From IMG/VR virus record IMGVR_UViG_3300043399_000877, positions 310,001-374,000 of that record: 64,000 nucleotides of DNA; one strand, written 5' to 3'. Source of the DNA: a virus. The notes under the pieces were generated by a model. That model saw nothing but the letters and a program-made list of their open reading frames with translations. It was not told the DNA's origin and searched no databases. This document shows positions 1 to 64,000 of the stretch, piece by piece (positions within the stretch are counted from its first letter, which is position 1; every line of letters begins with the position of its first letter). Both the position numbers and the translations under genes were made by a program.

Positions 1-566
1 TACCATTTCTTACAACTCCAAAATCTGGCTTTATGGCGTGGTCCCGGATTATCGCAATTGTGTCTTGCTCTAAAACTCCGGCGTCTCGCCGGGTTGGACT
101 TTTTAATTCTCATGTTTGGATCACCAAAGTTAACCTTTACAACATTGCCACCGGGTTTCCGCACATACACTTTGAATTTTTTTACGTCGCCACGCATGGG
201 TTTACCTAACGGGACTGAGCGACCTTGGTATTCTGCCTCGTCGAGAGTTTCATCTTCATTAAACCACATTACACCGTATTCGGCAAAAAAGTCGTCACCC
301 TCGTATGTTTCTTCTTCGATATCTTCATCCATGTCTGTACTAAATTCAATATCAAAGTCATTAAATCCGCTATCAAAAAGGTAAGTGCTTAGTTTGTTTG
401 CATACTCGTCGCTTTCGGTTTCGCTTAATGCTCTTGGTAACGGAATATAAAAACACTGGGCTCCTTGATCAGTTTCAAATAGTTGACTTTCCGGAAATAT
501 AGAACTGTCTATATTCTCAGTCAGTGTATCTTTTTTCTCAAATATAACTCTTACAAAATGTTCCAT
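1..566 (-). CDS. Conserved phage protein with basic C-terminal tail (partial at left edge)
   Basis: Open frame of at least 188 codons from an ATG at 566 that runs off the left edge; the last two visible bases (TA) may begin its stop. The middle is acidic (many D and E at about residues 60-110). The last 40 residues are strongly basic, with SNPARRRSFRARHNC followed by a segment ending WSCKKW; two or three cysteines there could bind metal. I associate this basic tail with conserved proteins of marine T4-like phages, but its function is not established to my knowledge. A virion or core role is possible from its place beside tail-fibre genes. Existence of the gene is well supported; function is unknown. 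Confidence 0.75.
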   Translation of the reverse strand, partial: MEHFVRVIFEKKDTLTENIDSSIFPESQLFETDQGAQCFYIPLPRALSETESDEYANKLSTYLFDSGFNDFDIEFSTDMDEDIEEETYEGDDFFAEYGVMWFNEDETLDEAEYQGRSVPLGKPMRGDVKKFKVYVRKPGGNVVKVNFGDPNMRIKKSNPARRRSFRARHNCDNPGPRHKARFWSCKKW

Positions 567-584
567 GTCAAGCCTTTTCGTTAT

Positions 585-1250
585 TTACCAGGTGTCGCCA
601 GACCAAGCAACTCTTTTCCATATGTCAGCCACACCGTCAACATAATCCGCAGTGCAATAATAAAAATATGACGAGTCAAATGCTATTGTTCCAACCTTAT
701 CGTTAACACTACCCTTACTCGTAACCGGAGCAGGCGAGATACGAACCGATCCTCCGTTTGGAAACAACATGGACCCGTCTGCAGAAAACTGCCAGGTATT
801 CCCATTCGCTGCAATATTCACCGGGGGGTTTGAACCGCTTAAAACCCTAAAATGACTTGTTTCTCCACCTAGGAAGAGATCGGCTATGCTGTTATCTTGA
901 GAACCGCCTGCGCGAATATGTATGTGGTTCGGGAAAGTAGGTTCTATTATTATGTATTGATCTGTATTATTATTGTTGTATAGTTCGGAGTCTGGAACTA
1001 GTCGTATGGTATCTAGACCAGATTGATCAGCACTGTTAGCATTGCTTCCGTATAAAATCCCCGGACCTAACACTTTGCTTTTAACATGAGTCCTCAGTCC
1101 ATCAAACATAAGCATAACCAGCTTATTTGGATTAGCATTAGTGTCTATAAAAAACCCAACTTCTCCAAACGGTCTTACTTCGTCTGTAGCGTTTGCATTA
1201 GCGTCATTTCCGTCTATTTGGCTTACGTTAATTCTTCTTATGGTGGTCAT
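585..1250 (-). CDS. Tail fibre or baseplate-associated structural protein
   Basis: 221 aa, ATG start preceded by a GGAGTTAAAT-type ribosome site. It is rich in N, G, S and T, as fibre proteins are. The C-terminus (IAFDSSYFYYCTADYVDG, then WKRVAWSGDTW) is a motif I recognise from virion proteins of T4-like marine phages, often after a WxFSADGxxxFPNGG segment, which is also present at about residues 150-165. It lies directly downstream of the large fibre gene, 13 bp apart, so the two are probably co-expressed and act at the tail tip. Receptor contact is an inference. Confidence 0.75.
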   Translation of the reverse strand: MTTIRRINVSQIDGNDANANATDEVRPFGEVGFFIDTNANPNKLVMLMFDGLRTHVKSKVLGPGILYGSNANSADQSGLDTIRLVPDSELYNNNNTDQYIIIEPTFPNHIHIRAGGSQDNSIADLFLGGETSHFRVLSGSNPPVNIAANGNTWQFSADGSMLFPNGGSVRISPAPVTSKGSVNDKVGTIAFDSSYFYYCTADYVDGVADIWKRVAWSGDTW

Positions 1251-1262
1251 ATTTAACTCCTA

Positions 1263-3479
1263 TTAATCCCAGAACTCTGAACCGTAGAAAACTTTAGCAG
1301 TCCAGTGAACTTTGAGAGTTTTTGCTTCCCCGTCAATCCTACGATAACTGATAGTGCCTTCGTTTTGAACTAACCACAAATCGTCATTTTCTGCGTCAGT
1401 GCTACCACTGCTTACTTCGGTGTGACTTATATGTTCTTCACCACTGTCGTCTACAATGTGTATGGTTCCAATCCATGTTGCCTCTCCAGAATACGCATGG
1501 TAGTCTATGACTGCTCCTCTAAAATCAGCAGCCCCACCCGGTAGGTCAGCTTTATTCCACCATACTACCGGTTCTGCTCCGGTGCTTACTCTATAATAAA
1601 TAGGATCGTTTGTATTAATCGTAACCGAACGATCTCCCACGAGATATATTTGTAACCAGTTATTGGTGCTGGACCCTACCACTCTGGCTGGGTACCAGGT
1701 GATGTCATCCAAACTTATTTCAAGTTCAAAATTTGTTGGACCATCATACAAGTTATATAAATCTTGATCCCATATCAAATAGATGTAATAATCAAATCTG
1801 CTATCAAAACTAGCGCCTTGTACAACCGGTTGCGTTATTCTTTCTGTTACTGAAATAGTTTTATTACCAGATACCTCTTCAATTCTTCGGTTACCACTGG
1901 CTGTAGATTTTACTCTTCCGATTCCGGTAGCTGTTTTGAGTACTGTACCATCCGAAAATTTAACTCCCTCGTTGACTTTTGTAATGTCAATTTCTCTGCG
2001 AATGTAACTGAATCCGCCACCGTTACCGCCCTGAGTCCAACTAGTCCATTCTACCGCATAGTATTTTCCAGTATCCGGTACATACATAATAGATTTAGAA
2101 CCGGGAACCCTGTTTCCTAGGTTACCGTTGTAAGCAGCATAAAATGGCAAGTAGGTTCTTGTCGTAATGTTGGAAAGATCGTCGTACCCGTCTATGTTCC
2201 ACAGAGTGCCTGCAGGGCTAGTTTCTTCGTTGTATCCCTGCTCTCTGTACGGGTTATAGATGCTGTTGTTATTACCACGGGTAATCCCTACGCCAGCGCC
2301 AGCGCCGTCGTCTTCTACAATAACATCAACTTCGTTACCGTAGTCGGTTTTTTGAAAATAATTAAGATCAGTTATTTCAGTTCGGGTGTAGGAATATCCA
2401 CCGTTATTACCGCCCCATTGGGTAAAATCAAACTTGTAATATTTGTCATTGATAGTATCATGCATTACAAGCTCAGAACCGATTATGTTATTGCCCACTT
2501 GGTTGTTTAAGGCTGACCGCCAGTTGCTGTAAGATCTGGTTTTTATGTCGCTTAAATCAGCCCAGCCATCTGAATTCCATGTTGTTCCCAATGGGCTAAC
2601 ATAAGAGCTGTTGTCGTATTCTGGTTCAGATGCGCTGTTATAAATTCCCTGTTGAATTCCGCGTGTTAAAATCAATCCGGGACCAATTTCATCAAAAACG
2701 TAGGGTCTATATTGAATACTTGCGTTAGTATACGTTCCTGGAGTATTTGATGCAACACCAACAAATGCAGCGTTGCTTATGGTTAATATCTCTCCGAGCT
2801 CACCCACAGTCTCGACAGTAAAGTCGACGCTGCTGTTATCGTTTGGTCCACCAATGTAATAACTCCAGATTCTATAACGTTGACCAGCAACGTAACCGTT
2901 ACCGGGCGAAGTTACGATAATAGAGTCTATTGTTGGGCCTTCACCGATAATTACAGTAAATTGGGCATTAAATCCCTGCCCTTCTGCGGTCACAGTAACC
3001 GGATTTCCCAGTGTAGGGGGCAGAGTGATAATAGGATTGTTTGTTAACTCTAAATATGGTTGAACTGGCCCGGCGCCACCGCCTCCCTGATTTAGTAATC
3101 CCTCTGTATCAGTTAGGTCTGATATGTCTGTTGGTATCTGATCAACAGTAGCATAGCCGGTCAAGTCAGGTTCTAATAATCCTTGACTGTCAGTTAGGTC
3201 TGATATGTCTGTTGGTATCTGATCAACAGTAGCATAGCCGGTCAAGTCGGTATCTAGCAGTCCCTGTGCATCAGTCAAATCTGATACGTCTGTTGGTATT
3301 TGAAGTTCGTCTATTCTAGTATTAACTTCAGTGTTGTAATTTTCAGCTAAATCAATCGCAGTTTCTGAAAGATCGTAAACCTCATCAAAATTTTCATTGA
3401 TTTTTACAAATGCCGAACGTATGCTTTCACCATCACCGGATTGATCGCCTGACCCTACATTGATTGTTTGTTTTGCCAT
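1263..3479 (-). CDS. Large tail fibre protein with repeated modules
   Basis: 738 aa. The ATG at 3479 is chosen over the in-frame TTG two codons upstream because TTGAGGATTTGAG gives a ribosome site at good spacing. N-terminus carries INVGSGDQSGDGESIRSAF followed by INENFDEVY, a block shared with the proteins at 23195 and 23876, so probably a common attachment domain. Residues about 65-145 hold three copies of a 27-residue repeat (SDLTDxxGLL, then LTGYATVDQIP). Further on, two related modules of about 85 residues (SPLGTTWNSDG and SPAGTLWNIDG, each ending with a GGxSYxRxEI segment) lie in tandem. The composition suggests a trimeric fibre at the tail. No enzyme motif is seen. Confidence 0.8.
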   Translation of the reverse strand: MAKQTINVGSGDQSGDGESIRSAFVKINENFDEVYDLSETAIDLAENYNTEVNTRIDELQIPTDVSDLTDAQGLLDTDLTGYATVDQIPTDISDLTDSQGLLEPDLTGYATVDQIPTDISDLTDTEGLLNQGGGGAGPVQPYLELTNNPIITLPPTLGNPVTVTAEGQGFNAQFTVIIGEGPTIDSIIVTSPGNGYVAGQRYRIWSYYIGGPNDNSSVDFTVETVGELGEILTISNAAFVGVASNTPGTYTNASIQYRPYVFDEIGPGLILTRGIQQGIYNSASEPEYDNSSYVSPLGTTWNSDGWADLSDIKTRSYSNWRSALNNQVGNNIIGSELVMHDTINDKYYKFDFTQWGGNNGGYSYTRTEITDLNYFQKTDYGNEVDVIVEDDGAGAGVGITRGNNNSIYNPYREQGYNEETSPAGTLWNIDGYDDLSNITTRTYLPFYAAYNGNLGNRVPGSKSIMYVPDTGKYYAVEWTSWTQGGNGGGFSYIRREIDITKVNEGVKFSDGTVLKTATGIGRVKSTASGNRRIEEVSGNKTISVTERITQPVVQGASFDSRFDYYIYLIWDQDLYNLYDGPTNFELEISLDDITWYPARVVGSSTNNWLQIYLVGDRSVTINTNDPIYYRVSTGAEPVVWWNKADLPGGAADFRGAVIDYHAYSGEATWIGTIHIVDDSGEEHISHTEVSSGSTDAENDDLWLVQNEGTISYRRIDGEAKTLKVHWTAKVFYGSEFWD
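3110..3248. repeat. Tandem DNA repeat inside the fibre gene, 81-bp unit
   Basis: A 58-bp stretch at 3110-3167 occurs again without change at 3191-3248, an offset of exactly 27 codons. A third, diverged copy follows toward 3300. The unchanged synonymous positions point to a recent duplication or gene conversion in the fibre stalk. Confidence 0.85.
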
Positions 3480-3489
3480 TCTCAAATCC

Positions 3490-3894
3490 TCAATTCATTA
3501 AAATAATACTGTTTACGGTTCCAGCAGTCCAGTTATCAATTTTAGCTCGCAGCCATACATAATTTCCAGCAAAATTGTAACCAAAAACTCCAGTAGTTGA
3601 AGTGGCAAAATTTAAACTAGTTCTTTGAAAACGTGTTACCAAACCAGTGGTGTCCATAGTGTATTCATATTCTTGATTAAATGGTACATCGAACCAGTCG
3701 TTAACGCCAGGAGCAGATTCCAGTGACGCTTGTAATCTCACTTGTCCAACAAAGTTTTCAATGTTAACTTGTAATGAATACAGGCGATTCGTGGATCCGT
3801 AATAGCCGGATCCACGATATTGACCTCCGGTCAATTGCTGGGCACCTGTGCCCGTGTGTGGTTTCAAAGATAAAATAGTAGTACTGTTTGCCAT
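3490..3894 (-). CDS. Small virion structural protein
   Basis: 134 aa from the ATG at 3894. The frame extends a few codons upstream to a TTG, but the ATG follows a GATAAATA late box by 5 nt and sits just after the previous stop. The sequence reads as a beta-rich domain (SLQVNIENFVGQVRLQASLE, WVRLRAKIDNWTAGTV-type ending, finishing SIILMN) like small head or tail decoration proteins of T4-like phages. No catalytic motif is visible. Function by analogy and position only. Confidence 0.6.
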   Translation of the reverse strand: MANSTTILSLKPHTGTGAQQLTGGQYRGSGYYGSTNRLYSLQVNIENFVGQVRLQASLESAPGVNDWFDVPFNQEYEYTMDTTGLVTRFQRTSLNFATSTTGVFGYNFAGNYVWLRAKIDNWTAGTVNSIILMN

Positions 3895-3898
3895 ACTA

Positions 3899-4588
3899 CT
3901 ATTTATCAATATCGTTTATATAGACAATTTTTTCAATTTTGCCAATTCCGCTTCCAATGATCATTTCTATAATTGAAAGGCAACTGGTGTTTTTTATATA
4001 AAAATAATTACCACCAACGTAATAATCATTTTCTAAATTGCGTAAAACAACTGAGCCAGCTTTTGCTTTGTCTGGATTATTTTTGATCCAAGTTGCTAGG
4101 GCAGTTTTATGAACAGCAGACGAGCCGTACTTTAATGTTACTTTGTATTCGTATGCTGATGGTTTTTTGGAAACAATTGTGTTTATATTTCCAGACAGGA
4201 ATGTTTCTGATCCCGGTACCGGCGCCCATAATACACAAGGGGTATCAATACTGGTGTCTTTTGCAATCTGATCTAGTAAACTTAGATTGTTTGTATAAAT
4301 TATCAGACTATACATCTCACAGCGCACTTTAAACTCAGATTGCTTTCCCTTGAGATTTTCGATTATTTTATCGCAGTCCTCAATTTGAGATCGGTAGGCA
4401 GTTTTGAACCTTCCTACTTTTATAGTGTCGTTATTGCCCATAACTAATTTCAAACTGTTAAGAGCACCGGCGGTCACACCCCGGGTGGGGTGTGACCTCA
4501 TTACATGCGACAGTGGCGTTCGTATGTGGAGTTTGTACAAGTATTGGCTATAGAAAAGCTTTTCTGAGTTAAGCGTTTTCGACAACAT
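3899..4588 (-). CDS. Hypothetical protein
   Basis: 229 aa if started at ATG 4588; a GTG four codons upstream is the alternative. The frame overlaps the end of clpA by about 20 nt, so translation is probably coupled. Contains IEDCDKIIENLKGKQSEFKV and a region VTLKYGSSAVHKTALATWI resembling an alpha/beta fold. No known motif is recognised. It lies between clpA and the fibre genes. Confidence 0.6.
   Translation of the reverse strand: MLSKTLNSEKLFYSQYLYKLHIRTPLSHVMRSHPTRGVTAGALNSLKLVMGNNDTIKVGRFKTAYRSQIEDCDKIIENLKGKQSEFKVRCEMYSLIIYTNNLSLLDQIAKDTSIDTPCVLWAPVPGSETFLSGNINTIVSKKPSAYEYKVTLKYGSSAVHKTALATWIKNNPDKAKAGSVVLRNLENDYYVGGNYFYIKNTSCLSIIEMIIGSGIGKIEKIVYINDIDK
3900..3907 (-). promoter_or_regulatory. 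T4-type late promoter box GATAAATA
   Basis: GATAAATA on the minus strand, 5 nt before the ATG at 3894. It overlaps the last codons of the upstream gene. It fits the phage-wide ATAAATA late box pattern. Confidence 0.5.
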
Positions 4589-6818
4589 TGTTTGACTCAC
4601 TAACTAACACAAGCTCTGTTCCCTGAACAGTAACTTTTACTGCGCCACCGTGACGCAACTTACCAAACAGTATCTCTCTAGACAGCGGCCGCTTGATCTC
4701 GTTGTCGATAACTCTTTGCAAAGGTCTCGCACCCATCTTACGATCAAATCCACGCTCTACAAGGTAATCCATAGCCGAATCGTCTATAGACATTGTGATA
4801 TTCTTGTCAGCGATTTGATCCTTGAGAGTCTTTAAGAATTTACCAACAATCTTGAGCATAGTAACCTTATCGAGTCTACCGAAAGTAACAACGCCATCTA
4901 GACGGTTTCTAAACTCTGGCGGGAAAAACTTCTTGAGATCGGCATCGCTGTATTGTTTTTCCATAGAGTCCCCAAACCCAATCGCGTTCTTTTCCGAGTC
5001 TGCTGCACCGAGGTTGGTAGTAAGAATTAAGATACAGTTTCTTGCATCCGCTTCCTTACCGTTGCTGCCAGTAATGCGGCCATTGTCCATGATCTGCAAC
5101 AAGACACTGCTTACATCAGGGTGGGCCTTTTCAATCTCGTCAAGCAGTAGTACACAATTGGGGTTTTCCTGAAGGCGAGTAATAAGTTGGCCAGCGTTAT
5201 CTTCAAACCCAACATAGCCAGGAGGGCTACCGATAAGTTTACTAATACTGTGCTTTTCTTGATACTCACTCATGTCGAACCGTACAAGTTTAACACCGAG
5301 ATTTGATGCAAGTTGTTTTGCAAGTTCAGTTTTACCAACGCCAGTTGGGCCCATAAACACAAAGCTACCAACCGGGCGGTTATCTGCTTTAAGACCGGCT
5401 TGTGCAACCAGGATCTTGTCAACAATTTGCTCAATTGCAGTTTCTTGCCCGTATACGTTGCCTTTGAGGTTGCGCTCAAGGTTTACAAGATTTTCAGTTT
5501 CTTGTTCCTTAATCTGTGCTTCAGGAACTTTGATCATTTTTGCAAGCTCATTTTGCACGTTTTCAACATCAACAATGCGGTTTGCTGTCTGATTCTGTAC
5601 CTTGAATCTTGAACACGCGATGTCGATTAAGTCAATGGCTTTGTCCGGCAGCTTTTTGTCAGTCTGATATTTTACACTCAGCTTGACGGCAGCGTCGATG
5701 GCCGAATCAGTAATATCAACATCGTGATACTCCTCATAATACTTTCTCAGTCCTTTGAGGATTTCCACAGTTGTCTCTGCGGTTGGCTCATCTACGGTTA
5801 CTCTTTGGAAACGACGCATCAATGCTCGGTCCTTTTCAAAGTGCTTGCGATACTCGTCCCACGTGGTGCTTGCAATAACTTTGATGTTGCCCTTGCTCAG
5901 TGCAGGCTTAAGCATGTTTGCGAGGTCATTTGCGCTATTGCTGCTGCCTGCGCCAGCACCGCTGATCATATGGGCTTCATCAATAAACATGATGGTCTTG
6001 CCCTTGCTGCGAAGTGCCTGCAGAACCAATTTGAAGCGTTCTTCAAAGTCACCACGATACTTGCTGCCAGCTAACATGCTGCCAATATCCAGGGTATAAA
6101 CACTATACTCTTTCAAGAAATCTGGAACGTCGCCGTTAACGATGCGATATGCAAGACCTTCTGCGATAGCAGTTTTACCAACACCCGGATCACCAACAAG
6201 AATTGCGTTGCTTTTGTTTCGGCGACCTAGCGTTAAAGCAAGTTGCTCGATTTCTTCTTCGCGCCCGATAACCGGGTCAATCTTACCGCGCTTAACGTCT
6301 TCGTTCAAGTTAGCAGTAAACATCTTGAGTGCTTTGTTGGCATTTCCGAGGTTTTCTGGTTGTTCCTCTTCAACACCGGCAGCACTGTATTCGCTATTGA
6401 TGTAGTCAACAAAGTTTTCTTTATTGACACCGGCCTGTTCCAGCGCAAAACATGCATAACTGCGCTTTTCACTCAGCATGCTCAAAAATACATCTGGAAT
6501 CTCAATAACGGTCTTACCACTAAACAGGATTTGTGCAAATGCGCGATTCAACACCCGCTCGACAGTTTGTGTCTTTTTGGGCTTGTACTTTTGCATGTCA
6601 GTTTTGATGTCATCAAGTTTAGTTTTGAGATAGTTCTCAATATTTTTCTTGATGAGTTCAACATCGACTCCGTAAGTCTTAAGCATGCCTTCGAAGTTTA
6701 CTTCGCAGAGCATAGCATAGAGAAGGTGCTCTAGTGTGACGTATTCGTGTTCGAGTTTCTTAGCATCGTTAACTGCCTTATCAAAGACAAGTTGTAACTC
6801 TTTGCTGGGTTCTACCAT
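4569..6818 (-). CDS. clpA: ClpA-type AAA+ unfoldase
   Basis: 749 aa from ATG 6818, chosen because AGAAGGAA lies just upstream; the longer frame would run into the deformylase gene. It has a Clp N-domain repeat (residues 1-140), a first AAA+ module with GDPGVGKT at 209-216 and FIDEAH at about 278-283, a second with GPTGVGKT at 490-497 and LLLDEIEKAH near 557, and a C-terminal D2 small domain (KMGARPLQR). The loop NAIGFGD (residues 611-617) lies where bacterial ClpA has its IGL tripeptide for docking on ClpP, so the phage protein may feed substrates to host ClpP. ClpB-type middle coiled coil is absent. It starts 1 nt after the deformylase stop, so the pair is translationally coupled. Confidence 0.95.
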   Translation of the reverse strand: MVEPSKELQLVFDKAVNDAKKLEHEYVTLEHLLYAMLCEVNFEGMLKTYGVDVELIKKNIENYLKTKLDDIKTDMQKYKPKKTQTVERVLNRAFAQILFSGKTVIEIPDVFLSMLSEKRSYACFALEQAGVNKENFVDYINSEYSAAGVEEEQPENLGNANKALKMFTANLNEDVKRGKIDPVIGREEEIEQLALTLGRRNKSNAILVGDPGVGKTAIAEGLAYRIVNGDVPDFLKEYSVYTLDIGSMLAGSKYRGDFEERFKLVLQALRSKGKTIMFIDEAHMISGAGAGSSNSANDLANMLKPALSKGNIKVIASTTWDEYRKHFEKDRALMRRFQRVTVDEPTAETTVEILKGLRKYYEEYHDVDITDSAIDAAVKLSVKYQTDKKLPDKAIDLIDIACSRFKVQNQTANRIVDVENVQNELAKMIKVPEAQIKEQETENLVNLERNLKGNVYGQETAIEQIVDKILVAQAGLKADNRPVGSFVFMGPTGVGKTELAKQLASNLGVKLVRFDMSEYQEKHSISKLIGSPPGYVGFEDNAGQLITRLQENPNCVLLLDEIEKAHPDVSSVLLQIMDNGRITGSNGKEADARNCILILTTNLGAADSEKNAIGFGDSMEKQYSDADLKKFFPPEFRNRLDGVVTFGRLDKVTMLKIVGKFLKTLKDQIADKNITMSIDDSAMDYLVERGFDRKMGARPLQRVIDNEIKRPLSREILFGKLRHGGAVKVTVQGTELVLVSESNNVVENA

Positions 6819-6819
6819 T

Positions 6820-7344
6820 TTATTTCCTTCTTTTGTTTTTTTCAAGCTTCTTCAGAGCCATCTGTCGTTTTATTCTAGATACCCTGTCTGTAAACAATAC
6901 ACCACTTAGATGATCATATTCATGCAAAAACACCCTCGCGTCTATGTCTTCATACGTTTGCCCTACGTGTATAACACTTTTCCCGTCAGGTGTCAAAGTG
7001 TCAAACTCAACTAAAATCTTTTTAGGTCGAGTTACCTGCAAGTATATATTTGGAAAACTCAGGCAACCTTCTACTTGAGTCTCTAATTCTTCCGATATTG
7101 CGCTGATTGACGGATTAATAACGGTTACGGCTCCATTAATTGACATTATTTGTTTGTTAATAACCGGCTTCATCACAAATATTTGAGCATCCAAACCCAC
7201 TTGATTGGCTGACAAGCCAAGGCCGCCGTTGCTGTTCATGACGGTGGCCATTTGTAATGAAACGGTCGGAGCATCGTATTTGTCGTAATCAAATTTAACT
7301 ACTGGGGTTTCTAAAATTTTATCGGGGGCTATTATTAATTGCAT
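6820..7344 (-). CDS. def: Peptide deformylase
   Basis: 174 aa. Removes the N-formyl group from new proteins using a metal. All three family motifs are present: GLGLSANQ (41-48, motif I, with Ser for the usual Ala), EGCLS (92-96, metal-binding Cys) and HEYDH (141-145, two metal-binding His and the catalytic Glu). Length is normal for a bacterial enzyme and longer at the C-terminus than the short cyanophage type. It overlaps dnaJ by 26 nt and its last codons carry the ribosome site for clpA, forming a protein-maturation operon. Confidence 0.95.
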   Translation of the reverse strand: MQLIIAPDKILETPVVKFDYDKYDAPTVSLQMATVMNSNGGLGLSANQVGLDAQIFVMKPVINKQIMSINGAVTVINPSISAISEELETQVEGCLSFPNIYLQVTRPKKILVEFDTLTPDGKSVIHVGQTYEDIDARVFLHEYDHLSGVLFTDRVSRIKRQMALKKLEKNKRRK

Positions 7345-8146
7345 CTCTTAACTCTTTTATTTTTTCTATAATCTCTTGATCGTTAACTGGCCGTAGTGTT
7401 CCTTTTAAGTGAACATACAAATTACCAACTACCCCAGACCTCACATCTGGCAAACCATGGCCACTTATACTCAAGGTTGTGCCAGGCTGTGTCCCTGCTT
7501 TAATATTAACGCGAGCAGCGCGGCCTGTCAAGTCCTCTATAATCAACTCTGTGCCGCACATTAAATCAAAAACATCCACATTGCATTTTAAAGAAATATT
7601 GTTGTTGTCTCTAGAAAACTTAGGGTGCGGTAATACTCTAATCAATATTAATAAATCGCCACGATTAAAGTTTTTTATACTATCATCACCAAGACCAACA
7701 ACCTTAACAGTCTCGCCATCTCGTACTCCTGGCGGAATTTTAACTGTGGCTGTTTCCAATCTCGAACTTGGCAAATGATAACTGGCTACTATTTCTTTCC
7801 CCACGGCAACATCTTCTAATGTAAGATTTACTGAAATACGAACATCCTTGTTTTTTTTAATCACACGATGCATGTTTCTCCCAAACATTTGATTAAAAAT
7901 GTCTTGGATATCATTAACATCAAAGTCACCGGATCTAAATTGAAAGTTGTTTTCAACCGGTGGATTATCGTATTCTTGTCTTTTTGCAGGATCCCCTAAC
8001 ACATCATATGCAGCAGTTATTTCGGTAAACTTCGTATGGTCACCGCCACGGTCCGGGTGATGTTGCATGACTAGCTTTTTGTATGCTCGTTTGATTTCTT
8101 CTTGGGTAGCGTTTTTTGGTACGCCCAGTGTATCATAATGGTTCAT
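7319..8146 (-). CDS. dnaJ: DnaJ/CbpA-type co-chaperone
   Basis: 275 aa. J-domain at residues 2-60 with the DnaK-activating HPD at 30-32, a short linker, then two C-terminal beta domains (VNLTLEDVAVG, KIPPGVRDGETVKVVGLGDD, INIKAGTQPGTTLSISGHGLP type segments). The CxxCxGxG zinc repeats of full DnaJ are absent, so it is of the CbpA class. Probably targets host DnaK to phage proteins. It is the first gene of the dnaJ-def-clpA run and starts 4 nt after a box ATATATA that resembles the late promoter. Confidence 0.95.
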   Translation of the reverse strand: MNHYDTLGVPKNATQEEIKRAYKKLVMQHHPDRGGDHTKFTEITAAYDVLGDPAKRQEYDNPPVENNFQFRSGDFDVNDIQDIFNQMFGRNMHRVIKKNKDVRISVNLTLEDVAVGKEIVASYHLPSSRLETATVKIPPGVRDGETVKVVGLGDDSIKNFNRGDLLILIRVLPHPKFSRDNNNISLKCNVDVFDLMCGTELIIEDLTGRAARVNIKAGTQPGTTLSISGHGLPDVRSGVVGNLYVHLKGTLRPVNDQEIIEKIKELRDAINNSPR

Positions 8147-8180
8147 GCAGTATATATCTGCGGCAGTTTAGTTACGTGAT

Positions 8181-8525
8181 TTATATTGAATAATCTTTAC
8201 TTTCAAGTTTTTCTCTAGTACGACCATATGCCGTAATACCTAACACTGCGCCCATTGCCAAGTGAAAAAATCCACCACTTTTTAATGTTATAGGATCCCA
8301 GGCGATGGTTATGAGAGTTCCTTGGTATACTTGTAAGCTAGACCAAAATATTGGAAATACAATAAAGTCAAATAGTATTACCAACATGTAGACCCATGCC
8401 ATCATAGGTCTCCATGTTGTATTAATAAAATTGCGGTTGGTGTTAGAAAGTATAGGCACCATAGCCTTTAACTTTTCTTTTTCACTGTCTCCAGCTTCTG
8501 TGTCGTTGTATGTTTCGTTTTCCAT
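8181..8525 (-). CDS. Holin, 3-TM family
   Basis: 114 aa with a polar N-terminus, a hydrophobic segment at about residues 42-65 (WRPMMAWVYMLVILFDFIVF), a second at 67-78, and a third, weaker one at 88-102 (GGFFHLAMGAVLGITAYGR). The RPMMAW start of the first helix and the GxxAYGR ending match the GTA-type 3-TM holin family. It should permeabilise the inner membrane at lysis. No endolysin is seen next to it in this window. Confidence 0.8.
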   Translation of the reverse strand: MENETYNDTEAGDSEKEKLKAMVPILSNTNRNFINTTWRPMMAWVYMLVILFDFIVFPIFWSSLQVYQGTLITIAWDPITLKSGGFFHLAMGAVLGITAYGRTREKLESKDYSI

Positions 8526-8560
8526 AGCATTTTCCGCCTGCTATGTATTTAAACCACTTC

Positions 8561-9274
8561 TTATATTCTTTTTAGTACAAGTAAATGATTTTTATTTTCG
8601 AAAACTAACTCTTTGCCGTATTTTGTGATGTTGTAATCACCAAAATATTTTGTTAAAAATATAACTTCACCGTAGTCATTTATGTTTATATTTTCAGTAA
8701 TAGCTGTCTGAATTTCCGCATATGGACCAAAATTTACAATTTCAAATTGAACAGGATCGGCCCATGCTTTTTTTACAGTAAGTGTATCGCCTTTTAAATT
8801 AATAGTTTCTAATGCGCTTTTATCAAAAAAGGTTTTAAAATTGTTAATACTTGACTCGTTGACTGAAGATGCATACTCATCTGCAGACTTTGGAACCATC
8901 TTATCTAAATTTTCTCTATCAAGAACATAGCTCTTGAAATTTTTATAATAGCGGAACTTGAAAGGATTTATATTTGATAGTTTCCCGATTCCGTCCATGA
9001 TGTTTAGTATGTTGTCTACAACATTAGAATCACGGTCTAATTCAATATAAACGCGGTGATCAGAACTGTCGTCGTTCACTGCGGCCATGTCGGCATCAAG
9101 AACGAATTTATAGCCTTTTTCTACGAAGCTAACTAGGTCTTCTGCGGGCGCTTTTCCTTGTATTGAAAAGCTCATGACCACTACATCCTTGTCGTCGCCC
9201 ATTTTGCTTTTGTATGCGTCGATTTCAAAAACACCATTGATTAACGACTCAAGATCTCCCGGACGTAAACTCAT
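8561..9274 (-). CDS. Conserved phage protein, possibly virion
   Basis: 237 aa, mixed alpha/beta with lysine- and asparagine-rich C-terminus (IFLTKYFGDYNITKYGKEL). It follows the gene at 9271 with a 4-nt ATGA overlap. I have the impression of similar proteins in T4-like cyanophage structural regions, but no motif lets me assign a function. Confidence 0.6.
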   Translation of the reverse strand: MSLRPGDLESLINGVFEIDAYKSKMGDDKDVVVMSFSIQGKAPAEDLVSFVEKGYKFVLDADMAAVNDDSSDHRVYIELDRDSNVVDNILNIMDGIGKLSNINPFKFRYYKNFKSYVLDRENLDKMVPKSADEYASSVNESSINNFKTFFDKSALETINLKGDTLTVKKAWADPVQFEIVNFGPYAEIQTAITENININDYGEVIFLTKYFGDYNITKYGKELVFENKNHLLVLKRI

Positions 9275-9816
9275 TGTGGAATTCCTCCCTGTTCCGGGGC
9301 AATCTCGGGTTGTGGTGCTGGTTCAGCTGCCTGTGCTTCAACTGGCATTTCTTGATCAACTCCTGGAGTATCTTCGGATTTTAGCTCTAAATCTTCAATC
9401 TCACTGTCATAAAAATCAGCTATGAGATTTTTTGGCATTTTTATTTCAACAACCCAAATTGGTTCAGCTTCCAATTTTCCTTTTTTTGTACCTGGTCTAA
9501 AATCATCCTTTGATTCTATTTTTTTAGGTTTTATAAAGTATGTTTTTTCATAAGTTACTTTGCAATCATAATCTGTTAACCGTTTGCCGCCCATGGGGTC
9601 TGGCATCTTGTCTTCTTTCCAGAAAAACTTGCAACTTATCCAGTGTCTGTCAATGTCCGGGCCAGCAGCCAACTCGCCTTCCATCCAATTTTTATAAACA
9701 TAAAGATCGAGTTCGTCTAATACACGTTCAAAATCTTTCAATACATTAAATGCTGTATTGTTTTCATACATGTTTTCTATATTTTTTAAAACGTCTAAGA
9801 CATCGAGATTACTCAT
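9271..9816 (-). CDS. Conserved phage protein with acidic proline-rich tail
   Basis: 181 aa. Residues 40-130 form a compact domain with GPDIDRHWISCKFFWKED and MPDPMGGKRLTDYDCKV, a pattern I recognise from conserved T4-like cyanophage proteins of unknown role. The last 45 residues are a low-complexity tail rich in E, P, A and Q. The downstream gene at 8561 overlaps it by 4 nt. Probably structural or morphogenetic by context. Confidence 0.65.
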   Translation of the reverse strand: MSNLDVLDVLKNIENMYENNTAFNVLKDFERVLDELDLYVYKNWMEGELAAGPDIDRHWISCKFFWKEDKMPDPMGGKRLTDYDCKVTYEKTYFIKPKKIESKDDFRPGTKKGKLEAEPIWVVEIKMPKNLIADFYDSEIEDLELKSEDTPGVDQEMPVEAQAAEPAPQPEIAPEQGGIPQ

Positions 9817-9828
9817 TGGGGCACCTTA

Positions 9829-10305
9829 TTAAATATTTTCTTCGGTTGACGGGGCAGGATCTTGTGGTGGCGGATCTAATACTAATTCTGGAAACACGGG
9901 CCCTAGTTCTGTTACAGCCTCGTTTGTGGCTGGTTCAGGTGGTGGTGGAGCGACAACTTCAACAGGGTCGACGTTGTCATTTTTCCACGGAAGATCTCTT
10001 ACTTCTATGGGTGCAGTAGCCTGCGCTGAAACTTTGTCTGATACTACAGCTTCAAGCTCAAGTTTTTGTTCTGCGCCCAACGACGAAAATAACCATCCAA
10101 GAACAATATCTTCAGTTAAATTTTCATATTCTATAAAATTTTCTGCAGTTGGGTCAAACCCCAATTCTCTCGTTGACTGGTAACTCGCACTATACTGATC
10201 TAATGTTGCAGTAAGCGAGTAATAAATCCGGTAAACTACATTGGTTTTGGTTTCGAAAACTCTTATGCATTCGAGTTTTTCAATTTTCCAAACAATATTT
10301 ATCAT
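9829..10305 (-). CDS. Conserved phage protein with Pro/Glu-rich tail
   Basis: 158 aa. N-terminal beta-rich part (WKIEKLECIRVFETKTNVVY) and a segment FIEYENLTEDIVLGWLFSSLGAEQK that resembles a short domain found in many T4-like phage proteins. The tail from about residue 110 is rich in P, E, A and V. ATG is preceded by GGAGATAAC, and a GATAAATA late box lies further upstream. It heads the operon with the genes at 9271 and 8561. Confidence 0.6.
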   Translation of the reverse strand: MINIVWKIEKLECIRVFETKTNVVYRIYYSLTATLDQYSASYQSTRELGFDPTAENFIEYENLTEDIVLGWLFSSLGAEQKLELEAVVSDKVSAQATAPIEVRDLPWKNDNVDPVEVVAPPPPEPATNEAVTELGPVFPELVLDPPPQDPAPSTEENI

Positions 10306-10329
10306 GTTATCTCCATTGCTAGTATATCT

Positions 10330-10337
10330 TATTTATC
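10330..10337 (-). promoter_or_regulatory. T4-type late promoter box GATAAATA
   Basis: Lies 24 nt upstream of the ATG at 10305, with a normal ribosome site (GGAG) between, so this late transcript would have a leader. Confidence 0.55.
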
Positions 10338-10445
10338 ATAAATCCAATATACGTGCTTTAACTTAGGGGACCGGAGGTAAATAATAGTGCAGGGATTGGC
10401 TCTGCAAAGATGCTAAACCCTGATTAGATACCTTAGGAGGACTTA

Positions 10446-11177
10446 ATGGGTGCTAAGAAAGCCAGACGGCCATTAACCAATAACAACACTAGTAACACTA
10501 ATGTTGTAAAAATCAATAGTTATCTTCCAAAAAAGAGTCGAGATGTTAACATTTTACCTCGTAATAGAAGTCAAGAAACTTATATCCTAAAACTGTTGGA
10601 TCCGGGTAAAGACATTGTCTTTGGGATTGGTCCAGCGGGAACCGGTAAGACTATGCTAGCCTGCCAGGTGGGAGTAAAATTGTTTCTAGAGGGGCAAATT
10701 GACCGCATCGTTGTTACACGTCCAGCAGTAAGTGCTGACGAAGATCTCGGATTTTTACCCGGGACACTGGAACAAAAGATGGCTCCTTGGACAAGACCTA
10801 TTTTCGATGTGTTTAGAGAATACTTTTACGCAAACGAAATTGAGGGAATGATCCAGGAAGGCGTTATTGAAATTTCTCCATTAGCTTACATGCGTGGACG
10901 AACATTTAAGGATGCGTTTATTATCGCAGACGAAATGCAAAACGCGACACCCAACCAGATGAAGATGCTACTTACAAGAATCGGTACCGGTTCAAAAATG
11001 GTTGTAACCGGCGACCTTGCTCAAGCAGACCGTCTTAAAGACAACGGTTTGATTGACTTCGTAAGCCATTTACGTGACTTTGAAGCTAACAGGATTGATG
11101 TTGTAAACTTCAGCCAACGCGATATCGAACGTCACGAAGCTGTAAAAGAAGTCCTCCAAGTATACGGAGACGAATAA
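10446..11177 (+). CDS. phoH: PhoH-like ATPase
   Basis: 243 aa, one of the few plus-strand genes. Walker A GPAGTGKT at 62-69, the PhoH signature VTRPAV at about 90-95, and Walker B-type IIADEMQNA near 158. Basic N-terminus of about 35 residues. PhoH-like genes are frequent in marine phages; RNA-related ATPase activity is proposed for the family, but the phage role is not settled. TTAGGAGGACTTA precedes the ATG, an excellent ribosome site. Upstream, 10306-10445 holds a divergent late box and a leader with a possible TGCAG/CTGCA stem. Confidence 0.93.
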   Translation: MGAKKARRPLTNNNTSNTNVVKINSYLPKKSRDVNILPRNRSQETYILKLLDPGKDIVFGIGPAGTGKTMLACQVGVKLFLEGQIDRIVVTRPAVSADEDLGFLPGTLEQKMAPWTRPIFDVFREYFYANEIEGMIQEGVIEISPLAYMRGRTFKDAFIIADEMQNATPNQMKMLLTRIGTGSKMVVTGDLAQADRLKDNGLIDFVSHLRDFEANRIDVVNFSQRDIERHEAVKEVLQVYGDE

Positions 11178-11204
11178 TTAAGGGGGCGCAAGCCCCCTTA
11201 ATTA
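11175..11204. terminator. Bidirectional hairpin terminator with GCAA tetraloop
   Basis: Perfect 13-bp stem, TAATTAAGGGGGC and its complement, closed by the tetraloop GCAA. The stop codon of phoH (plus) and of the gene at 11202 (minus) both lie inside the stem, and the AT-rich arms give short T runs in both directions. Confidence 0.85.
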
Positions 11205-11435
11205 CATTAACTCCAACATAGTTGAATATTTTTCGTCACTAAACCAAAGCAGAACTTGCAAGTGATTTGTGTGCCAATATACGGTTGAGTCGTTATTGAG
11301 TTTTTTGCACTTTGAAAGAACGTTCTGCATGTAAAGGCTCATTTCCCAACCTTTTTGAAAATCCCGCTTTACCGTAGGCGCCCCCAGCTTCATTTGTTCT
11401 TTAACAGTGAGGTCTGTAATTGATACCAAAAACAT
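11202..11435 (-). CDS. Short protein of the (F)xDE(R/K)xxxLxLxW-ending family
   Basis: 77 aa, starting at ATG 11435 in a TGATG overlap with the upstream stop. The C-terminus VLLWFSDEKYSTMLELM resembles the ending of the short proteins at 41.0-43.9 kb (FxDERxxxLFxLRW), so it is probably a distant member located away from that array. No function known. Confidence 0.6.
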   Translation of the reverse strand: MFLVSITDLTVKEQMKLGAPTVKRDFQKGWEMSLYMQNVLSKCKKLNNDSTVYWHTNHLQVLLWFSDEKYSTMLELM

Positions 11436-11710
11436 CAAAATTTTCCGTAATAATATATCCCTGATTTGGCCACTGGGGGTCTGGGATTTAATTTTGGAGT
11501 CTTCATCATATAAACAACGTATTCTTTTTCATTCATTATTTTATTGTCATACCGGACTATACCAAAAGGTCCAGAATTTCTAATAGATACCCGCCAATAA
11601 TCCCGAAACCATAGCCATTTTCCACTGGTGGTTTTAGTGGGGAACCATGCATATTTTTTACTTTCTGTTGAATGTGGCTGCGGTTGGTACCCGTAATTTG
11701 CTCCCATCAT
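11435..11710 (-). CDS. Hypothetical protein
   Basis: 91 aa, rich in W, Y and K ([22 protein letters not shown]). ATGATG start overlaps the thyA stop. No recognisable family. Its aromatic content could suit a small beta-sheet protein, but that is only a guess. Confidence 0.6.
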
Positions 11711-12573
11711 ACTGCCATATCTGCTTTAATAGTTTCTTGTGGGTTGTAGTTTTCTAAACGATAGTCTTCGGGCTTTGTTTGGGTTAACTCATCTAAAGTT
11801 TTAAATTCCGGCATCACGAGTGTGGGGCCACGGTCCGGAGTTCTAGTTAGTTGCAGTTTTACGGCATCAAAATGATTCTGATAAATGTGGCAATCTCCGC
11901 CAGTCCAAACAAAATCTCCAACTTTTAAGTTTAGCATCTGCGCAAACATATGCGTGAGCAATGAATAAGATGCAATGTTAAATGGCACACCCAAGAACAT
12001 ATCTGCACTTCTCTGATACAATTGGCAACTTAGTTCATCACCTTGTACATGGAATTGGAAAAGAGTGTGACACGGTGGCAATGCCATAACCGGAACTTGA
12101 TCAGCATTCCAGGCACTTACAATGTGGCGTCTGCCATATGGATCATAATGTAGCCCTTCGAGCACCTGGGCTATTTGGTCAACGTAACCAATCTTTGCAT
12201 CCCAGCTTCTCCATTGATGACCATATACCGGTCCGAGGTCTTTAACAGTGTCTGTATTTTTGTAACCAAGATCCCGGCCCTGTCTGTCTGCATTTGCAGT
12301 CCAAATGGTAGTTTTACCCACCAATTCTTCTCTAGGCTTCCCGTAATGTATTTCTGCAAGACGGCGTTCGTCAGTGCTACCTTCTAAAAACCACAGCAAT
12401 TCACTTACAACAGACCGCCAGGCAAGCTTTTTGGTAGTAACAGCCGGAAATGTATCTCGCAAATCAAATCTCATTTGATAACCAAAAACGCCGCGTGTTC
12501 CTACACCGGTTCGGTCGTCACGATCGTTACCATGAGTTAAGATGTGTTCTAGTGCATCCATATATTGTTTCAT
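11707..12573 (-). CDS. thyA: Thymidylate synthase ThyA
   Basis: 288 aa. Converts dUMP to dTMP with methylene-tetrahydrofolate. The catalytic Cys is C168 in LPPCHT, followed by the [16 protein letters not shown] substrate loop and a conserved HIYxNH segment. Start [16 protein letters not shown] is the usual phosphate/fold region. It overlaps the DHFR stop by ATGA, the same order as frd-td in T4, so the two steps of the folate-dependent dTMP cycle are made together. No intron is seen here. Confidence 0.97.
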
Positions 12574-13037
12574 TTTTTTCTTTTAGTCCATTTGGTAATT
12601 AGCCCAAAGTCTGTAGACTGAGTGCTTGACGGTTCAAATAATTCGGTTATTTTTTGTTTTGGTAAGAATGTATCGCATTCGTACACACCGCCCACGTTGT
12701 TTAACCATAATTCCCCTATCATGTCTAAACAACTTTCAATCAATCCGGCACCGCCTATAATAAAAATCGGCTGTTCAATTAGAGTATACATCGACCTAAA
12801 CTCGGGGAGAGTATAGCACTCTACTCCGGGAATTGGTCGATTTGTAATTACTATATTACGTCTCTTCGGCAAGGGTTTGGGCATACCGCCGTCCCAAGTA
12901 CCACGGCCCATAACCACTGCGGTTCCTAGAGTGGTCTTTTTAAACCACTCTAGATCTGCGGAATTTTTTGGCCAAGGAAGTTCACCGTTTTTTCCTATGC
13001 CCCAATATGCATCATGTGCGAGTATGGCTCTGATCAT
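12570..13037 (-). CDS. folA: Dihydrofolate reductase
   Basis: 155 aa. Reduces dihydrofolate made by thymidylate synthase. Conserved features: [12 protein letters not shown] near the N-terminus, VVMGRGTWD (cofactor-binding), NIVITNR, and FIIGGAGL. Length is typical of bacterial and phage DHFR. It lies between the clamp loader gene (8 nt upstream) and thyA (4-nt overlap). Confidence 0.95.
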
Positions 13038-13045
13038 TTGTAACC

Positions 13046-13960
13046 TTACATATTTGCAAGTTTGATAAGAGTGGCTGCCAAATTTATTTCTGGATCAACA
13101 ACCAATGCGTGGTCAACAAGACCTTGTTTTATAATCAAAATTGCGTTATCTTGTTTCTTTTCATCACCGAATATTTCTATATTGTCGTATAACCAACGAT
13201 ATATTTCTTCCATTTCTTCATTTCGAACTCGACCGCACAGCAGCTTTCTTGCTTCGGAAATTTTTCCGGCTTTGAACAGGTCAACCATTGATATTTTCCA
13301 ATCATCCTCACCGCCATCACTTTCGTTTGCAGCTATGAGATTGCCGTCTTGAGTGTTCATTTGAACCATGTTAATGCACTTTCTCAAGTCTGGATAGGTG
13401 GCTTTAACATAGGTATCCAAAACGTCTAAGTCAAAAGTTACATTTTCGCTTATCAATATCTCAGCAACCCGGGCAGTAAATTCAGTTTGATCTACTTTGG
13501 AAATATGAAACCCTTGACAGCGACTATGGATGGCTGGAATTATGCGGTTTGGATAGTTGCAAGTAAGCACAAATCTCGCAGTGCTGTGATATTCCTCCAT
13601 CACACCACGCAGTGCTGCTTGGGCGTTGGGTGACAGATAATCGGCTTCGTCTAATAGTACTACTTTGAATTCACCGAACGGTATCATTCTTACAAAAGTA
13701 ACTATGCGATCCCGGACTTCTTCAACACCGTTTGTACGGCTTGCGTTTATTTCTAGGATATCCAAAGGATTTATGTCAAGTTCGTTAAACAGCAGCTTTG
13801 CAAGTGTGGTTTTTCCGACACCCGCGTTTCCGCTGAATAGTAAATGTGGAATACTTTTTTCTTTAATCCACTGTGCAATCTGATTTCGCTGAACGTCGTC
13901 TCTAAAGACGTACCCGTCAACAGTTTTTGGCCTATATTTTTCTGTCCAAAGTTCACGCAT
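13046..13960 (-). CDS. 44: Clamp loader large subunit (T4 gp44-like)
   Basis: 304 aa AAA+ ATPase. EKYRPKTV opening typical of RFC-type loaders, Walker A GNAGVGKT at 44-51, Walker B VVLLDEADYL, and the SRC arginine-finger motif in HSRCQGF. Loads the sliding clamp onto primed DNA in the T4 replisome. The small subunit gp62 and the clamp gp45 are not recognised in this window; they may lie outside. Confidence 0.93.
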   Translation of the reverse strand: MRELWTEKYRPKTVDGYVFRDDVQRNQIAQWIKEKSIPHLLFSGNAGVGKTTLAKLLFNELDINPLDILEINASRTNGVEEVRDRIVTFVRMIPFGEFKVVLLDEADYLSPNAQAALRGVMEEYHSTARFVLTCNYPNRIIPAIHSRCQGFHISKVDQTEFTARVAEILISENVTFDLDVLDTYVKATYPDLRKCINMVQMNTQDGNLIAANESDGGEDDWKISMVDLFKAGKISEARKLLCGRVRNEEMEEIYRWLYDNIEIFGDEKKQDNAILIIKQGLVDHALVVDPEINLAATLIKLANM

Positions 13961-13962
13961 TA

Positions 13963-14394
13963 TTAATCCTTTGTCTGTGTTTTTTTCATATTTTCAAGTA
14001 ATTCATACTGTTCCACAAGCTTGTCGTAACGTTCGTATGAGTGCTCTTTTAATTCAGGATACTTATGATTTAGGTAACCGTTTGATTTATCCAAACGAAC
14101 TCTTACCGACTTGTAATACGAGTCATGTGGATTTTCTGTAAAATCCACAAATGGTACAGTTTTAGAATCTTCCCGTAACCGTACGTCGATGTATCGTTTG
14201 ATTGATACCATCCTACCATCACCCTTGCAGTGCTCACACGAGTGCCTAGTGGTCTCGTAGTCACCTCGGTGATAATCTACGAGCTCTTCAGTTGTGTAAA
14301 AACCAGTCCCCCCACACCTACTACAAAGAGTGATGGTTCTGTCTTCTTTAAAAGTAAAATAGCTGCTGGATAACAGGTCTTCAAAGTCTCTCAA
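13963..14394 (-). CDS. Zinc-finger protein with DnaJ-like CxxCxGxG motifs
   Basis: 143 aa. Residues about 21-60 have CSRCGGTG and CEHCKGDG, the two CxxCxGxG motifs of a DnaJ-type zinc-binding domain. The rest (IDVRLREDSKTVPFVDF, YYKSVRVRL) is not recognised. The start must precede the fingers; the best codon is TTG at 14394, after AAGGG. It sits 2 nt upstream of the clamp loader gene, so it could work in replication or repair, but no direct evidence shows this. Confidence 0.65.
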   Translation of the reverse strand: MRDFEDLLSSSYFTFKEDRTITLCSRCGGTGFYTTEELVDYHRGDYETTRHSCEHCKGDGRMVSIKRYIDVRLREDSKTVPFVDFTENPHDSYYKSVRVRLDKSNGYLNHKYPELKEHSYERYDKLVEQYELLENMKKTQTKD

Positions 14395-14399
14395 ACAAG

Positions 14400-14879
14400 T
14401 TAGCCCTTATCTTCGATGTATTCTGGCTCATCTGGCATAGTCCACGGAAAACTTTCTATAGGTACTCGACTGTTTTTTGATGTATAGTAAGATTTAAACG
14501 GTTTCCCGTCGTCTATATCATCGCTTGAATACCATTCCCAGAATACCCGCCCACTGCCCCAATATGCTCCGTTGCGATCTTTAAACACATCGCTAGCTCG
14601 TCGATTTTGGTATACCGGGAACCCTTCGTCGTCGTCATAAACATGGTTCCATTCTGAATCGTCGCCTGTTAATGGCGTTAACGGCTTAAAGGATAGCACT
14701 CGTTTTAAGATGTTCAACGCATAGTTTGCACTAAACCCACTGTGACCCTCGTCGCTAAAAGCACGAACCATTTGCATAATATGCTCTCGCATGTGATAGT
14801 CCATGCTTTCACCGGTGGGGTCATTTTTTCCAAGACCAATAATATCCAGCTCTTGTTCTGCGTATTTTATCAAACTCAT
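14400..14879 (-). CDS. Hypothetical protein
   Basis: 159 aa, acidic. Contains HMREHIMQMVRAFSDEGHSGFSANYALNIL split over residues 28-57, then KPLTPLTGDDSEWN and YQNRRASDVFKDR. This combination occurs in conserved proteins of several phages as I remember them; role unknown. Overlaps the next upstream gene by 4 nt. Confidence 0.65.
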   Translation of the reverse strand: MSLIKYAEQELDIIGLGKNDPTGESMDYHMREHIMQMVRAFSDEGHSGFSANYALNILKRVLSFKPLTPLTGDDSEWNHVYDDDEGFPVYQNRRASDVFKDRNGAYWGSGRVFWEWYSSDDIDDGKPFKSYYTSKNSRVPIESFPWTMPDEPEYIEDKG

Positions 14880-15121
14880 TCTTTTTGGTCTCCCTTCTCG
14901 AATTTTTTAGCGTATTCTGCTGCGCCCAAGTTAATAAGCATTTCGATGTGCTTTGGGTCAAAGTTCCATGCCGGTTCAACCATATTGGCTAAATTATATC
15001 CGTGCCGGTGACCGCATCGGCCATGATACAGCGCATATCCAGCACCATGACGTTCAATGGTATATTTTGCTTCGCACTTGCAGGATTCAAAAAGTGCAAA
15101 AATACTATCAACTTCACTCAT
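14876..15121 (-). CDS. Hypothetical Cys/His protein
   Basis: 81 aa with CKCEAKY and RCGHRHG, which could bind one zinc. ATG overlaps the MazG-like gene stop (ATGA). No family recognised. Confidence 0.6.
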   Translation of the reverse strand: MSEVDSIFALFESCKCEAKYTIERHGAGYALYHGRCGHRHGYNLANMVEPAWNFDPKHIEMLINLGAAEYAKKFEKGDQKE

Positions 15122-15390
15122 TTTATGTCCAAACTACTCCACTTTTTAAGTTTTTCCCTTTTTAAAGCTATTCTTTGGTGGATCTCATCTTCAGTAAACA
15201 AGCCCCATTCGACCATGAGCTCTATCATACATGCAACGTCTCCGGCTTCTTCAATAAGTTTTTCACGACGCTCACCAGTCACGTCTTCGACTTTATCAAA
15301 TTTTCTAGAAACTTTTATACAGGCTTGAGTGAGTTCACCACATTCTTCTGCACTGATAGCCATTAGTTCGTGTAGTTTATTCGTAATCAT
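15118..15390 (-). CDS. MazG-like nucleotide pyrophosphohydrolase
   Basis: 90 aa, all-alpha. The metal-binding pattern EECGELTQAC at about 15-24 and EEAGDVACM at about 47-55 matches the MazG/dUTPase-2 type (ExxE and ExxD). Such enzymes hydrolyse NTPs or dNTPs and are common in phages, where they may alter nucleotide or alarmone pools. A second, different MazG-like gene lies at 17169. Confidence 0.85.
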   Translation of the reverse strand: MITNKLHELMAISAEECGELTQACIKVSRKFDKVEDVTGERREKLIEEAGDVACMIELMVEWGLFTEDEIHQRIALKREKLKKWSSLDIK

Positions 15391-15619
15391 ATTCGTTCAC
15401 CTGTTCAAAATTTAGTTTGTATAATTTTCCTTCCTTATCACGGTAAAACAGTTTTTGAGAGGGTTCGTCCCAGGCCATGTGCCCATTTTGCACAGATTTG
15501 AGGAATCTACGAATAGTGTTCTTTTCTCTTCCCTGCTCGATGACTCCCATAATTGTACGCCGATAAAACTTTACCGACTGCTGTGAGTTGCCTACAAATA
15601 TTTGACCATCAAACTTCAC
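15377..15619 (-). CDS. Hypothetical protein
   Basis: 80 aa. Start GTG at 15619 overlaps the exonuclease stop (GTGA), which supports it. Sequence MKFDGQIFVGNSQQSVKFYR is basic and aromatic in the N-terminal half and acidic at the end. No recognisable domain. Confidence 0.55.
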   Translation of the reverse strand: MKFDGQIFVGNSQQSVKFYRRTIMGVIEQGREKNTIRRFLKSVQNGHMAWDEPSQKLFYRDKEGKLYKLNFEQVNEYDYE

Positions 15620-16152
15620 TTCTTAATACCCAGCTGGTTATAAGCTATTTGTACAGCTTTTGCTTGATAATATGCGTCAGCAAGTGCATTGTGTAAATCG
15701 GACTGCATGCTTTTGCGTGGGTCTTCAGGAAGAAGTGAAATCAGTGTGCGGCTATCGCGTATTCTCCAAAAGTCCCAGGGAAATGGCGTTTTAGTTTGGC
15801 GGTAAATGTCTTCTAATATGGTTATATCGAATCCATAACCTTGCGCCCAGATAACATCCGCGCCGACCACATAACGGTTTATTTGTGCGAGAGTTGAAGT
15901 TATTGATTCCCTTCCGTCTTCGCTAAAAGCGTCTTCTTGTATTTTGGGATCTTGCTGACCCCACCATTCAATAGTGCTGTCGCTAACTGAACGCCCTAAC
16001 CGATCTTGTTCGTCAAGATCTAATTTTATGTATAATTCGCTGTGCGGATCGTTAAATGTAAACGGATCAAATTTTACTGCACCCAATGTGAGTACCGATG
16101 CGCTTGGCTTGGTATCCAGTGTTTCCAAGTCGATCATTACGTGTGTTGCCAA
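15616..16152 (-). CDS. 3'-5' exonuclease, Rv2179c/DEDDh type
   Basis: 178 aa RNase H-fold nuclease. IDLETLDTKPSASVLTLGAV gives the first D and E; WAQGYGFDITIL gives the second D region; HNALADAYYQA gives the final H and D. T4 DexA and the bacterial Rv2179c group share this form. The start is TTG at 16152: AAGGAG lies 7 nt before it, while the ATG six codons in has no ribosome site. It may degrade host or phage nucleic acid. Confidence 0.88.
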   Translation of the reverse strand: MATHVMIDLETLDTKPSASVLTLGAVKFDPFTFNDPHSELYIKLDLDEQDRLGRSVSDSTIEWWGQQDPKIQEDAFSEDGRESITSTLAQINRYVVGADVIWAQGYGFDITILEDIYRQTKTPFPWDFWRIRDSRTLISLLPEDPRKSMQSDLHNALADAYYQAKAVQIAYNQLGIKK

Positions 16153-16178
16153 AAGAAAACTCCTTGCTAATTTGTTTT

Positions 16179-16206
16179 ATAATAACACAAATCAACAAGG
16201 AGTCAA
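16179..16206 (-). promoter_or_regulatory. Sigma70-type promoter (TTGACT, 16 nt, TATTAT)
   Basis: The -35 box TTGACT and -10 box TATTAT lie upstream of the exonuclease gene. An inverted ACTCCTTG/CAAGGAGT pair (about 16160-16203) spans the same stretch and could fold in the transcript or help termination. Confidence 0.55.
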
Positions 16207-16213
16207 AGTTTTT

Positions 16214-16480
16214 TTAAGGACGCATCGGGTACATTCCAACAAGCGCAATCTGTTTTACTGGCTTGTTAGGATCCCAGGGAAGTGGGTGCCCGTTTTCGTC
16301 ACGTGGGCGGAAATCTGGGATAGCAAAGTTTGATCTCGGATCTCCACCGTACCGGTTCCCCAGTAACGAATAAAGTGCAGCAAATTGATTAATTGGCAGC
16401 AAGCGCCCGTCGCAAATTGCCCAACCTTGCATTTCCCAGTTAAACGCTGTTTCTATAAGTTGTCCTATAATTGGATCCAT
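16214..16480 (-). CDS. Tail collar domain protein
   Basis: 88 aa. IGQLIETAFNWEMQGWAICDG, LLPINQFAALYSLLG and NRYGGDPRSNFAIPDF are the full pattern of the phage tail collar (Mdp/gp12-collar) domain, here as a stand-alone protein. Usually part of fibres or collars; the free form occurs in phages and bacteria. AAGGAAAATT precedes the ATG. Confidence 0.9.
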   Translation of the reverse strand: MDPIIGQLIETAFNWEMQGWAICDGRLLPINQFAALYSLLGNRYGGDPRSNFAIPDFRPRDENGHPLPWDPNKPVKQIALVGMYPMRP

Positions 16481-16488
16481 AATTTTCC

Positions 16489-17172
16489 TTATTCTCTGTT
16501 CCCTAGAAGGCTTAACAACATTTGGAACAGATTAATGAAGTTAAGATACAGGTTAAGAGCCATTTCGATTGCAAACTTGGCAGTTTGTTCAGAATCCAAT
16601 TGGCCGCTGACAAACACACTCTTTGCATGTTGTGTGTCATAGGCTGTTAGCCCTGTAAAGATCAAGACACCAACAACACTAACTGCAAATTGCAGTGCCG
16701 TAGAAGCCAAGAATATGTTCACAATACTGGCAATCACTATGCCTATCAAACCAATCAGCAAGAAACTACCCCATCCACTGAGGTCCTTTTTGGTAGTGTA
16801 TCCGTATAGGCTAGCACTAGCGAAGGTTGCAGCCGTGATGAAAAACACCTGTGCAATACTAGTGGCTGTGTATATGGCGAAGATAGTACTTAAACTGACT
16901 CCCATTAGTGCCGTAAACGCAAAGTAAAATAACCTTGTGGTTTCAAAACTCCAGTTTCGACCAGCAAAGCTGTATAGTAATATTAGACCCAACGGTGCAA
17001 ACACAAATAACCACATAAGTGGCCCCATACTTGCCATCAATCCGCTGGCATAAGTAAAGTATGCGATTGCCCCACTGACTGCCAGACCGACAGCAGTATA
17101 GTTGTATAGGGCAAGCATAAAGGTTCGGAGCGCATCGTCATAGATTGCTCCGGTTAGTACACGAGTATTCAT
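16489..17172 (-). CDS. Bax inhibitor-1 (YccA/TMBIM) family membrane protein
   Basis: 227 aa with about seven hydrophobic segments. LTAYDTQHAK and the final helix region ALNLYLNFINLFQMLLSLLG are hallmarks of the BI-1 family, whose bacterial members include YccA, an inhibitor of the FtsH protease, and pH-dependent calcium leak channels. Acts in the inner membrane. The phage copy may protect membrane proteins from FtsH or modulate membrane stress and lysis timing; this is inference. ATGA overlap with the MazG-like gene and a strong AAGGAGGGTGA site. Confidence 0.92.
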   Translation of the reverse strand: MNTRVLTGAIYDDALRTFMLALYNYTAVGLAVSGAIAYFTYASGLMASMGPLMWLFVFAPLGLILLYSFAGRNWSFETTRLFYFAFTALMGVSLSTIFAIYTATSIAQVFFITAATFASASLYGYTTKKDLSGWGSFLLIGLIGIVIASIVNIFLASTALQFAVSVVGVLIFTGLTAYDTQHAKSVFVSGQLDSEQTAKFAIEMALNLYLNFINLFQMLLSLLGNRE

Positions 17173-17573
17173 AAGTCACCCTCCTTGCGATTTTCACTGT
17201 AATAAACGTCAAACTGTCCGCCCGGATAACGGGCCTCGAGCTTGCGAACATTTTCGGCAATCACTTCATTCGGATCAACGCCGATTGCGCGACAAGCGTT
17301 AACCCAATACCAAGCAATGTCACCAAGTTCACGTTTCATATGGAAGATGGTTTCTTCATTAAGCGGTTTTCCTTGGAATACACACTTCTTGATAATCTCG
17401 TCAAATTCACCGCCTTCACTGGCTAAGCCGATGCCGCCGGTCATCAGCAGTGAAATATTTACTGTTTGGTTTAGTTCACGAAGTCTGTTTATTAGAACTT
17501 CTAGGTCATTTGATGAATCGCTAGTGACTTCTTTCACAAAATCGCGATATCTGTTTAAGTCTATTTGTGTCAA
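17169..17573 (-). CDS. MazG-like nucleoside triphosphate pyrophosphohydrolase
   Basis: 134 aa. GIGLASEGGEFDEIIKK (ExxE type) and KRELGDIAWYW (ExxD type) give the MazG metal site, with a C-terminal helix NVRKLEARYPGG that is typical of the phage/bacterial group. TTG start at 17573 follows AGAGGGT and is the only sensible one. Together with 15118 the phage has two members, perhaps with different substrates. Confidence 0.88.
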   Translation of the reverse strand: MTQIDLNRYRDFVKEVTSDSSNDLEVLINRLRELNQTVNISLLMTGGIGLASEGGEFDEIIKKCVFQGKPLNEETIFHMKRELGDIAWYWVNACRAIGVDPNEVIAENVRKLEARYPGGQFDVYYSENRKEGDL

Positions 17574-17576
17574 GTT

Positions 17577-17975
17577 TTACCCTCTTGCAAAAGATTCTGG
17601 AGTTACAGTGTCTGCCTGGAAGTCAGCAACACTGCTGCGTCCGATAAGCACACCTTCTGGTTTCGTGTCGCTATACATTAGTATGCTGGAATTTTCAACC
17701 ATTCTAACTTCTACGGTTTCAGTATCGGTTTTCATTTTAAAAGCACGGGTCCATCTTCCGTGTTCGATAAGAATCCAGTCACCTACCTGATATGGGTCTG
17801 TGTTTTCCGGACCTTTTGCATACACACGACCCCAACGTGGATATATCCCACGGACGTTTCCATCGTCGTTGGTTATAATTAATCCAGCAGCAGTCTTTTG
17901 TTCTCCAAAATACATGTCACTTACTATAACACGGTCGCGTATTGGTGTCAAATTGCCTTCAATATAACTTGTCAT
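17577..17975 (-). CDS. GroES-like co-chaperonin (T4 gp31-type role)
   Basis: 132 aa. LTPIRDRVIVSDMYFGEQKTAAGLIIT aligns with the GroES core (PLxDRV followed by the mobile loop and GGIIIP roof area), and VGRVYAKGPENTDPYQVGDWILI follows the GroES pattern of G(x)V followed by VxxGDxVLF. T4 gp31 replaces GroES to fold the capsid protein; this protein probably does the same. The loop EQKTAAG is close to the GroEL-binding mobile loop. Confidence 0.88.
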   Translation of the reverse strand: MTSYIEGNLTPIRDRVIVSDMYFGEQKTAAGLIITNDDGNVRGIYPRWGRVYAKGPENTDPYQVGDWILIEHGRWTRAFKMKTDTETVEVRMVENSSILMYSDTKPEGVLIGRSSVADFQADTVTPESFARG

Positions 17976-18409
17976 ATTTTAACTTTACCCTCGTTTATTA
18001 ACCTAGTTCTATTCTTTTCGTGTAGTTGCCTTAGATCTTCTTTGCTTTCGCCATTGTACTTGACTGCAAAGCCTTCTGATATTAAAATTTCAGAAAGTGT
18101 TTTTTGGTTTTCTGGTAACTTGAAATCTGCAAGTATCCTACCAAATTTTTCTTTTAAATCTGTTTTAGTACCTGATATATGTGTTGTGATAATATATTGC
18201 TCGCCGATCAGTAGTAAACTCTCGACTCTTGATTTTGCTGCTAGACCAAAAATTTTTTCTACGGGATCTGAAGTACGAGATTCCGGAGTATCTATATTAT
18301 AAATTCTAAGTCGCTGGTTTCTTAACCAGACGTCAAAGCCCAAATCGATGTCCACATCCACAGTGTCGCCGTCAATTATTTTTTTGATAACACACTTATA
18401 CGTATACAT
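17972..18409 (-). CDS. Thermonuclease-like (SNase) protein
   Basis: 145 aa. IDGDTVDVDIDLGF, LRIYNIDTPE and the following RVESLLLIGE are the staphylococcal nuclease fold, with the calcium-binding D residues and the Arg of LRIYNIDTPE. No signal peptide, so it would act inside the cell. Might degrade host DNA or RNA or act as a binding domain. ATG overlaps the previous stop by TAATG. Confidence 0.9.
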   Translation of the reverse strand: MYTYKCVIKKIIDGDTVDVDIDLGFDVWLRNQRLRIYNIDTPESRTSDPVEKIFGLAAKSRVESLLLIGEQYIITTHISGTKTDLKEKFGRILADFKLPENQKTLSEILISEGFAVKYNGESKEDLRQLHEKNRTRLINEGKVKI

Positions 18410-18741
18410 TATTTTTTAACAAAATCTCCGTTTTCATCTTCGGTCCAATCATCCTCATCTAAACCAGAATTTGCATCGGGCTCTAGTTGAGAGGCTGGGC
18501 GATCTTTTGGAGCAGGTATGGGCTCGTTAACAAGTATGTTGTTTTGATTATAGTAATCTTTTAAAATATCTTCTTTTTTTCTAATGATTTTTCCGCCCGG
18601 GCCGAGCTCGTCACCACGTGCGTTTACACGGGCATTGCCCACTGCTGGAACCAGTTCATTTCTGGTAATCAAAAGATCTAAGTCTACAACTTTTCCGTTT
18701 GCAGATTTATATATCTTTTTTTGAGGTTGCTTTGTTGGCAT
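18409..18741 (-). CDS. Conserved T4-like phage protein
   Basis: 110 aa. NGKVVDLDLLITRNELVPAVG and NARGDELGPGGKII match a short conserved protein I recognise from T4-like cyanophages, of unknown function, next to virion genes there. Acidic C-terminus (DDWTEDENGDFVKK). AAAGGAG ribosome site and an AATAAATA late box upstream point to late expression. Confidence 0.7.
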   Translation of the reverse strand: MPTKQPQKKIYKSANGKVVDLDLLITRNELVPAVGNARVNARGDELGPGGKIIRKKEDILKDYYNQNNILVNEPIPAPKDRPASQLEPDANSGLDEDDWTEDENGDFVKK

Positions 18742-18760
18742 GTTAATCTCCTTTGCGTTA

Positions 18761-18768
18761 TATTTATT
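18761..18768 (-). promoter_or_regulatory. T4-type late promoter box AATAAATA
   Basis: Lies 19 nt upstream of the ATG at 18741 and touches the stop codon of the gene upstream. Confidence 0.55.
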
Positions 18769-19291
18769 ATCGCATAAATTCTTTAAAGTCTAAATTGTAT
18801 TTAATGCTATCAACTCTGTGAATACCGATCAAATATAGCACATAGCTTGCAACACTTGATCCTCGACCTACTCCCCACACTATATTGTTTTCTTTCATAA
18901 AGTCGACAAGATAGATCATAAATCGTAAAAGCATTAGCATATCACGACGAGTGAACTCTGCTAGTTCGTCTATTACTCTTGCTTTTTCCTCTTCAGTGTT
19001 GCATTGTTCGAGAAGACGGTCACTGAGATTTATATTTTTATACTCTTCAGGAATAAACCATTCTTGCTGTAACTGTTTGTGTATGTATTGAATTTCAGAA
19101 TCAGAAAGATCTGACTCAGTGTACAAATTTAGATTATCAGATTCTCTTTCAAAAAGAATCTGATTGAACTTTTCAGTTTCAGAACTTTTCAATATTAATA
19201 GTTCTGTTATCTTGTCAAAGTGTCCCTGATACATTAATTGCATCAGGTCACTGCTGTCAAAAACTGAAAATCCGCACTTGTCTATATCCAT
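18767..19291 (-). CDS. Short protein with a PolIII-alpha (DnaE)-like segment
   Basis: 174 aa. The C-terminal 45 residues (WGVGRGSSVASYVLYLIGIH, then VDSIKYNLDFKEFM) match the bacterial DnaE/PolC palm region GRGSxxGSLVxYxLxIxxVDPLxYxLxFERF. In the polymerases this is followed by the catalytic PDxD motif, which is missing because the frame stops just after. So it cannot be a polymerase on its own. Similar short proteins exist, as I recall, in T4-like cyanophages; the role is unknown. The N-terminal 110 residues are acidic and helical. Confidence 0.75.
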   Translation of the reverse strand: MDIDKCGFSVFDSSDLMQLMYQGHFDKITELLILKSSETEKFNQILFERESDNLNLYTESDLSDSEIQYIHKQLQQEWFIPEEYKNINLSDRLLEQCNTEEEKARVIDELAEFTRRDMLMLLRFMIYLVDFMKENNIVWGVGRGSSVASYVLYLIGIHRVDSIKYNLDFKEFMR

Positions 19292-19300
19292 ACAAGTATT

Positions 19301-19528
19301 TTAGCTTACTTTTATAAGATTGTCAAATTGACCGTTATCGTCTGAGTTATTTTTACGAGCTTCAATTCTTCTTTCTTGAAGTTCATCTCTGTATGAATCC
19401 ATCATCATAACTATCTGTTCACGCAATTCTGGATTAGCAGTCATCCAGTAATTGCGTGTTAATTGATTTAATTTGTCTTCTATCTGAGAGTCTGTTAAAT
19501 TTTTTAAACTGCCGAGCAATGGATGCAT
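19301..19528 (-). CDS. Conserved helical phage protein
   Basis: 75 aa, mostly helical: LKNLTDSQIEDKLNQLTRNY and REQIVMMMDSYRDELQERR. Starts by TAATG overlap with the structural gene at 19528. Probably a small structural or assembly protein by its place. Confidence 0.6.
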   Translation of the reverse strand: MHPLLGSLKNLTDSQIEDKLNQLTRNYWMTANPELREQIVMMMDSYRDELQERRIEARKNNSDDNGQFDNLIKVS

Positions 19529-20088
19529 TATTGATAAGTTCCTACCAGTCTTCCAAGAACCGTCGCGCCGCCGTCGATACTCACGAACTCAAATATACTA
19601 ATAGAGCCATCATTATTGATAGTTACTGGGTTAGTAAATCCAGATCGCTTTATAACACCAACACCGGGAACGGCAAACGTAAGTGTACGGTTTGCACCTT
19701 GCGCACTCACTTGTACGTACATTTTTGCAGCAATGCCCTTGCTGGTTACTGGCCAATCACTTAATGTAAGCGTTAGGTTGCCGTTAAGCACTGCTGCAAA
19801 ATATCCACCCTGGCTCCATGGAAGTTCAGTATTACCTGAAAGGATATTTTTATTGTTTACAGTGTCACCAGATGCAATAAATCTTGCCTCATTTATAGCA
19901 TTACCGTTAAAGTTGTTGCTGGCATTTAGTTTAGCAGTGTTTGATTGCAAACTGGTTATTTCGGTATTCGCTGTTTCAAGACCGGTCTTGATTATTCTAA
20001 AGTTGTCTCTAAATCCTTGGGTATCGTTATCGACCCCGGCAACTGGGTAGTTTGCGTCTATACTATTAAAAACGATATTACTGCTCAT
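19528..20088 (-). CDS. Tail or baseplate structural protein
   Basis: 186 aa. N-terminus INSIDANYPVAGVDNDTQGF followed by FRIIKTGLETANTEI is an N-terminal module found on virion proteins of marine T4-like phages. The rest is a beta-rich domain (LTLTLSDWPVTSKG, FEFVSIDGG, VLGRLVGTYQ). AAAGGAAAAATAGT precedes the ATG. It follows the 1026-residue protein and is probably assembled with it. Confidence 0.75.
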   Translation of the reverse strand: MSSNIVFNSIDANYPVAGVDNDTQGFRDNFRIIKTGLETANTEITSLQSNTAKLNASNNFNGNAINEARFIASGDTVNNKNILSGNTELPWSQGGYFAAVLNGNLTLTLSDWPVTSKGIAAKMYVQVSAQGANRTLTFAVPGVGVIKRSGFTNPVTINNDGSISIFEFVSIDGGATVLGRLVGTYQ

Positions 20089-20104
20089 ACTATTTTTCCT
20101 TTAA

Positions 20105-23100
20105 TTATGCATTGTATTTGTAATTAGCGAACATAATGTATCTTTCGCCAACATTTGAAGTCACAGTATCGACAATATATCGATCTATGTCATAGTCTAT
20201 TTTGGTAAAGTCAAATCCGCTGTTTATTATGTTTTCTAAAATCGTCTGTGATTGTCCTGGTAAAGTATAGCACAACGGTACTGCTGGCACATAAAATACT
20301 TGCTCACTTTGATCGGTTTGTTGTGTTCTCATCCACAATGGCAAAAACTGACGTCCAATTTTTCCAGATTCTGAAATTCGATCTCGCATGTGTTCTAAAC
20401 TGCTCATAAAGAACTTGGTTATTGCGTTTTGACCAGCATTTACGGCATTGCTATCAACAGTAATTGTATTATCATTTATGTTTATAAATTCAAATTTTGG
20501 TATATTTCTCTTGTTGTCGATAGTCAATAGATTAGCATTCTTAACATTAAACGTGGATTTTGTTTTTCCACGCTCTGTCATCTTGGGATCTTTTAATTCA
20601 AGGTATACAACTTCATAGACGACGGTGTTTGAACCCGGTACCTTGGCAACCGCAGTCTTTATATCCCCGAGATTGAACCGCTTTCTTTTATGATTTTTTG
20701 CGATTGCTGCATGGAATTCATCCAAAGTTTTTGTTTCAATCCCAGCAAATACAAGTGTGCGCAATTCTTTTTGTAACCCAAAATTTGGATCACCTAGTCG
20801 GTAGATAAGTGCGGGATCAAATACCGACACATCATTGATAAACGTTTCAAATTCAGTTCGTTGAGCTTGACTTAACAACGGTTTCATGTATATGTTACTA
20901 TATTGTACGTCGTCTATATCGCTTACTGTTATAGTAAATTCGCGTGTCACTGCACTGAACCCAAATCTATCTCTTGCTATGGCTGTAAATTTGTAAACGC
21001 GATCGTATGTGGCAGACCCCCCGTCAAATGTGGTGGTACCGTTGTCAAAAGTAACTAATCCAGGTATTTCAGCTGAACCAAATTGAACAACTTTTCCAGA
21101 TATTTCACCATTTGATAGCAATTGCAATCCTGGCGGCAGTTTTCCGGAAATTAAATTGTATTTTAACGTTGAATCTACCAAAGTTGTTTCGGCTTTTATG
21201 TTAAGTGTACTCGGGCGATTTGCTATGATCGATCCCAAATTTGATGCAGTTAACCACTTTACTGTAGATTCTATTTCACCCAATACTGTGAGCGTAAACG
21301 TTTTTGACGACTCAGCAGTCTCTAGTTGTGCAACATTTATTTCTTCACTAAAACTGTTTCCCTTTAATACGGCAAGGCGATATGTTTGAAGAACATTTCC
21401 AGACATAACATCGCCGTCAACCAGTTTAACTCGATCGGGTGTTGCAAGAGTGTTTACAACTACCGATGTTGAGTTGTTAGAAACAAACAAACTTTGTATA
21501 TTGCTTAGTGAACGATTTGCCGCAGTTGACGGTATCAATATTTTTATAAGAGTGGCTTGATTTGTATTATTTGAGTTATAGGTTACTTCTGCATATGCCG
21601 CATACTGTGAAGTTTTTAATACATTTTCCAAAACTGTTTTTAAGTTTTGTCCGGGATATCCGGGCATTGTAACATATGATGATCCACTTACTGGGGCAAT
21701 TTCCCATTCTATATAAGGATACACATTTTCTATCTGGAATGGTTCTACTCCAGCCGGTCTTATAGTTCTACCAACATATGAATTTTTAGAATAGTCAGAT
21801 ATGGGTTCAACAAAGAAGTAATTTTGGTTTGTTGCACTTCTTTCTAACACCAAACTGTCTACATTTCTTTTTGGTAAGAGATTTGACGTTAGTATTATTT
21901 CGTCATATAACGGATTACCTTTTATTACATTCTCCACAGTGTACAGCCGTTGTTCAATAGATATTGAACGGCCCACCAATGAGTACAGGTCTTCTAATCC
22001 GTCATCAACGCCTTCCGGTAACTTGTATATTTTTACACTACGACCGCCAACCAGCGTATCTTCATAAAAATTTCCGGAAATAAATGCTCTATCAAGATCA
22101 CTAAAATAACGTGAAGCAGTTATTGTAAATTTATATTCTCTAGATATTGCTGGCTGATAGGGAATTTTTCCAAAAAGTTCGCCTGTTTGGTTATCTAACA
22201 CTAGCCCCGGCGGCACTTCGCTCGGGGACCCGTCGTCGTTAACGTCACTTACTCTATAAAATACTATACCGGATAGTGTGGGTGGATTTATTATATCTAA
22301 AAATACAGTGGCGTAATTGTTAGCACGTCTTACTCCTAAGTTTGATGGAGTAATCCACACGGGTCTTCTGATATTTGTAGCATCAGAAGTAAAAATACCA
22401 TTTCCCACCTTCATGATTGTGTTGTCGGCTTTTAGGTAATCGTCACCTACTAAGTATATTTTAAAAGTTCTTTTTACTTCAGTTACGCCGTCGGTCGCAG
22501 TTACTATAAATTGATAATAACGATTTAACTTTCGCGGAGTAACTGCGGACACCCCAAAATCATATACTGTAAAGTCATAAAAGAAACTGTCTATACCCTG
22601 CACACTTTTGTTTACACCAAAGTCAAGCGGGTATTTGCTAAAAGGACTTGTGTCATAACCACCATCACCAGCGTCTGTGTCTAAAGACAATAGTGGATCT
22701 ACAATTCCAACAAGACGCCCGTCTGACGTGAGCGTTATTCCCGGTGGCAATTCTCCGCTATCGCGTCCCATATAAAAAGTAATTTTTTCATTTGCCGAGA
22801 GATCTGTGTCTGAAACTGAAAGTTGAAAATCTATAGGTGAACTATCAAGTATGAAAAATTGATTGTTATCACCTACTGGAAGCAGCCCCTCCGGTGTCAT
22901 CCACACCGGGGCGTCTTCGCCGTTTACAATTATAGAAAAAGTTCTATCTGCAACAGTTGTCCCGAGTTTTGCTCGTATCACAAATCTAAACTTTTTTACA
23001 TTTGGAACTTCTAACGCTGTACCAACGATGCGATTGTTTTCTAAGCGCAATCCTGAAGGTAACTTACCGGATATCAGTGTTGTCGTTGCGTTGTTATTAG

Positions 23101-23185
23101 ACAACGGAAGATTGATACGTTGTTTTACACGTTCTTCTATGTTAGCCAACACAGTATCGTTTTTTACGGTCCATAAGTCTGCCAT
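20105..23185 (-). CDS. Very large tail/baseplate protein with Ig-like (He_PIG) repeats
   Basis: 1026 aa from ATG 23185 (GTG one codon upstream is the alternative). At least four copies of the putative-Ig motif LPxGLxLxxxGxxxG are visible: GKLPSGLRLENNRIVG near residue 41, GELPPGITLTSDGRLVG near 150, EVPPGLVLDNQTGELFG near 325, and GKLPPGLQLLSNGEISG near 675. Between them are cadherin-like beta segments. The C-terminal 250 residues differ (RNIPKFEFININDN). Such proteins are structural in T4-like marine phages and may bind cell-surface carbohydrate. Confidence 0.85.
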   Translation of the reverse strand: MADLWTVKNDTVLANIEERVKQRINLPLSNNNATTTLISGKLPSGLRLENNRIVGTALEVPNVKKFRFVIRAKLGTTVADRTFSIIVNGEDAPVWMTPEGLLPVGDNNQFFILDSSPIDFQLSVSDTDLSANEKITFYMGRDSGELPPGITLTSDGRLVGIVDPLLSLDTDAGDGGYDTSPFSKYPLDFGVNKSVQGIDSFFYDFTVYDFGVSAVTPRKLNRYYQFIVTATDGVTEVKRTFKIYLVGDDYLKADNTIMKVGNGIFTSDATNIRRPVWITPSNLGVRRANNYATVFLDIINPPTLSGIVFYRVSDVNDDGSPSEVPPGLVLDNQTGELFGKIPYQPAISREYKFTITASRYFSDLDRAFISGNFYEDTLVGGRSVKIYKLPEGVDDGLEDLYSLVGRSISIEQRLYTVENVIKGNPLYDEIILTSNLLPKRNVDSLVLERSATNQNYFFVEPISDYSKNSYVGRTIRPAGVEPFQIENVYPYIEWEIAPVSGSSYVTMPGYPGQNLKTVLENVLKTSQYAAYAEVTYNSNNTNQATLIKILIPSTAANRSLSNIQSLFVSNNSTSVVVNTLATPDRVKLVDGDVMSGNVLQTYRLAVLKGNSFSEEINVAQLETAESSKTFTLTVLGEIESTVKWLTASNLGSIIANRPSTLNIKAETTLVDSTLKYNLISGKLPPGLQLLSNGEISGKVVQFGSAEIPGLVTFDNGTTTFDGGSATYDRVYKFTAIARDRFGFSAVTREFTITVSDIDDVQYSNIYMKPLLSQAQRTEFETFINDVSVFDPALIYRLGDPNFGLQKELRTLVFAGIETKTLDEFHAAIAKNHKRKRFNLGDIKTAVAKVPGSNTVVYEVVYLELKDPKMTERGKTKSTFNVKNANLLTIDNKRNIPKFEFININDNTITVDSNAVNAGQNAITKFFMSSLEHMRDRISESGKIGRQFLPLWMRTQQTDQSEQVFYVPAVPLCYTLPGQSQTILENIINSGFDFTKIDYDIDRYIVDTVTSNVGERYIMFANYKYNA

Positions 23186-23194
23186 CACAAATCC

Positions 23195-23851
23195 TTAAAT
23201 AAACGACCCAGTATCGCCCAAGTCTATAAGAACGTTGTTGGGTTCAAGTATTGTGCCCATGTTAATGTCAAATTGATTTATTATAAGATCAATAATATTT
23301 TGAATATTAACAGCAATGGGGCCTAAGTCTAAATCAAACAACCTTGACACTGTCTGATCCCACGGCACTCCGTTTATACTTAGAACATTTATTATGTCAT
23401 TTTGATTTGCATTTAATGTTTGAGAAAGGGTTGGATTTGTTTCATTTACCAACCCTCCAGTAACAGTTATTCTGTTAGTTAATGGATTGGCGTCGACGGT
23501 GATCCCTTCGCCACCAATCAGTGAATAAGTTGACCCTGGCACAAGAACTAGGGATCCGGTGTTGCCATTAATAAACGTACCCGGAGCATCGCTTGCTGAT
23601 ATCCTAATTGTATCAGCAGTTTGCTCTATGGTTATGTTGGTATTACCCGGGACAATGCTTCTAAAATTAATAGTATTCTCTACGCTGTCTTTAAATACTG
23701 TAGCACCGGGTGCTACAGTATTGCCGAACACAGAAACTTTCTCAAGTTCTAAAAATGAAAAGTTTGCGTTTATTTTTTCAAATGCAGTTCTAAGATCGTC
23801 GCCGGTTCCATCGTTTGCATAGTTACCCAAATTAATAAGAGTTACTGCCAT
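23195..23851 (-). CDS. Tail fibre-associated structural protein
   Basis: 218 aa from ATG 23851, preceded by TTGGAGAATAAA. N-terminus LINLGNYANDGTGDDLRTAF then EKINANFSFLE is the shared attachment module also in the genes at 1263 and 23876. The middle has FKDSVENTINFRSIVPG and IRISASDAPGTFINGNTG, typical beta-prism-like repeats. C-terminus is short and hydrophobic. Late box 19 nt upstream. Confidence 0.78.
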   Translation of the reverse strand: MAVTLINLGNYANDGTGDDLRTAFEKINANFSFLELEKVSVFGNTVAPGATVFKDSVENTINFRSIVPGNTNITIEQTADTIRISASDAPGTFINGNTGSLVLVPGSTYSLIGGEGITVDANPLTNRITVTGGLVNETNPTLSQTLNANQNDIINVLSINGVPWDQTVSRLFDLDLGPIAVNIQNIIDLIINQFDINMGTILEPNNVLIDLGDTGSFI

Positions 23852-23869
23852 TTTATTCTCCAATCAATA

Positions 23870-23877
23870 TATTTATC
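23870..23877 (-). promoter_or_regulatory. T4-type late promoter box GATAAATA
   Basis: Upstream of the fibre gene starting at 23851 and overlapping the last codons of the gene at 23876. Confidence 0.55.
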
Positions 23878-26653
23878 AGTAACCGTTGCCGACGACAAGC
23901 CAGCCATTTGAGTTAGATATTTCTAAATGTCCGCAGGATTTACCCAACAGTGCATCGGGCGCAGTAGTAACGTTGAGTATAAAGTTTCCGTCATCGTTGT
24001 TGGGTGCCAAGAGTTGCAAATCTGTTATCGGAATCCTTGCAGGTATAGATGCCCCATCACTGTCTATTTCTATAGAAAAGTCGTTGACATCAGATATCTC
24101 TAACCCGAGAGTTACTTCACTGGGGACCAGGAATATATCACTGGGTATTAAAACTCGGAATGTATTGTTAGTTCTCACAACACCGGTGCCCACTCTAGTG
24201 TTTGCTCCGGACCATTTTAATAGATAGTTGTTGTATTTGCGAGCATCCACTATTGTTTTATCCTCTGGAGGATTTTGGCCAGCCCACGCAGTTACTCCAT
24301 GAATTTTTGTATTGGACCAAATGCTTTGTTGAGTTCCGGTAGTTAAAGTAAAAATAAGGCTAGTGACGTCATTTATATCGATCGGAGATCCGCCGTCTGG
24401 TCCGAGAGAGCCCAATGCCGCAGTGGTTTCAATCATCCAATATCCGCGAGCAAATGACGGAACCGTTGTTGCACTTGCACTAACCGGAACAGTAACTCCA
24501 TTTACCGTAAAACCAAAAGTAATACCGTTTGTTGGCGGTTCGCCGGATCCGTATACTCGGTATGTCATGACGTTTCGGTCTATCAATGATGCTACTCTTC
24601 GGGCATCAGCGCCAACCCAAGTTTGTGTTATGCCTGTAAAATCGTTAGAAGAACTGCCATTCAGTAATAGTTCTTTGGACCATTGCGTGTATATGCCACG
24701 CTTTGTTTCAGTTATATTTGAGATAGTTGCAGTAATAGACATACCAGACGGTTGAAGTACCCATCTGTCAGAAATGTTTATATTTGTTGTTCCAGAAGTG
24801 CTAAAGCTAGTTCCTCTTGAATTTTCCCTAAAACCAGGATTGTCTAGTATTTGCACACATTGGTTTTGGGCAGGTTTTACTAATTTTATTCCCTGACTTA
24901 TGCATATTAGTTGTGAGTTTGATCCACGGCTGTCCGCCGGTCCGCTACCGGCTTTTAAGAAATGTATATACGGTGCTACGGTATCATTTTCATTCTGTTT
25001 TAATTGTATAGAATGACAATATCCCATAGCCGACGCGGGCAAAACTGCCACGGTTGTTCTTGGTCGTCTGTCAAGGGACGTAGCATTTAACCACACGTCA
25101 TCAGCATTAACTGAAATGCAAAATAAATGATTATCCGGTAAGCTGCCAACAAACCTGTCTCGATCGGTTATCAATAAATGTAATTTTCCACCATAATATA
25201 ATGAATGAACTGGATTTTCTCCTAATGGAACTTTGGTACTCTGCCATGAGGTCCAAGTGCCTATCGCTCCGTTAGTTGACTTCGACACGTACATTGGATA
25301 CGGGGATGCTGACCCACCCACGCGAGTAAACATCATCCAACCATATCCGGGTATTTGGACTATACTTGGTTCTACTGGAACAGCGTTTAACGGCAAACCT
25401 TGACTCCCATTCAATAACTCTTCATTCCAAGTAACACCGTTGTCCTGTGTTCGTAATACAGCAGCCCCGACGCCATCATCATATGATGCAACCATCCAAT
25501 CAGATGCGTTTCCACTAAATCCCGGAATCAACTGTCCGCATACGCGATGTTTTTTTGTAAATATTGGTTGATTACCAGTTCCAGTCCCCAATTGTATTCT
25601 AGCCCAAGTGCTGCCCCAGTTATCACTGTAAACAAACCATTGCTTTCTTGGATCCGGCCCACCAGTACCGTCAGTTCCGGTAGTTATAACTCCCCCGATT
25701 CTGTTGCTGTTCATCAAACCAAATGCAGCTGACAGTATTTTTGGATTTGATTCATCGCTGAAAATAGTTTTTCTTCCGGTTGTTGTCAGCCCAAAATCTT
25801 TAGAAACACTCCATAATATTGACGAACCTCTTGAGTAGTCCGGAGTCGATCCTACAATCTCAAACAAGTGTAGCTCATCAGATCCGGTATCAAATGCTGT
25901 ACCTGCAAAAGTAAATTCGTATGGATAAGATCTTAGTGAAACTGCTTCACCAGTGAAAGGTGTTTCTGGCTTTGAAGGTGCGTAATATGCAACATTGTTA
26001 ACTAGCCAAATACCATTGTATCCTGTAAAGTGTGTGGGTATTGCTGTTACAAGATAGGATTTTCCTTGTAAATCAATAGAGTACCCTCTAGGTACTCTAT
26101 TGAAAGCACTTGTATCATTTACAATTCCGTTTCCAACGGCGCCATACGCTGCGGCCTGCCCGGTATTTGCGACACTCAAAACTTTCCATTTTGCACCATC
26201 AGCACTTGAATATGCGCCAGTACCGTCACGGACTAAATTAAAAACTTTATTTGATGAAATAACTTGTATAAAATTTACTGTAGTGGGAACTGTCGCAAGT
26301 GACAATGCGCTGAATGATGCATACGGAGTTTTGACGTATGTTAAATCGGAAAATCCTTTGTTTATTAAAAATTGAGAATCTGATACTGTTTCACCGTAAG
26401 CTGATTCGTATATTGTTTTTAAACTGTATGGCCCAACGTTTCTACCTTCATCGGATAGCATTTTTTGAGAAACTTCTTGGTTATATGCTATAACTCCGGT
26501 TCCCTTTAGAGTTCCAACACTAGCGTTTCCGCCTTGCCCAAAAACCGAATATAGTTCTTTAAAGTTTTCGTTTACTTTGCGAAAACTTTCTCTAATGCTG
26601 TCTCCGGTTCCGTCGTTTCCTTCGATACCAATATTAACTTCCTGTCTAGCCAT
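23876..26653 (-). CDS. Tail spike with sialidase-like beta-propeller
   Basis: 925 aa. N-terminal module VNIGIEGNDGTGDSIRESF then NENFKELY is shared with two other fibres. Residues about 240-560 contain Asp-box motifs (SDNWGSTW at 343-350, TQDNGVTW at 402-409, and a weaker SKSTNGAIGTW near 457), which mark the six-bladed sialidase fold. The C-terminal 300 residues are two beta-rich domains, probably trimerisation and binding parts. Likely the enzyme or receptor-binding end of the fibre that acts on host surface glycan. The catalytic residues of true sialidases were not assigned. Confidence 0.82.
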   Translation of the reverse strand: MARQEVNIGIEGNDGTGDSIRESFRKVNENFKELYSVFGQGGNASVGTLKGTGVIAYNQEVSQKMLSDEGRNVGPYSLKTIYESAYGETVSDSQFLINKGFSDLTYVKTPYASFSALSLATVPTTVNFIQVISSNKVFNLVRDGTGAYSSADGAKWKVLSVANTGQAAAYGAVGNGIVNDTSAFNRVPRGYSIDLQGKSYLVTAIPTHFTGYNGIWLVNNVAYYAPSKPETPFTGEAVSLRSYPYEFTFAGTAFDTGSDELHLFEIVGSTPDYSRGSSILWSVSKDFGLTTTGRKTIFSDESNPKILSAAFGLMNSNRIGGVITTGTDGTGGPDPRKQWFVYSDNWGSTWARIQLGTGTGNQPIFTKKHRVCGQLIPGFSGNASDWMVASYDDGVGAAVLRTQDNGVTWNEELLNGSQGLPLNAVPVEPSIVQIPGYGWMMFTRVGGSASPYPMYVSKSTNGAIGTWTSWQSTKVPLGENPVHSLYYGGKLHLLITDRDRFVGSLPDNHLFCISVNADDVWLNATSLDRRPRTTVAVLPASAMGYCHSIQLKQNENDTVAPYIHFLKAGSGPADSRGSNSQLICISQGIKLVKPAQNQCVQILDNPGFRENSRGTSFSTSGTTNINISDRWVLQPSGMSITATISNITETKRGIYTQWSKELLLNGSSSNDFTGITQTWVGADARRVASLIDRNVMTYRVYGSGEPPTNGITFGFTVNGVTVPVSASATTVPSFARGYWMIETTAALGSLGPDGGSPIDINDVTSLIFTLTTGTQQSIWSNTKIHGVTAWAGQNPPEDKTIVDARKYNNYLLKWSGANTRVGTGVVRTNNTFRVLIPSDIFLVPSEVTLGLEISDVNDFSIEIDSDGASIPARIPITDLQLLAPNNDDGNFILNVTTAPDALLGKSCGHLEISNSNGWLVVGNGY

Positions 26654-26667
26654 ACTCTTACTCCGAT

Positions 26668-27024
26668 TTAAACTTGCACAAAGCGATCCATGTCAAAATT
26701 GACACTAACACCACAACCACAACTGCTCTTTGCATTGGGGTTTCTAATTTCAAAATTACTACCTATTAAACTTTTGACATAGTCTACTTCGGTACCGATT
26801 AAAAACATCAAACTGGATGCACCTATTACAAAGTTTCCTGACCCAGTATTCACAATAACATCATTTTTTTCAACATCTTCCGCTTTTTCAACGGTGCCCC
26901 AGTCATACTCAAATCCTGCACAGCCGCCGCCTTTTAAGTTTAAACTTATTGCATATACTCCGTGATCTTCGCAGAGTCTGTTGATTTGTGTTTTTGCTGA
27001 TTCAGTCAGTTTGCAAATATCCAT
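26668..27024 (-). CDS. Iron-sulfur cluster carrier, IscA/ErpA (HesB) family
   Basis: 118 aa. LTESAKTQINRL opening, GGGCAGFEY with Cys35, and SCGCGVS with Cys102 and Cys104: the three conserved cysteines of A-type Fe-S carriers are all in place. Length is normal. Such genes occur as auxiliary genes in marine myoviruses; one possible target is a phage or host Fe-S enzyme during infection. GGGGACAA ribosome site. It faces the plus-strand gene at 27087. Confidence 0.93.
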   Translation of the reverse strand: MDICKLTESAKTQINRLCEDHGVYAISLNLKGGGCAGFEYDWGTVEKAEDVEKNDVIVNTGSGNFVIGASSLMFLIGTEVDYVKSLIGSNFEIRNPNAKSSCGCGVSVNFDMDRFVQV

Positions 27025-27073
27025 TGTTGTCCCCTTCTTGATATTTAGCGTAAAATTCTACAACCTTAATGCT

Positions 27074-27081
27074 AATAAATA
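27074..27081 (+). promoter_or_regulatory. T4-type late promoter box AATAAATA, 5 nt before ATG
   Basis: AATAAATA followed by ATTAT and the ATG at 27087. No ribosome site can fit in between, so the mRNA would be leaderless or nearly so. Confidence 0.6.
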
Positions 27082-27086
27082 ATTAT

Positions 27087-27374
27087 ATGTTTATTCGTGA
27101 AGAAAGTCAAATATTTGAATATACCAGAACCAGTAAAAATGGGAATATTCATACCTATAAACGGTCACGCCGTACAGTATTTTTTATTTGTGACAATTGT
27201 GACAGAGAATTTTCCAGACCCAGAGAACAAATGGACCCTAAACGATTAAGCAACAATTATTTTCATGTTTGTCCGGACTGCAACTCAAAAAAATTCGCCC
27301 AACGCCGAAGCATTGAGCGAAAAAAGAGTTGGGATCTTTTGGCTAGTAGTAGTTTGCCAGTAAGTAGATTATAG
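27087..27374 (+). CDS. Zinc-ribbon protein, conserved in T4-like phages
   Basis: 95 aa from ATG 27087, chosen because the late box lies 5 nt upstream; an ATG at 27069 lies before the box. Two CxxC pairs, CDNCDREF and CPDCNSKKF, separated by RPREQMDPKRLSNNYFHV, form a zinc ribbon like the metal part of HNH proteins, but the HNH histidines are not clear. Basic overall, so nucleic-acid binding is plausible. Ends converging on the gene at 27369 with a few bases of overlap. Confidence 0.75.
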   Translation: MFIREESQIFEYTRTSKNGNIHTYKRSRRTVFFICDNCDREFSRPREQMDPKRLSNNYFHVCPDCNSKKFAQRRSIERKKSWDLLASSSLPVSRL

Positions 27375-27536
27375 CTTTTTATTTTTTATTTTTATGATAT
27401 AATCTGTGTTTGTGCGGGTCTGCTTTGCATCCCAGCCAAACCTCTTTGCAGAAGTTTCGTAAAACTTCTTGGGGTCCGTTGCATAGTATTTATCATAAAG
27501 CTCAAATAAAATTTTGTCTATTTCTATCCAATTCAT
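27369..27536 (-). CDS. Hypothetical short protein
   Basis: 55 aa (MNWIEIDKILFELYDKYYAT start, basic C-terminus). ATG at 27536 overlaps the upstream stop as ATGA, which supports it. No family recognised. Confidence 0.55.
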   Translation of the reverse strand: MNWIEIDKILFELYDKYYATDPKKFYETSAKRFGWDAKQTRTNTDYIIKIKNKKL

Positions 27537-27850
27537 GTATCAAAACGCCGATTAATACTATCTGCTATATTTTTTTGAACTAACGCTATGTTGCGTTGAT
27601 CGTTACCCACACTGCGCAGTTTTTTTTCTAGTACAGATATACGAGCGTCCTGAAGTCTAATTTTTTCTTCAAGAGCTTGTACATAACGTCTAGACGGTAC
27701 TTCTCTTTCAGTACCGTCTTCACCAAGTAGTGTGTAATGATCTGATCCCTGTCCGCGCAACCCACCGGCTACACGGTTTGGATTTTTATTTGAATTTGCC
27801 GCGGGCTGTGCTGGTCGCGACGCACCATACATGCGATTTAAATAACTCAT
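27533..27850 (-). CDS. Coiled-coil protein under a leaderless-type late promoter
   Basis: 105 aa from ATG 27850 (MSYLNRMYGASRP). Residues 55-85 are a heptad-like coiled coil (RRYVQALEEKIRLQDARISV, LEKKLRSV). The first third is low-complexity with NSNKNPNRVAGGLRGQG. The start lies 4 nt after AATAAATA. A virion-internal or scaffold role is possible, unproven. Confidence 0.65.
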   Translation of the reverse strand: MSYLNRMYGASRPAQPAANSNKNPNRVAGGLRGQGSDHYTLLGEDGTEREVPSRRYVQALEEKIRLQDARISVLEKKLRSVGNDQRNIALVQKNIADSINRRFDT

Positions 27851-27854
27851 ACAG

Positions 27855-27862
27855 TATTTATT
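27855..27862 (-). promoter_or_regulatory. Late promoter box AATAAATA + CTGT + ATG; overlaps a TTGACA element
   Basis: AATAAATACTGTATG, with the ATG being the start at 27850. A TTGACA lies 17 nt upstream of TAAATA (TTGACATTAAACTG...), so host sigma70 might also read this site. Confidence 0.65.
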
Positions 27863-27879
27863 TTTTTGGCAGTTTAATG

Positions 27880-28161
27880 TCAAGGTTTTAGAGATAAAAT
27901 AACAAACTGCCGATCAGTCAAATAAATTGTCGTTTTTCCAATAGCATAGTCATAGCCTTCACTGCTAAACTCATATGGAACCGGACACTTGTAAGTGTAT
28001 CTAACAGTTAGCCCGCGCCGTAAGAACATTGATTTTTTGGTCAACAAATTTTTTGCAAAGGGATTTAGAATTCGTCCTTCTTTGACTATTTCAACTTCAG
28101 TAACGTATTCAAAAATACCATTAGGGTCGACTATAGATTGGATGGCTGATTCAATACCCAT
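27880..28161 (-). CDS. Hypothetical protein
   Basis: 93 aa, beta-rich (FEYVTEVEIVKEGRIL, LTVRYTYKCPVPYEF, IYLTDRQFVILSLKP). Starts 4 nt after the uvdE stop. Related to nothing I recognise. Confidence 0.55.
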   Translation of the reverse strand: MGIESAIQSIVDPNGIFEYVTEVEIVKEGRILNPFAKNLLTKKSMFLRRGLTVRYTYKCPVPYEFSSEGYDYAIGKTTIYLTDRQFVILSLKP

Positions 28162-28165
28162 TGCA

Positions 28166-29188
28166 TTACATCTTTCTATACTGTTCGTATAACGCTATAC
28201 TGGCAAGATTCTTCATCTTTGCCTCTACCATTATATCACCATGTTCTAGAAATCCCAGAGCCCATTCATTGCATGCATGGTTCCACATGTAATCGCTGTG
28301 CGCCCTTAGTTTGGCTTTTTTGTGTCCGGTAGCAAGCAGTCCGGCAAAATCGGGCCGTACACTAGGATCATGTTGTGACAACTGGTCTTCCCTTGATACA
28401 CTGTAATGAAAAACAGGGCGTACGCCGCGCCAGCTATCAACAATACGAGCAACCCGAGTATCGTCTGGTTCAATATATTCTCCTTCACTGTTGCACCAGT
28501 GATGGTGCAGATCTAATACCAGTGCAACATGCTTCTCAAGTTCAAGACTTGCATCGATGCCCCAGCTATTCTCGTCATTTTCGATAGTGATACTGTTACG
28601 TGCTTCCGGACTCAAACGTGGCAATACGTCGATGATTCCTTGAGGACCACGCCGGCCGCTAATATGAACGTTGCATTTGAAGTCCTGAAATTTCAAGCCA
28701 TAACCCATCCAACGGATAAGGTCAGCATGATATTCAAATTCTTCTACACTACGAGCGACAATATCATCATTATCACTTGCGAGAACAGTAAACTGGCCAG
28801 GATGCATAGACAGGCGAACATCAAGGCGCCGTGCAGCCTCACCCACACGATTGTACGCATGTTCACAATACCTTTTGACATCGCTTTGGCGCCAGAAATA
28901 ACTCCAAGAAGACTCAGTATAAAGAGGAAGCTGGTTAGAACCGAGACGGACCATCCGAAGACCATCAGGCAAACTCCCCACATACTCTACTAAATTCAAT
29001 GCGGCTTGCGCATTGTGTTTCATGATTTCCCATAGTTTATCCTCCGCTACGGAACGTTTCTGTCTGTTCATCCAAGCAACAGTTGTGCTTTTTTCAGAGT
29101 AGTTGCGTTGAATTTCTTCCAGCAATTTCACTGGCTGCTTTTGGTCTGGATGCATGTATTTACATGCGAATCCGATACGTCGTGTCAT
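28166..29188 (-). CDS. uvsE: UV damage endonuclease UvdE
   Basis: 340 aa TIM-barrel nuclease that nicks 5' of UV photoproducts. Conserved points: RIGFACKYMH start, MVRLGSNQLPLY, LSMHPGQFTVL, KCNVHISGRRG, ITIENDENSWG, LVLDLHHHWCN, VFHYSVSRED and RAHSDYMWN, supplying the metal-binding His, Glu and Asp residues. Length agrees with bacterial UVDE. Complements photodamage repair; T4 uses DenV instead, so this is an alternative solution suited to sunlit water. Confidence 0.95.
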   Translation of the reverse strand: MTRRIGFACKYMHPDQKQPVKLLEEIQRNYSEKSTTVAWMNRQKRSVAEDKLWEIMKHNAQAALNLVEYVGSLPDGLRMVRLGSNQLPLYTESSWSYFWRQSDVKRYCEHAYNRVGEAARRLDVRLSMHPGQFTVLASDNDDIVARSVEEFEYHADLIRWMGYGLKFQDFKCNVHISGRRGPQGIIDVLPRLSPEARNSITIENDENSWGIDASLELEKHVALVLDLHHHWCNSEGEYIEPDDTRVARIVDSWRGVRPVFHYSVSREDQLSQHDPSVRPDFAGLLATGHKKAKLRAHSDYMWNHACNEWALGFLEHGDIMVEAKMKNLASIALYEQYRKM

Positions 29189-29418
29189 GCTCGTCCTGCC
29201 AATATTTTAAAAATTTGATGATAGCTGTTTTTGCACTGTTGCAACGCCCAGTCTAACTGCCGTGCGGGCATGTTGTCAACTACTTGATCGATGTCTCGAT
29301 CAAGGTCAGTATGACTGTACATTCTCTTAAAAACCAAACGGTTACTTTCGTCTAACTTGGAGAGTATGCGTTTAATTTCAGATCTTTTCTGTTTTGGGGT
29401 CATAGATTTTGTGTGCAT
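29185..29418 (-). CDS. Hypothetical helical protein
   Basis: 77 aa from ATG 29418 (an ATG five codons on is possible). Basic and helical: KQKRSEIKRILSKLDESNR, then VVDNMPARQLDWALQQ. It overlaps the uvsE start and lies first behind a sigma70-type promoter. Confidence 0.55.
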   Translation of the reverse strand: MHTKSMTPKQKRSEIKRILSKLDESNRLVFKRMYSHTDLDRDIDQVVDNMPARQLDWALQQCKNSYHQIFKILAGRA

Positions 29419-29426
29419 TTGCAATA

Positions 29427-29455
29427 ACAATAGCGTAAAGTTTTAACACTGTCAA
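29427..29455 (-). promoter_or_regulatory. Sigma70-type promoter (TTGACA, 17 nt, TATTGT)
   Basis: Reads toward the genes at 29185 and 28166 (uvsE). CGC stands just before the -10 box. Confidence 0.65.
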
Positions 29456-30132
29456 CACCAATTATTCTGCACCCATGAATCAGCACATTCATGAGGATTT
29501 GGCTTTCCATGAAAAACTGCAATACAGGTATCGTCGCCAAACTTTGGTGGCTCGTCTACGAGAAAATTCAAACCATTAGTGGTTTTTACCAACTGTGTTT
29601 TATTGCGCATTTCCCATTTGTAACTCATGACCCATTCATCTGGCCAAAACTCAAATTCTTTAATCTGATCATACAAATAGTCTTGATCACCGGCATACCG
29701 TGCTGTATACGATGTTTTGTTTTTTGTAAAATTATCATATACCTCTGAATGATGCCCACTTTCAAATCTAAATACGCTGCTGTTCATACGCTTCCATGAC
29801 GGAATTTGGTGACGGGTAAAATCTCTTATAATACAAAACTCTCCGGGCTTGTATTCAAAAAACTTATCTAGTGATCCAAACACCACTACATCTAAATCTA
29901 AAAACAGGATAGAACCGCTTAACGGCAAGTCATTACTCAAGAACCACAGTTTGTTCCACCATCCTGCTACTTTTATATCAGGTATATTGTATACGCTAAC
30001 AGCGGGGTCTATGCCACTACGGTCGTCAGTAAAACATGTAAATTGATATGGTAGGGACAAATTTCTCCCTACCATACTGTGCAGTCGATTTACATAGTCT
30101 GCTGAATATTTTGTACCCCACTTGAGGCACAC
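29452..30132 (-). CDS. Glycosyltransferase, GT-A fold (GT8-like)
   Basis: 226 aa from GTG 30132, chosen because it lies 7 nt after the queD stop and because the family starts at VCLKWGTKYS; the longer frame would overlap queD by 80 nt. FLDLDVVVFGSLDKFF holds the DxD motif for metal and sugar nucleotide. GWWNKLWFLS and FHGKPNPHE are conserved in this phage/bacterial group. May modify phage DNA, virion glycan or host surface. Confidence 0.85.
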   Translation of the reverse strand: MCLKWGTKYSADYVNRLHSMVGRNLSLPYQFTCFTDDRSGIDPAVSVYNIPDIKVAGWWNKLWFLSNDLPLSGSILFLDLDVVVFGSLDKFFEYKPGEFCIIRDFTRHQIPSWKRMNSSVFRFESGHHSEVYDNFTKNKTSYTARYAGDQDYLYDQIKEFEFWPDEWVMSYKWEMRNKTQLVKTTNGLNFLVDEPPKFGDDTCIAVFHGKPNPHECADSWVQNNWC

Positions 30133-30139
30133 TACGTGA

Positions 30140-30646
30140 TTAGTCAAGAAGGTTTTCGTTCCATTCACGATGGCCTTCGCGGAAAGCCATATTTGCTTGA
30201 GTTTCACGAACTTCAACACGGAAACACCACAAACGTTCGGCTTCTCCCGGCCCCCACATGTCCGGAATGTACACGCCGTTTACATACTTATAGAGCATGT
30301 CAGCCAAACTTTCACAGCCCAACTTGGGTAATACAGTTAGTTTGGCCATCTTTCTACGTTCCAGTTCACGATAAATGTCCATGTTGGGATCGTCTTCAGC
30401 AACCAAAAGTGTGTGATCAAATTGGTCTTCCAATACCTTTTTTAATTCTTTTAGACCGCCGTAGTCTGCTGCCCAGTTTCTAATGTCTAAGTCGTTTGTT
30501 CCAAAATAAAATTTCATACTAAAACTGTAGCCATGAATGGTATTGCAATGGCTGTCAGCCCGCCATTGTCTATAAGCACACGGGAATGCATCAATATATT
30601 CTTTTGTGCTAACATATTTGTAAGTAATTGGTTCAAATCTTGCCAT
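30140..30646 (-). CDS. queD: 6-carboxytetrahydropterin synthase-like QueD
   Basis: 168 aa from ATG 30646, with a perfect GGAGGCAAGAG site; the longer frame lacks one. HCNTIHGYSF contains Cys34 and zinc-binding His38 in the HGY form seen in the longer QueD subfamily; WAADYGGLKELKK and QFDHTLLVAEDD follow; GCESLADMLYKY and VEVRETQANMAF give the late Glu residues. Makes the preQ0 precursor for queuosine or for 7-deazaguanine DNA modification. FolE, QueC and QueE are not seen in this window, so it either works with host enzymes or the rest lies elsewhere. Confidence 0.9.
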   Translation of the reverse strand: MARFEPITYKYVSTKEYIDAFPCAYRQWRADSHCNTIHGYSFSMKFYFGTNDLDIRNWAADYGGLKELKKVLEDQFDHTLLVAEDDPNMDIYRELERRKMAKLTVLPKLGCESLADMLYKYVNGVYIPDMWGPGEAERLWCFRVEVRETQANMAFREGHREWNENLLD

Positions 30647-30724
30647 CTCTTGCCTCCATGAAGTAAGTTTGATGACACGCAGAGTATTTAAAGTGGGATG
30701 AGCGTCCGAGTCCACTATTCATAA

Positions 30725-30753
30725 ACTGTAGCATAGGATTTGTAAAAAGTCTA
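30725..30753 (-). promoter_or_regulatory. Sigma70-type promoter (TAGACT, 17 nt, TACAGT)
   Basis: A weaker variant with TGC before the -10 box, upstream of queD. Confidence 0.5.
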
Positions 30754-31134
30754 GTCATTATTTGAAGAAGATGCTATTAATAAATCACCACTTCTTTCTA
30801 ACCACATTAATTCACATTCGTATTCTACAGATATATTTAATGTTTCTGTAAAATTTGTTTCTGCTATTGATATTAATATACTGGTACCTTGATCATCTAC
30901 CTTTGTTACCGGGACCGGTTTGTTTTCTGCCAACATAATTACCGATCCCACAGTACAATAATTGCTTTTTTTGATTTCTAGAATAGATTCAGTTAGTCGA
31001 TCGTGGAAGAACATTTCTGTATGGTTTATTGGATCTATATTTAAAAATTTCAAATATGTTACTCCAAACGAGATCAGTATCGCAAACGACATGCAAGAAA
31101 TTAATAACGGTACTGCATTAAATGTCCTGGTCAT
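30751..31134 (-). CDS. Small membrane-anchored protein
   Basis: 127 aa. One N-terminal hydrophobic segment at residues 8-30 (VPLLISCMSFAILISFGVTY), rest soluble and beta-rich with acidic end. Topology N-in fits a periplasmic domain. Overlaps the gene at 31118. No family recognised; lysis or superinfection role cannot be judged. Confidence 0.6.
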   Translation of the reverse strand: MTRTFNAVPLLISCMSFAILISFGVTYLKFLNIDPINHTEMFFHDRLTESILEIKKSNYCTVGSVIMLAENKPVPVTKVDDQGTSILISIAETNFTETLNISVEYECELMWLERSGDLLIASSSNND

Positions 31135-31444
31135 CTATTACTTCTTGTCTCATAATTGATCTTATTTCTTCGATTTCTTTAATTGCAGTATTTATTCCGT
31201 TGTGTGCATTTCGAAGATAATCAGTAAGTTTAATTATGGAGTACAAAATCCACAGCCACCAGGCAAACATAGATGCTCCCAATATGGATGAACCTATCCA
31301 AAAAACCAATCCAAAATCTATTGTGTCAGTAACCAACAGGATTACCCCGATCAGCAAAAATGCTGGCGGGGTAATTGTCGCGTAGGCTATCCACTTACGC
31401 ACTTGTTCTGGGATTTTTTGAATTTTATTTTCTAGTTCTTCCAT
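31118..31444 (-). CDS. Two-TM membrane protein
   Basis: 108 aa. Hydrophobic segments at about 20-39 (AYATITPPAFLLIGVILLVT) and 46-70 (GLVFWIGSSILGASMFAWWL), followed by a charged helical tail (AIKEIEEIRSIMRQEV). A pair with the gene at 30751. Function unknown. Confidence 0.6.
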   Translation of the reverse strand: MEELENKIQKIPEQVRKWIAYATITPPAFLLIGVILLVTDTIDFGLVFWIGSSILGASMFAWWLWILYSIIKLTDYLRNAHNGINTAIKEIEEIRSIMRQEVIDDQDI

Positions 31445-31473
31445 ATCAATATTTAATACGGAATCACTGATTT

Positions 31474-32655
31474 TTAATGTACTGCTTTAAGTATAACCGT
31501 TTCTTCGTTAAGTCTTCCGTTGAGCTTTGTGTCAGTAGTTTTGATTTCATCCATAAACTTGCGCAGTTTTATCTTACCGGCTGCTTTAAACTCTTTCAGT
31601 GTTTCATCCGGCTTGCGCAGTGTTTTTTGGACACTCAGTTCTTCATCAAATCCCACTAGGGCTGAACCTTTAACAGTCATGATCCTGCAATCTTCAGCTG
31701 CAACATATTTTCCGAGTTTACGTGTCTTAACGTTAAAGACCCACACTTCGGTGCTGTCCAGCAGTTCAAGAGGATTTACACTGACGATATTATATTTGGT
31801 ATCGCTAGCACAATACTTGACTTTTGCCACCAGCTTTTCCTTGCTGACAGGCTTTTTAACCCTGGGCTTCCTTACTGCTTTGCTCATGCCTATCACGAGC
31901 TCGCAGGCGCTGACAACGCTCTCTAGGGCCTCTAGCCATGCTTGGCTAGTCTTTTTAGTCCTGTGTGCGTAGCCCTCGCGCAGTTGCTCTGCCATGTCAC
32001 GCTCTCGTGGATCTTTGATTTTAGCAACTGCTGCGGCTGTGGGCATGTTCAACACAAGACGCGCCTCTTCAAGTTCTCCCTGATAGAACTTGAGTATTTG
32101 TCTCGCGTGTGCCTGTGTTATTTCATTTTTCTTAAAATGATCATTAACATTAAAACCTTTAGGATCAAAAGACCCAGGATCCCTAATAAAACCATCTAAC
32201 CACTCATCTATGTCATCAGCCACTTCTTTAGCTTTTTCAAGAACTCTGTCCTGAATAGTCATAATCGGACTAGCAATTTTTGTTTTTTGCTCGTCCTTTT
32301 TCTGTTCTAGAACCTTAGCGCCTTCTTCGAACAACTGCTTGCAGTAGCGTTCTAATGCTGCTTTGGACTTTTCATCTATTTCTAAACCTTGAGTAAGCCA
32401 AAACGCAAAAGTTGCCCAATGACTTGCATATGTAAACTTCCATTCCGGCAACACCATAGCTGCTGCATACTCGGATTTAGAATAGAATTTCTTTATGTAA
32501 TCTTTGAATACCTTACTGTACTCTCGATTTTCAATTTCGTAATGAACGTAGTGCTTTGCTTTGTCCAAACTGTCGGTTGGCATTGCTGCAAAACCGGTTA
32601 ACCTGCGTGTTGCTCGGACCGGCTTCTTTTTTCTTGTTGTTGTTTTTGCTACCAT
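31474..32655 (-). CDS. Conserved large phage protein of unknown function
   Basis: 393 aa. N-terminus very basic (KTTTRKKKPVRATRRLTGFA), then helical domain (YIKKFYSKSEYAAAMVLPEW), a linker PRVKKPVSKEKLVAKVKY, and a C-terminal beta part (YNIVSVNPLELLDSTEVWVF, then NVKTRKLGKYVAAEDCRIMT). I recognise this architecture from conserved proteins of T4-like marine phages with no known role; the VNP..L...EVWVFN..TRKLG..YV segment is highly typical. DNA- or RNA-binding is plausible from charge. Confidence 0.7.
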   Translation of the reverse strand: MVAKTTTRKKKPVRATRRLTGFAAMPTDSLDKAKHYVHYEIENREYSKVFKDYIKKFYSKSEYAAAMVLPEWKFTYASHWATFAFWLTQGLEIDEKSKAALERYCKQLFEEGAKVLEQKKDEQKTKIASPIMTIQDRVLEKAKEVADDIDEWLDGFIRDPGSFDPKGFNVNDHFKKNEITQAHARQILKFYQGELEEARLVLNMPTAAAVAKIKDPRERDMAEQLREGYAHRTKKTSQAWLEALESVVSACELVIGMSKAVRKPRVKKPVSKEKLVAKVKYCASDTKYNIVSVNPLELLDSTEVWVFNVKTRKLGKYVAAEDCRIMTVKGSALVGFDEELSVQKTLRKPDETLKEFKAAGKIKLRKFMDEIKTTDTKLNGRLNEETVILKAVH

Positions 32656-32883
32656 TTATTTGTTACCATACTTTATGTTGTAGAATGTAACATGCTTTTC
32701 AGGCAAGTCAAATTCAAATACGATGTCGTATTCGTATGTATGTTGAACAGGGTGTATATCGTAATTTATGAATGAACCGTGTTTGGCTAGATACTGAATT
32801 GGGTCTTGATAAAAAAGCTCTTGTGATAATTCAGAAACCAACCTGCTGTCTTGTGGGACGCGATAAGACTTACGTATTAGCAT
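32656..32883 (-). CDS. Hypothetical protein
   Basis: 75 aa. ATG at 32883 overlaps the previous gene by 14 nt. Acidic C-terminal half (HTYEYDIVFEFDLPEKHVTF). No family recognised. Confidence 0.5.
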   Translation of the reverse strand: MLIRKSYRVPQDSRLVSELSQELFYQDPIQYLAKHGSFINYDIHPVQHTYEYDIVFEFDLPEKHVTFYNIKYGNK

Positions 32884-33154
32884 TATCTGGAATCAATTCA
32901 AGTAATTGGCGGTATCGTTCATAGGCCGCCTGTGCTGCCGGACATCTTTCTCGTCGTATACGTTCCCGATCGGCTTCAGAAAAATCTTTGATTAGTCTTG
33001 TGAAACTGGACTGGAGCATGGTTATCGTTACTTCATGTTCCACCTGAAAATCATCACTATGTGTTTTGGTTACATAAAACTCGTGATTCGTGTCTACTTC
33101 AATATCCAATACTTGATATCTACTTATAAAAGCATATTGATAATCTTTACTCAT
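32870..33154 (-). CDS. Hypothetical protein
   Basis: 94 aa, ATGAGT start overlapping the gene upstream. Contains QVLDIEVDTNHEFYVTK and a helical end AAQAAYERYRQLLELIPD. Unknown. Confidence 0.5.
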   Translation of the reverse strand: MSKDYQYAFISRYQVLDIEVDTNHEFYVTKTHSDDFQVEHEVTITMLQSSFTRLIKDFSEADRERIRRERCPAAQAAYERYRQLLELIPDNANT

Positions 33155-33425
33155 CTTCCCTCGCGGCGCGTAACTCGTCCAATAACATTAACTTGTCGTA
33201 TGCATCTTGGACGGATTCAAATTTCTTTTGTAAATCTCTTATATTACTTGCCAGATAGGAAAACTGACCTTTGCTTAAATTGCGCAATGCAGCAAGTGTT
33301 TCGAATAGTTTTTCTAAATCACTTTCGTCACCGATGTTGGGAGTTGTATCATTAAAGATTTTATACAACTCGCGCCGGCTCATTTCACAAATAAACCCAT
33401 CTTTGGTTGATGCTATTACTTTCAT
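33147..33425 (-). CDS. Hypothetical protein
   Basis: 92 aa from ATG 33425, with GGAGGGTGGGACTA upstream. The ribosome site lies in the codons for the GWNWGGWD ending of the gene before it. MKVIASTKDGFICEMSRREL start, helical end (FESVQDAYDKLMLLDELRAA). Phage-conserved in my impression, function unknown. Confidence 0.6.
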   Translation of the reverse strand: MKVIASTKDGFICEMSRRELYKIFNDTTPNIGDESDLEKLFETLAALRNLSKGQFSYLASNIRDLQKKFESVQDAYDKLMLLDELRAAREDE

Positions 33426-33766
33426 TAGTCCCACCCTCCCCAATTCCAGCCAATTTTATTGAAATAATGTTTAAATTCTTCTCTAGTTCCGGCCATAATG
33501 TGTTCATATGTAAAATCGGCATCATCTTCAACGACAAGAAACATTAATTCTGATGTAAACAATGATTCAGTACATTCGAACAATCTGTATGACTGAGTTC
33601 CGTCTTTTTTAATTGCCCGACGTTTCCAATTACTAGCTTTTGTATGACCTTTTTCTAAGACCTTAAGTCTCTTTTCACCAACAAATTCCCAGTTTCCTTT
33701 GGGGAGACTGCCGTAATTGTCAATGGTCCATTTTATTAAAGACTCGACGCTTGTTTTAGAACTCAC
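33425..33766 (-). CDS. Hypothetical protein
   Basis: 113 aa. Start GTG at 33766 overlaps the upstream stop (GTGA). Ends NKIGWNWGGWD, whose codons supply GGAGGGTGGG for the next gene. KRRAIKKDGTQSYRLFECTE is beta-like. Unknown role. Confidence 0.55.
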   Translation of the reverse strand: MSSKTSVESLIKWTIDNYGSLPKGNWEFVGEKRLKVLEKGHTKASNWKRRAIKKDGTQSYRLFECTESLFTSELMFLVVEDDADFTYEHIMAGTREEFKHYFNKIGWNWGGWD

Positions 33767-33960
33767 AGTTTTTCATCCAGTGCTTGTTTGACTGACTTCC
33801 AAAATTGCTGTTTGGCAAACTCATTTGTTGTTACTAAGTTAAGTTGTTCTTCCCATTGATCCTGTTCGTCTAAATAAAACTTGATCTTATCTGTTACAAT
33901 TTCTTTTTTGTCGTTATATTTTACTGATAAAAAATATACGTATGGTCTAAATTCTGTCAT
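33763..33960 (-). CDS. Hypothetical protein
   Basis: 65 aa, ATGA overlap with the ligase gene. MTEFRPYVYFLSVKYNDKKE start. No recognised motif. Confidence 0.5.
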   Translation of the reverse strand: MTEFRPYVYFLSVKYNDKKEIVTDKIKFYLDEQDQWEEQLNLVTTNEFAKQQFWKSVKQALDEKL

Positions 33961-35282
33961 AGTTTTTCTCCAGGTGTAAATCCACGGAATGTTTTAAAAC
34001 GTGGAAAACGCAAACTATACGTTCCATCCTGATTTTGCGTTACTGCATCAGCCCTAACTTCCACAAGAGATCCAGCAAGACGATTACGGTCACGCCAAAA
34101 AGAATCACGCTCATCGTCTGTGAATCCGCTACCAACATTAACCCTAATATCTTTCCCGTCATCTTCCCCAGCGCATACCAGAGCCCCGAGTCTTCCCGCA
34201 TTTTTTCCAGTTCCTTCTTCAACTGCTATGATTTCCAGTGTTACTTCAATAAACGGCTTCGCTTTGAGCCAGCTTGCAGTTCGTTTGCACTCATACGGCG
34301 CATCAACGTCTTTAATCATAACGCCTTCGTATCCACCCGCTACAGCCGCCTTATTGAGTTCCACAAAGCGTTGATAGCCTTCGGGAGTGTCTAGGTCAAC
34401 AGTTTCCCAGCCTAGCGACGCCACGTGTTCCAGCCGATCTGCATGATCTTCAACCCATGCACTGATCATTTCACTACGAAAGCTTTGAGGCTTGTTCCAC
34501 TTTTTGTTTTTGAAAGATCCAAGTGGGATCACATCAAACAGATTAAGCACGGCATCTTTTGCGTCGGCATTTTTCTTTCGACGTGCTTGCCGCATGAGAT
34601 CCTGAAAGCTTGCACTCATGATCTCGCCGTCAAGTACCAGGGGATAGGGAGCAGGAGATTCTTGTAGCACACTGCGAATTTCTTCAATGATGTGATCAAA
34701 ATTGTGAAATTGTTTGCCGTTGCGGCTAAACATTTCGATGCTTTTGCCGTGTGTATCATTAATTACAGTAAGCACACGAACACCATCTAGCTTTACTTCG
34801 ATTTGCTTCTTACCGGTCATCTTGCCTTCATGGTTCGCACTGTCATGTGCAAGCTGGCATTCAAAAACCGGAACTTGATATTCTGGATGCTTTTTAGTGA
34901 CCTTGTTGACAGTCTTTTCGCTCACGCCGCAGCGCAAATCTTTGATAAGGATTCTACGGTACCAATCGTTCCATTGCTTTTGGGTAGCAACATCCATGGC
35001 CAGTTTGATAGCATCACGAGCGGCATTACCGGTAAGATTTCTATACTGAAGATCGTTTGCCAGCTCTCGAAACACGGTCCACGGAAGCCCCTGCCCCGCG
35101 TTTTCGTGTTTGATCGGAACTTGCTTCACACCAAAAGTAATCATCGGATCCAAAGCCATACGAATTCCTTCAAAGAATTCGGTTAGTCCCTCGTCAACCG
35201 CCTCTGCTAGAATAGCTTCTTTTTCCAGACGGCCGTTGTGTTCTTCCAGCCGACGAATAATCCAGTCAGGTTGTGTGCGCAT
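33957..35282 (-). CDS. 30: ATP-dependent DNA ligase (T4 gp30 type)
   Basis: 441 aa. Nucleotidyltransferase motif I VKLDGVRV with catalytic Lys164, motif III LDGEIM, motif IIIa/IV regions VLNLFDVIP and YEGVMIKD, motif V WLKAKP, and an OB-fold end RFKTFRGFTPGE. N-terminal 150 residues resemble the gp30 DNA-binding domain (LRCGVSEKTVNKV). Joins Okazaki fragments and repairs nicks. Expressed from its own sigma70-type promoter with AAGGAGAACTAC before the ATG. Confidence 0.95.
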   Translation of the reverse strand: MRTQPDWIIRRLEEHNGRLEKEAILAEAVDEGLTEFFEGIRMALDPMITFGVKQVPIKHENAGQGLPWTVFRELANDLQYRNLTGNAARDAIKLAMDVATQKQWNDWYRRILIKDLRCGVSEKTVNKVTKKHPEYQVPVFECQLAHDSANHEGKMTGKKQIEVKLDGVRVLTVINDTHGKSIEMFSRNGKQFHNFDHIIEEIRSVLQESPAPYPLVLDGEIMSASFQDLMRQARRKKNADAKDAVLNLFDVIPLGSFKNKKWNKPQSFRSEMISAWVEDHADRLEHVASLGWETVDLDTPEGYQRFVELNKAAVAGGYEGVMIKDVDAPYECKRTASWLKAKPFIEVTLEIIAVEEGTGKNAGRLGALVCAGEDDGKDIRVNVGSGFTDDERDSFWRDRNRLAGSLVEVRADAVTQNQDGTYSLRFPRFKTFRGFTPGEKL

Positions 35283-35303
35283 GTAGTTCTCCTTGTCAAG
35301 GAC

Positions 35304-35332
35304 ACATTAGCACGAGCTTGCCGCAACGTCAA
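35304..35332 (-). promoter_or_regulatory. Sigma70-type promoter (TTGACG, 17 nt, TAATGT)
   Basis: Upstream of the ligase gene; GTGC stands before the -10 box. Confidence 0.65.
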
Positions 35333-35339
35333 CTGTTAA

Positions 35340-35978
35340 TTATTCAAGAGTTACGACTGTATACGGGGTTTCGCCATCGGGTAATACAGCGAGAGGATCA
35401 TCTGATTTGAATTTTAATAAATCGTCTGTGCTAGTAAAATTTAAAAAAGTTTTGTTTGAAGTATTTTCTAAAATTCTTCTGTAAAATTCTAGAGTGTACC
35501 CGTTGGCCAAAAACCACTCAACTAATGCCACATGTGAAATGCTGGACATCAAAAACAGATCATTAAGTGAGTCAGCTGTTGACACGACTGGGAAGTACGG
35601 AGTATGAAAAAGCAGGTTTCCGTTTACTTGTAACTGTTTGGATGCCATAACTGCAAAGGCACATGCACTTATACATTCGGTATTTTCTCTTATTAAAACC
35701 TCAACGTCAGAATTTTTTAAGTAAGTTCCTATAATGAGCGATGCATTCATTTCGCCACCGGGACTTATCATCACTAGTGTTTTTGGTTTTTGGATGCTCA
35801 ATACTTCTACTAGAGAAAATGCTGCACTTTCGCTGATTTCTCCGTAAAAAACCACAGCGTCTTCTTCTTTAAAAATACCGAAAGTATATGATATAACGAG
35901 AGGTTTTGTTTCTGCTTGGATTGATCCAGGCCATAGCAAGGTTAATATCAATGTTATAAAAAACAAAACACGTCTCAT
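35340..35978 (-). CDS. Secreted ClpP-fold (SppA/ClpP-like) serine protease-like protein
   Basis: 212 aa. N-terminal signal peptide MRRVLFFITLILTLLWPGSI with likely cleavage after QA. Then a crotonase/ClpP-like core: GEIS, TLVMISPGGEMNAS with the oxyanion-type GG at 74-75, CISACAFAVMAS with candidate catalytic Ser104, and LLFHTPYF with candidate His125. This ordering matches the COG3904-like periplasmic ClpP-fold proteins. The third catalytic residue is not assigned. Probably periplasmic; could act in lysis or on envelope proteins. Start lies 4 nt after a late box, so late expression. Confidence 0.82.
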   Translation of the reverse strand: MRRVLFFITLILTLLWPGSIQAETKPLVISYTFGIFKEEDAVVFYGEISESAAFSLVEVLSIQKPKTLVMISPGGEMNASLIIGTYLKNSDVEVLIRENTECISACAFAVMASKQLQVNGNLLFHTPYFPVVSTADSLNDLFLMSSISHVALVEWFLANGYTLEFYRRILENTSNKTFLNFTSTDDLLKFKSDDPLAVLPDGETPYTVVTLE

Positions 35979-35982
35979 ATAT

Positions 35983-35990
35983 TATTTATT
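35983..35990 (-). promoter_or_regulatory. Late promoter box AATAAATA, 4 nt before ATG
   Basis: AATAAATAATATATG, the ATG being the start at 35978. No room for a ribosome site. Confidence 0.6.
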
Positions 35991-36019
35991 AAAAATGGTG
36001 CTGGTTTCCCAGCACCATT
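35991..36019 (-). terminator. Intrinsic terminator with GAAA tetraloop
   Basis: Stem AATGGTGCTGG with its complement, loop GAAA on the minus strand, followed by TTTTT. It ends transcripts coming from the gene at 36021 and separates them from the late ClpP-like gene. Confidence 0.85.
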
Positions 36020-36020
36020 G

Positions 36021-36503
36021 TTAAGCATCGACGGTTCCACGACCGTGTGCAACACCGTCGGCACCGTAGCTTGCAGCAAAACCATCTGGTTTGAGTTTAG
36101 GCTCAATTCCAGTGACTCCCAACACATAACCGGCTGCTTGGCTTGCGACACAGTTACTTCCGTGTTTGGGATCAGTGTTGACGTCAATGTGTATTTCTAC
36201 ATCATACTCATCAATAAATGGTGCAAGTTGGGTGTAGAGTTCACACACCTTCATGACCTCGTTCATAAGACGCATACTTGGACGATTTTTCTTTAGATCG
36301 TAGTCAGGTTCAATTGACTTTGTGCTAAAGAGTCGGCATCCGCGATTACCGTTCATATGGACTATAGCCACTGTCGCGTATCTTGCATACCAGCGCCCGT
36401 CCTTACGGAATCTTACGCTGTCGCAACCCAGATAGATTTTTGTATTGGAGTTTAACACTGCCAATAAATCTACCATATCTTCTATCTGTTTTTGTGTGAA
36501 CAT
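36021..36503 (-). CDS. RNase H-like protein, DUF458 family
   Basis: 160 aa. IYLGCDSVRF, YATVAIVHMNG, LMNEVMKVCELY, VEIHIDVNTDPKHGSN and GYVLGVTGIEPKLKPDGFA, ending YGADGVAHGRGT, give the whole DUF458 RNase H-like pattern with acidic residues at the expected strands. Enzyme activity of the family is not well established; a nuclease or processing role is likely. GAGGAAGTAAAA before ATG. Confidence 0.85.
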   Translation of the reverse strand: MFTQKQIEDMVDLLAVLNSNTKIYLGCDSVRFRKDGRWYARYATVAIVHMNGNRGCRLFSTKSIEPDYDLKKNRPSMRLMNEVMKVCELYTQLAPFIDEYDVEIHIDVNTDPKHGSNCVASQAAGYVLGVTGIEPKLKPDGFAASYGADGVAHGRGTVDA

Positions 36504-36528
36504 TTTTACTTCCTCGTTTATCTACTTT

Positions 36529-36813
36529 CTATTCATTCTTCTTCCACTTTACAATTCCATCCCCATCAACTGTCCAGTCGTAACCGAGACTTTTAAGGAA
36601 ACTTCTTGTTTGATACAAACTGCTTACCACAGATGTCAACGAACCCGCACAATGTCTCGGGTCATCATCCAACAACGGATAACGACCGGTCGATGCCAGG
36701 GACTCCGCCATCATTTGAACGTGCCGACTAGCCGGACAAGTATTATCCGGAAAATGGCGGCTATCGATCATATGTTTTATTTCTTTTTCAAGACTGTATG
36801 TTGAGTCACTCAT
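36529..36813 (-). CDS. Hypothetical protein
   Basis: 94 aa. MSDSTYSLEKEIKHMIDSRH start, one HxC pair, RHCAGSLTSVVSSLYQTRSF. Unknown. Overlaps the gene at 36806 by 8 nt. Confidence 0.5.
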   Translation of the reverse strand: MSDSTYSLEKEIKHMIDSRHFPDNTCPASRHVQMMAESLASTGRYPLLDDDPRHCAGSLTSVVSSLYQTRSFLKSLGYDWTVDGDGIVKWKKNE

Positions 36814-37072
36814 CTTCTTCGCCCGTAATGTTTGACCATTCAGTTGTCATGCTAAATGTTGCATATAGATTTTCTTTATCTTCAGGCAACCCGTAGACAT
36901 GAACTGATGGCCCGTTCAAGTCATCTGTAAGAATTACAGTATGTGTTATTAGACTACACGCTTCATCAAGATTGTCAACAATTTTGTTGAGCTCCAGGAT
37001 AGTCTGTGCTACTTCTTCATCGTTCGGGACGGTATTCCCGGTCCAACGGATGTTGAATTTCTTTAGTTTCAT
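36806..37072 (-). CDS. Hypothetical protein
   Basis: 88 aa from ATG 37072, overlapping the end of the cupin gene by 56 nt in another frame. Acidic: NDEEVAQTILELNKIVDNLD. No other start is available, so the long overlap seems real. Confidence 0.5.
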   Translation of the reverse strand: MKLKKFNIRWTGNTVPNDEEVAQTILELNKIVDNLDEACSLITHTVILTDDLNGPSVHVYGLPEDKENLYATFSMTTEWSNITGEEDE

Positions 37073-37418
37073 GGTCATTTTTGTACCCCACTGTTTCGCG
37101 TTTTATGTCGTGATGGCTAAATTCTGCCCAATACAATTCAAATGCCACGCCGCTTTCAAGACACTCAAATTGGTGATATACTCCGGGTTTTACTTTTGTA
37201 TATTCACCTGGTCCCAGGATAGTCTCGTCAATCAAATCATAGTCTTTTTGCCAAACTCTCACAATCATGCGACCGGACTCGACAAAAAATCCATTCCATT
37301 TATACTCGTGAAGATGCTTACTGCAAACTCCACCGGCATTCATTTCTATTCTGTGAAATTCTAAAACACCGTTTGCTTCGACAAGCTCAGTTGTGCCCCA
37401 TATTTTTCCTGCTTTCAT
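37017..37418 (-). CDS. Cupin-domain protein
   Basis: 133 aa. EFHRIEMNAGGVCSKHLHEY and GPGEYTKVKPGVYHQFECLE are cupin motifs 1 and 2, with three metal-binding His and one Glu. Similar to sugar-isomerase-type or WbuC-like cupins. It overlaps kdsA by 32 nt, so it probably acts in the same sugar pathway. Substrate unknown. Confidence 0.85.
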   Translation of the reverse strand: MKAGKIWGTTELVEANGVLEFHRIEMNAGGVCSKHLHEYKWNGFFVESGRMIVRVWQKDYDLIDETILGPGEYTKVKPGVYHQFECLESGVAFELYWAEFSHHDIKRETVGYKNDHETKEIQHPLDREYRPER

Positions 37419-38184
37419 AGTTAAACTCCTTTATATTACTTATTAGACTTTCGAACTTGTCTAAATAGATCATATTGGGGCCATCACTAGGAGCCATAGA
37501 AGGATCAGTATGGGTTTCAATAAAAAAATTACTAATACCAAGAGCGCTAGCAGCCCTAGCCAAGCCAGGGACGTAATCGCGATTTCCACCACTTGAGTCG
37601 CCGTTACCTCCGGGTCGTTGTACGCTGTGAGTAACATCGAAAACAATTGGAACATCATAACTATCGAGCATATACTGGAGACCAGTAAAATCAACAACAA
37701 GATTGTTATAACCAAAACTTGTACCCCTTTCAGTTATCCAAACTTCCGCGGTCCCGGTTTTTGAAAGTATACCTGCAACGTCCCAGGGTGCGAGGAATTG
37801 TCCTTTTTTAATGTTGACCGGTTTACCTGACTTGCAAGCAGCTACTATAAGATCGGTTTGCCGACATAAGAACGCAGGAATTTGTATAACGTCGACCTCG
37901 TCTGTGTATACATCCTTGATTAACATGACCTGTGCAACCGTATGTACGTCAGTCAGGATTTTTAAACCCGGAAGATATTCTTTTAATTTACGGAAGTCTG
38001 CCATAGTGGCTTCAAGACCCTGGCCACGCTTACCGGAAATACTGGTTCGGTTCGCTTTGTCAAAACTGGCTTTAAAATAGTATTCAAAGCCGTATGACTC
38101 GCATACGGCTTTGCAATGTGTCGCAATTTCTAATGATTGGTCAAAACTTTCGTGTTGACACGGACCTGCAATAATTCTCTTCAT
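37387..38184 (-). CDS. kdsA: 3-deoxy-8-phosphooctulonate (KDO-8-P) synthase
   Basis: 265 aa TIM barrel. IAGPCQHES, KASFDKANRTS, GKRGQGLEATM, ILTDVHT, QIPAFLCRQTDL, VNIKKGQFLAPWD, WITERGTSFGYNNLVVD, VFDVTHSVQRPGG and FIETHTDPSMAPSDG are all KdsA hallmarks. Condenses PEP with arabinose-5-phosphate to give KDO-8-P, for lipopolysaccharide core. The substituted Gln in GPCQHES (usually Val-Ile) is not catalytic. In a phage it may feed LPS alteration during infection or virion glycan. Coupled with a cupin protein. Confidence 0.95.
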   Translation of the reverse strand: MKRIIAGPCQHESFDQSLEIATHCKAVCESYGFEYYFKASFDKANRTSISGKRGQGLEATMADFRKLKEYLPGLKILTDVHTVAQVMLIKDVYTDEVDVIQIPAFLCRQTDLIVAACKSGKPVNIKKGQFLAPWDVAGILSKTGTAEVWITERGTSFGYNNLVVDFTGLQYMLDSYDVPIVFDVTHSVQRPGGNGDSSGGNRDYVPGLARAASALGISNFFIETHTDPSMAPSDGPNMIYLDKFESLISNIKEFNYESRKNMGHN

Positions 38185-38187
38185 CCA

Positions 38188-38508
38188 TTACTTAGTCCGG
38201 GAGGCAAACTCGGTAATGCTAGAATTGGATAAAGCCGTACAGTCGACAGCATCAAGTCCCAGTCCATGCGGGGTTCCTTTGATATAAACAAAGCACAGAC
38301 CGGTGGTAGTGTCTCGGAAAAACTCGATACCTGACAGATATTCTACTGTGGCTTTGCGTGATGCCTCAGCCTGTTCGGCAGCACGTTGGGCAATCTGTTC
38401 CGGAGTAGGCTGCTCAAAATTGTACAGTACATAACCCAGATATCCGAGCATGCTGGTTACGACGAGCAGCCCTACAAAAATAAGAAAGTTTTGAATTCTT
38501 TTGATCAC
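38188..38508 (-). CDS. Single-TM protein with helical stalk
   Basis: 106 aa. GTG start overlaps the upstream stop (GTGA). TM at 8-30 (FLIFVGLLVVTSMLGYLGYV), then EQIAQRAAEQAEASRKATVE helix and a C-terminal domain with two Cys (GLCFVYIKGTPH, DAVDCTALS) that could form a disulfide. Likely N-in with a periplasmic domain. Function unknown. Confidence 0.6.
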   Translation of the reverse strand: MIKRIQNFLIFVGLLVVTSMLGYLGYVLYNFEQPTPEQIAQRAAEQAEASRKATVEYLSGIEFFRDTTTGLCFVYIKGTPHGLGLDAVDCTALSNSSITEFASRTK

Positions 38509-39197
38509 GTTTTTTCTCCGATTTTTTCAGATGATCTGTAAGTTCCGATTCTTGGGGCCACACTAAGGTTGATCCACGATTCCATGCCCATGCCATCATG
38601 CGCTTCTTCAATAACATACGCCAGTTTATTCAAACTGAGTCGCTTTTGTTGCTCGTTCCATATGTCTTGATGCTCAGCCTTGCCATCCCGCGCATTGCGG
38701 ATCCATTGTTGCATGTCGTAATCTTTGACCTTCTTTAATGGTACGCGACCCTGCATAATCGACTTTACCACATAACCGTAAAAGTCATTGAGAAAGTTAT
38801 AAACCTCAAGACGACGTTTGCGGATTTTTTCCCGGTCGGCATTGGCTTTTTCTTCTAGACTTTTGATTTTTGCAGCTTCAAGCTCTTCAAGAATATCTTT
38901 TAGCTGATCACCGAGGCTGGGTTGTTTGTTGATATCGAGAGTTTTGGGCTCATAATTTTCGCAAGATGGAATGCATTCTGCAAAAAGACCGCACGGGCAT
39001 CCACCACCATAATCATACTTTGCCACTCTACTAGCCTCCGGTTTGTTTAACTCTCTGAGTTGACGAACCAACTCGGGATTGGGTTGGCAAAGGCCCGGAC
39101 CGTGTCCGGACCCCACCATGTTAAGTCCCGGAGCACCACAGGTCAGACAATAGTATCCCCGATACAACCCGTCCGGTCTCTGATGCTCTGCGGGCAT
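38505..39197 (-). CDS. Cys-rich and coiled-coil protein
   Basis: 230 aa from ATG 39197, one base after the upstream TGA. N-terminal 75 residues hold CLTCGAPG, LCQPNPE and GGCPCGLFAECIPSCENYE, a cysteine-rich zinc-type region. Residues 90-130 are a charged coiled coil (LKDILEELEAAKIKSLEEKA). The rest is helical (WIRNARDGKAEHQDIWNEQQ). No known family. Confidence 0.6.
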   Translation of the reverse strand: MPAEHQRPDGLYRGYYCLTCGAPGLNMVGSGHGPGLCQPNPELVRQLRELNKPEASRVAKYDYGGGCPCGLFAECIPSCENYEPKTLDINKQPSLGDQLKDILEELEAAKIKSLEEKANADREKIRKRRLEVYNFLNDFYGYVVKSIMQGRVPLKKVKDYDMQQWIRNARDGKAEHQDIWNEQQKRLSLNKLAYVIEEAHDGMGMESWINLSVAPRIGTYRSSEKIGEKT

Positions 39198-39198
39198 G

Positions 39199-39897
39199 TC
39201 ATTCACCAATACGCTTGGTCAGCAACTTAACCCCTTTGAACGCCACAGTAGCAGCTTCGCTACGGGTGTTCACCGAAGTGACGCGAGCGATTTCGCTCTT
39301 GCCAACCGGGCTGTTATCCAGGATAACATAATCGCCGACTTCGACGTCGCCCTCGACGCCCAGGTAGTGGTACTCGGTCCCGTTGTTAGGGAAACGGATA
39401 CCAAACGTGTAAGGCATAACAACGTCAACTTCGTTTTTGTCGAATGCCAGCACTTCACCAGTGCCCTTCATTTCCAGGACCAGCTTACCTTGGCTGTTAA
39501 CAGCCAGCATGGTACCGAAGCGAGGGGTGGCTTCTCGGGTTTGATACAGTTTGTTCTTCATGTCAGTGTTCCTTTCTTCGGTTTCAATAACAGTTTCGTC
39601 GTTGTTGGGTGTGCTGTAAAACACAAAGTCGCTTTCTGGCCGCCACTTGAGGCATCCAGCATATCCTGCTCGGGTTCGACTCACATAGTCTGCTTGCACA
39701 GCATGACCACGGGTCTTTACGATCTTCATCATAGCTCGGCCATGGCGCAGCCTAACCGAGTCACCTACCGAAAACTTTCCGGTAGATTCTTTTGGGGGCG
39801 ACTTCTTATCTCCTAGAAAGCGCACAGTGTCCCAGCACATCTCGCGGTCACTCGAACCATGCCGCCAAATGTCATTTAAATATTCATCTTGCCACAT
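39199..39897 (-). CDS. Hypothetical beta-rich protein with SH3-like segments
   Basis: 232 aa. Two segments look like small KOW/SH3-type barrels: FSVGDSVRLRHGRAMMKIVK near residue 42 and VEVGDYVILDNSPVGKSEIA near 195. Between is an acidic linker. N-terminus MWQDEYLNDIWRHG. Binding of nucleic acid or protein is possible. First gene behind a sigma70-type promoter; coding reads to 38505 through coupled starts. Confidence 0.55.
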   Translation of the reverse strand: MWQDEYLNDIWRHGSSDREMCWDTVRFLGDKKSPPKESTGKFSVGDSVRLRHGRAMMKIVKTRGHAVQADYVSRTRAGYAGCLKWRPESDFVFYSTPNNDETVIETEERNTDMKNKLYQTREATPRFGTMLAVNSQGKLVLEMKGTGEVLAFDKNEVDVVMPYTFGIRFPNNGTEYHYLGVEGDVEVGDYVILDNSPVGKSEIARVTSVNTRSEAATVAFKGVKLLTKRIGE

Positions 39898-39922
39898 GGC
39901 GTTACCTCGTGTTATTTGTTGT

Positions 39923-39951
39923 ATAGTAACAGTGTTGCACTAGCTTGTCAA
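39923..39951 (-). promoter_or_regulatory. Sigma70-type promoter (TTGACA, 17 nt, TACTAT)
   Basis: Upstream of the gene starting at 39897. The -35 box overlaps the stop of the gene at 39948. Confidence 0.65.
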
Positions 39952-40709
39952 CGGGTTTTCCAAGGATCTTTGCCGTAAGAGAAGCTCTTTTTAAAAGGTG
40001 TAGTGGATTTCCTGCTCAGTGTAGCAATGGTTTGCGCACGGTCATGTACGTATTTTTCGGCTTCAAGAGTCTTGGCAATACCCGGCCAATCGTCCAAGAA
40101 GAAACTCACCCCGTAAGTGTAGATGTTGTTGCCACCACCGCCACCGGTACCGGTATGAATTCTAGTGCTCTTGAAGATATCGCTGCAAAAACTCGGAGTA
40201 TCGTGGGTAAGTTTGAAACTAATCCTTCCGCCAAACCCCGGATAGCCGCGCGGTGCCGGTGAACCGTCCGGCAGTTTATTATCTCCACCCCAGTTTGTAA
40301 CACCAGTGTGCGGGCAGCTATGGCTATTGCTGATACTTTCGCTAAAGTCCAGTGAAAGATATTGAATTTTTATTCCAAATTCGTCGCGGACTTTGGCCCA
40401 TTTTGTCTTTCCGCTATGCCAACAATTGCGATCTGCGAGAGTCCAAAAGACATCCGGATTTGCTTCAATCCACTCAATAACGCTCATAAAGTCTGGCTGA
40501 TCCCACAGTCCTTGCAGACGACGCGTGAACGCAAGGTCTCGAGCTCGCTTGTGCATGCGAGATGTTCTGAGTGATTTCAAATGGGCCACGTAGCTGCGTT
40601 TTGTCGCGTAGAGTTCTTTGGTCCAAGGACAAATGTAAGCCCGAGATTTTTTTGCCTCGTCAACCGGGATCATAATTCCGTTGCTTTTGTATACTTGAAT
40701 CGCTGGCAT
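39948..40709 (-). CDS. Hypothetical protein
   Basis: 253 aa, basic. YICPWTKELYATKRSYVAHL suggests a small zinc-like or C2H2-like element near the N-terminus (one Cys, one His). Glycine-rich patch GTGGGGGNNIYTYG near 200. Own promoter upstream. No family assigned. Confidence 0.55.
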   Translation of the reverse strand: MPAIQVYKSNGIMIPVDEAKKSRAYICPWTKELYATKRSYVAHLKSLRTSRMHKRARDLAFTRRLQGLWDQPDFMSVIEWIEANPDVFWTLADRNCWHSGKTKWAKVRDEFGIKIQYLSLDFSESISNSHSCPHTGVTNWGGDNKLPDGSPAPRGYPGFGGRISFKLTHDTPSFCSDIFKSTRIHTGTGGGGGNNIYTYGVSFFLDDWPGIAKTLEAEKYVHDRAQTIATLSRKSTTPFKKSFSYGKDPWKTR

Positions 40710-40738
40710 GGCTTGGCCCCCGTTAAAATTACTCAGTA

Positions 40739-40767
40739 TGTCTAGTGTCAGCGTGACGGGAAGTCAA
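40739..40767 (-). promoter_or_regulatory. Sigma70-type promoter (TTGACT, 17 nt, TAGACA)
   Basis: Lies partly in the end of the gene at 40748 and reads to the gene starting at 40709. Confidence 0.5.
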
Positions 40768-41050
40768 CAGGTTTTTTGACGGCGGCGCGGCGTTCTTCCA
40801 TAGTCATGGGTTCTCTGGGTTCTTCAGTCCAGTGACCGCCCCAGCGTCTCCGCTGATTTTCTTCGTATGTCAACTCTTTGCTAAGATATTCGCCACTCCA
40901 ACTGTCAATTACGTCAGCCATTTCGTACAGTGCTGCAATCACACTGTTTTGATCTCCCCAACCGTATTCCATATAAGAGTTAGAATTGCGAGCATTGAGG
41001 AACGCTGCACGTTCTCTCATAGCGTCTGCTAGGCTTTTCGGGTCTTTCAT
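40748..41050 (-). CDS. Hypothetical protein, last gene of the short-protein array
   Basis: 100 aa from ATG 41050 (ATGA overlap), rather than the ATG 18 nt upstream. Helical: KSLADAMRERAAFLNARNSN and VIAALYEMADVIDSW. It does not have the LRW ending but is coupled to that array. Confidence 0.55.
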   Translation of the reverse strand: MKDPKSLADAMRERAAFLNARNSNSYMEYGWGDQNSVIAALYEMADVIDSWSGEYLSKELTYEENQRRRWGGHWTEEPREPMTMEERRAAVKKPVDFPSR

Positions 41051-41385
41051 TGGGTTGCACTGCTCCATTTTAAGCTAAAGAATGTTGCATCTCGTTCGTC
41101 TTTAAAATACCAACAGTTACTATAAATTCGATACTCGTCTTTAATAAATTGTCTGCACCATTCATCGCTTATTTTTGCTTTAGTATGCTGTATTACTTCG
41201 GTCCAACCTTGAGATTTTAGTGTAGCCTTTTCGACTTCTCTTAAGACTTCTCGATCAAGTTCTTCTTGTAATATTTTGGCAAGATTGTCGTTTATTTCTG
41301 TGTAAAGATCATCTGCCTTCTCGACGGTCCAAGTTGCTTTCAGAGTTCTGCTTTTTGCTAGTACAACTGTTTTTTCTATTTTCAT
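41047..41385 (-). CDS. Array protein ending FKDERDATFFSLKW
   Basis: 112 aa. GAGGTGGAGTGA precedes the ATG. C-terminus CWYFKDERDATFFSLKWSSATQ is the array signature, with a short extension that reads into the next gene. Upper part is charged (KADDLYTEINDNLAKILQEE). The codons for SLKWS are TTAAAATGGAGC, a weak form of the ribosome site. Confidence 0.65.
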   Translation of the reverse strand: MKIEKTVVLAKSRTLKATWTVEKADDLYTEINDNLAKILQEELDREVLREVEKATLKSQGWTEVIQHTKAKISDEWCRQFIKDEYRIYSNCWYFKDERDATFFSLKWSSATQ

Positions 41386-41398
41386 TCACTCCACCTCA

Positions 41399-41602
41399 TC
41401 ACTCCCCCGTATACTTTAACATCATTAGCAACATTTCTGACTCACTCTGCACTCGCCTAATATCCGGATATTTTTCAAAGAATCCTTCGCTCGCCTGACC
41501 GGGTTTACAATGCCATACTTTGCTAGCAGTCCAGTCAAATTCTGCCCAATATCCAGTGTCGGGATCAGACAACCGCATCTTGTTTATACGAGTGATTTTC
41601 AT
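41399..41602 (-). CDS. Array protein (short, degenerate ending)
   Basis: 67 aa. TAATG overlap with the gene before. MRLSDPDTGYWAEFDWTASK then a helical end SESEMLLMMLKYTGE; the ERD...LRW part is shortened. A free GAGGTGG lies just after its stop, before the next ATG. Confidence 0.55.
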   Translation of the reverse strand: MKITRINKMRLSDPDTGYWAEFDWTASKVWHCKPGQASEGFFEKYPDIRRVQSESEMLLMMLKYTGE

Positions 41603-41829
41603 TAACCGAACCTTAAAATAAACATGATAGCGTCCCGCTCATTTTCAAAAAGAAAATACCCCACACTGCCTTCAGCGAAGTCAACTTCATATACAAAAGT
41701 TGCACCGAACTTTTGTTTAATATAATCACGAAAAATGCTATCCGATTCGGGATTTTCTTTAAGATAGCGATTTAAGTTTTGATTTTCTTGAACATCTGCA
41801 AAGTATCGCCCGCTCGTTACTTTTATCAT
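41602..41829 (-). CDS. Array protein ending FENERDAIMFILRFG
   Basis: 75 aa from ATG 41829 (ATGA overlap). Ends FLFENERDAIMFILRFG; the LRF codons TTAAGGTTC hold AAGG for the next start. Upper part NLNRYLKENPESDSIFRDYI is helical. Confidence 0.65.
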   Translation of the reverse strand: MIKVTSGRYFADVQENQNLNRYLKENPESDSIFRDYIKQKFGATFVYEVDFAEGSVGYFLFENERDAIMFILRFG

Positions 41830-42257
41830 GACCACCTCAACAAAAACAAAATATAGTCTCGTTCGTCTTTAAAAGCAAAGAACAATTCGTCACTGCCACC
41901 GATTCCGTTGGGAAGGTATTGTCCTTCGTGGTCCATTATTACACGTTCCCAATGCCAACGGAATTTACCTCGGCAATTTTGATTGCACCAATTGGCAATA
42001 CGTTCACCATTCCAGTATTCACCCCACATAGCATCAAAATTCCAATCAAGATTGCGATACGGTACATGTGCAATATACGGATATCCAAATAACTGGTCTT
42101 TGACAGTATCGCCACGCTCGTTAAAATCAGGATCATATCTCCTAAAATAACGTTCCCAGGTCTGGCAACCGCTCCGTTCGAGCGCGCGGTCCCAACTGCG
42201 TTCAAGTAACAGATATTTTATCCATAAAAATGGGTTGCGGGGTCTTATATCTTTCAT
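41826..42257 (-). CDS. Array protein ending FKDERDYILFLLRWS
   Basis: 143 aa from ATG 42257 (ATGA overlap), so the longer frame is not used. MKDIRPRNPFLWIKYLLLER start, many W residues (YWNGERIANWCNQNCRGKFRW with two Cys). TTGAGGTGGTCATGA closes the frame and gives GAGGTGG to the next gene. Confidence 0.65.
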   Translation of the reverse strand: MKDIRPRNPFLWIKYLLLERSWDRALERSGCQTWERYFRRYDPDFNERGDTVKDQLFGYPYIAHVPYRNLDWNFDAMWGEYWNGERIANWCNQNCRGKFRWHWERVIMDHEGQYLPNGIGGSDELFFAFKDERDYILFLLRWS

Positions 42258-42640
42258 GTTTGGGGCCATCGTAGACTGAACAACAGTGCATCGCGTTCGT
42301 ATGCAAACCAAAAGTCATTCATGCTGCGAATATATGTGCCCGGTTTAAACGTTTTCCGACACCATTCTTTTGCTTCAATTACATCGCTGTAACGGATTCG
42401 GAATTTTTCGTATCCCAGAGACGTAATATAATCCGGATGATGAGCAATACGGCGATTGTAAATTTTTAAGAAATGACCAAAATGCGACTTCGTTAGAACA
42501 ACCCTTCCGCTGTAACCGGTTTTGCTGGTAAGAATATCTATAATCGGACCAGTCATGGGTTGAACGCCCAAGATATCTTGTGCAATTATGGTTGGCATCA
42601 CCCTGCGTATAATAGGTATTAAAACTTTTGCGTCTGACAT
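42254..42640 (-). CDS. Array protein ending YERDALLFSLRW
   Basis: 128 aa. MSDAKVLIPIIRRVMPTIIA start overlaps the zinc-type gene by 22 nt. Ends DFWFAYERDALLFSLRWPQT. Contains GRVVLTKSHFGHFLKIYNRR and HPDYITSLGYEKFRIRYSDV. Family member of unknown function. Confidence 0.65.
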   Translation of the reverse strand: MSDAKVLIPIIRRVMPTIIAQDILGVQPMTGPIIDILTSKTGYSGRVVLTKSHFGHFLKIYNRRIAHHPDYITSLGYEKFRIRYSDVIEAKEWCRKTFKPGTYIRSMNDFWFAYERDALLFSLRWPQT

Positions 42641-42861
42641 TCCGTTGCCCGCTTTTGTCCACCGCGCCGAAAGTCCCAGCCTTGGCCTCCCATTGCTTCA
42701 AGACTTTTCCACATTTCAGCGATCTCAACGCATTGCCGTGGCTGTCCGATGCTGCCTACCATTGCAAAACAACTGGTACAGCGATAACCCATTTCACTGG
42801 GGATATCGAATTCAGCTGTGCTTCCACAGGGTAAAAATATTTGAGTTGGTGTTGGTATCAT
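42619..42861 (-). CDS. Zinc-type Cys protein within the array
   Basis: 80 aa. PCGSTAEF, RCTSCFAM and RQCVEI supply four cysteines for one zinc site; lacks the LRW ending. Starts 4 nt after the previous stop. Confidence 0.55.
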   Translation of the reverse strand: MIPTPTQIFLPCGSTAEFDIPSEMGYRCTSCFAMVGSIGQPRQCVEIAEMWKSLEAMGGQGWDFRRGGQKRATECQTQKF

Positions 42862-42865
42862 GTCG

Positions 42866-43105
42866 TTAACCGTGTTTGAGAATGAATATTGTTAAGTAGC
42901 GTTCATCGCCACTAAACTTGAGGTAGCGTCGTTTATTTTTTTGCACAACAGTAAATCCCTGAGTCCAGAGCCAGTCTTCAAATCTTTGATTTTTGGTAGT
43001 GTTGGGATATTGATATTTTTGTGGCCAACGTGTATCGGCCAAACTGTCTCCGTACTTCCACTTTTGATAAACTCGATCTAAAAAATCAGGATCTAGTATT
43101 GTCAT
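42866..43105 (-). CDS. Array protein ending FSGDERYLTIFILKHG
   Basis: 79 aa from ATG 43105, preceded by GGGTGTCCGA. Ends RRYLKFSGDERYLTIFILKHG. Upper part has FLDRVYQKWKYGDSLADTRW. The long frame to 43204 is set aside because it would overlap its neighbour by 120 nt. Confidence 0.6.
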   Translation of the reverse strand: MTILDPDFLDRVYQKWKYGDSLADTRWPQKYQYPNTTKNQRFEDWLWTQGFTVVQKNKRRYLKFSGDERYLTIFILKHG

Positions 43106-43283
43106 TCGGACACCCAAGCAAAAACAGAGTATGGTACCGTTCTTCACTAAATTGCACATAGTAGTCATTGTATATGAACCCAGTGCATGTAATTTTAAAA
43201 GCACTAGGGTCCAAATTTTTTCTTATCCAGGCAACCCGCGCGCGAACAGTTGGATCGTCTTCATCACCCAAGCAGATTTTCAT
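43086..43283 (-). CDS. Array protein with FSEERYHTLFLLG ending
   Basis: 65 aa from ATG 43283 (ATGA overlap, GAGGTGG upstream). YYVQFSEERYHTLFLLGCPN: the LRW becomes LGC, encoded CTTGGGTGT, and still gives GGGTG as ribosome site. Then the frame reads about 20 nt into the next gene. Confidence 0.6.
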   Translation of the reverse strand: MKICLGDEDDPTVRARVAWIRKNLDPSAFKITCTGFIYNDYYVQFSEERYHTLFLLGCPNDNTRS

Positions 43284-43537
43284 GACCACCTCAGCATAAA
43301 AAGCGTAACATACTTTTCATCGGGGAACTCCAAATCAACATACCTGACTGTTTTGACTATAGTATGATTTTGTACGTGAAGTGTTTTACACTTATAAGTT
43401 TCTTCAAGATACCGATATACGGATTTAGTGCCGTTGAGCCCACCGTTTTTTATTAAAACGTGAACAGACTCGTTAACAGCACGTTTCCAAGAACGGTAAA
43501 TAGGGCTATTGGCCCGTAAACCATGATATTGTATCAT
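43280..43537 (-). CDS. Array protein ending FPDEKYVTLFMLRWS
   Basis: 85 aa from ATG 43537 (ATGA overlap, GAGGTGGGG upstream). Ends VDLEFPDEKYVTLFMLRWS, codons CTGAGGTGGTCATGA, giving the next ribosome site. Upper part RSWKRAVNESVHVLIKNGG. Confidence 0.65.
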   Translation of the reverse strand: MIQYHGLRANSPIYRSWKRAVNESVHVLIKNGGLNGTKSVYRYLEETYKCKTLHVQNHTIVKTVRYVDLEFPDEKYVTLFMLRWS

Positions 43538-43719
43538 CCCCACCTCAATCGCACCAGTGTTAGTTTTTTTGGATCATATACCTGAATTCCCTGAGTCTTC
43601 ATTCTAATTTTGATCCAATCATAGTCTTTACCGGCCTGGCCAACACTACATGACAACCAGTCGCACACTTCTTGGTAGTTTGACGCATCTATGTTAAAGA
43701 AAACACAGTTGTCTTCCAT
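43534..43719 (-). CDS. Array protein ending LVRLRWG
   Basis: 61 aa from ATG 43719, 8 nt after GAGGTGG. GIQVYDPKKLTLVRLRWG is the same ending as its neighbour at 43722, and the upper halves (VCDWLSCSVGQAGKDYDWIK and LLSWIDQNMGKKDVDYQLIF) are alike, so these two are paralogues. Confidence 0.65.
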   Translation of the reverse strand: MEDNCVFFNIDASNYQEVCDWLSCSVGQAGKDYDWIKIRMKTQGIQVYDPKKLTLVRLRWG

Positions 43720-43721
43720 AG

Positions 43722-43925
43722 TTAGCCCCACCTCAGCATAAACAACGTGCGTTTGTGATCGTCAAATATTTTTATACCAGCACACTGGTAATCAATAAAA
43801 ATCAGTTGGTAGTCGACATCTTTTTTGCCCATGTTTTGATCAATCCAAGACAGTAAGCCATGATAATAACCGGCCCGTCGCCGTTCAAACATTATAATGT
43901 CGTCTGTTATACTCTCAGATTTCAT
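43722..43925 (-). CDS. Array protein ending LFMLRWG
   Basis: 67 aa. ATG overlaps the end of the cREC gene by 11 nt. Ends GIKIFDDHKRTLFMLRWG with codons CTGAGGTGGGGCTAA. First member of the tandem array in direction of transcription. Confidence 0.65.
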   Translation of the reverse strand: MKSESITDDIIMFERRRAGYYHGLLSWIDQNMGKKDVDYQLIFIDYQCAGIKIFDDHKRTLFMLRWG

Positions 43926-44331
43926 AATCCAAGTCGCCAGTGTCGCTCATGTTGTCACGACGGCCGCGCTGGCCGTCGTACTCTAGATGGCGGATATAAT
44001 TACGCAAATATCTTTCGATATTTTCACGGCCCACGGGATTCATGCTATGAACATAGAAATCAAAATCTGCAGGAATTTCGAGGTTCCCGTCCATATGCTG
44101 GTCCACAATCCACTGAGCAATATTGAAGCCAGTGGGCTCGTTGTTGCCGAGGTCGTGATCGAAAGAAATGAAGTTCGGAGCAATTAATCCATGATTGATT
44201 ATGGCTTGAATTGCTTGATCTCGATTGCGCACAACTGTCCACTGCTGCTCACGATAACGCTCTTGCATACGGCGAGGGGCCCAAGTAACGTCCTGCAAAT
44301 TGCGCTCGTCATCAATAAAAAGATTCCACAT
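43915..44331 (-). CDS. Cyclic-phosphate processing receiver (cREC) domain protein
   Basis: 138 aa. LFIDDERNLQD gives the receiver-type acidic pair, FISFDHDLG follows, and YVHSMNPVGRENIERYLRNY ends the domain. This order is that of the cREC family, which has been predicted from comparative work to process cyclic phosphates at RNA ends and is often found with RNA repair enzymes. Own promoter right upstream. Heads the short-protein array. Confidence 0.85.
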   Translation of the reverse strand: MWNLFIDDERNLQDVTWAPRRMQERYREQQWTVVRNRDQAIQAIINHGLIAPNFISFDHDLGNNEPTGFNIAQWIVDQHMDGNLEIPADFDFYVHSMNPVGRENIERYLRNYIRHLEYDGQRGRRDNMSDTGDLDYEI

Positions 44332-44352
44332 GACTGTCTCCTAGTTTAGCTT

Positions 44353-44381
44353 AACCTAGCATGTCTAGCAACATATGTCAA
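44353..44381 (-). promoter_or_regulatory. Sigma70-type promoter (TTGACA, 17 nt, TAGGTT)
   Basis: Upstream of cREC and the array. The TGC before the -10 box and TAGGTTAA are the same as in the promoter at 63496. Confidence 0.75.
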
Positions 44382-44391
44382 TGCGGTTTTT

Positions 44392-44475
44392 TGGTGCCGC
44401 CGGGGAGACTCGAACTCCCACGACCGAAGTCACAAGCACCTCAAGCTTGCGTGGCTACCATTACACCACGGCGGC
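44392..44475 (-). tRNA. tRNA-Leu(GAG)
   Basis: Acceptor GCCGCCG with CGGCGGC, anticodon arm CAAGC-TTGAGGT-GCTTG (anticodon GAG), long variable arm with TGACTTCGGTCG, T-loop TTCGAGT, CCA encoded. Normal class II leucine tRNA. Confidence 0.9.
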
Positions 44476-44492
44476 AATTGTCCTTAATATAA

Positions 44493-44660
44493 TCATTTAA
44501 GTTTTTGTATGGCATCTTCTATTTGTTTCAACGCAAAAGTAGTAAGGAGATACTCACTTCTTTTGTCACATTTGTCGCTTAAGAAAAGTTCTAAGTTACA
44601 AATAGCAGATTTAATATCACCCTCTATTGTACCTTTTGTGTTAATACAGAACAATCCCAT
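44493..44660 (-). CDS. Hypothetical short protein
   Basis: 55 aa from ATG 44660 with GAGGAAGTTAC upstream; the longer frame would run into the tRNA. IKSAICNLELFLSDKCDKRS, then a helical end. Unknown. Confidence 0.55.
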   Translation of the reverse strand: MGLFCINTKGTIEGDIKSAICNLELFLSDKCDKRSEYLLTTFALKQIEDAIQKLK

Positions 44661-44675
44661 GTAACTTCCTCTAAA

Positions 44676-44752
44676 TGGTACCCCCGGCAGGACTCTAACC
44701 CACAACCCTCGCGTTCGAAGCGCGATGCTCTATACAATTGAGCTACGGAGGC
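44676..44752 (-). tRNA. tRNA-Arg(TCG)
   Basis: Anticodon arm TCGCG-CTTCGAA-CGCGA. Acceptor GCCTCCG with CGGGGGT (two wobble pairs). T-loop TTAGAGT departs from the usual TTCRANY by a T-to-A change (C56 replaced). CCA encoded. Confidence 0.85.
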
Positions 44753-44757
44753 AAAAA

Positions 44758-45006
44758 TTATCTAAGTCGAGGATTCTGGACAAACCGTCCACCGGCACCG
44801 CGAACTTTAGGACGAACTATCTTGTTCGCCTTCATCTGAGTGGCTGCGATATCACATCCGTCATTGAAACTGGGACTGGAACTGTCACATGGATCCAGTT
44901 TATTACGACTACGAGCGTAGCGATATCCAGCGGCATGACCACTGCAATCTTTGGTGCAGGGTCTGCCCTGGAAAGTTAGTTCGGTTATGATATCACGTAA
45001 CAACAT
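44758..45006 (-). CDS. Phage protein with CTKDCSGH motif; leaderless-type start
   Basis: 82 aa. MLLRDIITELTFQG start, then GRPCTKDCSGHAAGYRYARS, and a segment SSPSFNDGCDIAATQM, then RGAGGRFVQNPRLR. The CTKDCSGHxAGY motif occurs, as I recall, in many phage proteins of unknown role. Start directly after a late box. N-terminus resembles the short MRLR-type peptides of 50586 and 55121. Confidence 0.7.
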   Translation of the reverse strand: MLLRDIITELTFQGRPCTKDCSGHAAGYRYARSRNKLDPCDSSSPSFNDGCDIAATQMKANKIVRPKVRGAGGRFVQNPRLR

Positions 45007-45010
45007 ACAG

Positions 45011-45018
45011 TATTTATG
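45011..45018 (-). promoter_or_regulatory. Late promoter box CATAAATA + CTGT + ATG
   Basis: CATAAATACTGTATG; the ATG is the start at 45006. Same spacing as at 27850 and 50586. Confidence 0.65.
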
Positions 45019-45021
45019 CCA

Positions 45022-45366
45022 TTACAGCAGTTTTAGATCCCCGGTTATGGGTTGCAGACGCTCGTGCGTGTCTGGGCCCACAGCAATGCAGGTGTTGGTG
45101 GGCGTGCCGTTAAACACAGTCAAGCCTGCGTCCGTGACAAGCTCAGCGATGAGCCCTGCCGCACGGGCGCGATTGTATACGTCCAGCAACTCTTCCTCGC
45201 TGCTGACACCCACTGCAATCTTGGTAAACTTACCTTCTAGCCATTCTTTGACTCTCGGGTCAGCAAAGTTCACAAGAGTGGCTTTCATGCTTGCATGTGC
45301 GCCCTGCGCGATCTCTTTACCACGCGGCATCTTGAGATCTTTTCTCATTACAATAATCTGTTTCAT
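45022..45366 (-). CDS. Peptidyl-tRNA hydrolase, PTH2 family
   Basis: 114 aa from ATG 45366, with AAGGATACTGCT upstream. KQIIVMRKDLKMPRGKEIAQ, GAHASMKA, FTKIAVGVSSEEELLDVYNR, LVTDAGLTVF and TCIAVGPDTHERLQPITG give the full PTH2 pattern, including the catalytic Lys-His region KxxxGKxAAQxxHA. Releases peptides from peptidyl-tRNA, or removes modified tRNA ends. Together with 59626 the phage has two. Confidence 0.93.
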   Translation of the reverse strand: MKQIIVMRKDLKMPRGKEIAQGAHASMKATLVNFADPRVKEWLEGKFTKIAVGVSSEEELLDVYNRARAAGLIAELVTDAGLTVFNGTPTNTCIAVGPDTHERLQPITGDLKLL

Positions 45367-45376
45367 AGCAGTATCC

Positions 45377-46348
45377 TTAGTCGTCAACAGTTACTTCGGT
45401 CTTTGTCTTTTTGGTCTTGATCAGGGAGTAGATGACTCCGGCAGCCAAGATAGCAAAGGTTATAGCCAGTGATATCTCCGGTGGAAATTTTGCCAAGCCA
45501 AGAAGATCGGCTATAAAGATTTTGCTTCCTATAAACACTAGAAGTATAGCCAGTGCTGTTTTTAGGTATTCAAATCTGTGCAGTACCGCCGCAAGAGCAA
45601 AGTACAAGGCTCGCAATCCGAGTATTGCAAAAATATTGCTGGTATAGACAATGAACGGATCTGTTGTAATAGCAAAAACAGCAGGCACACTATCGACTGC
45701 AAAAATCAAATCTGCAAGTTCAACAAGAACCAGTGCAAGGAACAGCGGAGTCACAAACCATTTGCCGGCATGTTTTACGAAGAAACTGTTGCCGTGTAGT
45801 CGTTCGGTTACGTTGAATTTTGCCCTCATGAACTTTAGGGCAGGATTGTTTTCCAAGTCTGTTTCGGACTCTTTTACAAACAACATCTTGACGCCGGTAA
45901 AGATCAAGAACGCAGCAAAAATGTAAAGTATCCAACCAAACTGGCTAACAAGCGTTGCACCCAGCCCAATCATAATACCACGAAGGACGATAACGCCCAA
46001 AATACCCCAGAAAAGAACGCGGTGTTGATATTCTTTTGGAATAGAGAAGAAGCTGAAAATAAGAGCTATAACAAAGATGTTATCGAGCGCCAGTGTTTTC
46101 TCTACAACAAAAGCAGTTAGGTATTCAAATGACTGAACTGCACCGATCTGATACCAGACAAAACCGGAAAATGCCAGTCCTATTGCGATATAAACCGCTG
46201 AAAGTCTTAGACTTTCAGCAACACCGATTTCATGAGAATCTCGATGCAAAACACCTAGGTCAAAAACCAGCAGTGCAAGGACGATTGCCAAAAACAGCAA
46301 CCACATCCACACCGGAGTGCCTAGAAAGAGAAGTGTTAAAAATTCCAA
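45377..46348 (-). CDS. TerC family membrane protein (Alx-like)
   Basis: 323 aa, about nine TM helices. Conserved VEKTLALDNIFVIALIFSFF, ADLIFAVDSVPAVFAIT and SNIFAILGLRALYF, with the acidic residues of the two internal repeats. Bacterial TerC/Alx proteins export manganese or respond to pH and tellurite. TTG start 8 nt after GGGG, the only possible one. The 12-nt overlap with PTH2 suggests co-expression. A phage copy may adjust metal balance of the infected cell. Confidence 0.93.
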   Translation of the reverse strand: MEFLTLLFLGTPVWMWLLFLAIVLALLVFDLGVLHRDSHEIGVAESLRLSAVYIAIGLAFSGFVWYQIGAVQSFEYLTAFVVEKTLALDNIFVIALIFSFFSIPKEYQHRVLFWGILGVIVLRGIMIGLGATLVSQFGWILYIFAAFLIFTGVKMLFVKESETDLENNPALKFMRAKFNVTERLHGNSFFVKHAGKWFVTPLFLALVLVELADLIFAVDSVPAVFAITTDPFIVYTSNIFAILGLRALYFALAAVLHRFEYLKTALAILLVFIGSKIFIADLLGLAKFPPEISLAITFAILAAGVIYSLIKTKKTKTEVTVDD

Positions 46349-46374
46349 TTATTTTCCCCTGTATGAGTCGTTAT

Positions 46375-46590
46375 TTACTGGTCAGTTCGCCATCTTTTGC
46401 GACAATCTGGACAGAAAAAATCTATCCAATAACTGTCAGCACTAGGGTCATAATTACCGGTGTTGCTGTCATATTTTTTAGTCACACCGGGATGAGTGCA
46501 TAATGCCTGCAACTTCGCAAGTTCATGGGCTAAACGTTCTTCTCTGCGATCGATACTAGCCCATTTACGCCTAACCTGCGCTGGCGTCAT
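46375..46590 (-). CDS. Small zinc-type protein
   Basis: 71 aa. Basic helical N-terminus (RRKWASIDRREERLAHELAK), ALCTHPGV and FFCPDCRKRW for a zinc site with C-H-C-C. Starts in ATGA overlap with 46587. Confidence 0.6.
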   Translation of the reverse strand: MTPAQVRRKWASIDRREERLAHELAKLQALCTHPGVTKKYDSNTGNYDPSADSYWIDFFCPDCRKRWRTDQ

Positions 46591-47015
46591 GATGCAGCCT
46601 CCTTTTCAATATATCGTGAACACTTTGCACGATCCGTCATGTTGCGTTCGGCTAGGTCTTCCCAAAATTTTTCATTTGGTTTTACCACGCTGTACGCGAG
46701 TTGGCCCCCAAAATAGACCAAACACTCTCTGTTGTAGTTGCTGCTGAGAACCACAGTATATGCCGTGCTCACAGCAGCGCCTCCGATGCCCCCGTGCCCG
46801 AGTGCTGTGCTGCCCCAGGTTTGTGGGAACATTCCGATTACGGAAAAATCACGAGTGGTGTGACGACGTGTTTTCTTAACGGTGGCGTTCTTATCACCAC
46901 TTCGGCGGAATTCTTCCCAATCACGAGAGTCGTACTCAATCTCGGAAAATCCCGCGTACTCAGCATGTGCCAAAACTGCGGCAAGTTCTCCGATTGGATT
47001 ATCAGTGTAGGTCAT
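46587..47015 (-). CDS. Conserved phage protein of unknown function
   Basis: 142 aa. GMFPQTWGSTALGHGGIGG, then STAYTVVLSSNYNRECLVYF is a pattern I recognise from large phages without a known role. C-terminal helical part. Overlaps its neighbours at both ends. Confidence 0.65.
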   Translation of the reverse strand: MTYTDNPIGELAAVLAHAEYAGFSEIEYDSRDWEEFRRSGDKNATVKKTRRHTTRDFSVIGMFPQTWGSTALGHGGIGGAAVSTAYTVVLSSNYNRECLVYFGGQLAYSVVKPNEKFWEDLAERNMTDRAKCSRYIEKEAAS

Positions 47016-47364
47016 CGTAAGGTTCTCCTCGAGTGCGCAACACTCTCCATGTGTATTCTTTTTCTACTCGTTCTGCGTAACGTTTGCGCATCCCATCCGG
47101 ATCAGTCATCCAGTATTTCATACCTTCCGGGTGTCCATAGCTGTGCGCTGGCGCATTGAAATTGAGCCAACGAACAATATCCGGAAGTCGCTGGATGTTA
47201 ATATGATCAGCACTGGTGATTGCCCCGTAAAGGTTGTTGCACAACACATTTGTCAAAAAACCTCCGGGCGGTAATCCGTAAACCAGATAGTTATCTAGAG
47301 ATTTTCTAGTGTGTTCCGGAATTTCTCGTCCATAGCTGTCACTATCAAAATCAATCATGCACAT
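47002..47364 (-). CDS. Conserved phage protein of unknown function
   Basis: 120 aa from ATG 47364 (ATG 47358 is the alternative), overlapping the SLOG gene by 14 nt. EHTRKSLDNYLVYGLPPGGF and LCNNLYGAITSADHINIQRL, then FNAPAHSYGHPEGMKYWM, are conserved in other phages in my memory. Helical. Confidence 0.65.
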   Translation of the reverse strand: MCMIDFDSDSYGREIPEHTRKSLDNYLVYGLPPGGFLTNVLCNNLYGAITSADHINIQRLPDIVRWLNFNAPAHSYGHPEGMKYWMTDPDGMRKRYAERVEKEYTWRVLRTRGEPYDDLH

Positions 47365-47764
47365 TTGTTGTCCCATTCGGAAAAAATACCATGGTTGGCT
47401 TGCCGGTTTTCTTCGCATAGTCGTGCGTATACCAAGTGCCGCCGTTGTTCTGCCACGAATTTTGATATGGCACAACTAACAGCACATCACACTCATTGAC
47501 TATCTGTCTATTTCTTGCGAAATAACTGAGTGGTTCTCGAAAATCGTCTGATCGGTGGTGCGCCCTAAGTTCTGTTTTAATCGGTGGATGACAGACCACC
47601 TTAATACCCATTTCCGCAGCCAATATAGCAACCTGTTCATCTACTCCCACACAGTCTCCGTGATGCAATTCTGTGATGCCGTTTCGACTGGTTAGATAGT
47701 TTCTAACCAGTCGAAACTGTTCATCATTCATTCCGGAACGGGTACCAGTTACGCCAACTTTCAT
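47351..47764 (-). CDS. SLOG-superfamily nucleotide-binding protein
   Basis: 137 aa from ATG 47764 (TAATG overlap). VGVTGTRSGMN, HHGDCVGVDEQVAILA, RNRQIVNECDVLLVVPYQN and GGTWYTHDYAKKTGKP follow the Rossmann-like SLOG fold (DprA/LOG relatives), with the GxTGxR and GGT loops. Such proteins bind or cleave nucleotide derivatives, some linked to ADP-ribose signalling. Neighbouring HAD phosphatase suggests nucleotide or RNA end work. Confidence 0.85.
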   Translation of the reverse strand: MKVGVTGTRSGMNDEQFRLVRNYLTSRNGITELHHGDCVGVDEQVAILAAEMGIKVVCHPPIKTELRAHHRSDDFREPLSYFARNRQIVNECDVLLVVPYQNSWQNNGGTWYTHDYAKKTGKPTMVFFPNGTTNVHD

Positions 47765-48279
47765 TATCTCTCGTTCCATTGTCCAACAATGCTCATAGCA
47801 TGTTTCATATGCTTGTAAAGCAATCCGTTTTCTGGATCAGTTCGTACTAGGCGTTTTTTGCCCAGCACTTCGTCAAATCGATAAGCGTTGTCATCAAACA
47901 AGATGAAGTCACGCACGTCAGTTCCGTAGTTAGCAAGGTACTCTTGAACCTCGTGTGCGCGGTCATTAAGACCTGCACGTTGCCAGATAACGTTATCCGG
48001 ATCAGTTTTCCACGGGCTTGCAAGTTTTCCACGGAAGCCGCTGTTGCCGAAGGCAGCAGAGACCCAGTGCAGCACCATATTGTCATCGTTACGGAGATAA
48101 TTTTTCCAGGTTGACATAAGAACAAACTCAACCGGGTAACGGTCGTGAAGTTTGTTCATGAAATCAACAGCAACCGGGTCAAAGCGATGCCACATTTCAT
48201 AAGTGGCGTTATGTGCATAATGCACACGGCTGCTGGTAAAGACGCCGTCGATGTCTAAAAAAACTAGATATCTGCTCAT
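47764..48279 (-). CDS. HAD phosphatase of the RNA-repair type
   Basis: 171 aa. FLDIDGVFTSSR carries DxDG with the nucleophile Asp, FVLMSTWKNYL has the motif II Ser/Thr, and FILFDDNAYRF has the late DD. RLVRTDPENGLLYKHMKHA is the closing pattern of the HAD domain described in multi-domain RNA repair proteins. Likely removes 3' phosphates. Own sigma70-type promoter. Confidence 0.85.
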   Translation of the reverse strand: MSRYLVFLDIDGVFTSSRVHYAHNATYEMWHRFDPVAVDFMNKLHDRYPVEFVLMSTWKNYLRNDDNMVLHWVSAAFGNSGFRGKLASPWKTDPDNVIWQRAGLNDRAHEVQEYLANYGTDVRDFILFDDNAYRFDEVLGKKRLVRTDPENGLLYKHMKHAMSIVGQWNER

Positions 48280-48302
48280 AGCACCACACCTTTCTTAGAG
48301 TT

Positions 48303-48331
48303 AATATAGTGTAGATATATCTGTGTGTCAA
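48303..48331 (-). promoter_or_regulatory. Sigma70-type promoter (TTGACA, 17 nt, TATATT)
   Basis: Near-consensus, upstream of the HAD-SLOG group at 48279. Confidence 0.75.
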
Positions 48332-48345
48332 GTAAGATTACGATC

Positions 48346-48900
48346 TTACCAGACACTCCAGATGTGTTTTTTACCGAGATAGGTGTCGGGATAGGGAAGA
48401 TAATCCCAGTCTTGATCTTTGAGGACACGACGTTCAAGCTGACGAACAGCGTTGCGAACAGTCTCTTTGCTGAGAGTTTTGTAAGCAGTGTTGCAGCCAG
48501 TTTCGTTGCCGTATCCGTCTCGAGTACGTTTTGCAAATTCGCGACGAGCCCAGTCACGTTCTGCTTCCCAATCAATGTCACAAGGTTCGTAACGGAACTT
48601 GCTAACATAATAACGATAACGTTCGGGCAATGCACGAACATAGCAACTGTACATAATGCTTTCGGGATTGTTCCAACAAAACCAATAGTTTTTGCGGACT
48701 ACCCGGCAGTCAGCTTCGTAACGTGCTTCTGCTGCTGCAACTTCGTGTTGGTATTCTTCCTGAGTTTTCTTCACTTTTTTACGGTGATACATGCCAGGAT
48801 ATCTGGCGGCGCGAAGCGCCAGATCTTTTATATGCTCATCCACGTATTGAGATTCCGATTTGGAATGATCAAACTTGGGTTTACGGTACGTTCTACTCAT
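48346..48900 (-). CDS. Hypothetical basic protein
   Basis: 184 aa, strongly charged (KPKFDHSKSESQYVDEHIKD, YPGMYHRKKVKKTQEEYQHE). Two or three cysteines. W and Y rich. AAGGAGTCAAA before the ATG. Upstream, between 48901 and 48972, only a 10-codon open frame and no clear promoter is seen. Confidence 0.6.
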   Translation of the reverse strand: MSRTYRKPKFDHSKSESQYVDEHIKDLALRAARYPGMYHRKKVKKTQEEYQHEVAAAEARYEADCRVVRKNYWFCWNNPESIMYSCYVRALPERYRYYVSKFRYEPCDIDWEAERDWARREFAKRTRDGYGNETGCNTAYKTLSKETVRNAVRQLERRVLKDQDWDYLPYPDTYLGKKHIWSVW

Positions 48901-48972
48901 TTTGACTCCTTATAAGCTATTAGCTCATAAGTCGTCGTAAAACTTTCTGTATCTCATTTCGTTTCCTTTATT

Positions 48973-49077
48973 TGGTGGAGAGGGATGGAATCGAACCATC
49001 GACGCGGCAAGTTACCAGCCTGCCCGCTCTACCCAGACCAACTTCAAGATTGGTGATCTTGCTGAGCTACCGTCTCC
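48973..49077 (-). tRNA. tRNA-Thr(GGT) with hairpin inserted in the D-loop
   Basis: 105 nt including encoded CCA, about 28 nt longer than usual. Anticodon arm GCAGG-CTGGTAA-CTTGC, T-arm GATGG-TTCGATT-CCATC, acceptor GGAGACG with CCTCTCC (one C-C mismatch). Between GCTCAG and GTAGAGC, the D-loop has extra sequence with CAAGAT-CACCA-ATCTTG, a perfect 6-bp hairpin. Confidence 0.8.
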
Positions 49078-49084
49078 GTTATTT

Positions 49085-49160
49085 TGGCGCCCCCGGCAGG
49101 AGTCGAACCCACAACCTAGGGAGTAGAAATCCCTTGCTCTTCCAGTTGAGCTACGAAGGC
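49085..49160 (-). tRNA. tRNA-Arg(TCT)
   Basis: Anticodon arm AGGGA-TTTCTAC-TCCCT. Acceptor GCCTTCG with CGGGGGC; G73; CCA encoded. T-loop TTCGACT. Confidence 0.88.
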
Positions 49161-49393
49161 ATGTCATTTAGTAATTCATTTAGAACTGCGTCAACCAGTT
49201 CTTCTACGAACTCATCTTCTTCACTTGCGAGTACAAAATCGTCTGCACTCATAGTACCAACCACCCATGCATCCCAGTGCCGTGTGCAAAACATTGCATC
49301 AGACAAAGATTCTCTAACGCGGTCTCGGAGTCGCCGTTTTAACGGCTCCGACACAGTTGCAATCAGGGCACGTCGGTCAAGTGCAGTGGTCAC
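49151..49393 (-). CDS. Hypothetical protein ending inside a tRNA gene
   Basis: 80 aa. GTG start overlaps the macro gene stop (GTGA). Acidic helical end (FVLASEEDEFVEELVDAVLN). Its last codons MPS and the stop TAG are formed by the first 10 bases of tRNA-Arg(TCT). Confidence 0.6.
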   Translation of the reverse strand: MTTALDRRALIATVSEPLKRRLRDRVRESLSDAMFCTRHWDAWVVGTMSADDFVLASEEDEFVEELVDAVLNELLNDMPS

Positions 49394-49833
49394 AACACGT
49401 AAACCACTGGTTCAACGTCAGTCATTTCATCTTCGATGATCTGACTGATAATGTTCCAATTCCCGCCGCCGAGCCCAGCACCGATTTGCGGCATAGCAAC
49501 CTGCGTTTCACCACTTTGACGAAGAACGCTGTTGATGGTGCGCATACAATCAGCCACTGCTTCGTAGTTCACAAAACGACTACCGTCTCGACCATACAAA
49601 TGCTGAGTAATTGCGTTGATGATTACTTTGCCATTTGAAGGTACAAACTGTACATCACCCAGCTTGAGGCCATGCTCGTCGTACTGCTCAACATAAAACC
49701 GGTATGCGTCAAAGTGGTCGTCACGAACTATACGTGCAACACCTGAACCCATAACGCCCTGGGCATTGCAACCGTGTGCAATGTGCAGGATGTCGGTCTC
49801 GAAAAGATTGCCCTTGCGGTATTGGATTTTCAT
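49390..49833 (-). CDS. Macro-domain ADP-ribose binding/hydrolysing protein
   Basis: 147 aa. HGCNAQGVMGSGVA and MPQIGAGLGGGNW are the two loops that hold ADP-ribose. The NxxxxMGxGVA form and short length fit the ALC1/TARG1-like or ADP-ribose-phosphate group, which removes ADP-ribose from protein or processes its 1''-phosphate, a by-product of tRNA splicing or repair. In context with an ADP-ribosylglycohydrolase at 54156. Confidence 0.93.
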   Translation of the reverse strand: MKIQYRKGNLFETDILHIAHGCNAQGVMGSGVARIVRDDHFDAYRFYVEQYDEHGLKLGDVQFVPSNGKVIINAITQHLYGRDGSRFVNYEAVADCMRTINSVLRQSGETQVAMPQIGAGLGGGNWNIISQIIEDEMTDVEPVVYVL

Positions 49834-49836
49834 CTT

Positions 49837-49950
49837 TTACTTCCGGAAAAGATTGGTAACTTTTGCTTGCAGGTCTTTTGCCCATTGCGGCTGAGGAAGG
49901 TTCCAACCAATACCCAGTCCGATAGCGATTCCAACTGCTAGTGTAAACAT
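49837..49950 (-). CDS. Very small membrane protein
   Basis: 37 aa, too short for most gene finders. FTLAVGIAIGLGIGWNLP is one TM helix with GxxxG-like spacing; the tail WAKDLQAKVTNLFRK is amphipathic. AAAGGAGACACAG before the ATG and a strong sigma70-type promoter right upstream make it likely real. Similar tiny proteins occur in other phages, as I remember. Confidence 0.75.
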   Translation of the reverse strand: MFTLAVGIAIGLGIGWNLPQPQWAKDLQAKVTNLFRK

Positions 49951-49972
49951 CTGTGTCTCCTTTGTTAACTGT

Positions 49973-50001
49973 AATATAGTGCCGGGTGTTGCTGTTGTCA
50001 A
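49973..50001 (-). promoter_or_regulatory. Sigma70-type promoter (TTGACA, 17 nt, TATATT)
   Basis: Upstream of the 37-aa gene and the macro gene. Near-consensus. Confidence 0.75.
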
Positions 50002-50013
50002 GCAACAATACGA

Positions 50014-50586
50014 TTAATCGTCTATTGCCAATGGATCTGTGATAACTGGAACCGATCCACGAAACATAAGATTTGATATTCCGAAATCTAAATCATATTG
50101 CCCGTGTTGTTTTAATTTTTCCAATACTGCCATGATTTCTGGATAAGACCTTGATATATCAGCAACTACTCGTTGATACTGGTCACGATCTCTTCCATCA
50201 TTTGAGAGTATGTAATCGATCATATTGAACACATTACGATTATCTGTGCTGCGCGGATCAAAACTATCAAGCCGTTCCATTCTCACTACGCGAAAGTTGT
50301 TGGGAAGTTTTATAATATTTCCACGAAGTTTTGGAACATGAGGGTTCCCGCGTAGCTGCATAATGTACTGTAAATACTGATCATAACCGGCGTCGTTTTT
50401 ATAAATTTTAACAACGTAATCGGCGCCCGGTTTAGCCAACACATGGGCATATAATCCGCTCCCCAAAGATTCAAACTCAAATCCACGCTGCTGTAGTTGT
50501 TTGACGTAATCTTCTACGCCCAAGACCTCTTGGGCAGAAGCATACGCTGGGTTTTTTCTGTATCCGGTTAATTCACGTAATCGCAT
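50014..50586 (-). CDS. Kinase-fold protein with MRLR-type N-terminus
   Basis: 190 aa from ATG 50586. LGSGLYAHVL (glycine loop at 41-44), VVKIYKN with Lys60, YDLDFGISNLMFRG (D167 and N172, catalytic-loop-like) and VITDPL (D184, metal-binding like DFG) trace a minimal protein-kinase-like fold. Length is short for a full kinase, so activity is uncertain. First residues MRLRELTGYR resemble those of 55121. Directly after a late box, thus a late gene and possibly packaged. Confidence 0.75.
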   Translation of the reverse strand: MRLRELTGYRKNPAYASAQEVLGVEDYVKQLQQRGFEFESLGSGLYAHVLAKPGADYVVKIYKNDAGYDQYLQYIMQLRGNPHVPKLRGNIIKLPNNFRVVRMERLDSFDPRSTDNRNVFNMIDYILSNDGRDRDQYQRVVADISRSYPEIMAVLEKLKQHGQYDLDFGISNLMFRGSVPVITDPLAIDD

Positions 50587-50590
50587 ACAG

Positions 50591-50598
50591 TATTTATA
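50591..50598 (-). promoter_or_regulatory. Late promoter box TATAAATA + CTGT + ATG
   Basis: TATAAATACTGTATG, with full T4 consensus and the ATG at 50586. It sits 3 nt after the 3' end of tRNA-Arg(ACG). Confidence 0.75.
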
Positions 50599-50600
50599 TT

Positions 50601-50678
50601 TGGTACTCCCGAGAGGATTCGAACCCCTGACCTTCGCGTTCGTAGCGCGACGCTCTAATTCCACTGAGCTACGGGAGT
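50601..50678 (-). tRNA. tRNA-Arg(ACG)
   Basis: Anticodon arm TCGCG-CTACGAA-CGCGA, acceptor ACTCCCG with CGGGAGT, CCA encoded. A34 would need host TadA to become inosine. Confidence 0.9.
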
Positions 50679-50679
50679 A

Positions 50680-51162
50680 TTAATTTATCGATCGATTATC
50701 GGCAAATTGAATAGTTTTTCCAACATAGTTGGCTTCGGCACCGGTCATCATAGCGCGACCGGAGGATTCCAGATCCCAAACAAAATCTGCCATAAATTCT
50801 TGAATGTCTCCGGTCACCTTTTTTAGTTTGTTGACCACCGCTGCGTTTATTGGTCTTACAGCTTCCAATTCTTGCTGGACTTCTGGTGGCAGGTTTCCCG
50901 TCACCGGTACCCATTGTGGTGGATTGGCGTTTCCGAGTTCTGAATGTATTTTGCCCATAACACCGGTTTGGGGGTCATACTCGGTACCCTTGGTTGACTC
51001 ATCTTCAACAGCATTTGCAAGCATCATGAATGTTCTTGCAACGTCCGGTGCAGCTTTAATCAACCAAACATCACCGTCTGCAAATTCATCTATATAACCT
51101 ATGAGAACAGTATTTGCACTTTCATTAATACTGTCTAATTTATTCAGTAATGATCTAAACAC
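50680..51162 (-). CDS. Hypothetical acidic protein
   Basis: 160 aa from GTG 51162, chosen because AAAGGAG lies 5-6 nt upstream; the longer frame enters a tRNA. SLLNKLDSINESANTVLIGY start, FADGDVWLIKAAPDVARTFM, then VQQELEAVRPINAAVVNKLK. An ATAAATA box lies further upstream. A possible virion-internal protein, unproven. Confidence 0.6.
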   Translation of the reverse strand: MFRSLLNKLDSINESANTVLIGYIDEFADGDVWLIKAAPDVARTFMMLANAVEDESTKGTEYDPQTGVMGKIHSELGNANPPQWVPVTGNLPPEVQQELEAVRPINAAVVNKLKKVTGDIQEFMADFVWDLESSGRAMMTGAEANYVGKTIQFADNRSIN

Positions 51163-51197
51163 AGCGACTCCTTTTTTATTATTTATGTGAAAGTCTC

Positions 51198-51272
51198 TGG
51201 TGCAGCCTGGAGGATTTGAACCTCCGACATCTGTCGAGTCAGGACAGCGCTCTACCACTGAGCTAAGGCTGC
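51198..51272 (-). tRNA. tRNA-Val(GAC)
   Basis: Anticodon arm CTGTC-CTGACTC-GACAG, acceptor GCAGCCT with AGGCTGC, CCA encoded. Confidence 0.92.
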
Positions 51273-51273
51273 A

Positions 51274-51351
51274 TGGAACTGGCTGGGGGATTTGAACCCG
51301 CCGCTACAAGATCCACAATCTTGTGTGCTAAACCGCTAACACTAAACCAGC
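51274..51351 (-). tRNA. tRNA-His(GTG)
   Basis: Anticodon arm CAAGA-TTGTGGA-TCTTG. Acceptor GCTGGTT with AGCCAGT. The base before position 1 is T rather than the G-1 that bacterial HisRS needs, and base 73 is T, not C; G-1 would have to come from elsewhere. CCA encoded. One base from tRNA-Val. Confidence 0.85.
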
Positions 51352-51355
51352 ATTA

Positions 51356-51547
51356 TTAGATTACAATGAACTTGTGATCAGTCAATTCTTCTCTAAGAAC
51401 AAAGTCCTCGTCGAGTTTTACAACTTGCCCTTCTAAAACTCGTTCAATAAGTTTCTTGCTCTCTGCAAGGCTCATTCCAGTGTGCTGTCTCACAGACAGT
51501 ATAGCACTATATGAATTTGCGCCTTTTTTAAAACCTATGATTTGCAT
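51356..51547 (-). CDS. Short L7/L12 C-terminal-like protein
   Basis: 63 aa. IGFKKGANSYSAILSVRQHT and GMSLAESKKLIERVLEGQVV follow the L7/L12 C-terminal domain pattern (VRxxTGLxLxEAKxLV). Small phage and bacterial proteins of this type exist; function unknown. Lies between tRNA genes. Confidence 0.7.
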   Translation of the reverse strand: MQIIGFKKGANSYSAILSVRQHTGMSLAESKKLIERVLEGQVVKLDEDFVLREELTDHKFIVI

Positions 51548-51563
51548 ACCGATACTCCTCTAT

Positions 51564-51634
51564 TGGTGCCCCCTGTAGGAATCGAACCTACCGATCCGGG
51601 CTTAGGACGCCTGAGCCGGCCCAGCGGAGAGGGC
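51564..51634 (-). tRNA. tRNA-Arg(CCT) with minimal D-arm
   Basis: 71 nt including CCA. Acceptor GCCCTCT with AGGGGGC, T-arm GTAGG-TTCGATT-CCTAC, anticodon loop GTCCTAA in a stem with one A-C mismatch. The D-arm can only be GCTG-GGC-CGGC, a 3-nt loop, against 7-11 nt normally. Confidence 0.75.
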
Positions 51635-51640
51635 TAAATT

Positions 51641-51718
51641 TGGCGGATAAGGTTGGACTCGAACCAACAACGCAAGGCCTCAACCTGGCACCCGCTCTAC
51701 CTCTTGAGCTACCGATCC
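51641..51718 (-). tRNA. tRNA-like gene, anticodon uncertain (GAG read as best guess)
   Basis: Acceptor GGATCGG with CTTATCC (one mismatch), D-arm GCTC-AAGAGGTA-GAGC, T-arm GTTGG-TTCGAGT-CCAAC, CCA encoded. The anticodon arm cannot be fitted to 5+7+5: CCAGG-TTGAGGC-CTTGC has a C-C mismatch and leaves 5 nt before it; GCCAG/CTTGC would give an 8-nt loop. GAG would be leucine but the variable arm is short. Confidence 0.55.
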
Positions 51719-51902
51719 GCATAATATTTTGTCAGCGAACTACAAGCTGGTGGACTCGAACGCACCATCGCCGGCTGTACGCCGGTGTCCTATCCTTTAG
51801 ACGAAACTTCAATCTTATCAGCACTTTTCCGCACCCCGGCGTGGGTTGGGAAGTTACTGGCAACAAAGGTTCGCTGACATGGACGATCGCCGCGCCCTAA
51901 CT
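51719..51902 (-). other. Structured spacer with degenerate tRNA between inverted repeats
   Basis: No credible CDS. Minus-strand TCGTCTAAAGGATAGGAC looks like a D-arm of glutamate type, CCGG-CGTACAG-CCGG like an anticodon arm lacking U33, and GGTGCG-TTCGAGT-CCACC like a T-arm with one extra base, but acceptor pairing is poor and CCA is absent. A perfect 11-bp inverted repeat (TGTCAGCGAAC, 51730-51740 and 51869-51879) encloses it. Either a decayed tRNA or an unknown structured RNA. Confidence 0.6.
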
Positions 51903-51979
51903 TGGTTGTCCCTCTCGGAGTCGAACCGAGGACCCCAGTCTTATCAGGACTGTGCTCTAACCACCTGAGCTAAGGGACA
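51903..51979 (-). tRNA. tRNA-Ile(GAT)
   Basis: Anticodon arm CAGTC-CTGATAA-GACTG, acceptor TGTCCCT with AGGGACA, CCA encoded. Confidence 0.92.
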
Positions 51980-51987
51980 GAAATTTT

Positions 51988-52064
51988 TGGTGTGCCGGGT
52001 GAGATTTGAACCCACGACCTTGGAGTTAAGAGCTCCCTGCTCTAGACCACTGAGCTACCGGCGC
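51988..52064 (-). tRNA. tRNA-Lys(CTT)
   Basis: Anticodon arm GGGAG-CTCTTAA-CTCCA (outer pair mismatched), acceptor GCGCCGG with CCGGCAC (C2-A71 mismatch), CCA encoded. Confidence 0.82.
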
Positions 52065-52370
52065 ATTATTTGGAAGATACGCTCGCTCTCCCAGCCAGGG
52101 CACTTTCGCTCCCCAACAAAAGCACAAGCGTATCATCGAAATAATGGTGAACCGGGTAGGATTTGAACCTACGTTGGCATTGCTGCTACAGATTAAAAGT
52201 CTGTCCCCATCGGCCTCTCGGGCACCGGTCCTAATGAATTCTGTGAAGTTTTGCTTTTCACGTTTGCGTTTCGATTTATATGGTTTATCGTGTGCGCCCG
52301 CAACTCGAAACCGTGCTGCGGCCACAAACGGATTCCTCTGTTTAGGAATCTTCTGACGTTTTCGTTTCAT
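52026..52370 (-). CDS. Small basic phage protein whose frame reads through a tRNA gene
   Basis: Up to 114 aa. The first 45 residues (KQRNPFVAAARFRVAGAHDK, PYKSKRKREKQNF) are a basic pattern I recognise from many phages, where the protein ends at about this length. Here the frame has no stop and continues through the tRNA at 52145-52231 and a hairpin, to stop in tRNA-Lys. So either the protein has a junk tail or a tRNA insertion removed its stop. It overlaps the gene at 52342 by 29 nt. Confidence 0.5.
   Translation of the reverse strand: MKRKRQKIPKQRNPFVAAARFRVAGAHDKPYKSKRKREKQNFTEFIRTGAREADGDRLLICSSNANVGSNPTRFTIISMIRLCFCWGAKVPWLGERAYLPNNAPVAQWSRAGSS
52071..52134 (-). other. Hairpin element with 8-bp outer stem and encoded CCA-like end
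   Basis: GATACGCT pairs with AGCGTATC (52127-52134 and 52076-52083), then TTCCA follows at the 3' side. Inside are CTTT/AAAG and other short stems but no T-loop TTCRA, so not a normal tRNA. It may be a tRNA remnant or processing signal. Confidence 0.5.
52145..52231 (-). tRNA. Class II tRNA of tyrosine type with UUU (Lys) anticodon
   Basis: 87 nt. Acceptor GGACCGG with CCGGTTC, G1-C72, A73, CCA encoded. D-arm with CCCGAGAGGCC as in bacterial tRNA-Tyr, anticodon arm ACAGA-CTTTTAA-TCTGT (anticodon TTT), 15-nt variable arm with GCA-GCAA-TGC, T-arm GTAGG-TTCAAAT-CCTAC. A lysine tRNA is normally class I. Isotype is therefore in doubt. Confidence 0.85.
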
Positions 52371-52512
52371 CTAAAAATCTTTCCTTGTATTTGCGTATAG
52401 CTGCTATCAGTGCCGCTGTGGGCGCGGGTGGTCGGTTACACGCTTCTACGATACGGTCATACTCTTCCTGAGTCAACAGTATCGTCTCGGTCTCCTGATC
52501 GGTCGTCTTCAT
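52342..52512 (-). CDS. Short protein, DUF1778/antitoxin-like segment
   Basis: 56 aa. ILLTQEEYDRIVEACNRPPA, then PTAALIAAIRKYKERF, resembles the C-terminal part of DUF1778-type antitoxins. No toxin gene is seen. AGGAAG lies 8 nt before the ATG. Confidence 0.6.
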   Translation of the reverse strand: MKTTDQETETILLTQEEYDRIVEACNRPPAPTAALIAAIRKYKERFLDETKTSEDS

Positions 52513-52645
52513 TTTTTCTACTTCCTGCTCGGTTCATTACTATAAGATATTCTGGATCAGTAACTCCAAAATCTCCGGGATTCTGTATAATCTGCTCCAT
52601 CTGCTGTTCTGACAGCAATGAAAAAAAACTGTTTGATCCAGTCAT
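52457..52645 (-). CDS. Hypothetical short protein
   Basis: 62 aa. SLLSEQQMEQIIQNPGDFGV, then TDPEYLIVMN. AGGAGTAAAAA before ATG supports it; its tail overlaps the next gene by 56 nt and is charged (KNEDDRSGDRDD). Confidence 0.55.
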   Translation of the reverse strand: MTGSNSFFSLLSEQQMEQIIQNPGDFGVTDPEYLIVMNRAGSRKNEDDRSGDRDDTVDSGRV

Positions 52646-52661
52646 TTTTTACTCCTGTTAA

Positions 52662-52737
52662 TGGTCCCCAGGGACGGGATCGAACCGCCGACACCATGCT
52701 CTTCAGGCACGTGCTCTACCAACTGAGCTACCTGGGG
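52662..52737 (-). tRNA. tRNA-Phe(GAA)
   Basis: Anticodon arm CGTGC-CTGAAGA-GCATG, acceptor CCCCAGG with CCTGGGG, CCA encoded. Confidence 0.9.
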
Positions 52738-52743
52738 ATTATT

Positions 52744-52829
52744 TGGTGGGTCGTCTAGGAATCGAACCTAGCATGGGAGTTAACCCGGCGGATTTACAAT
52801 CCGCTGCCACACCTTGTAGCATACGACCC
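52744..52829 (-). tRNA. tRNA-Tyr(GTA)
   Basis: Class II, anticodon arm GCGGA-TTGTAAA-TCCGC, variable arm CGGGTTAACTCCCATG, acceptor GGGTCGT with ACGACCC, A73, CCA encoded. A canonical tyrosine tRNA, useful for comparison with 52145. Confidence 0.92.
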
Positions 52830-53141
52830 TTAAATTATGTTATTTTGTCTATCAAATTCTTCTTCGTCGAACTCGTCTAGTGTACAAGTGGGATTCCAAA
52901 TGTACACGTCTGTTCGTTTAGCGCCTTTGCCAATAGTAAACTCGGCCCAACCAGTGGGAATTGGTCGATCCCATCCGTTGCGCTTTGCATCCTTGACTGA
53001 ACTGAATTTACCAATTCTAGCCAGCAAGTGTGCCATATTTGTCTCTGTTTCCAGAATCGGCAACAGGACATTTGTGTCTGCAAACAGCATTGTCTTGTCT
53101 GATTCTTCGCATTTTTTACCGATAAAACAAAACTCAGCCAT
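52830..53141 (-). CDS. Conserved phage protein of unknown function
   Basis: 103 aa. CFIGKKCEESDKTMLFADTN, LLARIGKFSSVKDAKRNGWD, PIPTGWAEFTIGKG and VYIWNPTCTLDEFDEEEF: a compact alpha/beta pattern that I recognise from other large phages, function unknown. Its stop lies directly at the 5' end of tRNA-Tyr. Confidence 0.7.
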   Translation of the reverse strand: MAEFCFIGKKCEESDKTMLFADTNVLLPILETETNMAHLLARIGKFSSVKDAKRNGWDRPIPTGWAEFTIGKGAKRTDVYIWNPTCTLDEFDEEEFDRQNNII

Positions 53142-53160
53142 TTTCAGTTCCTCTTGTGTT

Positions 53161-53238
53161 TGGTAGCCCCAACGGGGATCGAACCCGTTTCTCCAGATTG
53201 AAAGTCTAGTATCCTAACCTGCCGTAGACGATGGGGCC
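53161..53238 (-). tRNA. tRNA-Glu(TTC)
   Basis: Anticodon arm CTAGA-CTTTCAA-TCTGG, acceptor GGCCCCA with TGGGGCT, CCA encoded. D-arm of GTCT type as usual for Glu. Confidence 0.9.
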
Positions 53239-53243
53239 ATGTT

Positions 53244-53319
53244 TGGTGGTGCTGGTAGGGATCGAACCTACGACACGTGGAATATGAGTCCACTGCTCTA
53301 CCCGCTGAGCTACAGCACC
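53244..53319 (-). tRNA. tRNA-Met(CAT), elongator type
   Basis: Anticodon arm GTGGA-CTCATAT-TCCAC, acceptor GGTGCTG with CAGCACC, CCA encoded. G1-C72 and no GGG/CCC run below the anticodon, so not initiator. A tRNA-Ile2(CAU) is not excluded. Confidence 0.88.
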
Positions 53320-53325
53320 GTTATA

Positions 53326-53400
53326 TGGAGGTCAATAGTGGAATCGAACCACTCTAAGCGGATTTGCAATCCGCGGCATAAGCCACTCTGCCAATTGACC
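53326..53400 (-). tRNA. tRNA-Cys(GCA)
   Basis: Anticodon arm GCGGA-TTGCAAA-TCCGC, acceptor GGTCAAT with ATTGACC, U73 as expected for Cys, CCA encoded. Confidence 0.92.
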
Positions 53401-53408
53401 ATGTATTT

Positions 53409-53485
53409 GCATTTATGAAACACACTCTACGCTATGCGCCCGCTTCGGCTTCGAAGGCCGCCGGACGAGTGTGTTTGATAAATGC
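53409..53485 (-). other. Long hairpin next to the tRNA cluster
   Basis: Arms 53409-53427 and 53467-53485 pair at 18 of 19 positions (GCATTTAT.AAACACACTC). The 39-nt loop is GC-rich and holds a smaller CGGC-CTTCGAA-GCCG hairpin. It precedes tRNA-Cys on the minus strand and may be a processing signal or a small RNA. From 53486 to 53595 I see no gene or clear promoter. Confidence 0.6.
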
Positions 53486-53595
53486 CTGTTAGTATTTTAC
53501 TCCGGTGTTATCGCCACACGTTTCATCCACTAACCCGCCCGTTCCCCGTTTTTTAAAGTGCTTGGGTTGGACCTCGTTTCCAATCTGCACTGAAT

Positions 53596-53629
53596 AAAAA
53601 AACCCTCCGAGTATTGCTACCGGAGGGTT
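53596..53629 (-). terminator. Intrinsic terminator
   Basis: AACCCTCCG stem with its complement (9 bp), 11-nt loop, then TTTTTTT on the minus strand. It closes the short transcript from the promoter at 53795. Confidence 0.88.
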
Positions 53630-53655
53630 CCTAAACCTATTGATGTTACGTTAAG

Positions 53656-53754
53656 TTAACATCCGGTTCCACCTCCAGAGCGATTGCCAAAGCAATACTC
53701 ACGACGCATTCTAATGCGCTCAATTTTATTGACATGTTTAAACATGGTGGTCAT
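53656..53754 (-). CDS. 32-residue peptide with own promoter and terminator
   Basis: MTTMFKHVNKIERIRMRREY followed by CFGNRSGGGTGC and stop. Basic helix plus a short Gly-rich tail with two cysteines. The frame lies alone between a near-consensus sigma70-type promoter (53795-53823) and an intrinsic terminator (53596-53629). Ribosome site (AGAAAGAAAG) is weak. Nothing comparable is recognised. Confidence 0.5.
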   Translation of the reverse strand: MTTMFKHVNKIERIRMRREYCFGNRSGGGTGC

Positions 53755-53794
53755 TGCGTTGTCTTTCTTTCTGTTTGTTTTAACTTACTCTGTT

Positions 53795-53823
53795 AACATA
53801 CTACAAGTTTATTTAGCTGTCAA
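53795..53823 (-). promoter_or_regulatory. Sigma70-type promoter (TTGACA, 17 nt, TATGTT)
   Basis: Drives the short transcript that contains the 32-residue frame. Confidence 0.7.
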
Positions 53824-53833
53824 CACATTTTAT

Positions 53834-54154
53834 TTATCTTTTTTGATTATCTTTTTTCCATTTACGGATGTAGTCAATTTTCTGTTCTGTAGTCCACTGA
53901 CTAAGATAATCGTTGTCACGGTCAAAAAGTTCGATGAGTCGGTCCTGGTCTACTACTTCGTAATCGACAATTTGCTCACCCAACCATTTTTGGCTGAATT
54001 CTTCAACTTCTTCACAAGTCACACTATCCAATGCCCATTCGGGTTGAACTGTTTTTTCAACGTTTAGTGCTTGTAGGTCGTCCATAGGTACCACATAGCG
54101 CATACGGTGTGTGCTTGTGGTAGTAACGACAACATACTTGTTATACAACGTCAT
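53834..54154 (-). CDS. Conserved phage protein of unknown function
   Basis: 106 aa, acidic. YVVVTTTSTHRMRYVVPMDD, LQALNVEKTVQPEWALDSVT and EEFSQKWLGEQIVDYEVV. I recognise similar proteins from other phages; no role known. One base from the gene upstream. Confidence 0.65.
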   Translation of the reverse strand: MTLYNKYVVVTTTSTHRMRYVVPMDDLQALNVEKTVQPEWALDSVTCEEVEEFSQKWLGEQIVDYEVVDQDRLIELFDRDNDYLSQWTTEQKIDYIRKWKKDNQKR

Positions 54155-54155
54155 G

Positions 54156-55052
54156 TCAATCCCTCGTTAGGTCATCAGCCAAGTTTATTATTTTATCCAG
54201 CGCATACAATTGATCCCGCCAACCGGATCGTATCCCGCTGAGTCCATAGTATGCACCGGCAATCTGCCCGGTTACTGCTGCAACAGTGTCGGTATCATCT
54301 CCGAGGTTTGTGGCTAGCAACACGGCTTCATCAAAACTATCGGTATTATAAAAACACCAAATAGCTGCTTCCAACGTATCAATTACATATCCGCTGCTGC
54401 GAATATCGTTGCGCTTTCTTGACCACAGGTCCCGGTTGGTCATTTGCTTGACCTCGTCAGCCCAGTGTTCTGCGGGCTTGACAGCTAGTGCCGCCTCCTT
54501 GCTAGTAGCGTGTAGGGCGCGATGCAAGATGCTTGCTAGAAGCTCGCAGCTATGCACGGCAAGGCTGTATGCATGGGTTGTTTTGCTCTGCGCCGCCGCA
54601 ATGCTCACAGCCAAATCTGGATCCTCGTGGTAATACAAAACCACCGGCGCCAGTCGCATTATACTGCCGTTTCCGCTGTAATTTCTACTTGCATTGTTTT
54701 CAACAGCACCACGTTCTATAAAGTTTTCCAGAGCGTTAACAGTGGTCATCCCGATATCAAAACATACACCGGTACTGCTGTTGTGTCCACGAAGATACCA
54801 GTTTGTAAAACGATTTAATAGATCAACCGGTTGTAGACCGTCGCAGTCTCTCAAACTTTCGGCAAGGCAAAGAGCCATGCTGGTATCATCGGTCCAGTAT
54901 CCCACTGGCAAGTTGAACGGTCCGCCGCCCAGCATATCTGTAACCGGAGGATAACTGTCTCTCTTTTTAAATTCAACTGCGGCGCCCACAGCATCACCTA
55001 CTGCAAGTCCCACAAGCATTCCACGAAGTCGATCTTTTAATTTTTCGTCCAT
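54156..55052 (-). CDS. ADP-ribosylglycohydrolase (DraG/ARH family)
   Basis: 298 aa, all-alpha. GMLVGLAVGDAVGAAVEFKK, GYWTDDTSMALCLAESL (D55, D56) and LGDDTDTVAAVTGQIAGAYY give the two-metal site of the family. Cleaves ADP-ribose from arginine or other residues. A phage copy could reverse host ADP-ribosylation or recycle its own. Own sigma70-type promoter. Confidence 0.95.
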   Translation of the reverse strand: MDEKLKDRLRGMLVGLAVGDAVGAAVEFKKRDSYPPVTDMLGGGPFNLPVGYWTDDTSMALCLAESLRDCDGLQPVDLLNRFTNWYLRGHNSSTGVCFDIGMTTVNALENFIERGAVENNASRNYSGNGSIMRLAPVVLYYHEDPDLAVSIAAAQSKTTHAYSLAVHSCELLASILHRALHATSKEAALAVKPAEHWADEVKQMTNRDLWSRKRNDIRSSGYVIDTLEAAIWCFYNTDSFDEAVLLATNLGDDTDTVAAVTGQIAGAYYGLSGIRSGWRDQLYALDKIINLADDLTRD

Positions 55053-55071
55053 TAAGGTACCTCTTGTGTTT

Positions 55072-55099
55072 AAGTTAGCAAAATTTGTTCAGTTGTCAA
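55072..55099 (-). promoter_or_regulatory. Sigma70-type promoter (TTGACA, 16 nt, TAACTT)
   Basis: Reads left to the ADP-ribosylglycohydrolase gene; lies back to back with the late promoter at 55109. Confidence 0.6.
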
Positions 55100-55108
55100 G
55101 CACAAAAT

Positions 55109-55116
55109 TATAAATA
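55109..55116 (+). promoter_or_regulatory. Late promoter box TATAAATA, 4 nt before ATG
   Basis: TATAAATATGTTATG on the plus strand; full T4 consensus, with the ATG at 55121 following directly. Confidence 0.75.
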
Positions 55117-55120
55117 TGTT

Positions 55121-55765
55121 ATGAGACTTAGACATTTATTTGAGGGACCAAACGACCCACATATTTTTAAGGCAGTATTCCTGGCCGGTGCAGCCGGATC
55201 CGGCAAATCAACCATTGCTCGTAAATTGTTCGGCGGTACTGGATTGCGGTTTGTTGATATGGACAATTTTAGTAGAATGTATCGAAAAACTGGAAAAACT
55301 GGTGTTAGTAGAAAAGAGTTGCGATATCATACCCGCAAGCATCGTGAAGGACTCATGGACGGCAGAATCGGAATGGTTATTGACGGAACTGGAAGAAATC
55401 CACAGGACATAGTTGACGTACGGGAACAATTGGAAGAGCTCGGTTATGATACTATGATGTTGTTTGTAAATGTGGATCTTGAAACAAGTCTTAGTAGGAC
55501 TGCAAAACGTGCCGTGACTCCCGGTCCAGATTTTGGAAGAATTATACCACCGGATCATGTAGAAGATATGTGGTATGAAGTAAAATACGGGGCGCGTGAT
55601 CTAAAGTTGGAATTTGGGTCTGACTTTATAATGGTTGACAACAATGGCGACGGACTACCGGATCTTTCCGAGGTTCAAAAACAGTTTAACCGATGGCTAT
55701 CTGCGCCACCGGCATCGCCAGCAGCGCAGGATTGGTTGTCTAATTTTCAAAATCAGCGAAGCTGA
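55121..55765 (+). CDS. P-loop kinase (zeta-toxin/AAA_33 type) with MRLR N-terminus
   Basis: 214 aa from ATG 55121, chosen by the late box 4 nt upstream. GAAGSGKS at 23-30 (Walker A), FVDMDNFSRMY, GMVIDGTGRNPQD and MLFVNVDLETSLSRTAKR follow the polynucleotide/zeta-type kinase pattern. The substrate is unknown. First residues MRLRHLFEGPND match the short N-terminal peptide of 50586. The frame ends converging with the LemA-like gene (13-nt overlap). Confidence 0.85.
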   Translation: MRLRHLFEGPNDPHIFKAVFLAGAAGSGKSTIARKLFGGTGLRFVDMDNFSRMYRKTGKTGVSRKELRYHTRKHREGLMDGRIGMVIDGTGRNPQDIVDVREQLEELGYDTMMLFVNVDLETSLSRTAKRAVTPGPDFGRIIPPDHVEDMWYEVKYGARDLKLEFGSDFIMVDNNGDGLPDLSEVQKQFNRWLSAPPASPAAQDWLSNFQNQRS

Positions 55766-56298
55766 ATTGCTTCTTCTTGTCCGGTTCTGAAAGCATCTTC
55801 GGTTCTGGCGTTGGTGACAATTCCAAACTCGTCAAGGTCAATTCTGGGATATCCGGCAACTCCCATCCAGGTACCTTGCCAGAAGCTACCCAGTGCAGTT
55901 TCATAGACACGCTTCTGATCCAGCAGCCTGGTTTGTGCAGTCTGGAAGTCCTGACGACCGGCAACAATAATGCGTTGCAGTTCGACATACACAGTGCTGT
56001 CAATCGTGGGATTCTGTTCCTGAATCCACTGGAACATGGCTTGCGACCCCTCGTTCCCGTATCGTGCATCCAGCGCCGCAGTAACAACCGCGGTCAGGTC
56101 GTCACGCTGCATCGCCGGAACCTGTGCCGCTTCTGCGATACGATTCGAATATTGTGCGAGCACGTTTTGGTTGTCTTCGTAGGTAGCTTGGATTTGCTGT
56201 TCAAGACGATTGGCGGTGTTATACGCACTGATGTAGCTGATAGCAACAGTGCCAACGATACCACCCAGAATCACAGCAGTAACAATAAGTGCCTTCAT
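55753..56298 (-). CDS. LemA-like membrane protein
   Basis: 181 aa. One N-terminal TM (VTAVILGGIVGTVAISYISA), then long helices with YNTANRLEQQIQATYEDNQN and RRIIVAGRQDFQTAQTRLLD-like packing: the LemA pattern of N-out helical bundle, with RVYETALGSFWQG near the end. In bacteria lemA is often next to a TPM-domain gene; here the next gene is TPM-like. Confidence 0.8.
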   Translation of the reverse strand: MKALIVTAVILGGIVGTVAISYISAYNTANRLEQQIQATYEDNQNVLAQYSNRIAEAAQVPAMQRDDLTAVVTAALDARYGNEGSQAMFQWIQEQNPTIDSTVYVELQRIIVAGRQDFQTAQTRLLDQKRVYETALGSFWQGTWMGVAGYPRIDLDEFGIVTNARTEDAFRTGQEEAIQLR

Positions 56299-56311
56299 TT
56301 TTTCCTCTCGG

Positions 56312-57421
56312 TTAAGCTACATCGTTGCGATGTAGGTAGTAGGTTACAAACGGACTGACAATCAACAGTAGAATACCAGCCACAATTATTGCCCAAGTGG
56401 GCGGAGTCATTTCATCAGCAAGATACTCAAACTCTTTCATGTCTTGTAGGGTATAGTGCCGTTCAACGCTGTCCTGTATAATAGCGTTGATTGCAGCATT
56501 GTCAAGGGTCCCCAACTCAAGAATACGATTCTTTATTTCAAGTTCAACACGGCTGGTTGCACTCCAACTACGAACGTCCACCCAAGCCACACGGTCAGCG
56601 GACATACCGATTGACACGACAACATCGTTGATATTGTGGCTTTCCCAGGCACGGGCTAGTTCAGTTGCAAAAGTCTCGTCGCTACCGGTAACCACAACAA
56701 TAACGTTCGCGCCAGTTTTTCTGATGTCTGCGTTAAGTTGTGCAAGTTGCTGGTTCCATTCCCGCTGAACGTCTTCTGAGATACTGTATTGATCAACAAT
56801 GAGACGATTTGCATAGTAGTAATCTTGGACCCACGGATAGGGAATTGGAACCACGCCAGTTGGGTCACCATCGTTAAACAGGCTCGCGCTGGCTCCACGA
56901 ATATAATTGGTATAGCTGCGGCTAACAGTTACCGGATCACCTAACCGCACTTGGCTGAAACGTTCCGGAGTATTCACACCTTGACGATCTACACGATCAA
57001 TTTCAAAGTTTTGCGGGACATCGCTAATCACAAAATATCTGCGTTCCCAGGGAAAAATATAGCGATATTCTGTATCGTAGATCGGTGTACATGTCCGTGT
57101 ACCGTTGCTACTTGTGCTGCAACTTTCACCACGTTTGACTGTCCGGGTAGTATATTCCGTGCAAAAGTCGTCACGGAAGTCTCGCCAACCCACCGGACAT
57201 GATTGCTGGATAGGACGCAAATCAGTAACCACACCGTTCACCAGTTGGGTGTCCGTGGTTATACTATACCCTGCTGTTTGAAACAGCACAAAAATCACTG
57301 CCAGCGTTCCCACTGCCTGGATGGCAAATTCCCGCCAGGTAATGGTGTAATTGAAGTAAACTTTTGCAATACCCATGGCAACCAGTGCCGGGATAAAATA
57401 CAGCAGGGCATAGTAGGTCAT
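56312..57421 (-). CDS. Membrane protein with TPM-like central domain
   Basis: 369 aa. TM helices at about 2-22, 30-48 and near the C-terminus (WAIIVAGILLLIVSPFVTYY). Residues about 235-330 (IRKTGANVIVVVTGSDETFA, WESHNINDVVVSIGMSADRV, ELEIKNRILELGTLDN) match the TPM fold order of beta strand, helix, strand. Cysteine-rich segment at about 75-115 (SCPVGWRDFRDDFC, CSTSSNGTRTC) suits a periplasmic, disulfide-bonded part. Pairs with the LemA-like gene 13 nt away. Confidence 0.7.
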   Translation of the reverse strand: MTYYALLYFIPALVAMGIAKVYFNYTITWREFAIQAVGTLAVIFVLFQTAGYSITTDTQLVNGVVTDLRPIQQSCPVGWRDFRDDFCTEYTTRTVKRGESCSTSSNGTRTCTPIYDTEYRYIFPWERRYFVISDVPQNFEIDRVDRQGVNTPERFSQVRLGDPVTVSRSYTNYIRGASASLFNDGDPTGVVPIPYPWVQDYYYANRLIVDQYSISEDVQREWNQQLAQLNADIRKTGANVIVVVTGSDETFATELARAWESHNINDVVVSIGMSADRVAWVDVRSWSATSRVELEIKNRILELGTLDNAAINAIIQDSVERHYTLQDMKEFEYLADEMTPPTWAIIVAGILLLIVSPFVTYYLHRNDVA

Positions 57422-57423
57422 CT

Positions 57424-57855
57424 TCAGATCCCGTAGAGTTCGGTTACAATTTCACCAGCGCGGCGCATGTCAACACGGGCACCATACTCGTCACGAATGA
57501 CCTTCATAGCGATGCCTTTGTTCTTGGGCTTTTCATCTCCGATGACAGTCCGCAGCAGATCGCGTACTTCAGCGTCGCTAGCCATTTGCGGCAGGAAACT
57601 TTCCAGGATCTGTCGCTCACGAGCAAGGTCCTCGGCAACCGCAGACCCGGCATCCACCAGCTTCTGGTTTTGGTCGATCGTAGCGATGATTTTCTGGATC
57701 GTCTTGATCGCCTCGTCTTCGGTAGTAGCACGATTACCGTCGTTTTTGCCCACCTTGTCGATCTCGCTGATTGCAAAGGTCAGCTTAACAGCCAGCGGAT
57801 CACGGTCTTTACGCATTTGCAGTGCAGCGCGGCGGATTTGATCAGTTACAGACAT
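57424..57855 (-). CDS. GatB/YqeY domain protein
   Basis: 143 aa from ATG 57855 with AGGAGTTTAGA upstream. MRKDRDPLAVKLTFAISEID, ATTEDEAIKTIQKIIATIDQ, ERQILESFLPQMAS, NKGIAMKVIRDEYGARVDMR and a final AGEIVTELYGI form the YqeY helical fold. Related to the GatB tail of the tRNA amidotransferase and thought to contact tRNA; the phage role is unknown. Confidence 0.92.
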   Translation of the reverse strand: MSVTDQIRRAALQMRKDRDPLAVKLTFAISEIDKVGKNDGNRATTEDEAIKTIQKIIATIDQNQKLVDAGSAVAEDLARERQILESFLPQMASDAEVRDLLRTVIGDEKPKNKGIAMKVIRDEYGARVDMRRAGEIVTELYGI

Positions 57856-57885
57856 TCTAAACTCCTGTCCTGTGTTTGTTTGCAT

Positions 57886-57914
57886 ACTATACTAGGCCGC
57901 AGGCCCTGTGTCAA
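57886..57914 (-). promoter_or_regulatory. Sigma70-type promoter (TTGACA, 17 nt, TATAGT)
   Basis: Upstream of the YqeY, TPM-like and LemA-like genes, which appear to form one operon. Confidence 0.75.
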
Positions 57915-57927
57915 GCAACTGTTTCAG

Positions 57928-58245
57928 TTAAGTATAATCCCAGTTGTTGGGCTGATCGGGATCGTAAACTTCCCAGGTGCCCTTTTCGTAATCCCAGTGT
58001 CGGTGATCATACAACTTTATGTTAAGTTGATACTTTCCAATACCAATTTCCAAACTGGGGCCAGCATGGTCCTCGCCACGCCAGCTGAGATCCAGGTTTA
58101 GTTCAAAAAGGTCGTAGAAGCTGTCGCGAAAGAGCTGTATTTCAAAACTTTTGTTTTTGCTAACTTGCCAATGACGATAAAAGTAGTCACGGTGCGGCAA
58201 GTCTCGACCCCACGGATTTCGGATACGGAAACTGAATCTAATCAT
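57928..58245 (-). CDS. Conserved phage protein of unknown function
   Basis: 105 aa, W- and Y-rich beta protein (FSFRIRNPWGRDLPHRDYFY, LFELNLDLSWRGEDHAGPSL, IKLYDHRHWDYEKGTWEVYD). I recall similar proteins in many phages. Overlaps the next gene by 4 nt. Confidence 0.65.
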   Translation of the reverse strand: MIRFSFRIRNPWGRDLPHRDYFYRHWQVSKNKSFEIQLFRDSFYDLFELNLDLSWRGEDHAGPSLEIGIGKYQLNIKLYDHRHWDYEKGTWEVYDPDQPNNWDYT

Positions 58246-58439
58246 CGCATGTACACCGGATCATCGATACGCTTGGTGCTAAATCCGTTCTTAACTAGAA
58301 CATCCAGCACATCTTCGCGATTGCATACAGTGGAAAACACTGTAGTATGCACTCCCCATTTAGTTGAACGATCTGTAATTCTAGTGTCATCGATGTAGAT
58401 GGCACCTTTGTCTGTCACTTCAAGTAAAACTTTCTTCAT
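58242..58439 (-). CDS. Hypothetical protein
   Basis: 65 aa from ATG 58439 (ATGA overlap). KVLLEVTDKGAIYIDDTRIT, then VFSTVCNREDVLDVLVKNGF. Its ribosome site AGGTGG is made of the Arg-Trp codons near the end of the previous gene, as in the array at 41-44 kb. Confidence 0.55.
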   Translation of the reverse strand: MKKVLLEVTDKGAIYIDDTRITDRSTKWGVHTTVFSTVCNREDVLDVLVKNGFSTKRIDDPVYMR

Positions 58440-58645
58440 TCTTTTGTCCACCTAATTTTAGCCATAATCGATTCGTGCCACTCAAGATGTTCGTCGTACC
58501 AGGCAGCGCGGCCACCGCCGTCTTGATAATCTTCCACCATTGCTTCCAACTTTTTTGCGAGCATCTTACGCTTATACTCGGATAAGATTTCCGCTACATG
58601 GTCTGCCGCAAAGTCGTCAAGATTAGGGATAGTTAGAGTGTGCAT
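58436..58645 (-). CDS. Hypothetical protein
   Basis: 69 aa, helical, ending HESIMAKIRWTKE. The IRW codons ATTAGGTGG are the ribosome site of the next gene. Confidence 0.55.
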   Translation of the reverse strand: MHTLTIPNLDDFAADHVAEILSEYKRKMLAKKLEAMVEDYQDGGGRAAWYDEHLEWHESIMAKIRWTKE

Positions 58646-58648
58646 GGC

Positions 58649-58819
58649 TTATCCTAAATTAAAGATTTTATCAGCGATAACACACATCACAAGCACCAGC
58701 GCACTTGCAACAAGGATTCGCAATCCAATATCAAATCCAAAAAACAAGATTCCAATTGCTGTCCCTAAAAACACGCTGGCAAAACTACCGAGCCCCAGTA
58801 TTGCTATGATTAGCTGCAT
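58649..58819 (-). CDS. Two-TM small membrane protein
   Basis: 56 aa from ATG 58819 (TAATG overlap, GGGGCGG upstream). Two hydrophobic stretches, LIIAILGLGSFASVFLGTAI and LRILVASALVLVMCVIA. Function unknown. Confidence 0.6.
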   Translation of the reverse strand: MQLIIAILGLGSFASVFLGTAIGILFFGFDIGLRILVASALVLVMCVIADKIFNLG

Positions 58820-59265
58820 TAGAAGTCCGCCCCGCTCTGGTTGCAATCAAATACCCAAATTCCGGCATCACGCCACATACGAACAACACGCGGGCGATCG
58901 TCAAAAACCATGTCCGGCTTTTGTCCATAGTCAGCGATGATTTGCTCTAGCATTTCACCTTTGACAATGTCGTCGGCGCGATAGTCACCGTCCGCCCGCA
59001 TGTAAATTTTCAAGTAGCCACGAAGGCGGTTGTTGGCCAGCCAGGTTTCAGTAGCTACACGGCTGGCTTCATTCCTGCCAGTGGCCAAAATAACAGCATG
59101 ACCAGCATCAGTCATTTGACGGAACACTTCCGCAGTAGACTGGATTAAGGTATCATGCGGAATACCAGCGTCAAAAGCCGCCCAATTTTTGGGCTTTGTG
59201 CGAACATAATGCAGCCGGTGCCGACAGTCTGCGAGAGTTCCGTCGATGTCAAAACAAATTAGCAT
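58819..59265 (-). CDS. HAD phosphatase, polynucleotide kinase 3'-phosphatase type
   Basis: 148 aa. ICFDIDGTLADCRHRLHYV (nucleophile D), KPKNWAAFDAGIPHD, AVILATGRNEASRVATETWL and MVFDDRPRVVRMWRDAGI are like the C-terminal phosphatase domain of T4 Pnk, but no kinase domain is attached. Likely removes 3' or cyclic phosphates from RNA ends before ligation; the RNA ligase lies at 61972. Confidence 0.88.
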   Translation of the reverse strand: MLICFDIDGTLADCRHRLHYVRTKPKNWAAFDAGIPHDTLIQSTAEVFRQMTDAGHAVILATGRNEASRVATETWLANNRLRGYLKIYMRADGDYRADDIVKGEMLEQIIADYGQKPDMVFDDRPRVVRMWRDAGIWVFDCNQSGADF

Positions 59266-59354
59266 TATTTTTTTCGCCTCTTTCCAATCTTAACGGCGCT
59301 CCTGGCCATCGCTTTAACTTTTGCTGGCCCTCTGGGCTTACGTGGCTTGCGCAT
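59265..59354 (-). CDS. 29-residue basic peptide
   Basis: MRKPRKPRGPAKVKAMARSA then VKIGKRRKK; 13 of 29 residues are K or R. TAGGAGAATGTAG precedes the ATG and its TAA overlaps the next ATG (TAATG). Probably binds nucleic acid. Confidence 0.65.
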   Translation of the reverse strand: MRKPRKPRGPAKVKAMARSAVKIGKRRKK

Positions 59355-59377
59355 CTACATTCTCCTATGCTATGCGC

Positions 59378-59406
59378 TATCTAGCATACACTCATAGGGC
59401 AGTCAA
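59378..59406 (-). promoter_or_regulatory. Sigma70-type promoter (TTGACT, 17 nt, TAGATA)
   Basis: Upstream of the 29-residue peptide and the phosphatase. ATGC before the -10 box. Confidence 0.65.
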
Positions 59407-59418
59407 CGCCAAGTTTGA

Positions 59419-59619
59419 TTACTTGGCGCGTTTCTTGATGCTCAGGTAAAACTCAATGGTTTTACAATCTTCTTCATCCAACTTAACTTTTGGCAACAAC
59501 AACAATTTGTCTGAAAGTCTGGCAAGTTTGTTGCTTTCTGCATCGTTAGGCCAGGTACGGGCCACTGCGCTTATGTTCCTGCTGATTTTTGCTATTTCGG
59601 CTATGTTTATGTTTCTCAT
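59419..59619 (-). CDS. Hypothetical helical protein
   Basis: 66 aa. NINIAEIAKISRNISAVART, WPNDAESNKLARLSDKLLLL. No family recognised. Confidence 0.55.
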   Translation of the reverse strand: MRNINIAEIAKISRNISAVARTWPNDAESNKLARLSDKLLLLPKVKLDEEDCKTIEFYLSIKKRAK

Positions 59620-59625
59620 TTTTTC

Positions 59626-60009
59626 CTATTTGTGCAAATCGTACTGGCGCATGTATTCCAGTTCGGCGTCCTCCCAGACAAAAGCCCACATGCAAGTTAC
59701 TTCATTCGAAGTAAAAATTTTCCCATACCAGTTGCGCCACGGATACGTGGGATCAACAGTAAGATCACTGTGTTTGATTTGAGTGCGAATGTCGTGCATT
59801 TGATTCAGTGTAGTGCTGAGAACCAGCGTAACACCAAAATTCCGATCTTCGCACCAATTCACGTATGCAGCGCGGAATTCATCTTGATTCATGAAATTTT
59901 TTGCATAAGCATCAAAGTCAGCCTGTGCATGTGCAGCCTGAGCCATGCCCTTGCCGGGATTCATGTCCTGCAGGTCTTCCCTCATGATAATATACAGTCT
60001 CGGTTCCAT
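59626..60009 (-). CDS. PTH2-like protein, second copy
   Basis: 127 aa. PRLYIIMREDLQDMNPGKGM then AQAAHAQADFDAY is the PTH2 opening (KxxxGKxAxQxxHA); GVTLVLSTTLNQMHDIRTQI and HSDLTVDPTYPW follow. Diverged from 45022 and with a W-rich C-terminus (ACMWAFVWEDAELEYM-like). Related but perhaps changed in function. Confidence 0.82.
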   Translation of the reverse strand: MEPRLYIIMREDLQDMNPGKGMAQAAHAQADFDAYAKNFMNQDEFRAAYVNWCEDRNFGVTLVLSTTLNQMHDIRTQIKHSDLTVDPTYPWRNWYGKIFTSNEVTCMWAFVWEDAELEYMRQYDLHK

Positions 60010-60019
60010 GCCGTTCCTT

Positions 60020-60355
60020 TCAGCTATAGTGTGTAAGCGTCATTAGACGAAAACGGTCTTCCAACAGGTGAGTAAAGTCCGGAAACCACCGCGCAAAATC
60101 CATGCGATATTCGCGTTCAATTTCCGGAAGTTCTTCAGGAAGAATTTCTTTACGGCAGTCACCATCACCGTCGTCCCAACGGAAATTTGGGCTACTGAAA
60201 AGGATCCTACCTAGGATAATGTATTTGCCACCCATACCGTCGATAATCATATCTGCGGTACAGTCGTTGTAGATGTCATCATAGTGATCCATCAATTCTT
60301 CGTTCATTGGAATTTGGACACCGTAAACGGTATACACATGAACGTCAATTCCCAT
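60020..60355 (-). CDS. Hypothetical protein
   Basis: 111 aa, acidic. GIDVHVYTVYGVQIPMNEEL start, YIILGRILFSSPNFRWDDGD. TAATG-type junction with 60355. Unknown. Confidence 0.6.
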   Translation of the reverse strand: MGIDVHVYTVYGVQIPMNEELMDHYDDIYNDCTADMIIDGMGGKYIILGRILFSSPNFRWDDGDGDCRKEILPEELPEIEREYRMDFARWFPDFTHLLEDRFRLMTLTHYS

Positions 60356-60699
60356 CAGCTTTTCTCCACACAGGTTATGAATCCCAAACGAGATTCCGGT
60401 TGTCTTAATCCAGCACGTATCAGCATCTCACCCTGATCGTTGTATCGGACCAGCCAATACGGATATTGGGTGTTGTGCAATTTAAACGCAGTCAAACGAC
60501 CCAGCATGTTTGCCGGATACTCGTAGTGTGCATATTGATCTGCAAGGTATTGTTTGCCCTTGAGAGCAAAATATGTGCTACGGCGTTCGAAATAGTCTCG
60601 GTTGAGCGGAGTAAAACTTATGCGCTCGTAACTTTGGATAAACTTTTTTGACAGTTTATCCATGTCTAATTCTCTGATGATTATTCTACGTTTGGCCAT
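60355..60699 (-). CDS. Hypothetical basic protein
   Basis: 114 aa. RRIIIRELDMDKLSKKFIQS, FTPLNRDYFERRSTYFALKG. One base from the metallophosphatase gene. Unknown. Confidence 0.55.
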   Translation of the reverse strand: MAKRRIIIRELDMDKLSKKFIQSYERISFTPLNRDYFERRSTYFALKGKQYLADQYAHYEYPANMLGRLTAFKLHNTQYPYWLVRYNDQGEMLIRAGLRQPESRLGFITCVEKS

Positions 60700-61332
60700 T
60701 TAAATCTCCACATCAATGTAGTCAAGCTCAGCCAAGCACTGAAATACTGTTCCTTCAATCTTCTCACGGCTCGTGTAGTGCCAGTGACCGAAGTACCACT
60801 GCTCAGGCTGATGCTGCTCAAACATATATTGCAGCATTTCTCCCGTGCGTGTCAAGTACAATTTTGGCTGGCCGCCCCAAACACGTTTGCCGGTACGGAT
60901 GAACATGCGATAGGCAGTGAGTGTTGGGCAGTCATGAGTGATCATAACTCTCGGACGGACCGTTAGGTATGTATCAAGTACACGCTCAAATTCAGAAGAA
61001 CTAAGTTGCTCAGTCTGCCACCAGTCGTATCCGGGAGTACGATAATCAGCATCGATACTCCAGGCACCGCCCACAAACATCACATCATTCTCTACTGTAC
61101 CGTCTGCTATCCAAGAAAGCATTTTAGGACACTGATTGGGATTATCGTGATTACCACGAATAAATCTGTGGCCAGTTCCACCAATAGTGTCGTTTACACG
61201 ATCGTGCCAATAATCACCTTGTCCCATACCGACGCCGAAATCGCCCAGCTGAATACTACGATCGCAGTCGGCGATTACAGTTTGATAGTCGTTCCAGAGA
61301 CCGTGGACGTCTCCGATTATTCTTGTTAACAT
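60700..61332 (-). CDS. Calcineurin-type metallophosphatase
   Basis: 210 aa. IIGDVHG (motif I), IQLGDFGVG (II), FIRGNHDNP (III), MITHDCPTL (IV) and YFGHWHYTS (V) give a complete two-metal site. Substrate may be a nucleotide, RNA end or protein. Other phages encode the same kind. Confidence 0.93.
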   Translation of the reverse strand: MLTRIIGDVHGLWNDYQTVIADCDRSIQLGDFGVGMGQGDYWHDRVNDTIGGTGHRFIRGNHDNPNQCPKMLSWIADGTVENDVMFVGGAWSIDADYRTPGYDWWQTEQLSSSEFERVLDTYLTVRPRVMITHDCPTLTAYRMFIRTGKRVWGGQPKLYLTRTGEMLQYMFEQHQPEQWYFGHWHYTSREKIEGTVFQCLAELDYIDVEI

Positions 61333-61340
61333 TGTTTTCC

Positions 61341-61727
61341 TTACTGTAGAGCTCTTAACAGGTACTCTACCGCTGTTATTACATTGCCCTGCGTTAAAGG
61401 CAGTGCAGTTCTACCTTTACACTTAGGGCATTCTGCGGGTTTGTCAAGTTTAATGTGATAAAAATTAACTTCTTTTTCACCAGTGAATGTGCTGACGTAT
61501 TCTTTTCGTTCCAGTGTACATTCAATTTTATCGCACCATCCACAACTGGGGCAAAAATGCGTGGTTCTTCTTGTAACAAAACTGGTTTTTACGTCGTTGC
61601 CCATCTTCGTTTCCAAAACAGATTTTTGAGTATCACTCTCAGTGGGGGGTTCTCCAGACACTGTTTTTTCACCAAAAGTGGAGAGTACGGAGGAGAGTAA
61701 TTTTCCAAAAGATCCTGCATTTTTCAT
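61341..61727 (-). CDS. Zinc-ribbon protein
   Basis: 128 aa. FCPSCGWCDKIECTLER and ECPKCKGR give two CxxC-type pairs around a beta part. First 55 residues are low-complexity Ser/Thr. Nucleic-acid binding is possible. Confidence 0.6.
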   Translation of the reverse strand: MKNAGSFGKLLSSVLSTFGEKTVSGEPPTESDTQKSVLETKMGNDVKTSFVTRRTTHFCPSCGWCDKIECTLERKEYVSTFTGEKEVNFYHIKLDKPAECPKCKGRTALPLTQGNVITAVEYLLRALQ

Positions 61728-61729
61728 TG

Positions 61730-61972
61730 TTATGTGTTTGTTTGTTCTTTAAGTTTGCGGCAACATACCACTGGCATACCAACCACTTCAAGTTTTTCGT
61801 GATCGTATATATAGCCCGGTTTGTCGAGAATAACTAGGGCAATTGTTTTTGCGTAATCACCCCAGCCGCCGATCCGGCCTTGCATCCCATCCATACTGCT
61901 GGCAGTATGACAAAATTCAATGCGATCTCCGACTTTTGCCAGTTCCCCACGATCTCTGTCATATTTAAACAT
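61730..61972 (-). CDS. Small SH3/KOW-like protein
   Basis: 80 aa. VGDRIEFCHTASSMDGMQGR and IGGWGDYAKTIALVILDKPG form a small barrel pattern. Starts by overlap with the RNA ligase stop. Confidence 0.5.
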   Translation of the reverse strand: MFKYDRDRGELAKVGDRIEFCHTASSMDGMQGRIGGWGDYAKTIALVILDKPGYIYDHEKLEVVGMPVVCCRKLKEQTNT

Positions 61973-63117
61973 TAGTTGCCTCCTTTGAGCAAAAACTCGT
62001 TGCTGATAGTTTTGAAGCTGAAGCTCGGGTCTTCGTTACACTTCCAGACAAGACCTTCGCGGACCTTGTGGTTGATGCTCGGACCTTCTGCAAGAACAAG
62101 ACCTTCTTCGACACTGACGGGTGCTTTCCAGTTAGTACCATGCAGCGGAACATGTTCAAGACCGATCATGTGGCAGACGCTGCGGCGTTCACCTGGAGCG
62201 AGGTATGTGTGCTTTGCAATATCAAAGATGTCGAACACAAAGAATCGATGTTCTTTGAAGCCTTCACGGTTACCTTGAATGCCCGGCCCCATGATTTCGC
62301 CCTGAAAAGCAAGACCATCCGGAATCCTATCGCCGATCTTCAGGGCCATAGCTACAAAGGTGTTGTCTTTGTTCTCTTCGTTGATCTTCAGTTCAAGGTT
62401 CCGGCTGCAAACACGAAGTTCGCCTTCCCAACGGAAGATCGTGCAGCTTGAGCCATCGAGCTTCATGGTGACTTCGTAAGTCGGCTCTTTGAAGTCTTCT
62501 GGCACGACGACCGGATGCTCTTCAAGAGTCTGAGTCTCGGCGTTCCAGACCTTCTCCGTAGCGAACCGCTTGGCCCGCTTTTGGATGTCGCCAAAGCAGT
62601 TCTGAATCCGCTCCTGATCGGTCTTGGGAATCAGCGAAGTCGGGAACGTGCCAGCAGCTTGACCTTGAAGCTGAGCAGGAATAGGTGCTTCCCACTTCTG
62701 GATGCCAAGAATTTCAGTAAGATCGGTATCTACTTCAAACAGTCTAACTGGTTCAAGATCACCAAACTGAACATAACCTCCGGGAAGGTATTGAATAAAC
62801 TGTTGTGGAAGTTCACGAACAGTTTCGTCAATCTTGAGTAGAAGCCCCTGCGAAACTTGTCCACGAAGCTTAATAGTCCGCAGACGTTCACCCTTGACAC
62901 CGTTGTATTCACGAGGTTCTTGACCTTTCGAGAGGAATGGAGCAAGTTCATGAGGAACCCATGAGTCAATTTCTAGGTAGAGAGCAAGATCACCAACCTT
63001 GAACTCATCTTTCTTGACGACGACTTTCCAGCCGTCAACAGTGGCAACCACGATGGCGTCGGCGCCTTCAATAGGTTGAATGTCGGCGATACGCCGAATA
63101 GTGGCAAGTTTACGCAT
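61972..63117 (-). CDS. RNA ligase, DraRnl (Rnl5)-like
   Basis: 381 aa from ATG 63117 with GGAAGGAACAAAT upstream. The N-terminal 100 residues (KLATIRRIADIQPIEGADAI, VVVKKDEFKVGDLALYLEID) are the OB-type domain of this group; the nucleotidyltransferase has MKLDGSS with catalytic Lys219, CSRNLEL, FQGEIMGPGIQGN and FFVFDIFD. Seals RNA nicks and could repair tRNA cut by host anticodon nucleases, together with the phosphatase at 58819. Confidence 0.92.
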   Translation of the reverse strand: MRKLATIRRIADIQPIEGADAIVVATVDGWKVVVKKDEFKVGDLALYLEIDSWVPHELAPFLSKGQEPREYNGVKGERLRTIKLRGQVSQGLLLKIDETVRELPQQFIQYLPGGYVQFGDLEPVRLFEVDTDLTEILGIQKWEAPIPAQLQGQAAGTFPTSLIPKTDQERIQNCFGDIQKRAKRFATEKVWNAETQTLEEHPVVVPEDFKEPTYEVTMKLDGSSCTIFRWEGELRVCSRNLELKINEENKDNTFVAMALKIGDRIPDGLAFQGEIMGPGIQGNREGFKEHRFFVFDIFDIAKHTYLAPGERRSVCHMIGLEHVPLHGTNWKAPVSVEEGLVLAEGPSINHKVREGLVWKCNEDPSFSFKTISNEFLLKGGN

Positions 63118-63475
63118 ATTTGTTCCTTCCGATTCCGGCAATGTCGTTAAGCATTTTTTCCTGTTCAGCCCACTTGAGTTGTTGATCTACACGAATCTTC
63201 AAATAGTCACGAATCAGTTCTCTGTTATTCCAAATCCACTGTTCATAGCGAGCCAGCTTCTTGCAGCACTCTTCGCATTCTTCTACGAAAGTATGTCCTT
63301 CGACTTCAACATATCGAAACCAACGACTGCTTTCCCACTCTTCTTCATCGTAGTCTTCGGGTGGGTTCCAATCGATACCGCAGTCACAGTGTAACCATGC
63401 ACTGTACCCACCGCGGCCGGCATCCCACATCATATCGCTTGCAATCCCATCTCGGGGCATGGTATATTGTGTCAT
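63110..63475 (-). CDS. Hypothetical Cys-rich acidic protein
   Basis: 121 aa. LHCDCGIDWNPPEDYDEEEW and FVEECEECCKKLARYE: five Cys that could bind metal. Helical end. Overlaps the ligase start by 8 nt. Unknown. Confidence 0.6.
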   Translation of the reverse strand: MTQYTMPRDGIASDMMWDAGRGGYSAWLHCDCGIDWNPPEDYDEEEWESSRWFRYVEVEGHTFVEECEECCKKLARYEQWIWNNRELIRDYLKIRVDQQLKWAEQEKMLNDIAGIGRNKYA

Positions 63476-63495
63476 AGGCTTTCCTTGTTTAAGTT

Positions 63496-63524
63496 AACCT
63501 AGCAGATGCCGGCAGCGTTGTCAA
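63496..63524 (-). promoter_or_regulatory. Sigma70-type promoter (TTGACA, 17 nt, TAGGTT)
   Basis: Upstream of the group 63475 to about 58-61 kb, which includes the RNA ligase. TGC before the -10 box. Confidence 0.75.
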
Positions 63525-63543
63525 CAGTTAGATCGTTACTGCA

Positions 63544-63771
63544 TTAAGTTTGTGGCCGTGCGACCCATTTTCCCGAAAGGATCGCAAATGGGCCAATGTA
63601 CCAATGAGTAAAATGAACCAATTTGCTTTCGCTAAGTTCAGATACTTTTGAAAAGTATGGTTGAACTATTTCGTTATGCTTCCATGGAGTCAACGAGCGC
63701 CAATCATTTGATAGCAACAGTTTAATTATATGCTTTTTTGACTTGATTTCGTAGAGCTCGATGGCCATCAT
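63544..63771 (-). CDS. Hypothetical protein
   Basis: 75 aa. IELYEIKSKKHIIKLLLSND, then VHFTHWYIGPFAILSGKWVA. Unknown. Confidence 0.5.
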   Translation of the reverse strand: MMAIELYEIKSKKHIIKLLLSNDWRSLTPWKHNEIVQPYFSKVSELSESKLVHFTHWYIGPFAILSGKWVARPQT

Positions 63772-63789
63772 TCCCTCGTTTAGTTTAGT

Positions 63790-64000
63790 TTAGTTCACTG
63801 GATACAGCACAACGCAACGAGGTTTGGCGAGTATTTCTGCCCATTCGTCCGGGCCCATATCCGCCTCGTCAGGTGTCCAATTCGTGCTGTATACACTGCC
63901 GTACCAAGTGGTTTCGGCAATGTATACACAGTTTTCATCAGCGCCCTCAAGCGGGCTGTACCCGTTGCCTTCGGCATCCTTTTGCAGGATTACTTCTGAG
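63790..64000 (-). CDS. Conserved phage protein (partial at right edge)
   Basis: The 3' 70 codons of a gene that continues beyond the window. VILQKDAEGNGYSPLEGADE, then CVYIAETTWYGSVYS and MGPDEWAEILAKPRCVVLYP. I recognise this ending from a protein common in T4-like and other large phages; its function is unknown. Confidence 0.75.
   Translation of the reverse strand, partial: SEVILQKDAEGNGYSPLEGADENCVYIAETTWYGSVYSTNWTPDEADMGPDEWAEILAKPRCVVLYPVN

Follow-up and report, generated by a model that had tools for sequence, protein, structure and literature searches.

A Widespread Phage Gene Family Carries a Ribosome Site in the Codons of Its Conserved LRW Protein End and May Display Pieces of Core Phage Proteins

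Translationally coupled gene pairs, in which termination-reinitiation occurs at ATGA or TGATG, have overlapping stop and start codons, with the ribosome site of the second gene lying within the 3' end of the first (PMC6728339; PMC10666635). The array of short genes described here, from a 64,000-nucleotide stretch (the whole of the DNA analyzed, hereafter the window) of a T4-like jumbo phage of a bacterial host (382 kb), is similar in both respects, but its ribosome site is written into the codons that specify a single conserved peptide end, and this end is found again at numerous junctions and across numerous phages. With respect to T4 gp23 (PF07068), pieces A, B, and C in the family are recognizable parts of this major capsid protein, with piece A appearing to cover the Gol region; unlike gp23, these pieces comprise only 25–60 residues, are fused to another domain, and are encoded by small genes a long way from the capsid operon. 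Phage islands of early genes for counter-defence and host takeover likewise contain many small, variable, clustered genes beside enzymes reversing nucleotide or ADP-ribose signals. In contrast to these islands, the array has a single common C-terminal domain and N-terminal parts from phage core proteins, and the tail domain matches no described anti-defence family in Pfam or PHROG (window members and relatives) or in NCBIfam (relatives). Polymorphic toxin cassettes also combine one constant with one exchangeable end, although the constant part of the array proteins is C-terminal and about 45 residues long, and neither a toxin domain nor a delivery part was found in them.

The array comprises ten short genes on the minus strand (41047–43925) that have a C-terminal mini-domain in common, or had it ancestrally, in agreement with the preliminary description of a row of about ten short frames here. 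Relatives from other phages were used to build a tail profile, which was run on the window ORFs, with reversed ORFs as the control. Six window genes matched below 1e-3 (6e-10 to 4e-4) and two near 0.1; the reversed ORFs gave zero matches, ruling out that the ending is aligned merely by chance. The genes at 43722–43925 (67 residues, profile E-value 4e-4) and 43534–43719 (61 residues, 0.09) both end LRWG and, as their reported likeness implied, are paralogues (34% identity, 2.6e-7); the latter has a GAGGTGGGGATGA overlap with the following gene. The gene at 43280–43537 (85 residues, 1e-6) ends LRWS, with a GAGGTGGTCATGA overlap. Two members have eroded tails: 43086–43283 (0.08) ends LLGC(PNDNTRS), its orthologue in the related phage G034 (42% identical) ending LLRFSK, and 42866–43105, which ends ILKHG and matches the profile alone at E 10, is counted as a member because its 55%-identical G034 orthologue ends FLLKWT. 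A gp23 piece precedes the tail domain in two further members, these being 42254–42640 (128 residues, 2e-7, end LRWPQT), with piece A at residues 5–44, and 41047–41385 (112 residues, 6e-10, end LKWSSATQ), with piece B in its N-terminal 50–75 residues. Between these two are 41826–42257 (143 residues, 4e-6), a widely conserved type with 13 homologues that also ends LRWS with a GAGGTGGTCATGA overlap; 41602–41829 (75 residues, 2e-7), which ends LRFG and has a TAATG junction; and 41399–41602, which ends MLKYTGE and is included solely on account of its position and a 39%-identical orthologue, the LRW end being absent from both genes. Two genes of the row are without the domain: 42619–42861, a small gene with two Cys pairs (63% identical in G034), and the next gene in the row, 40748–41050 (55% in G034); both are on the minus strand.

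An outlying member proposed at 11202 was not borne out (profile E 1.2; end SDEKYSTMLELM). AGGTGG does precede the ATGA that joins 58436 and 58242, as had been observed, but 58436 was ruled out as a family member. Immediately upstream of the array, on the same strand, is a gene (43915–44331) for a cyclic-phosphate processing receiver domain, cREC_REC (Pfam PF20274, 2e-23); the array also adjoins tRNA genes and Macro and ADP-ribosylglycohydrolase genes, and the phage's own gp23 gene is about 160 kb away.

The tail comprises the C-terminal 40–50 residues, forms a β-α-β-β-α mini-domain, and ends FxxE(R/K)DxxxFxLRW. AF2 models of two members, 42254 and 41826, concur on this fold (tail domain pLDDT about 90–96 in 42254; mean pLDDT 88 for 41826), for which no match to solved structures was obtained at E < 0.001. 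No Pfam or PHROG family corresponds to the tail domain of the ten window members and 122 relatives, and no NCBIfam model to that of the 122 relatives. The conserved C-terminal pattern extends further than first described: the first loci yielded about 680 members with E < 0.05, and all loci together contain 1,049 distinct tail ORFs on phage contigs. Single-sequence searches of named phages found almost no relatives of the array proteins; weakly scoring carriers of the tail domain were identified by profile searching in Agrobacterium phage Atu_ph07. We found no prior description of an LRW-tail family in the open-access literature. The row is part of a widespread and undescribed phage gene family.

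At the window junctions, neighboring genes overlap by 4 or 1 nucleotides or are separated by a very short gap, an arrangement that predicts translational coupling. Five of them have GAGGTG ahead of the following ATG (ATGs 43719, 43537, 43283, 41829, and 41385), so that the GAGGTGG site reported at the gene ends is present, but at about half of the window junctions and not at most. For the ATG at 41385 the site is located in a 13-nucleotide gap, since 41399 has no in-frame LRW and GAGGTGG persists nonetheless. Promoter and terminator counts in the array region were not above those of shuffles. A more global comparison considered members as coupled where the next ATG overlaps or abuts the gene end. 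AGG encodes the Arg that precedes the last Trp in 246 of 346 coupled members (71%) versus 22 of 70 uncoupled members (31%; Fisher 1e-9), and the contrast is retained with one member per cluster (126/163 versus 13/39, 4e-7); at internal Arg-Trp pairs AGG is used in 12 of 157 cases (8%). The final Trp is retained in 84 of 93 uncoupled members, which rules out that the LRW peptide exists only owing to the ribosome site. Because the peptide persists where no gene follows while the synonymous Arg codon varies, it is the codons that adapt to the ribosome and not the peptide. Codon usage confirms the coupling of the LRW end with the ribosome site, and the suggestion that protein end and translation signal are conserved together is substantiated both statistically and across phages.

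The preliminary description did not mention that some N-terminal parts contain gp23, ribonucleotide reductase (NrdA), or Walker A pieces, the most unusual feature of the family. In 42254, piece A (42521–42628, minus strand; KVLIPIIRRVMPTIIAQDILGVQPMTGPIIDILTSK) matches Gp23 in Pfam (PF07068, 2.6e-9), the PHROG major head protein (1.6e-8), and the phage's own capsid protein (55% over 40 residues, 3e-14). It is equivalent to about residues 92–122 or 92–128 of T4 gp23 and on this alignment would overlap the Gol region, the exact T4 residue numbers of which we assume here. Piece B in 41047 is equivalent to about residues 252–310 of T4 gp23 and gives comparable matches (Pfam Gp23 1.1e-8; PHROG 2.5e-8; own capsid protein 39%, 4e-7). 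Only positions 6–44 and 136–219 of the 376 in the Gp23 Pfam profile are covered, and full HK97-fold capsid proteins (about 400 residues) are ruled out for both genes. AF2 confidence is low for the gp23 part of 42254 (pLDDT about 42–63). Both pieces recur across many other phage contigs; the six cultured relatives examined contain no small gp23 pieces. Tail proteins elsewhere carry a third gp23 region (piece C, MCP-C), and those of other contigs the NLCxE active-site motif of ribonucleotide reductase, for which the best solved-structure matches are to E. coli-type NrdA 434–450, and a DnaB/gp4-like Walker A. The source of the latter is uncertain, the match to T7-like primase/helicase (40% over 55 residues, 3e-3) being accompanied by weak matches to UvsX/RecA (1) and terminase (0.6). 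Some single tail proteins contain several core-protein motifs, and in the least biased set only some 2% of members have a recognizable piece.

The cassette-like organization proposed for the array is evident among its relatives, in which tails and N-terminal parts are exchanged: the same tail occurs with different N-terminal parts in 152 pairs, and the same N-terminal part with different tails in 4 pairs and, in a separate count, at 54 loci. The condition named beforehand as refuting, a relative that keeps the gene order but lacks the ending, is not what G034 shows: much of its gene set is retained and so are ends of the LRW type, and the claim of a conserved ending therefore survives. The proteins had also been described as fast-evolving; array genes are 34–64% identical to those of G034, which hints at this, but several neighbors are only 53–63% identical. 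Two neighboring genes are 92–94% identical. Between pieces, pN is 0.26–0.41 at a pS of 0.72–0.92; with synonymous sites saturated and the peptides conserved, selection acts on the protein.

We tentatively favor, as possible on the sequence data, the reading that the array proteins are decoys directed against the host, encoded by a shuffling set of translationally coupled genes. Stops that overlap or abut the next ATG, together with xTG AGG TGG codons that supply the GAGGTGG site, would allow the genes to be translated in succession, and a gene with an LRW end would provide the start signal for any gene placed after it. N-terminal parts are exchanged between tails, and a minority of them correspond to conserved stretches of core phage proteins (three gp23 regions, NLCxE, and a DnaB/gp4-like Walker A). 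The common domain may display these as baits, which would occupy host factors or defence sensors that recognize conserved phage proteins; alternatively, the proteins may interfere with host functions in another way. Expression, a binding partner, and a decoy role are what we infer for the array proteins. Since only about one member in fifty has a recognizable core-protein piece, the decoy idea need not extend to the others. To our knowledge, no host sensor recognizes the ribonucleotide reductase or DnaB/gp4-like helicase motif. Sensing of capsid protein is well described: Gol, 29 residues of gp23, binds EF-Tu and activates Lit (PMC3014915), CmdTAC senses gp23 (PMC11618068), and CapRel (PMC9712102) and Thoeris (PMC11312562) likewise involve host sensing of capsid protein. 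It is more doubtful, if still conceivable, that T4-like phages display their own most conserved capsid, ribonucleotide reductase, and helicase peptides on the common domain to decoy host factors or innate sensors, in a rapidly shuffled set with end codons that act as a portable ribosome site.

The marked modularity and turnover among relatives, and the eroded members 43086, 42866, and 41399, are also consistent with a gene nursery, in which tail and ribosome site provide a convenient end for captured open frames, and mostly neutral core-gene pieces are caught by chance recombination. We regard this as rather unlikely, as the pieces are the most conserved motifs and not random ones, constraint at the protein level is retained at saturated synonymous divergence, and the NrdA and MCP-C motifs, which were not used in finding loci, are enriched over other ORFs. 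The identities and divergence do not support a recent origin of the gp23 pieces by copying of the phage's own gene: piece A matches its own capsid protein (55%) no better than those of other phages (up to 62.5%). Pieces A and B, which derive from one capsid protein, co-occur in the window and in 5 of the 80 records, against 1.25 expected (p 0.002; 4 without one doubtful record, p 0.012). Both observations are compatible with interference against rival phages or satellites in the same cell, with gp23 and NrdA pieces competing in a dominant-negative manner in the rival's assembly or enzyme complexes; this seems improbable, in that conservation of the motifs is so high that self-harm would be expected, and the pieces, besides being short, are poorly folded in the AF2 model. 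Similarly improbable are small regulators or structural proteins that bind the phage's own gp23, NrdA, or helicase and aid folding, assembly, or control. The retention of capsid-like sequence across large distances, and a tail-domain gene next to a GroES-like gene in Atu_ph07, would fit such partners, but the array genes are distant from the capsid genes and beside accessory genes, most members have no piece, and the number of tail-domain genes varies from 2 to 42 per contig. Walker A and NLC motifs are classic intein insertion sites, but that the motif-coding DNA is a copied homing-endonuclease or intein site retained as target or decoy is highly improbable, since DNA identity is not conserved where synonymous sites are saturated (pS 0.72–0.92) and residues kept, which largely rules out homing-site conservation.

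With respect to the favored counter-host reading, the core-protein pieces suggest that phages may counter capsid-sensing immunity (Lit, CmdTAC, CapRel, and Thoeris) by using peptides of the sensed protein itself. The joining of protein conservation and translation start in one codon stretch is a clear case of dual coding, and a large unnamed protein family in uncultured phages would gain a defining signature and a testable use.

The array (41047-43925, minus strand) consists of ten short genes, named here by their lower coordinates, that carry a common C-terminal ending, FxxE(R/K)DxxxFxLRW, or one derived from it. It lies in an IMG/VR virus record of 381,886 bases, of which the window covers 310001-374000, and is about 160 kb from the phage's own T4-type capsid gene, gp23 (PF07068, 7e-100; 188965-189963 of the record). 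A small gene without the ending (42619-42861, minus strand) sits inside the array; its two Cys pairs are a possible zinc ribbon, and it is also kept in the array of G034, a related 39-kb contig with the same neighbourhood. An unrelated gene (40748-41050, minus strand) lies downstream, and a cyclic-phosphate processing receiver domain, cREC_REC, is encoded directly upstream (43915-44331; PF20274, 2e-23). Nearby are a PTH2 gene, a Macro domain (49390-49833), an ADP-ribosylglycohydrolase (54156-55052) and fifteen tRNA genes (44392-53400), five with Arg or rare-codon anticodons (tcg, tct, acg, cct). AGG, the Arg codon of the LRW ends, is read by the phage's tRNA-Arg with anticodon CCT.

At least 120 stretches of viral contigs matched a back-translated pattern of the ending, and a profile of the C-terminal 45 residues, refined over four rounds, recovered 683 members at E<0.05 from about 128 loci, compared with none among reversed ORFs at that threshold. 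The LRW-ending proteins are thus a real family. With all later loci included, the tail domain occurs in 1,049 distinct ORFs (about 400 clusters at 50% identity; 2 to 42 members per contig); the present genome has eight profile-matched members in the array, and a ninth, weak match lies outside it at 69979 (E 0.03). No family in Pfam, PHROG or NCBIfam covers the domain. AlphaFold2 predicts a beta-alpha-beta-beta-alpha tail for 42254 (pLDDT about 90-96) and the same element order with a helical front for 41826 (mean pLDDT 88). Foldseek matched this fold to uncharacterised phage proteins only; no solved structure matched at E<0.001, and the weaker hits were mainly to small alpha/beta, ferredoxin-like domains. 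Weak members occur in the cultured Agrobacterium phage Atu_ph07 (about 239833), one adjoining a GroES-like gene. A second recurrent ending, (I/M)(V/M)DEKKYxxFLLKF, found in small proteins beside LRW members (L054, L063, L084, L092, L121 and other loci), may be a sister tail.

GAGGTG stands directly ahead of the next ATG at five array junctions, and the preliminary description proposed that protein end and start signal are conserved together. Among members ending Arg-Trp, the Arg codon is AGG in 246/346 coupled cases (next ATG overlapping or within 2 nt of the stop) versus 22/70 uncoupled ones (Fisher 1e-9), and in 126/163 versus 13/39 with one member per cluster (p 4e-7). The codon is used at 12/157 internal Arg-Trp pairs and for 197 of 2,430 internal Arg residues overall; since the search pattern allowed all six Arg codons, it did not create the excess. 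The final Trp is retained in 84/93 uncoupled members, so the peptide is under a constraint of its own, and the codon is under one set by the next start. The S, G, L, A or T after the Trp follows from the NNA codon imposed by the ATGA overlap. In 41399 LRW is no longer in frame, yet GAGGTGG persists at 41385-41402, in the 13-nt gap ahead of the next ATG, indicating that here the signal outlived the peptide.

G034 retains LRW-type ends and both genes carrying gp23 pieces. Its counterpart of 41826 has moved to the front of the array, and three of its array genes are absent from the window. Identities are 34-64% for array genes, 53-63% for other neighbours, 92% for PTH2 and 94% for 46375. The row has therefore been reshuffled, but its supposed fast evolution is borne out less well, the rate exceeding that of some neighbours by no more than a moderate margin.

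At its start, 42254 shares 55% identity with residues 58-97 of the phage's own capsid protein (piece A; T4 gp23 about 92-128 by alignment), and 41047 shares 39% with about 153-211 (piece B; about 252-310). Piece A covers the Gol region of T4 gp23. The Gol region binds EF-Tu and activates Lit (PMC3014915). About 12 of the 683 members in the earliest and least biased locus set carry a gp23 piece. Matches to gp23 occur in 21 of 80 related records, mostly as short fragments within ORFs of 76-171 aa that almost always bear the tail, and pieces A and B co-occur there above expectation. Tailless gp23 derivatives also exist: G002, a 266-kb phage with 42 tail-domain matches, encodes rearranged gp23-like proteins (109647-110807) in which the spine-helix region is joined directly to the C-terminal region, and G031, a 385-kb phage that also has full gp23, encodes the N-terminal third as a separate 138-aa ORF (370118-370252).

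A query lacking the capsid piece brought in fifty-four loci that share one tail type. Piece A is fused to this tail in 18 of them; the tail is also fused to Walker A stretches (nearest, by a weak match, to a T7-like primase/helicase), to NLCKEI and to the capsid C-terminal motif YYAPYMP. NLCKEIxLPTKP corresponds to NrdA 434-450, where the catalytic NLCxE site lies. Several single proteins, e.g. L227, bear two or three core-protein motifs in series. Genes bearing A or B served to fetch later loci, which biases the all-locus counts of these two pieces; the NrdA piece and the capsid C-terminal motif, neither used for fetching, are strongly enriched. A middle module, VYGARYYTxxP...WxxNNxKFWFR (L088, L116, L182, L184, L239), is common to tails with Walker A or gp23-B N-terminal parts. 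In comparisons between pieces, synonymous sites have reached saturation (pS 0.72-0.92) but nonsynonymous sites have not (pN 0.26-0.41), which places selection on the peptide rather than on DNA identity.

The array proteins may interfere with other phages, may be partners of the phage's own proteins, or may represent a neutral gene nursery. Their setting (cREC_REC, PTH2, Macro, ADP-ribosylglycohydrolase and tRNAs), number, turnover and pieces of host-sensed proteins point to host interaction. The capsid protein triggers Lit (PMC3014915), CmdTAC (PMC11618068), CapRel (PMC9712102) and Thoeris (PMC11312562), and the favoured, though tentative, reading is that the array proteins are decoys or antagonists directed against the host.
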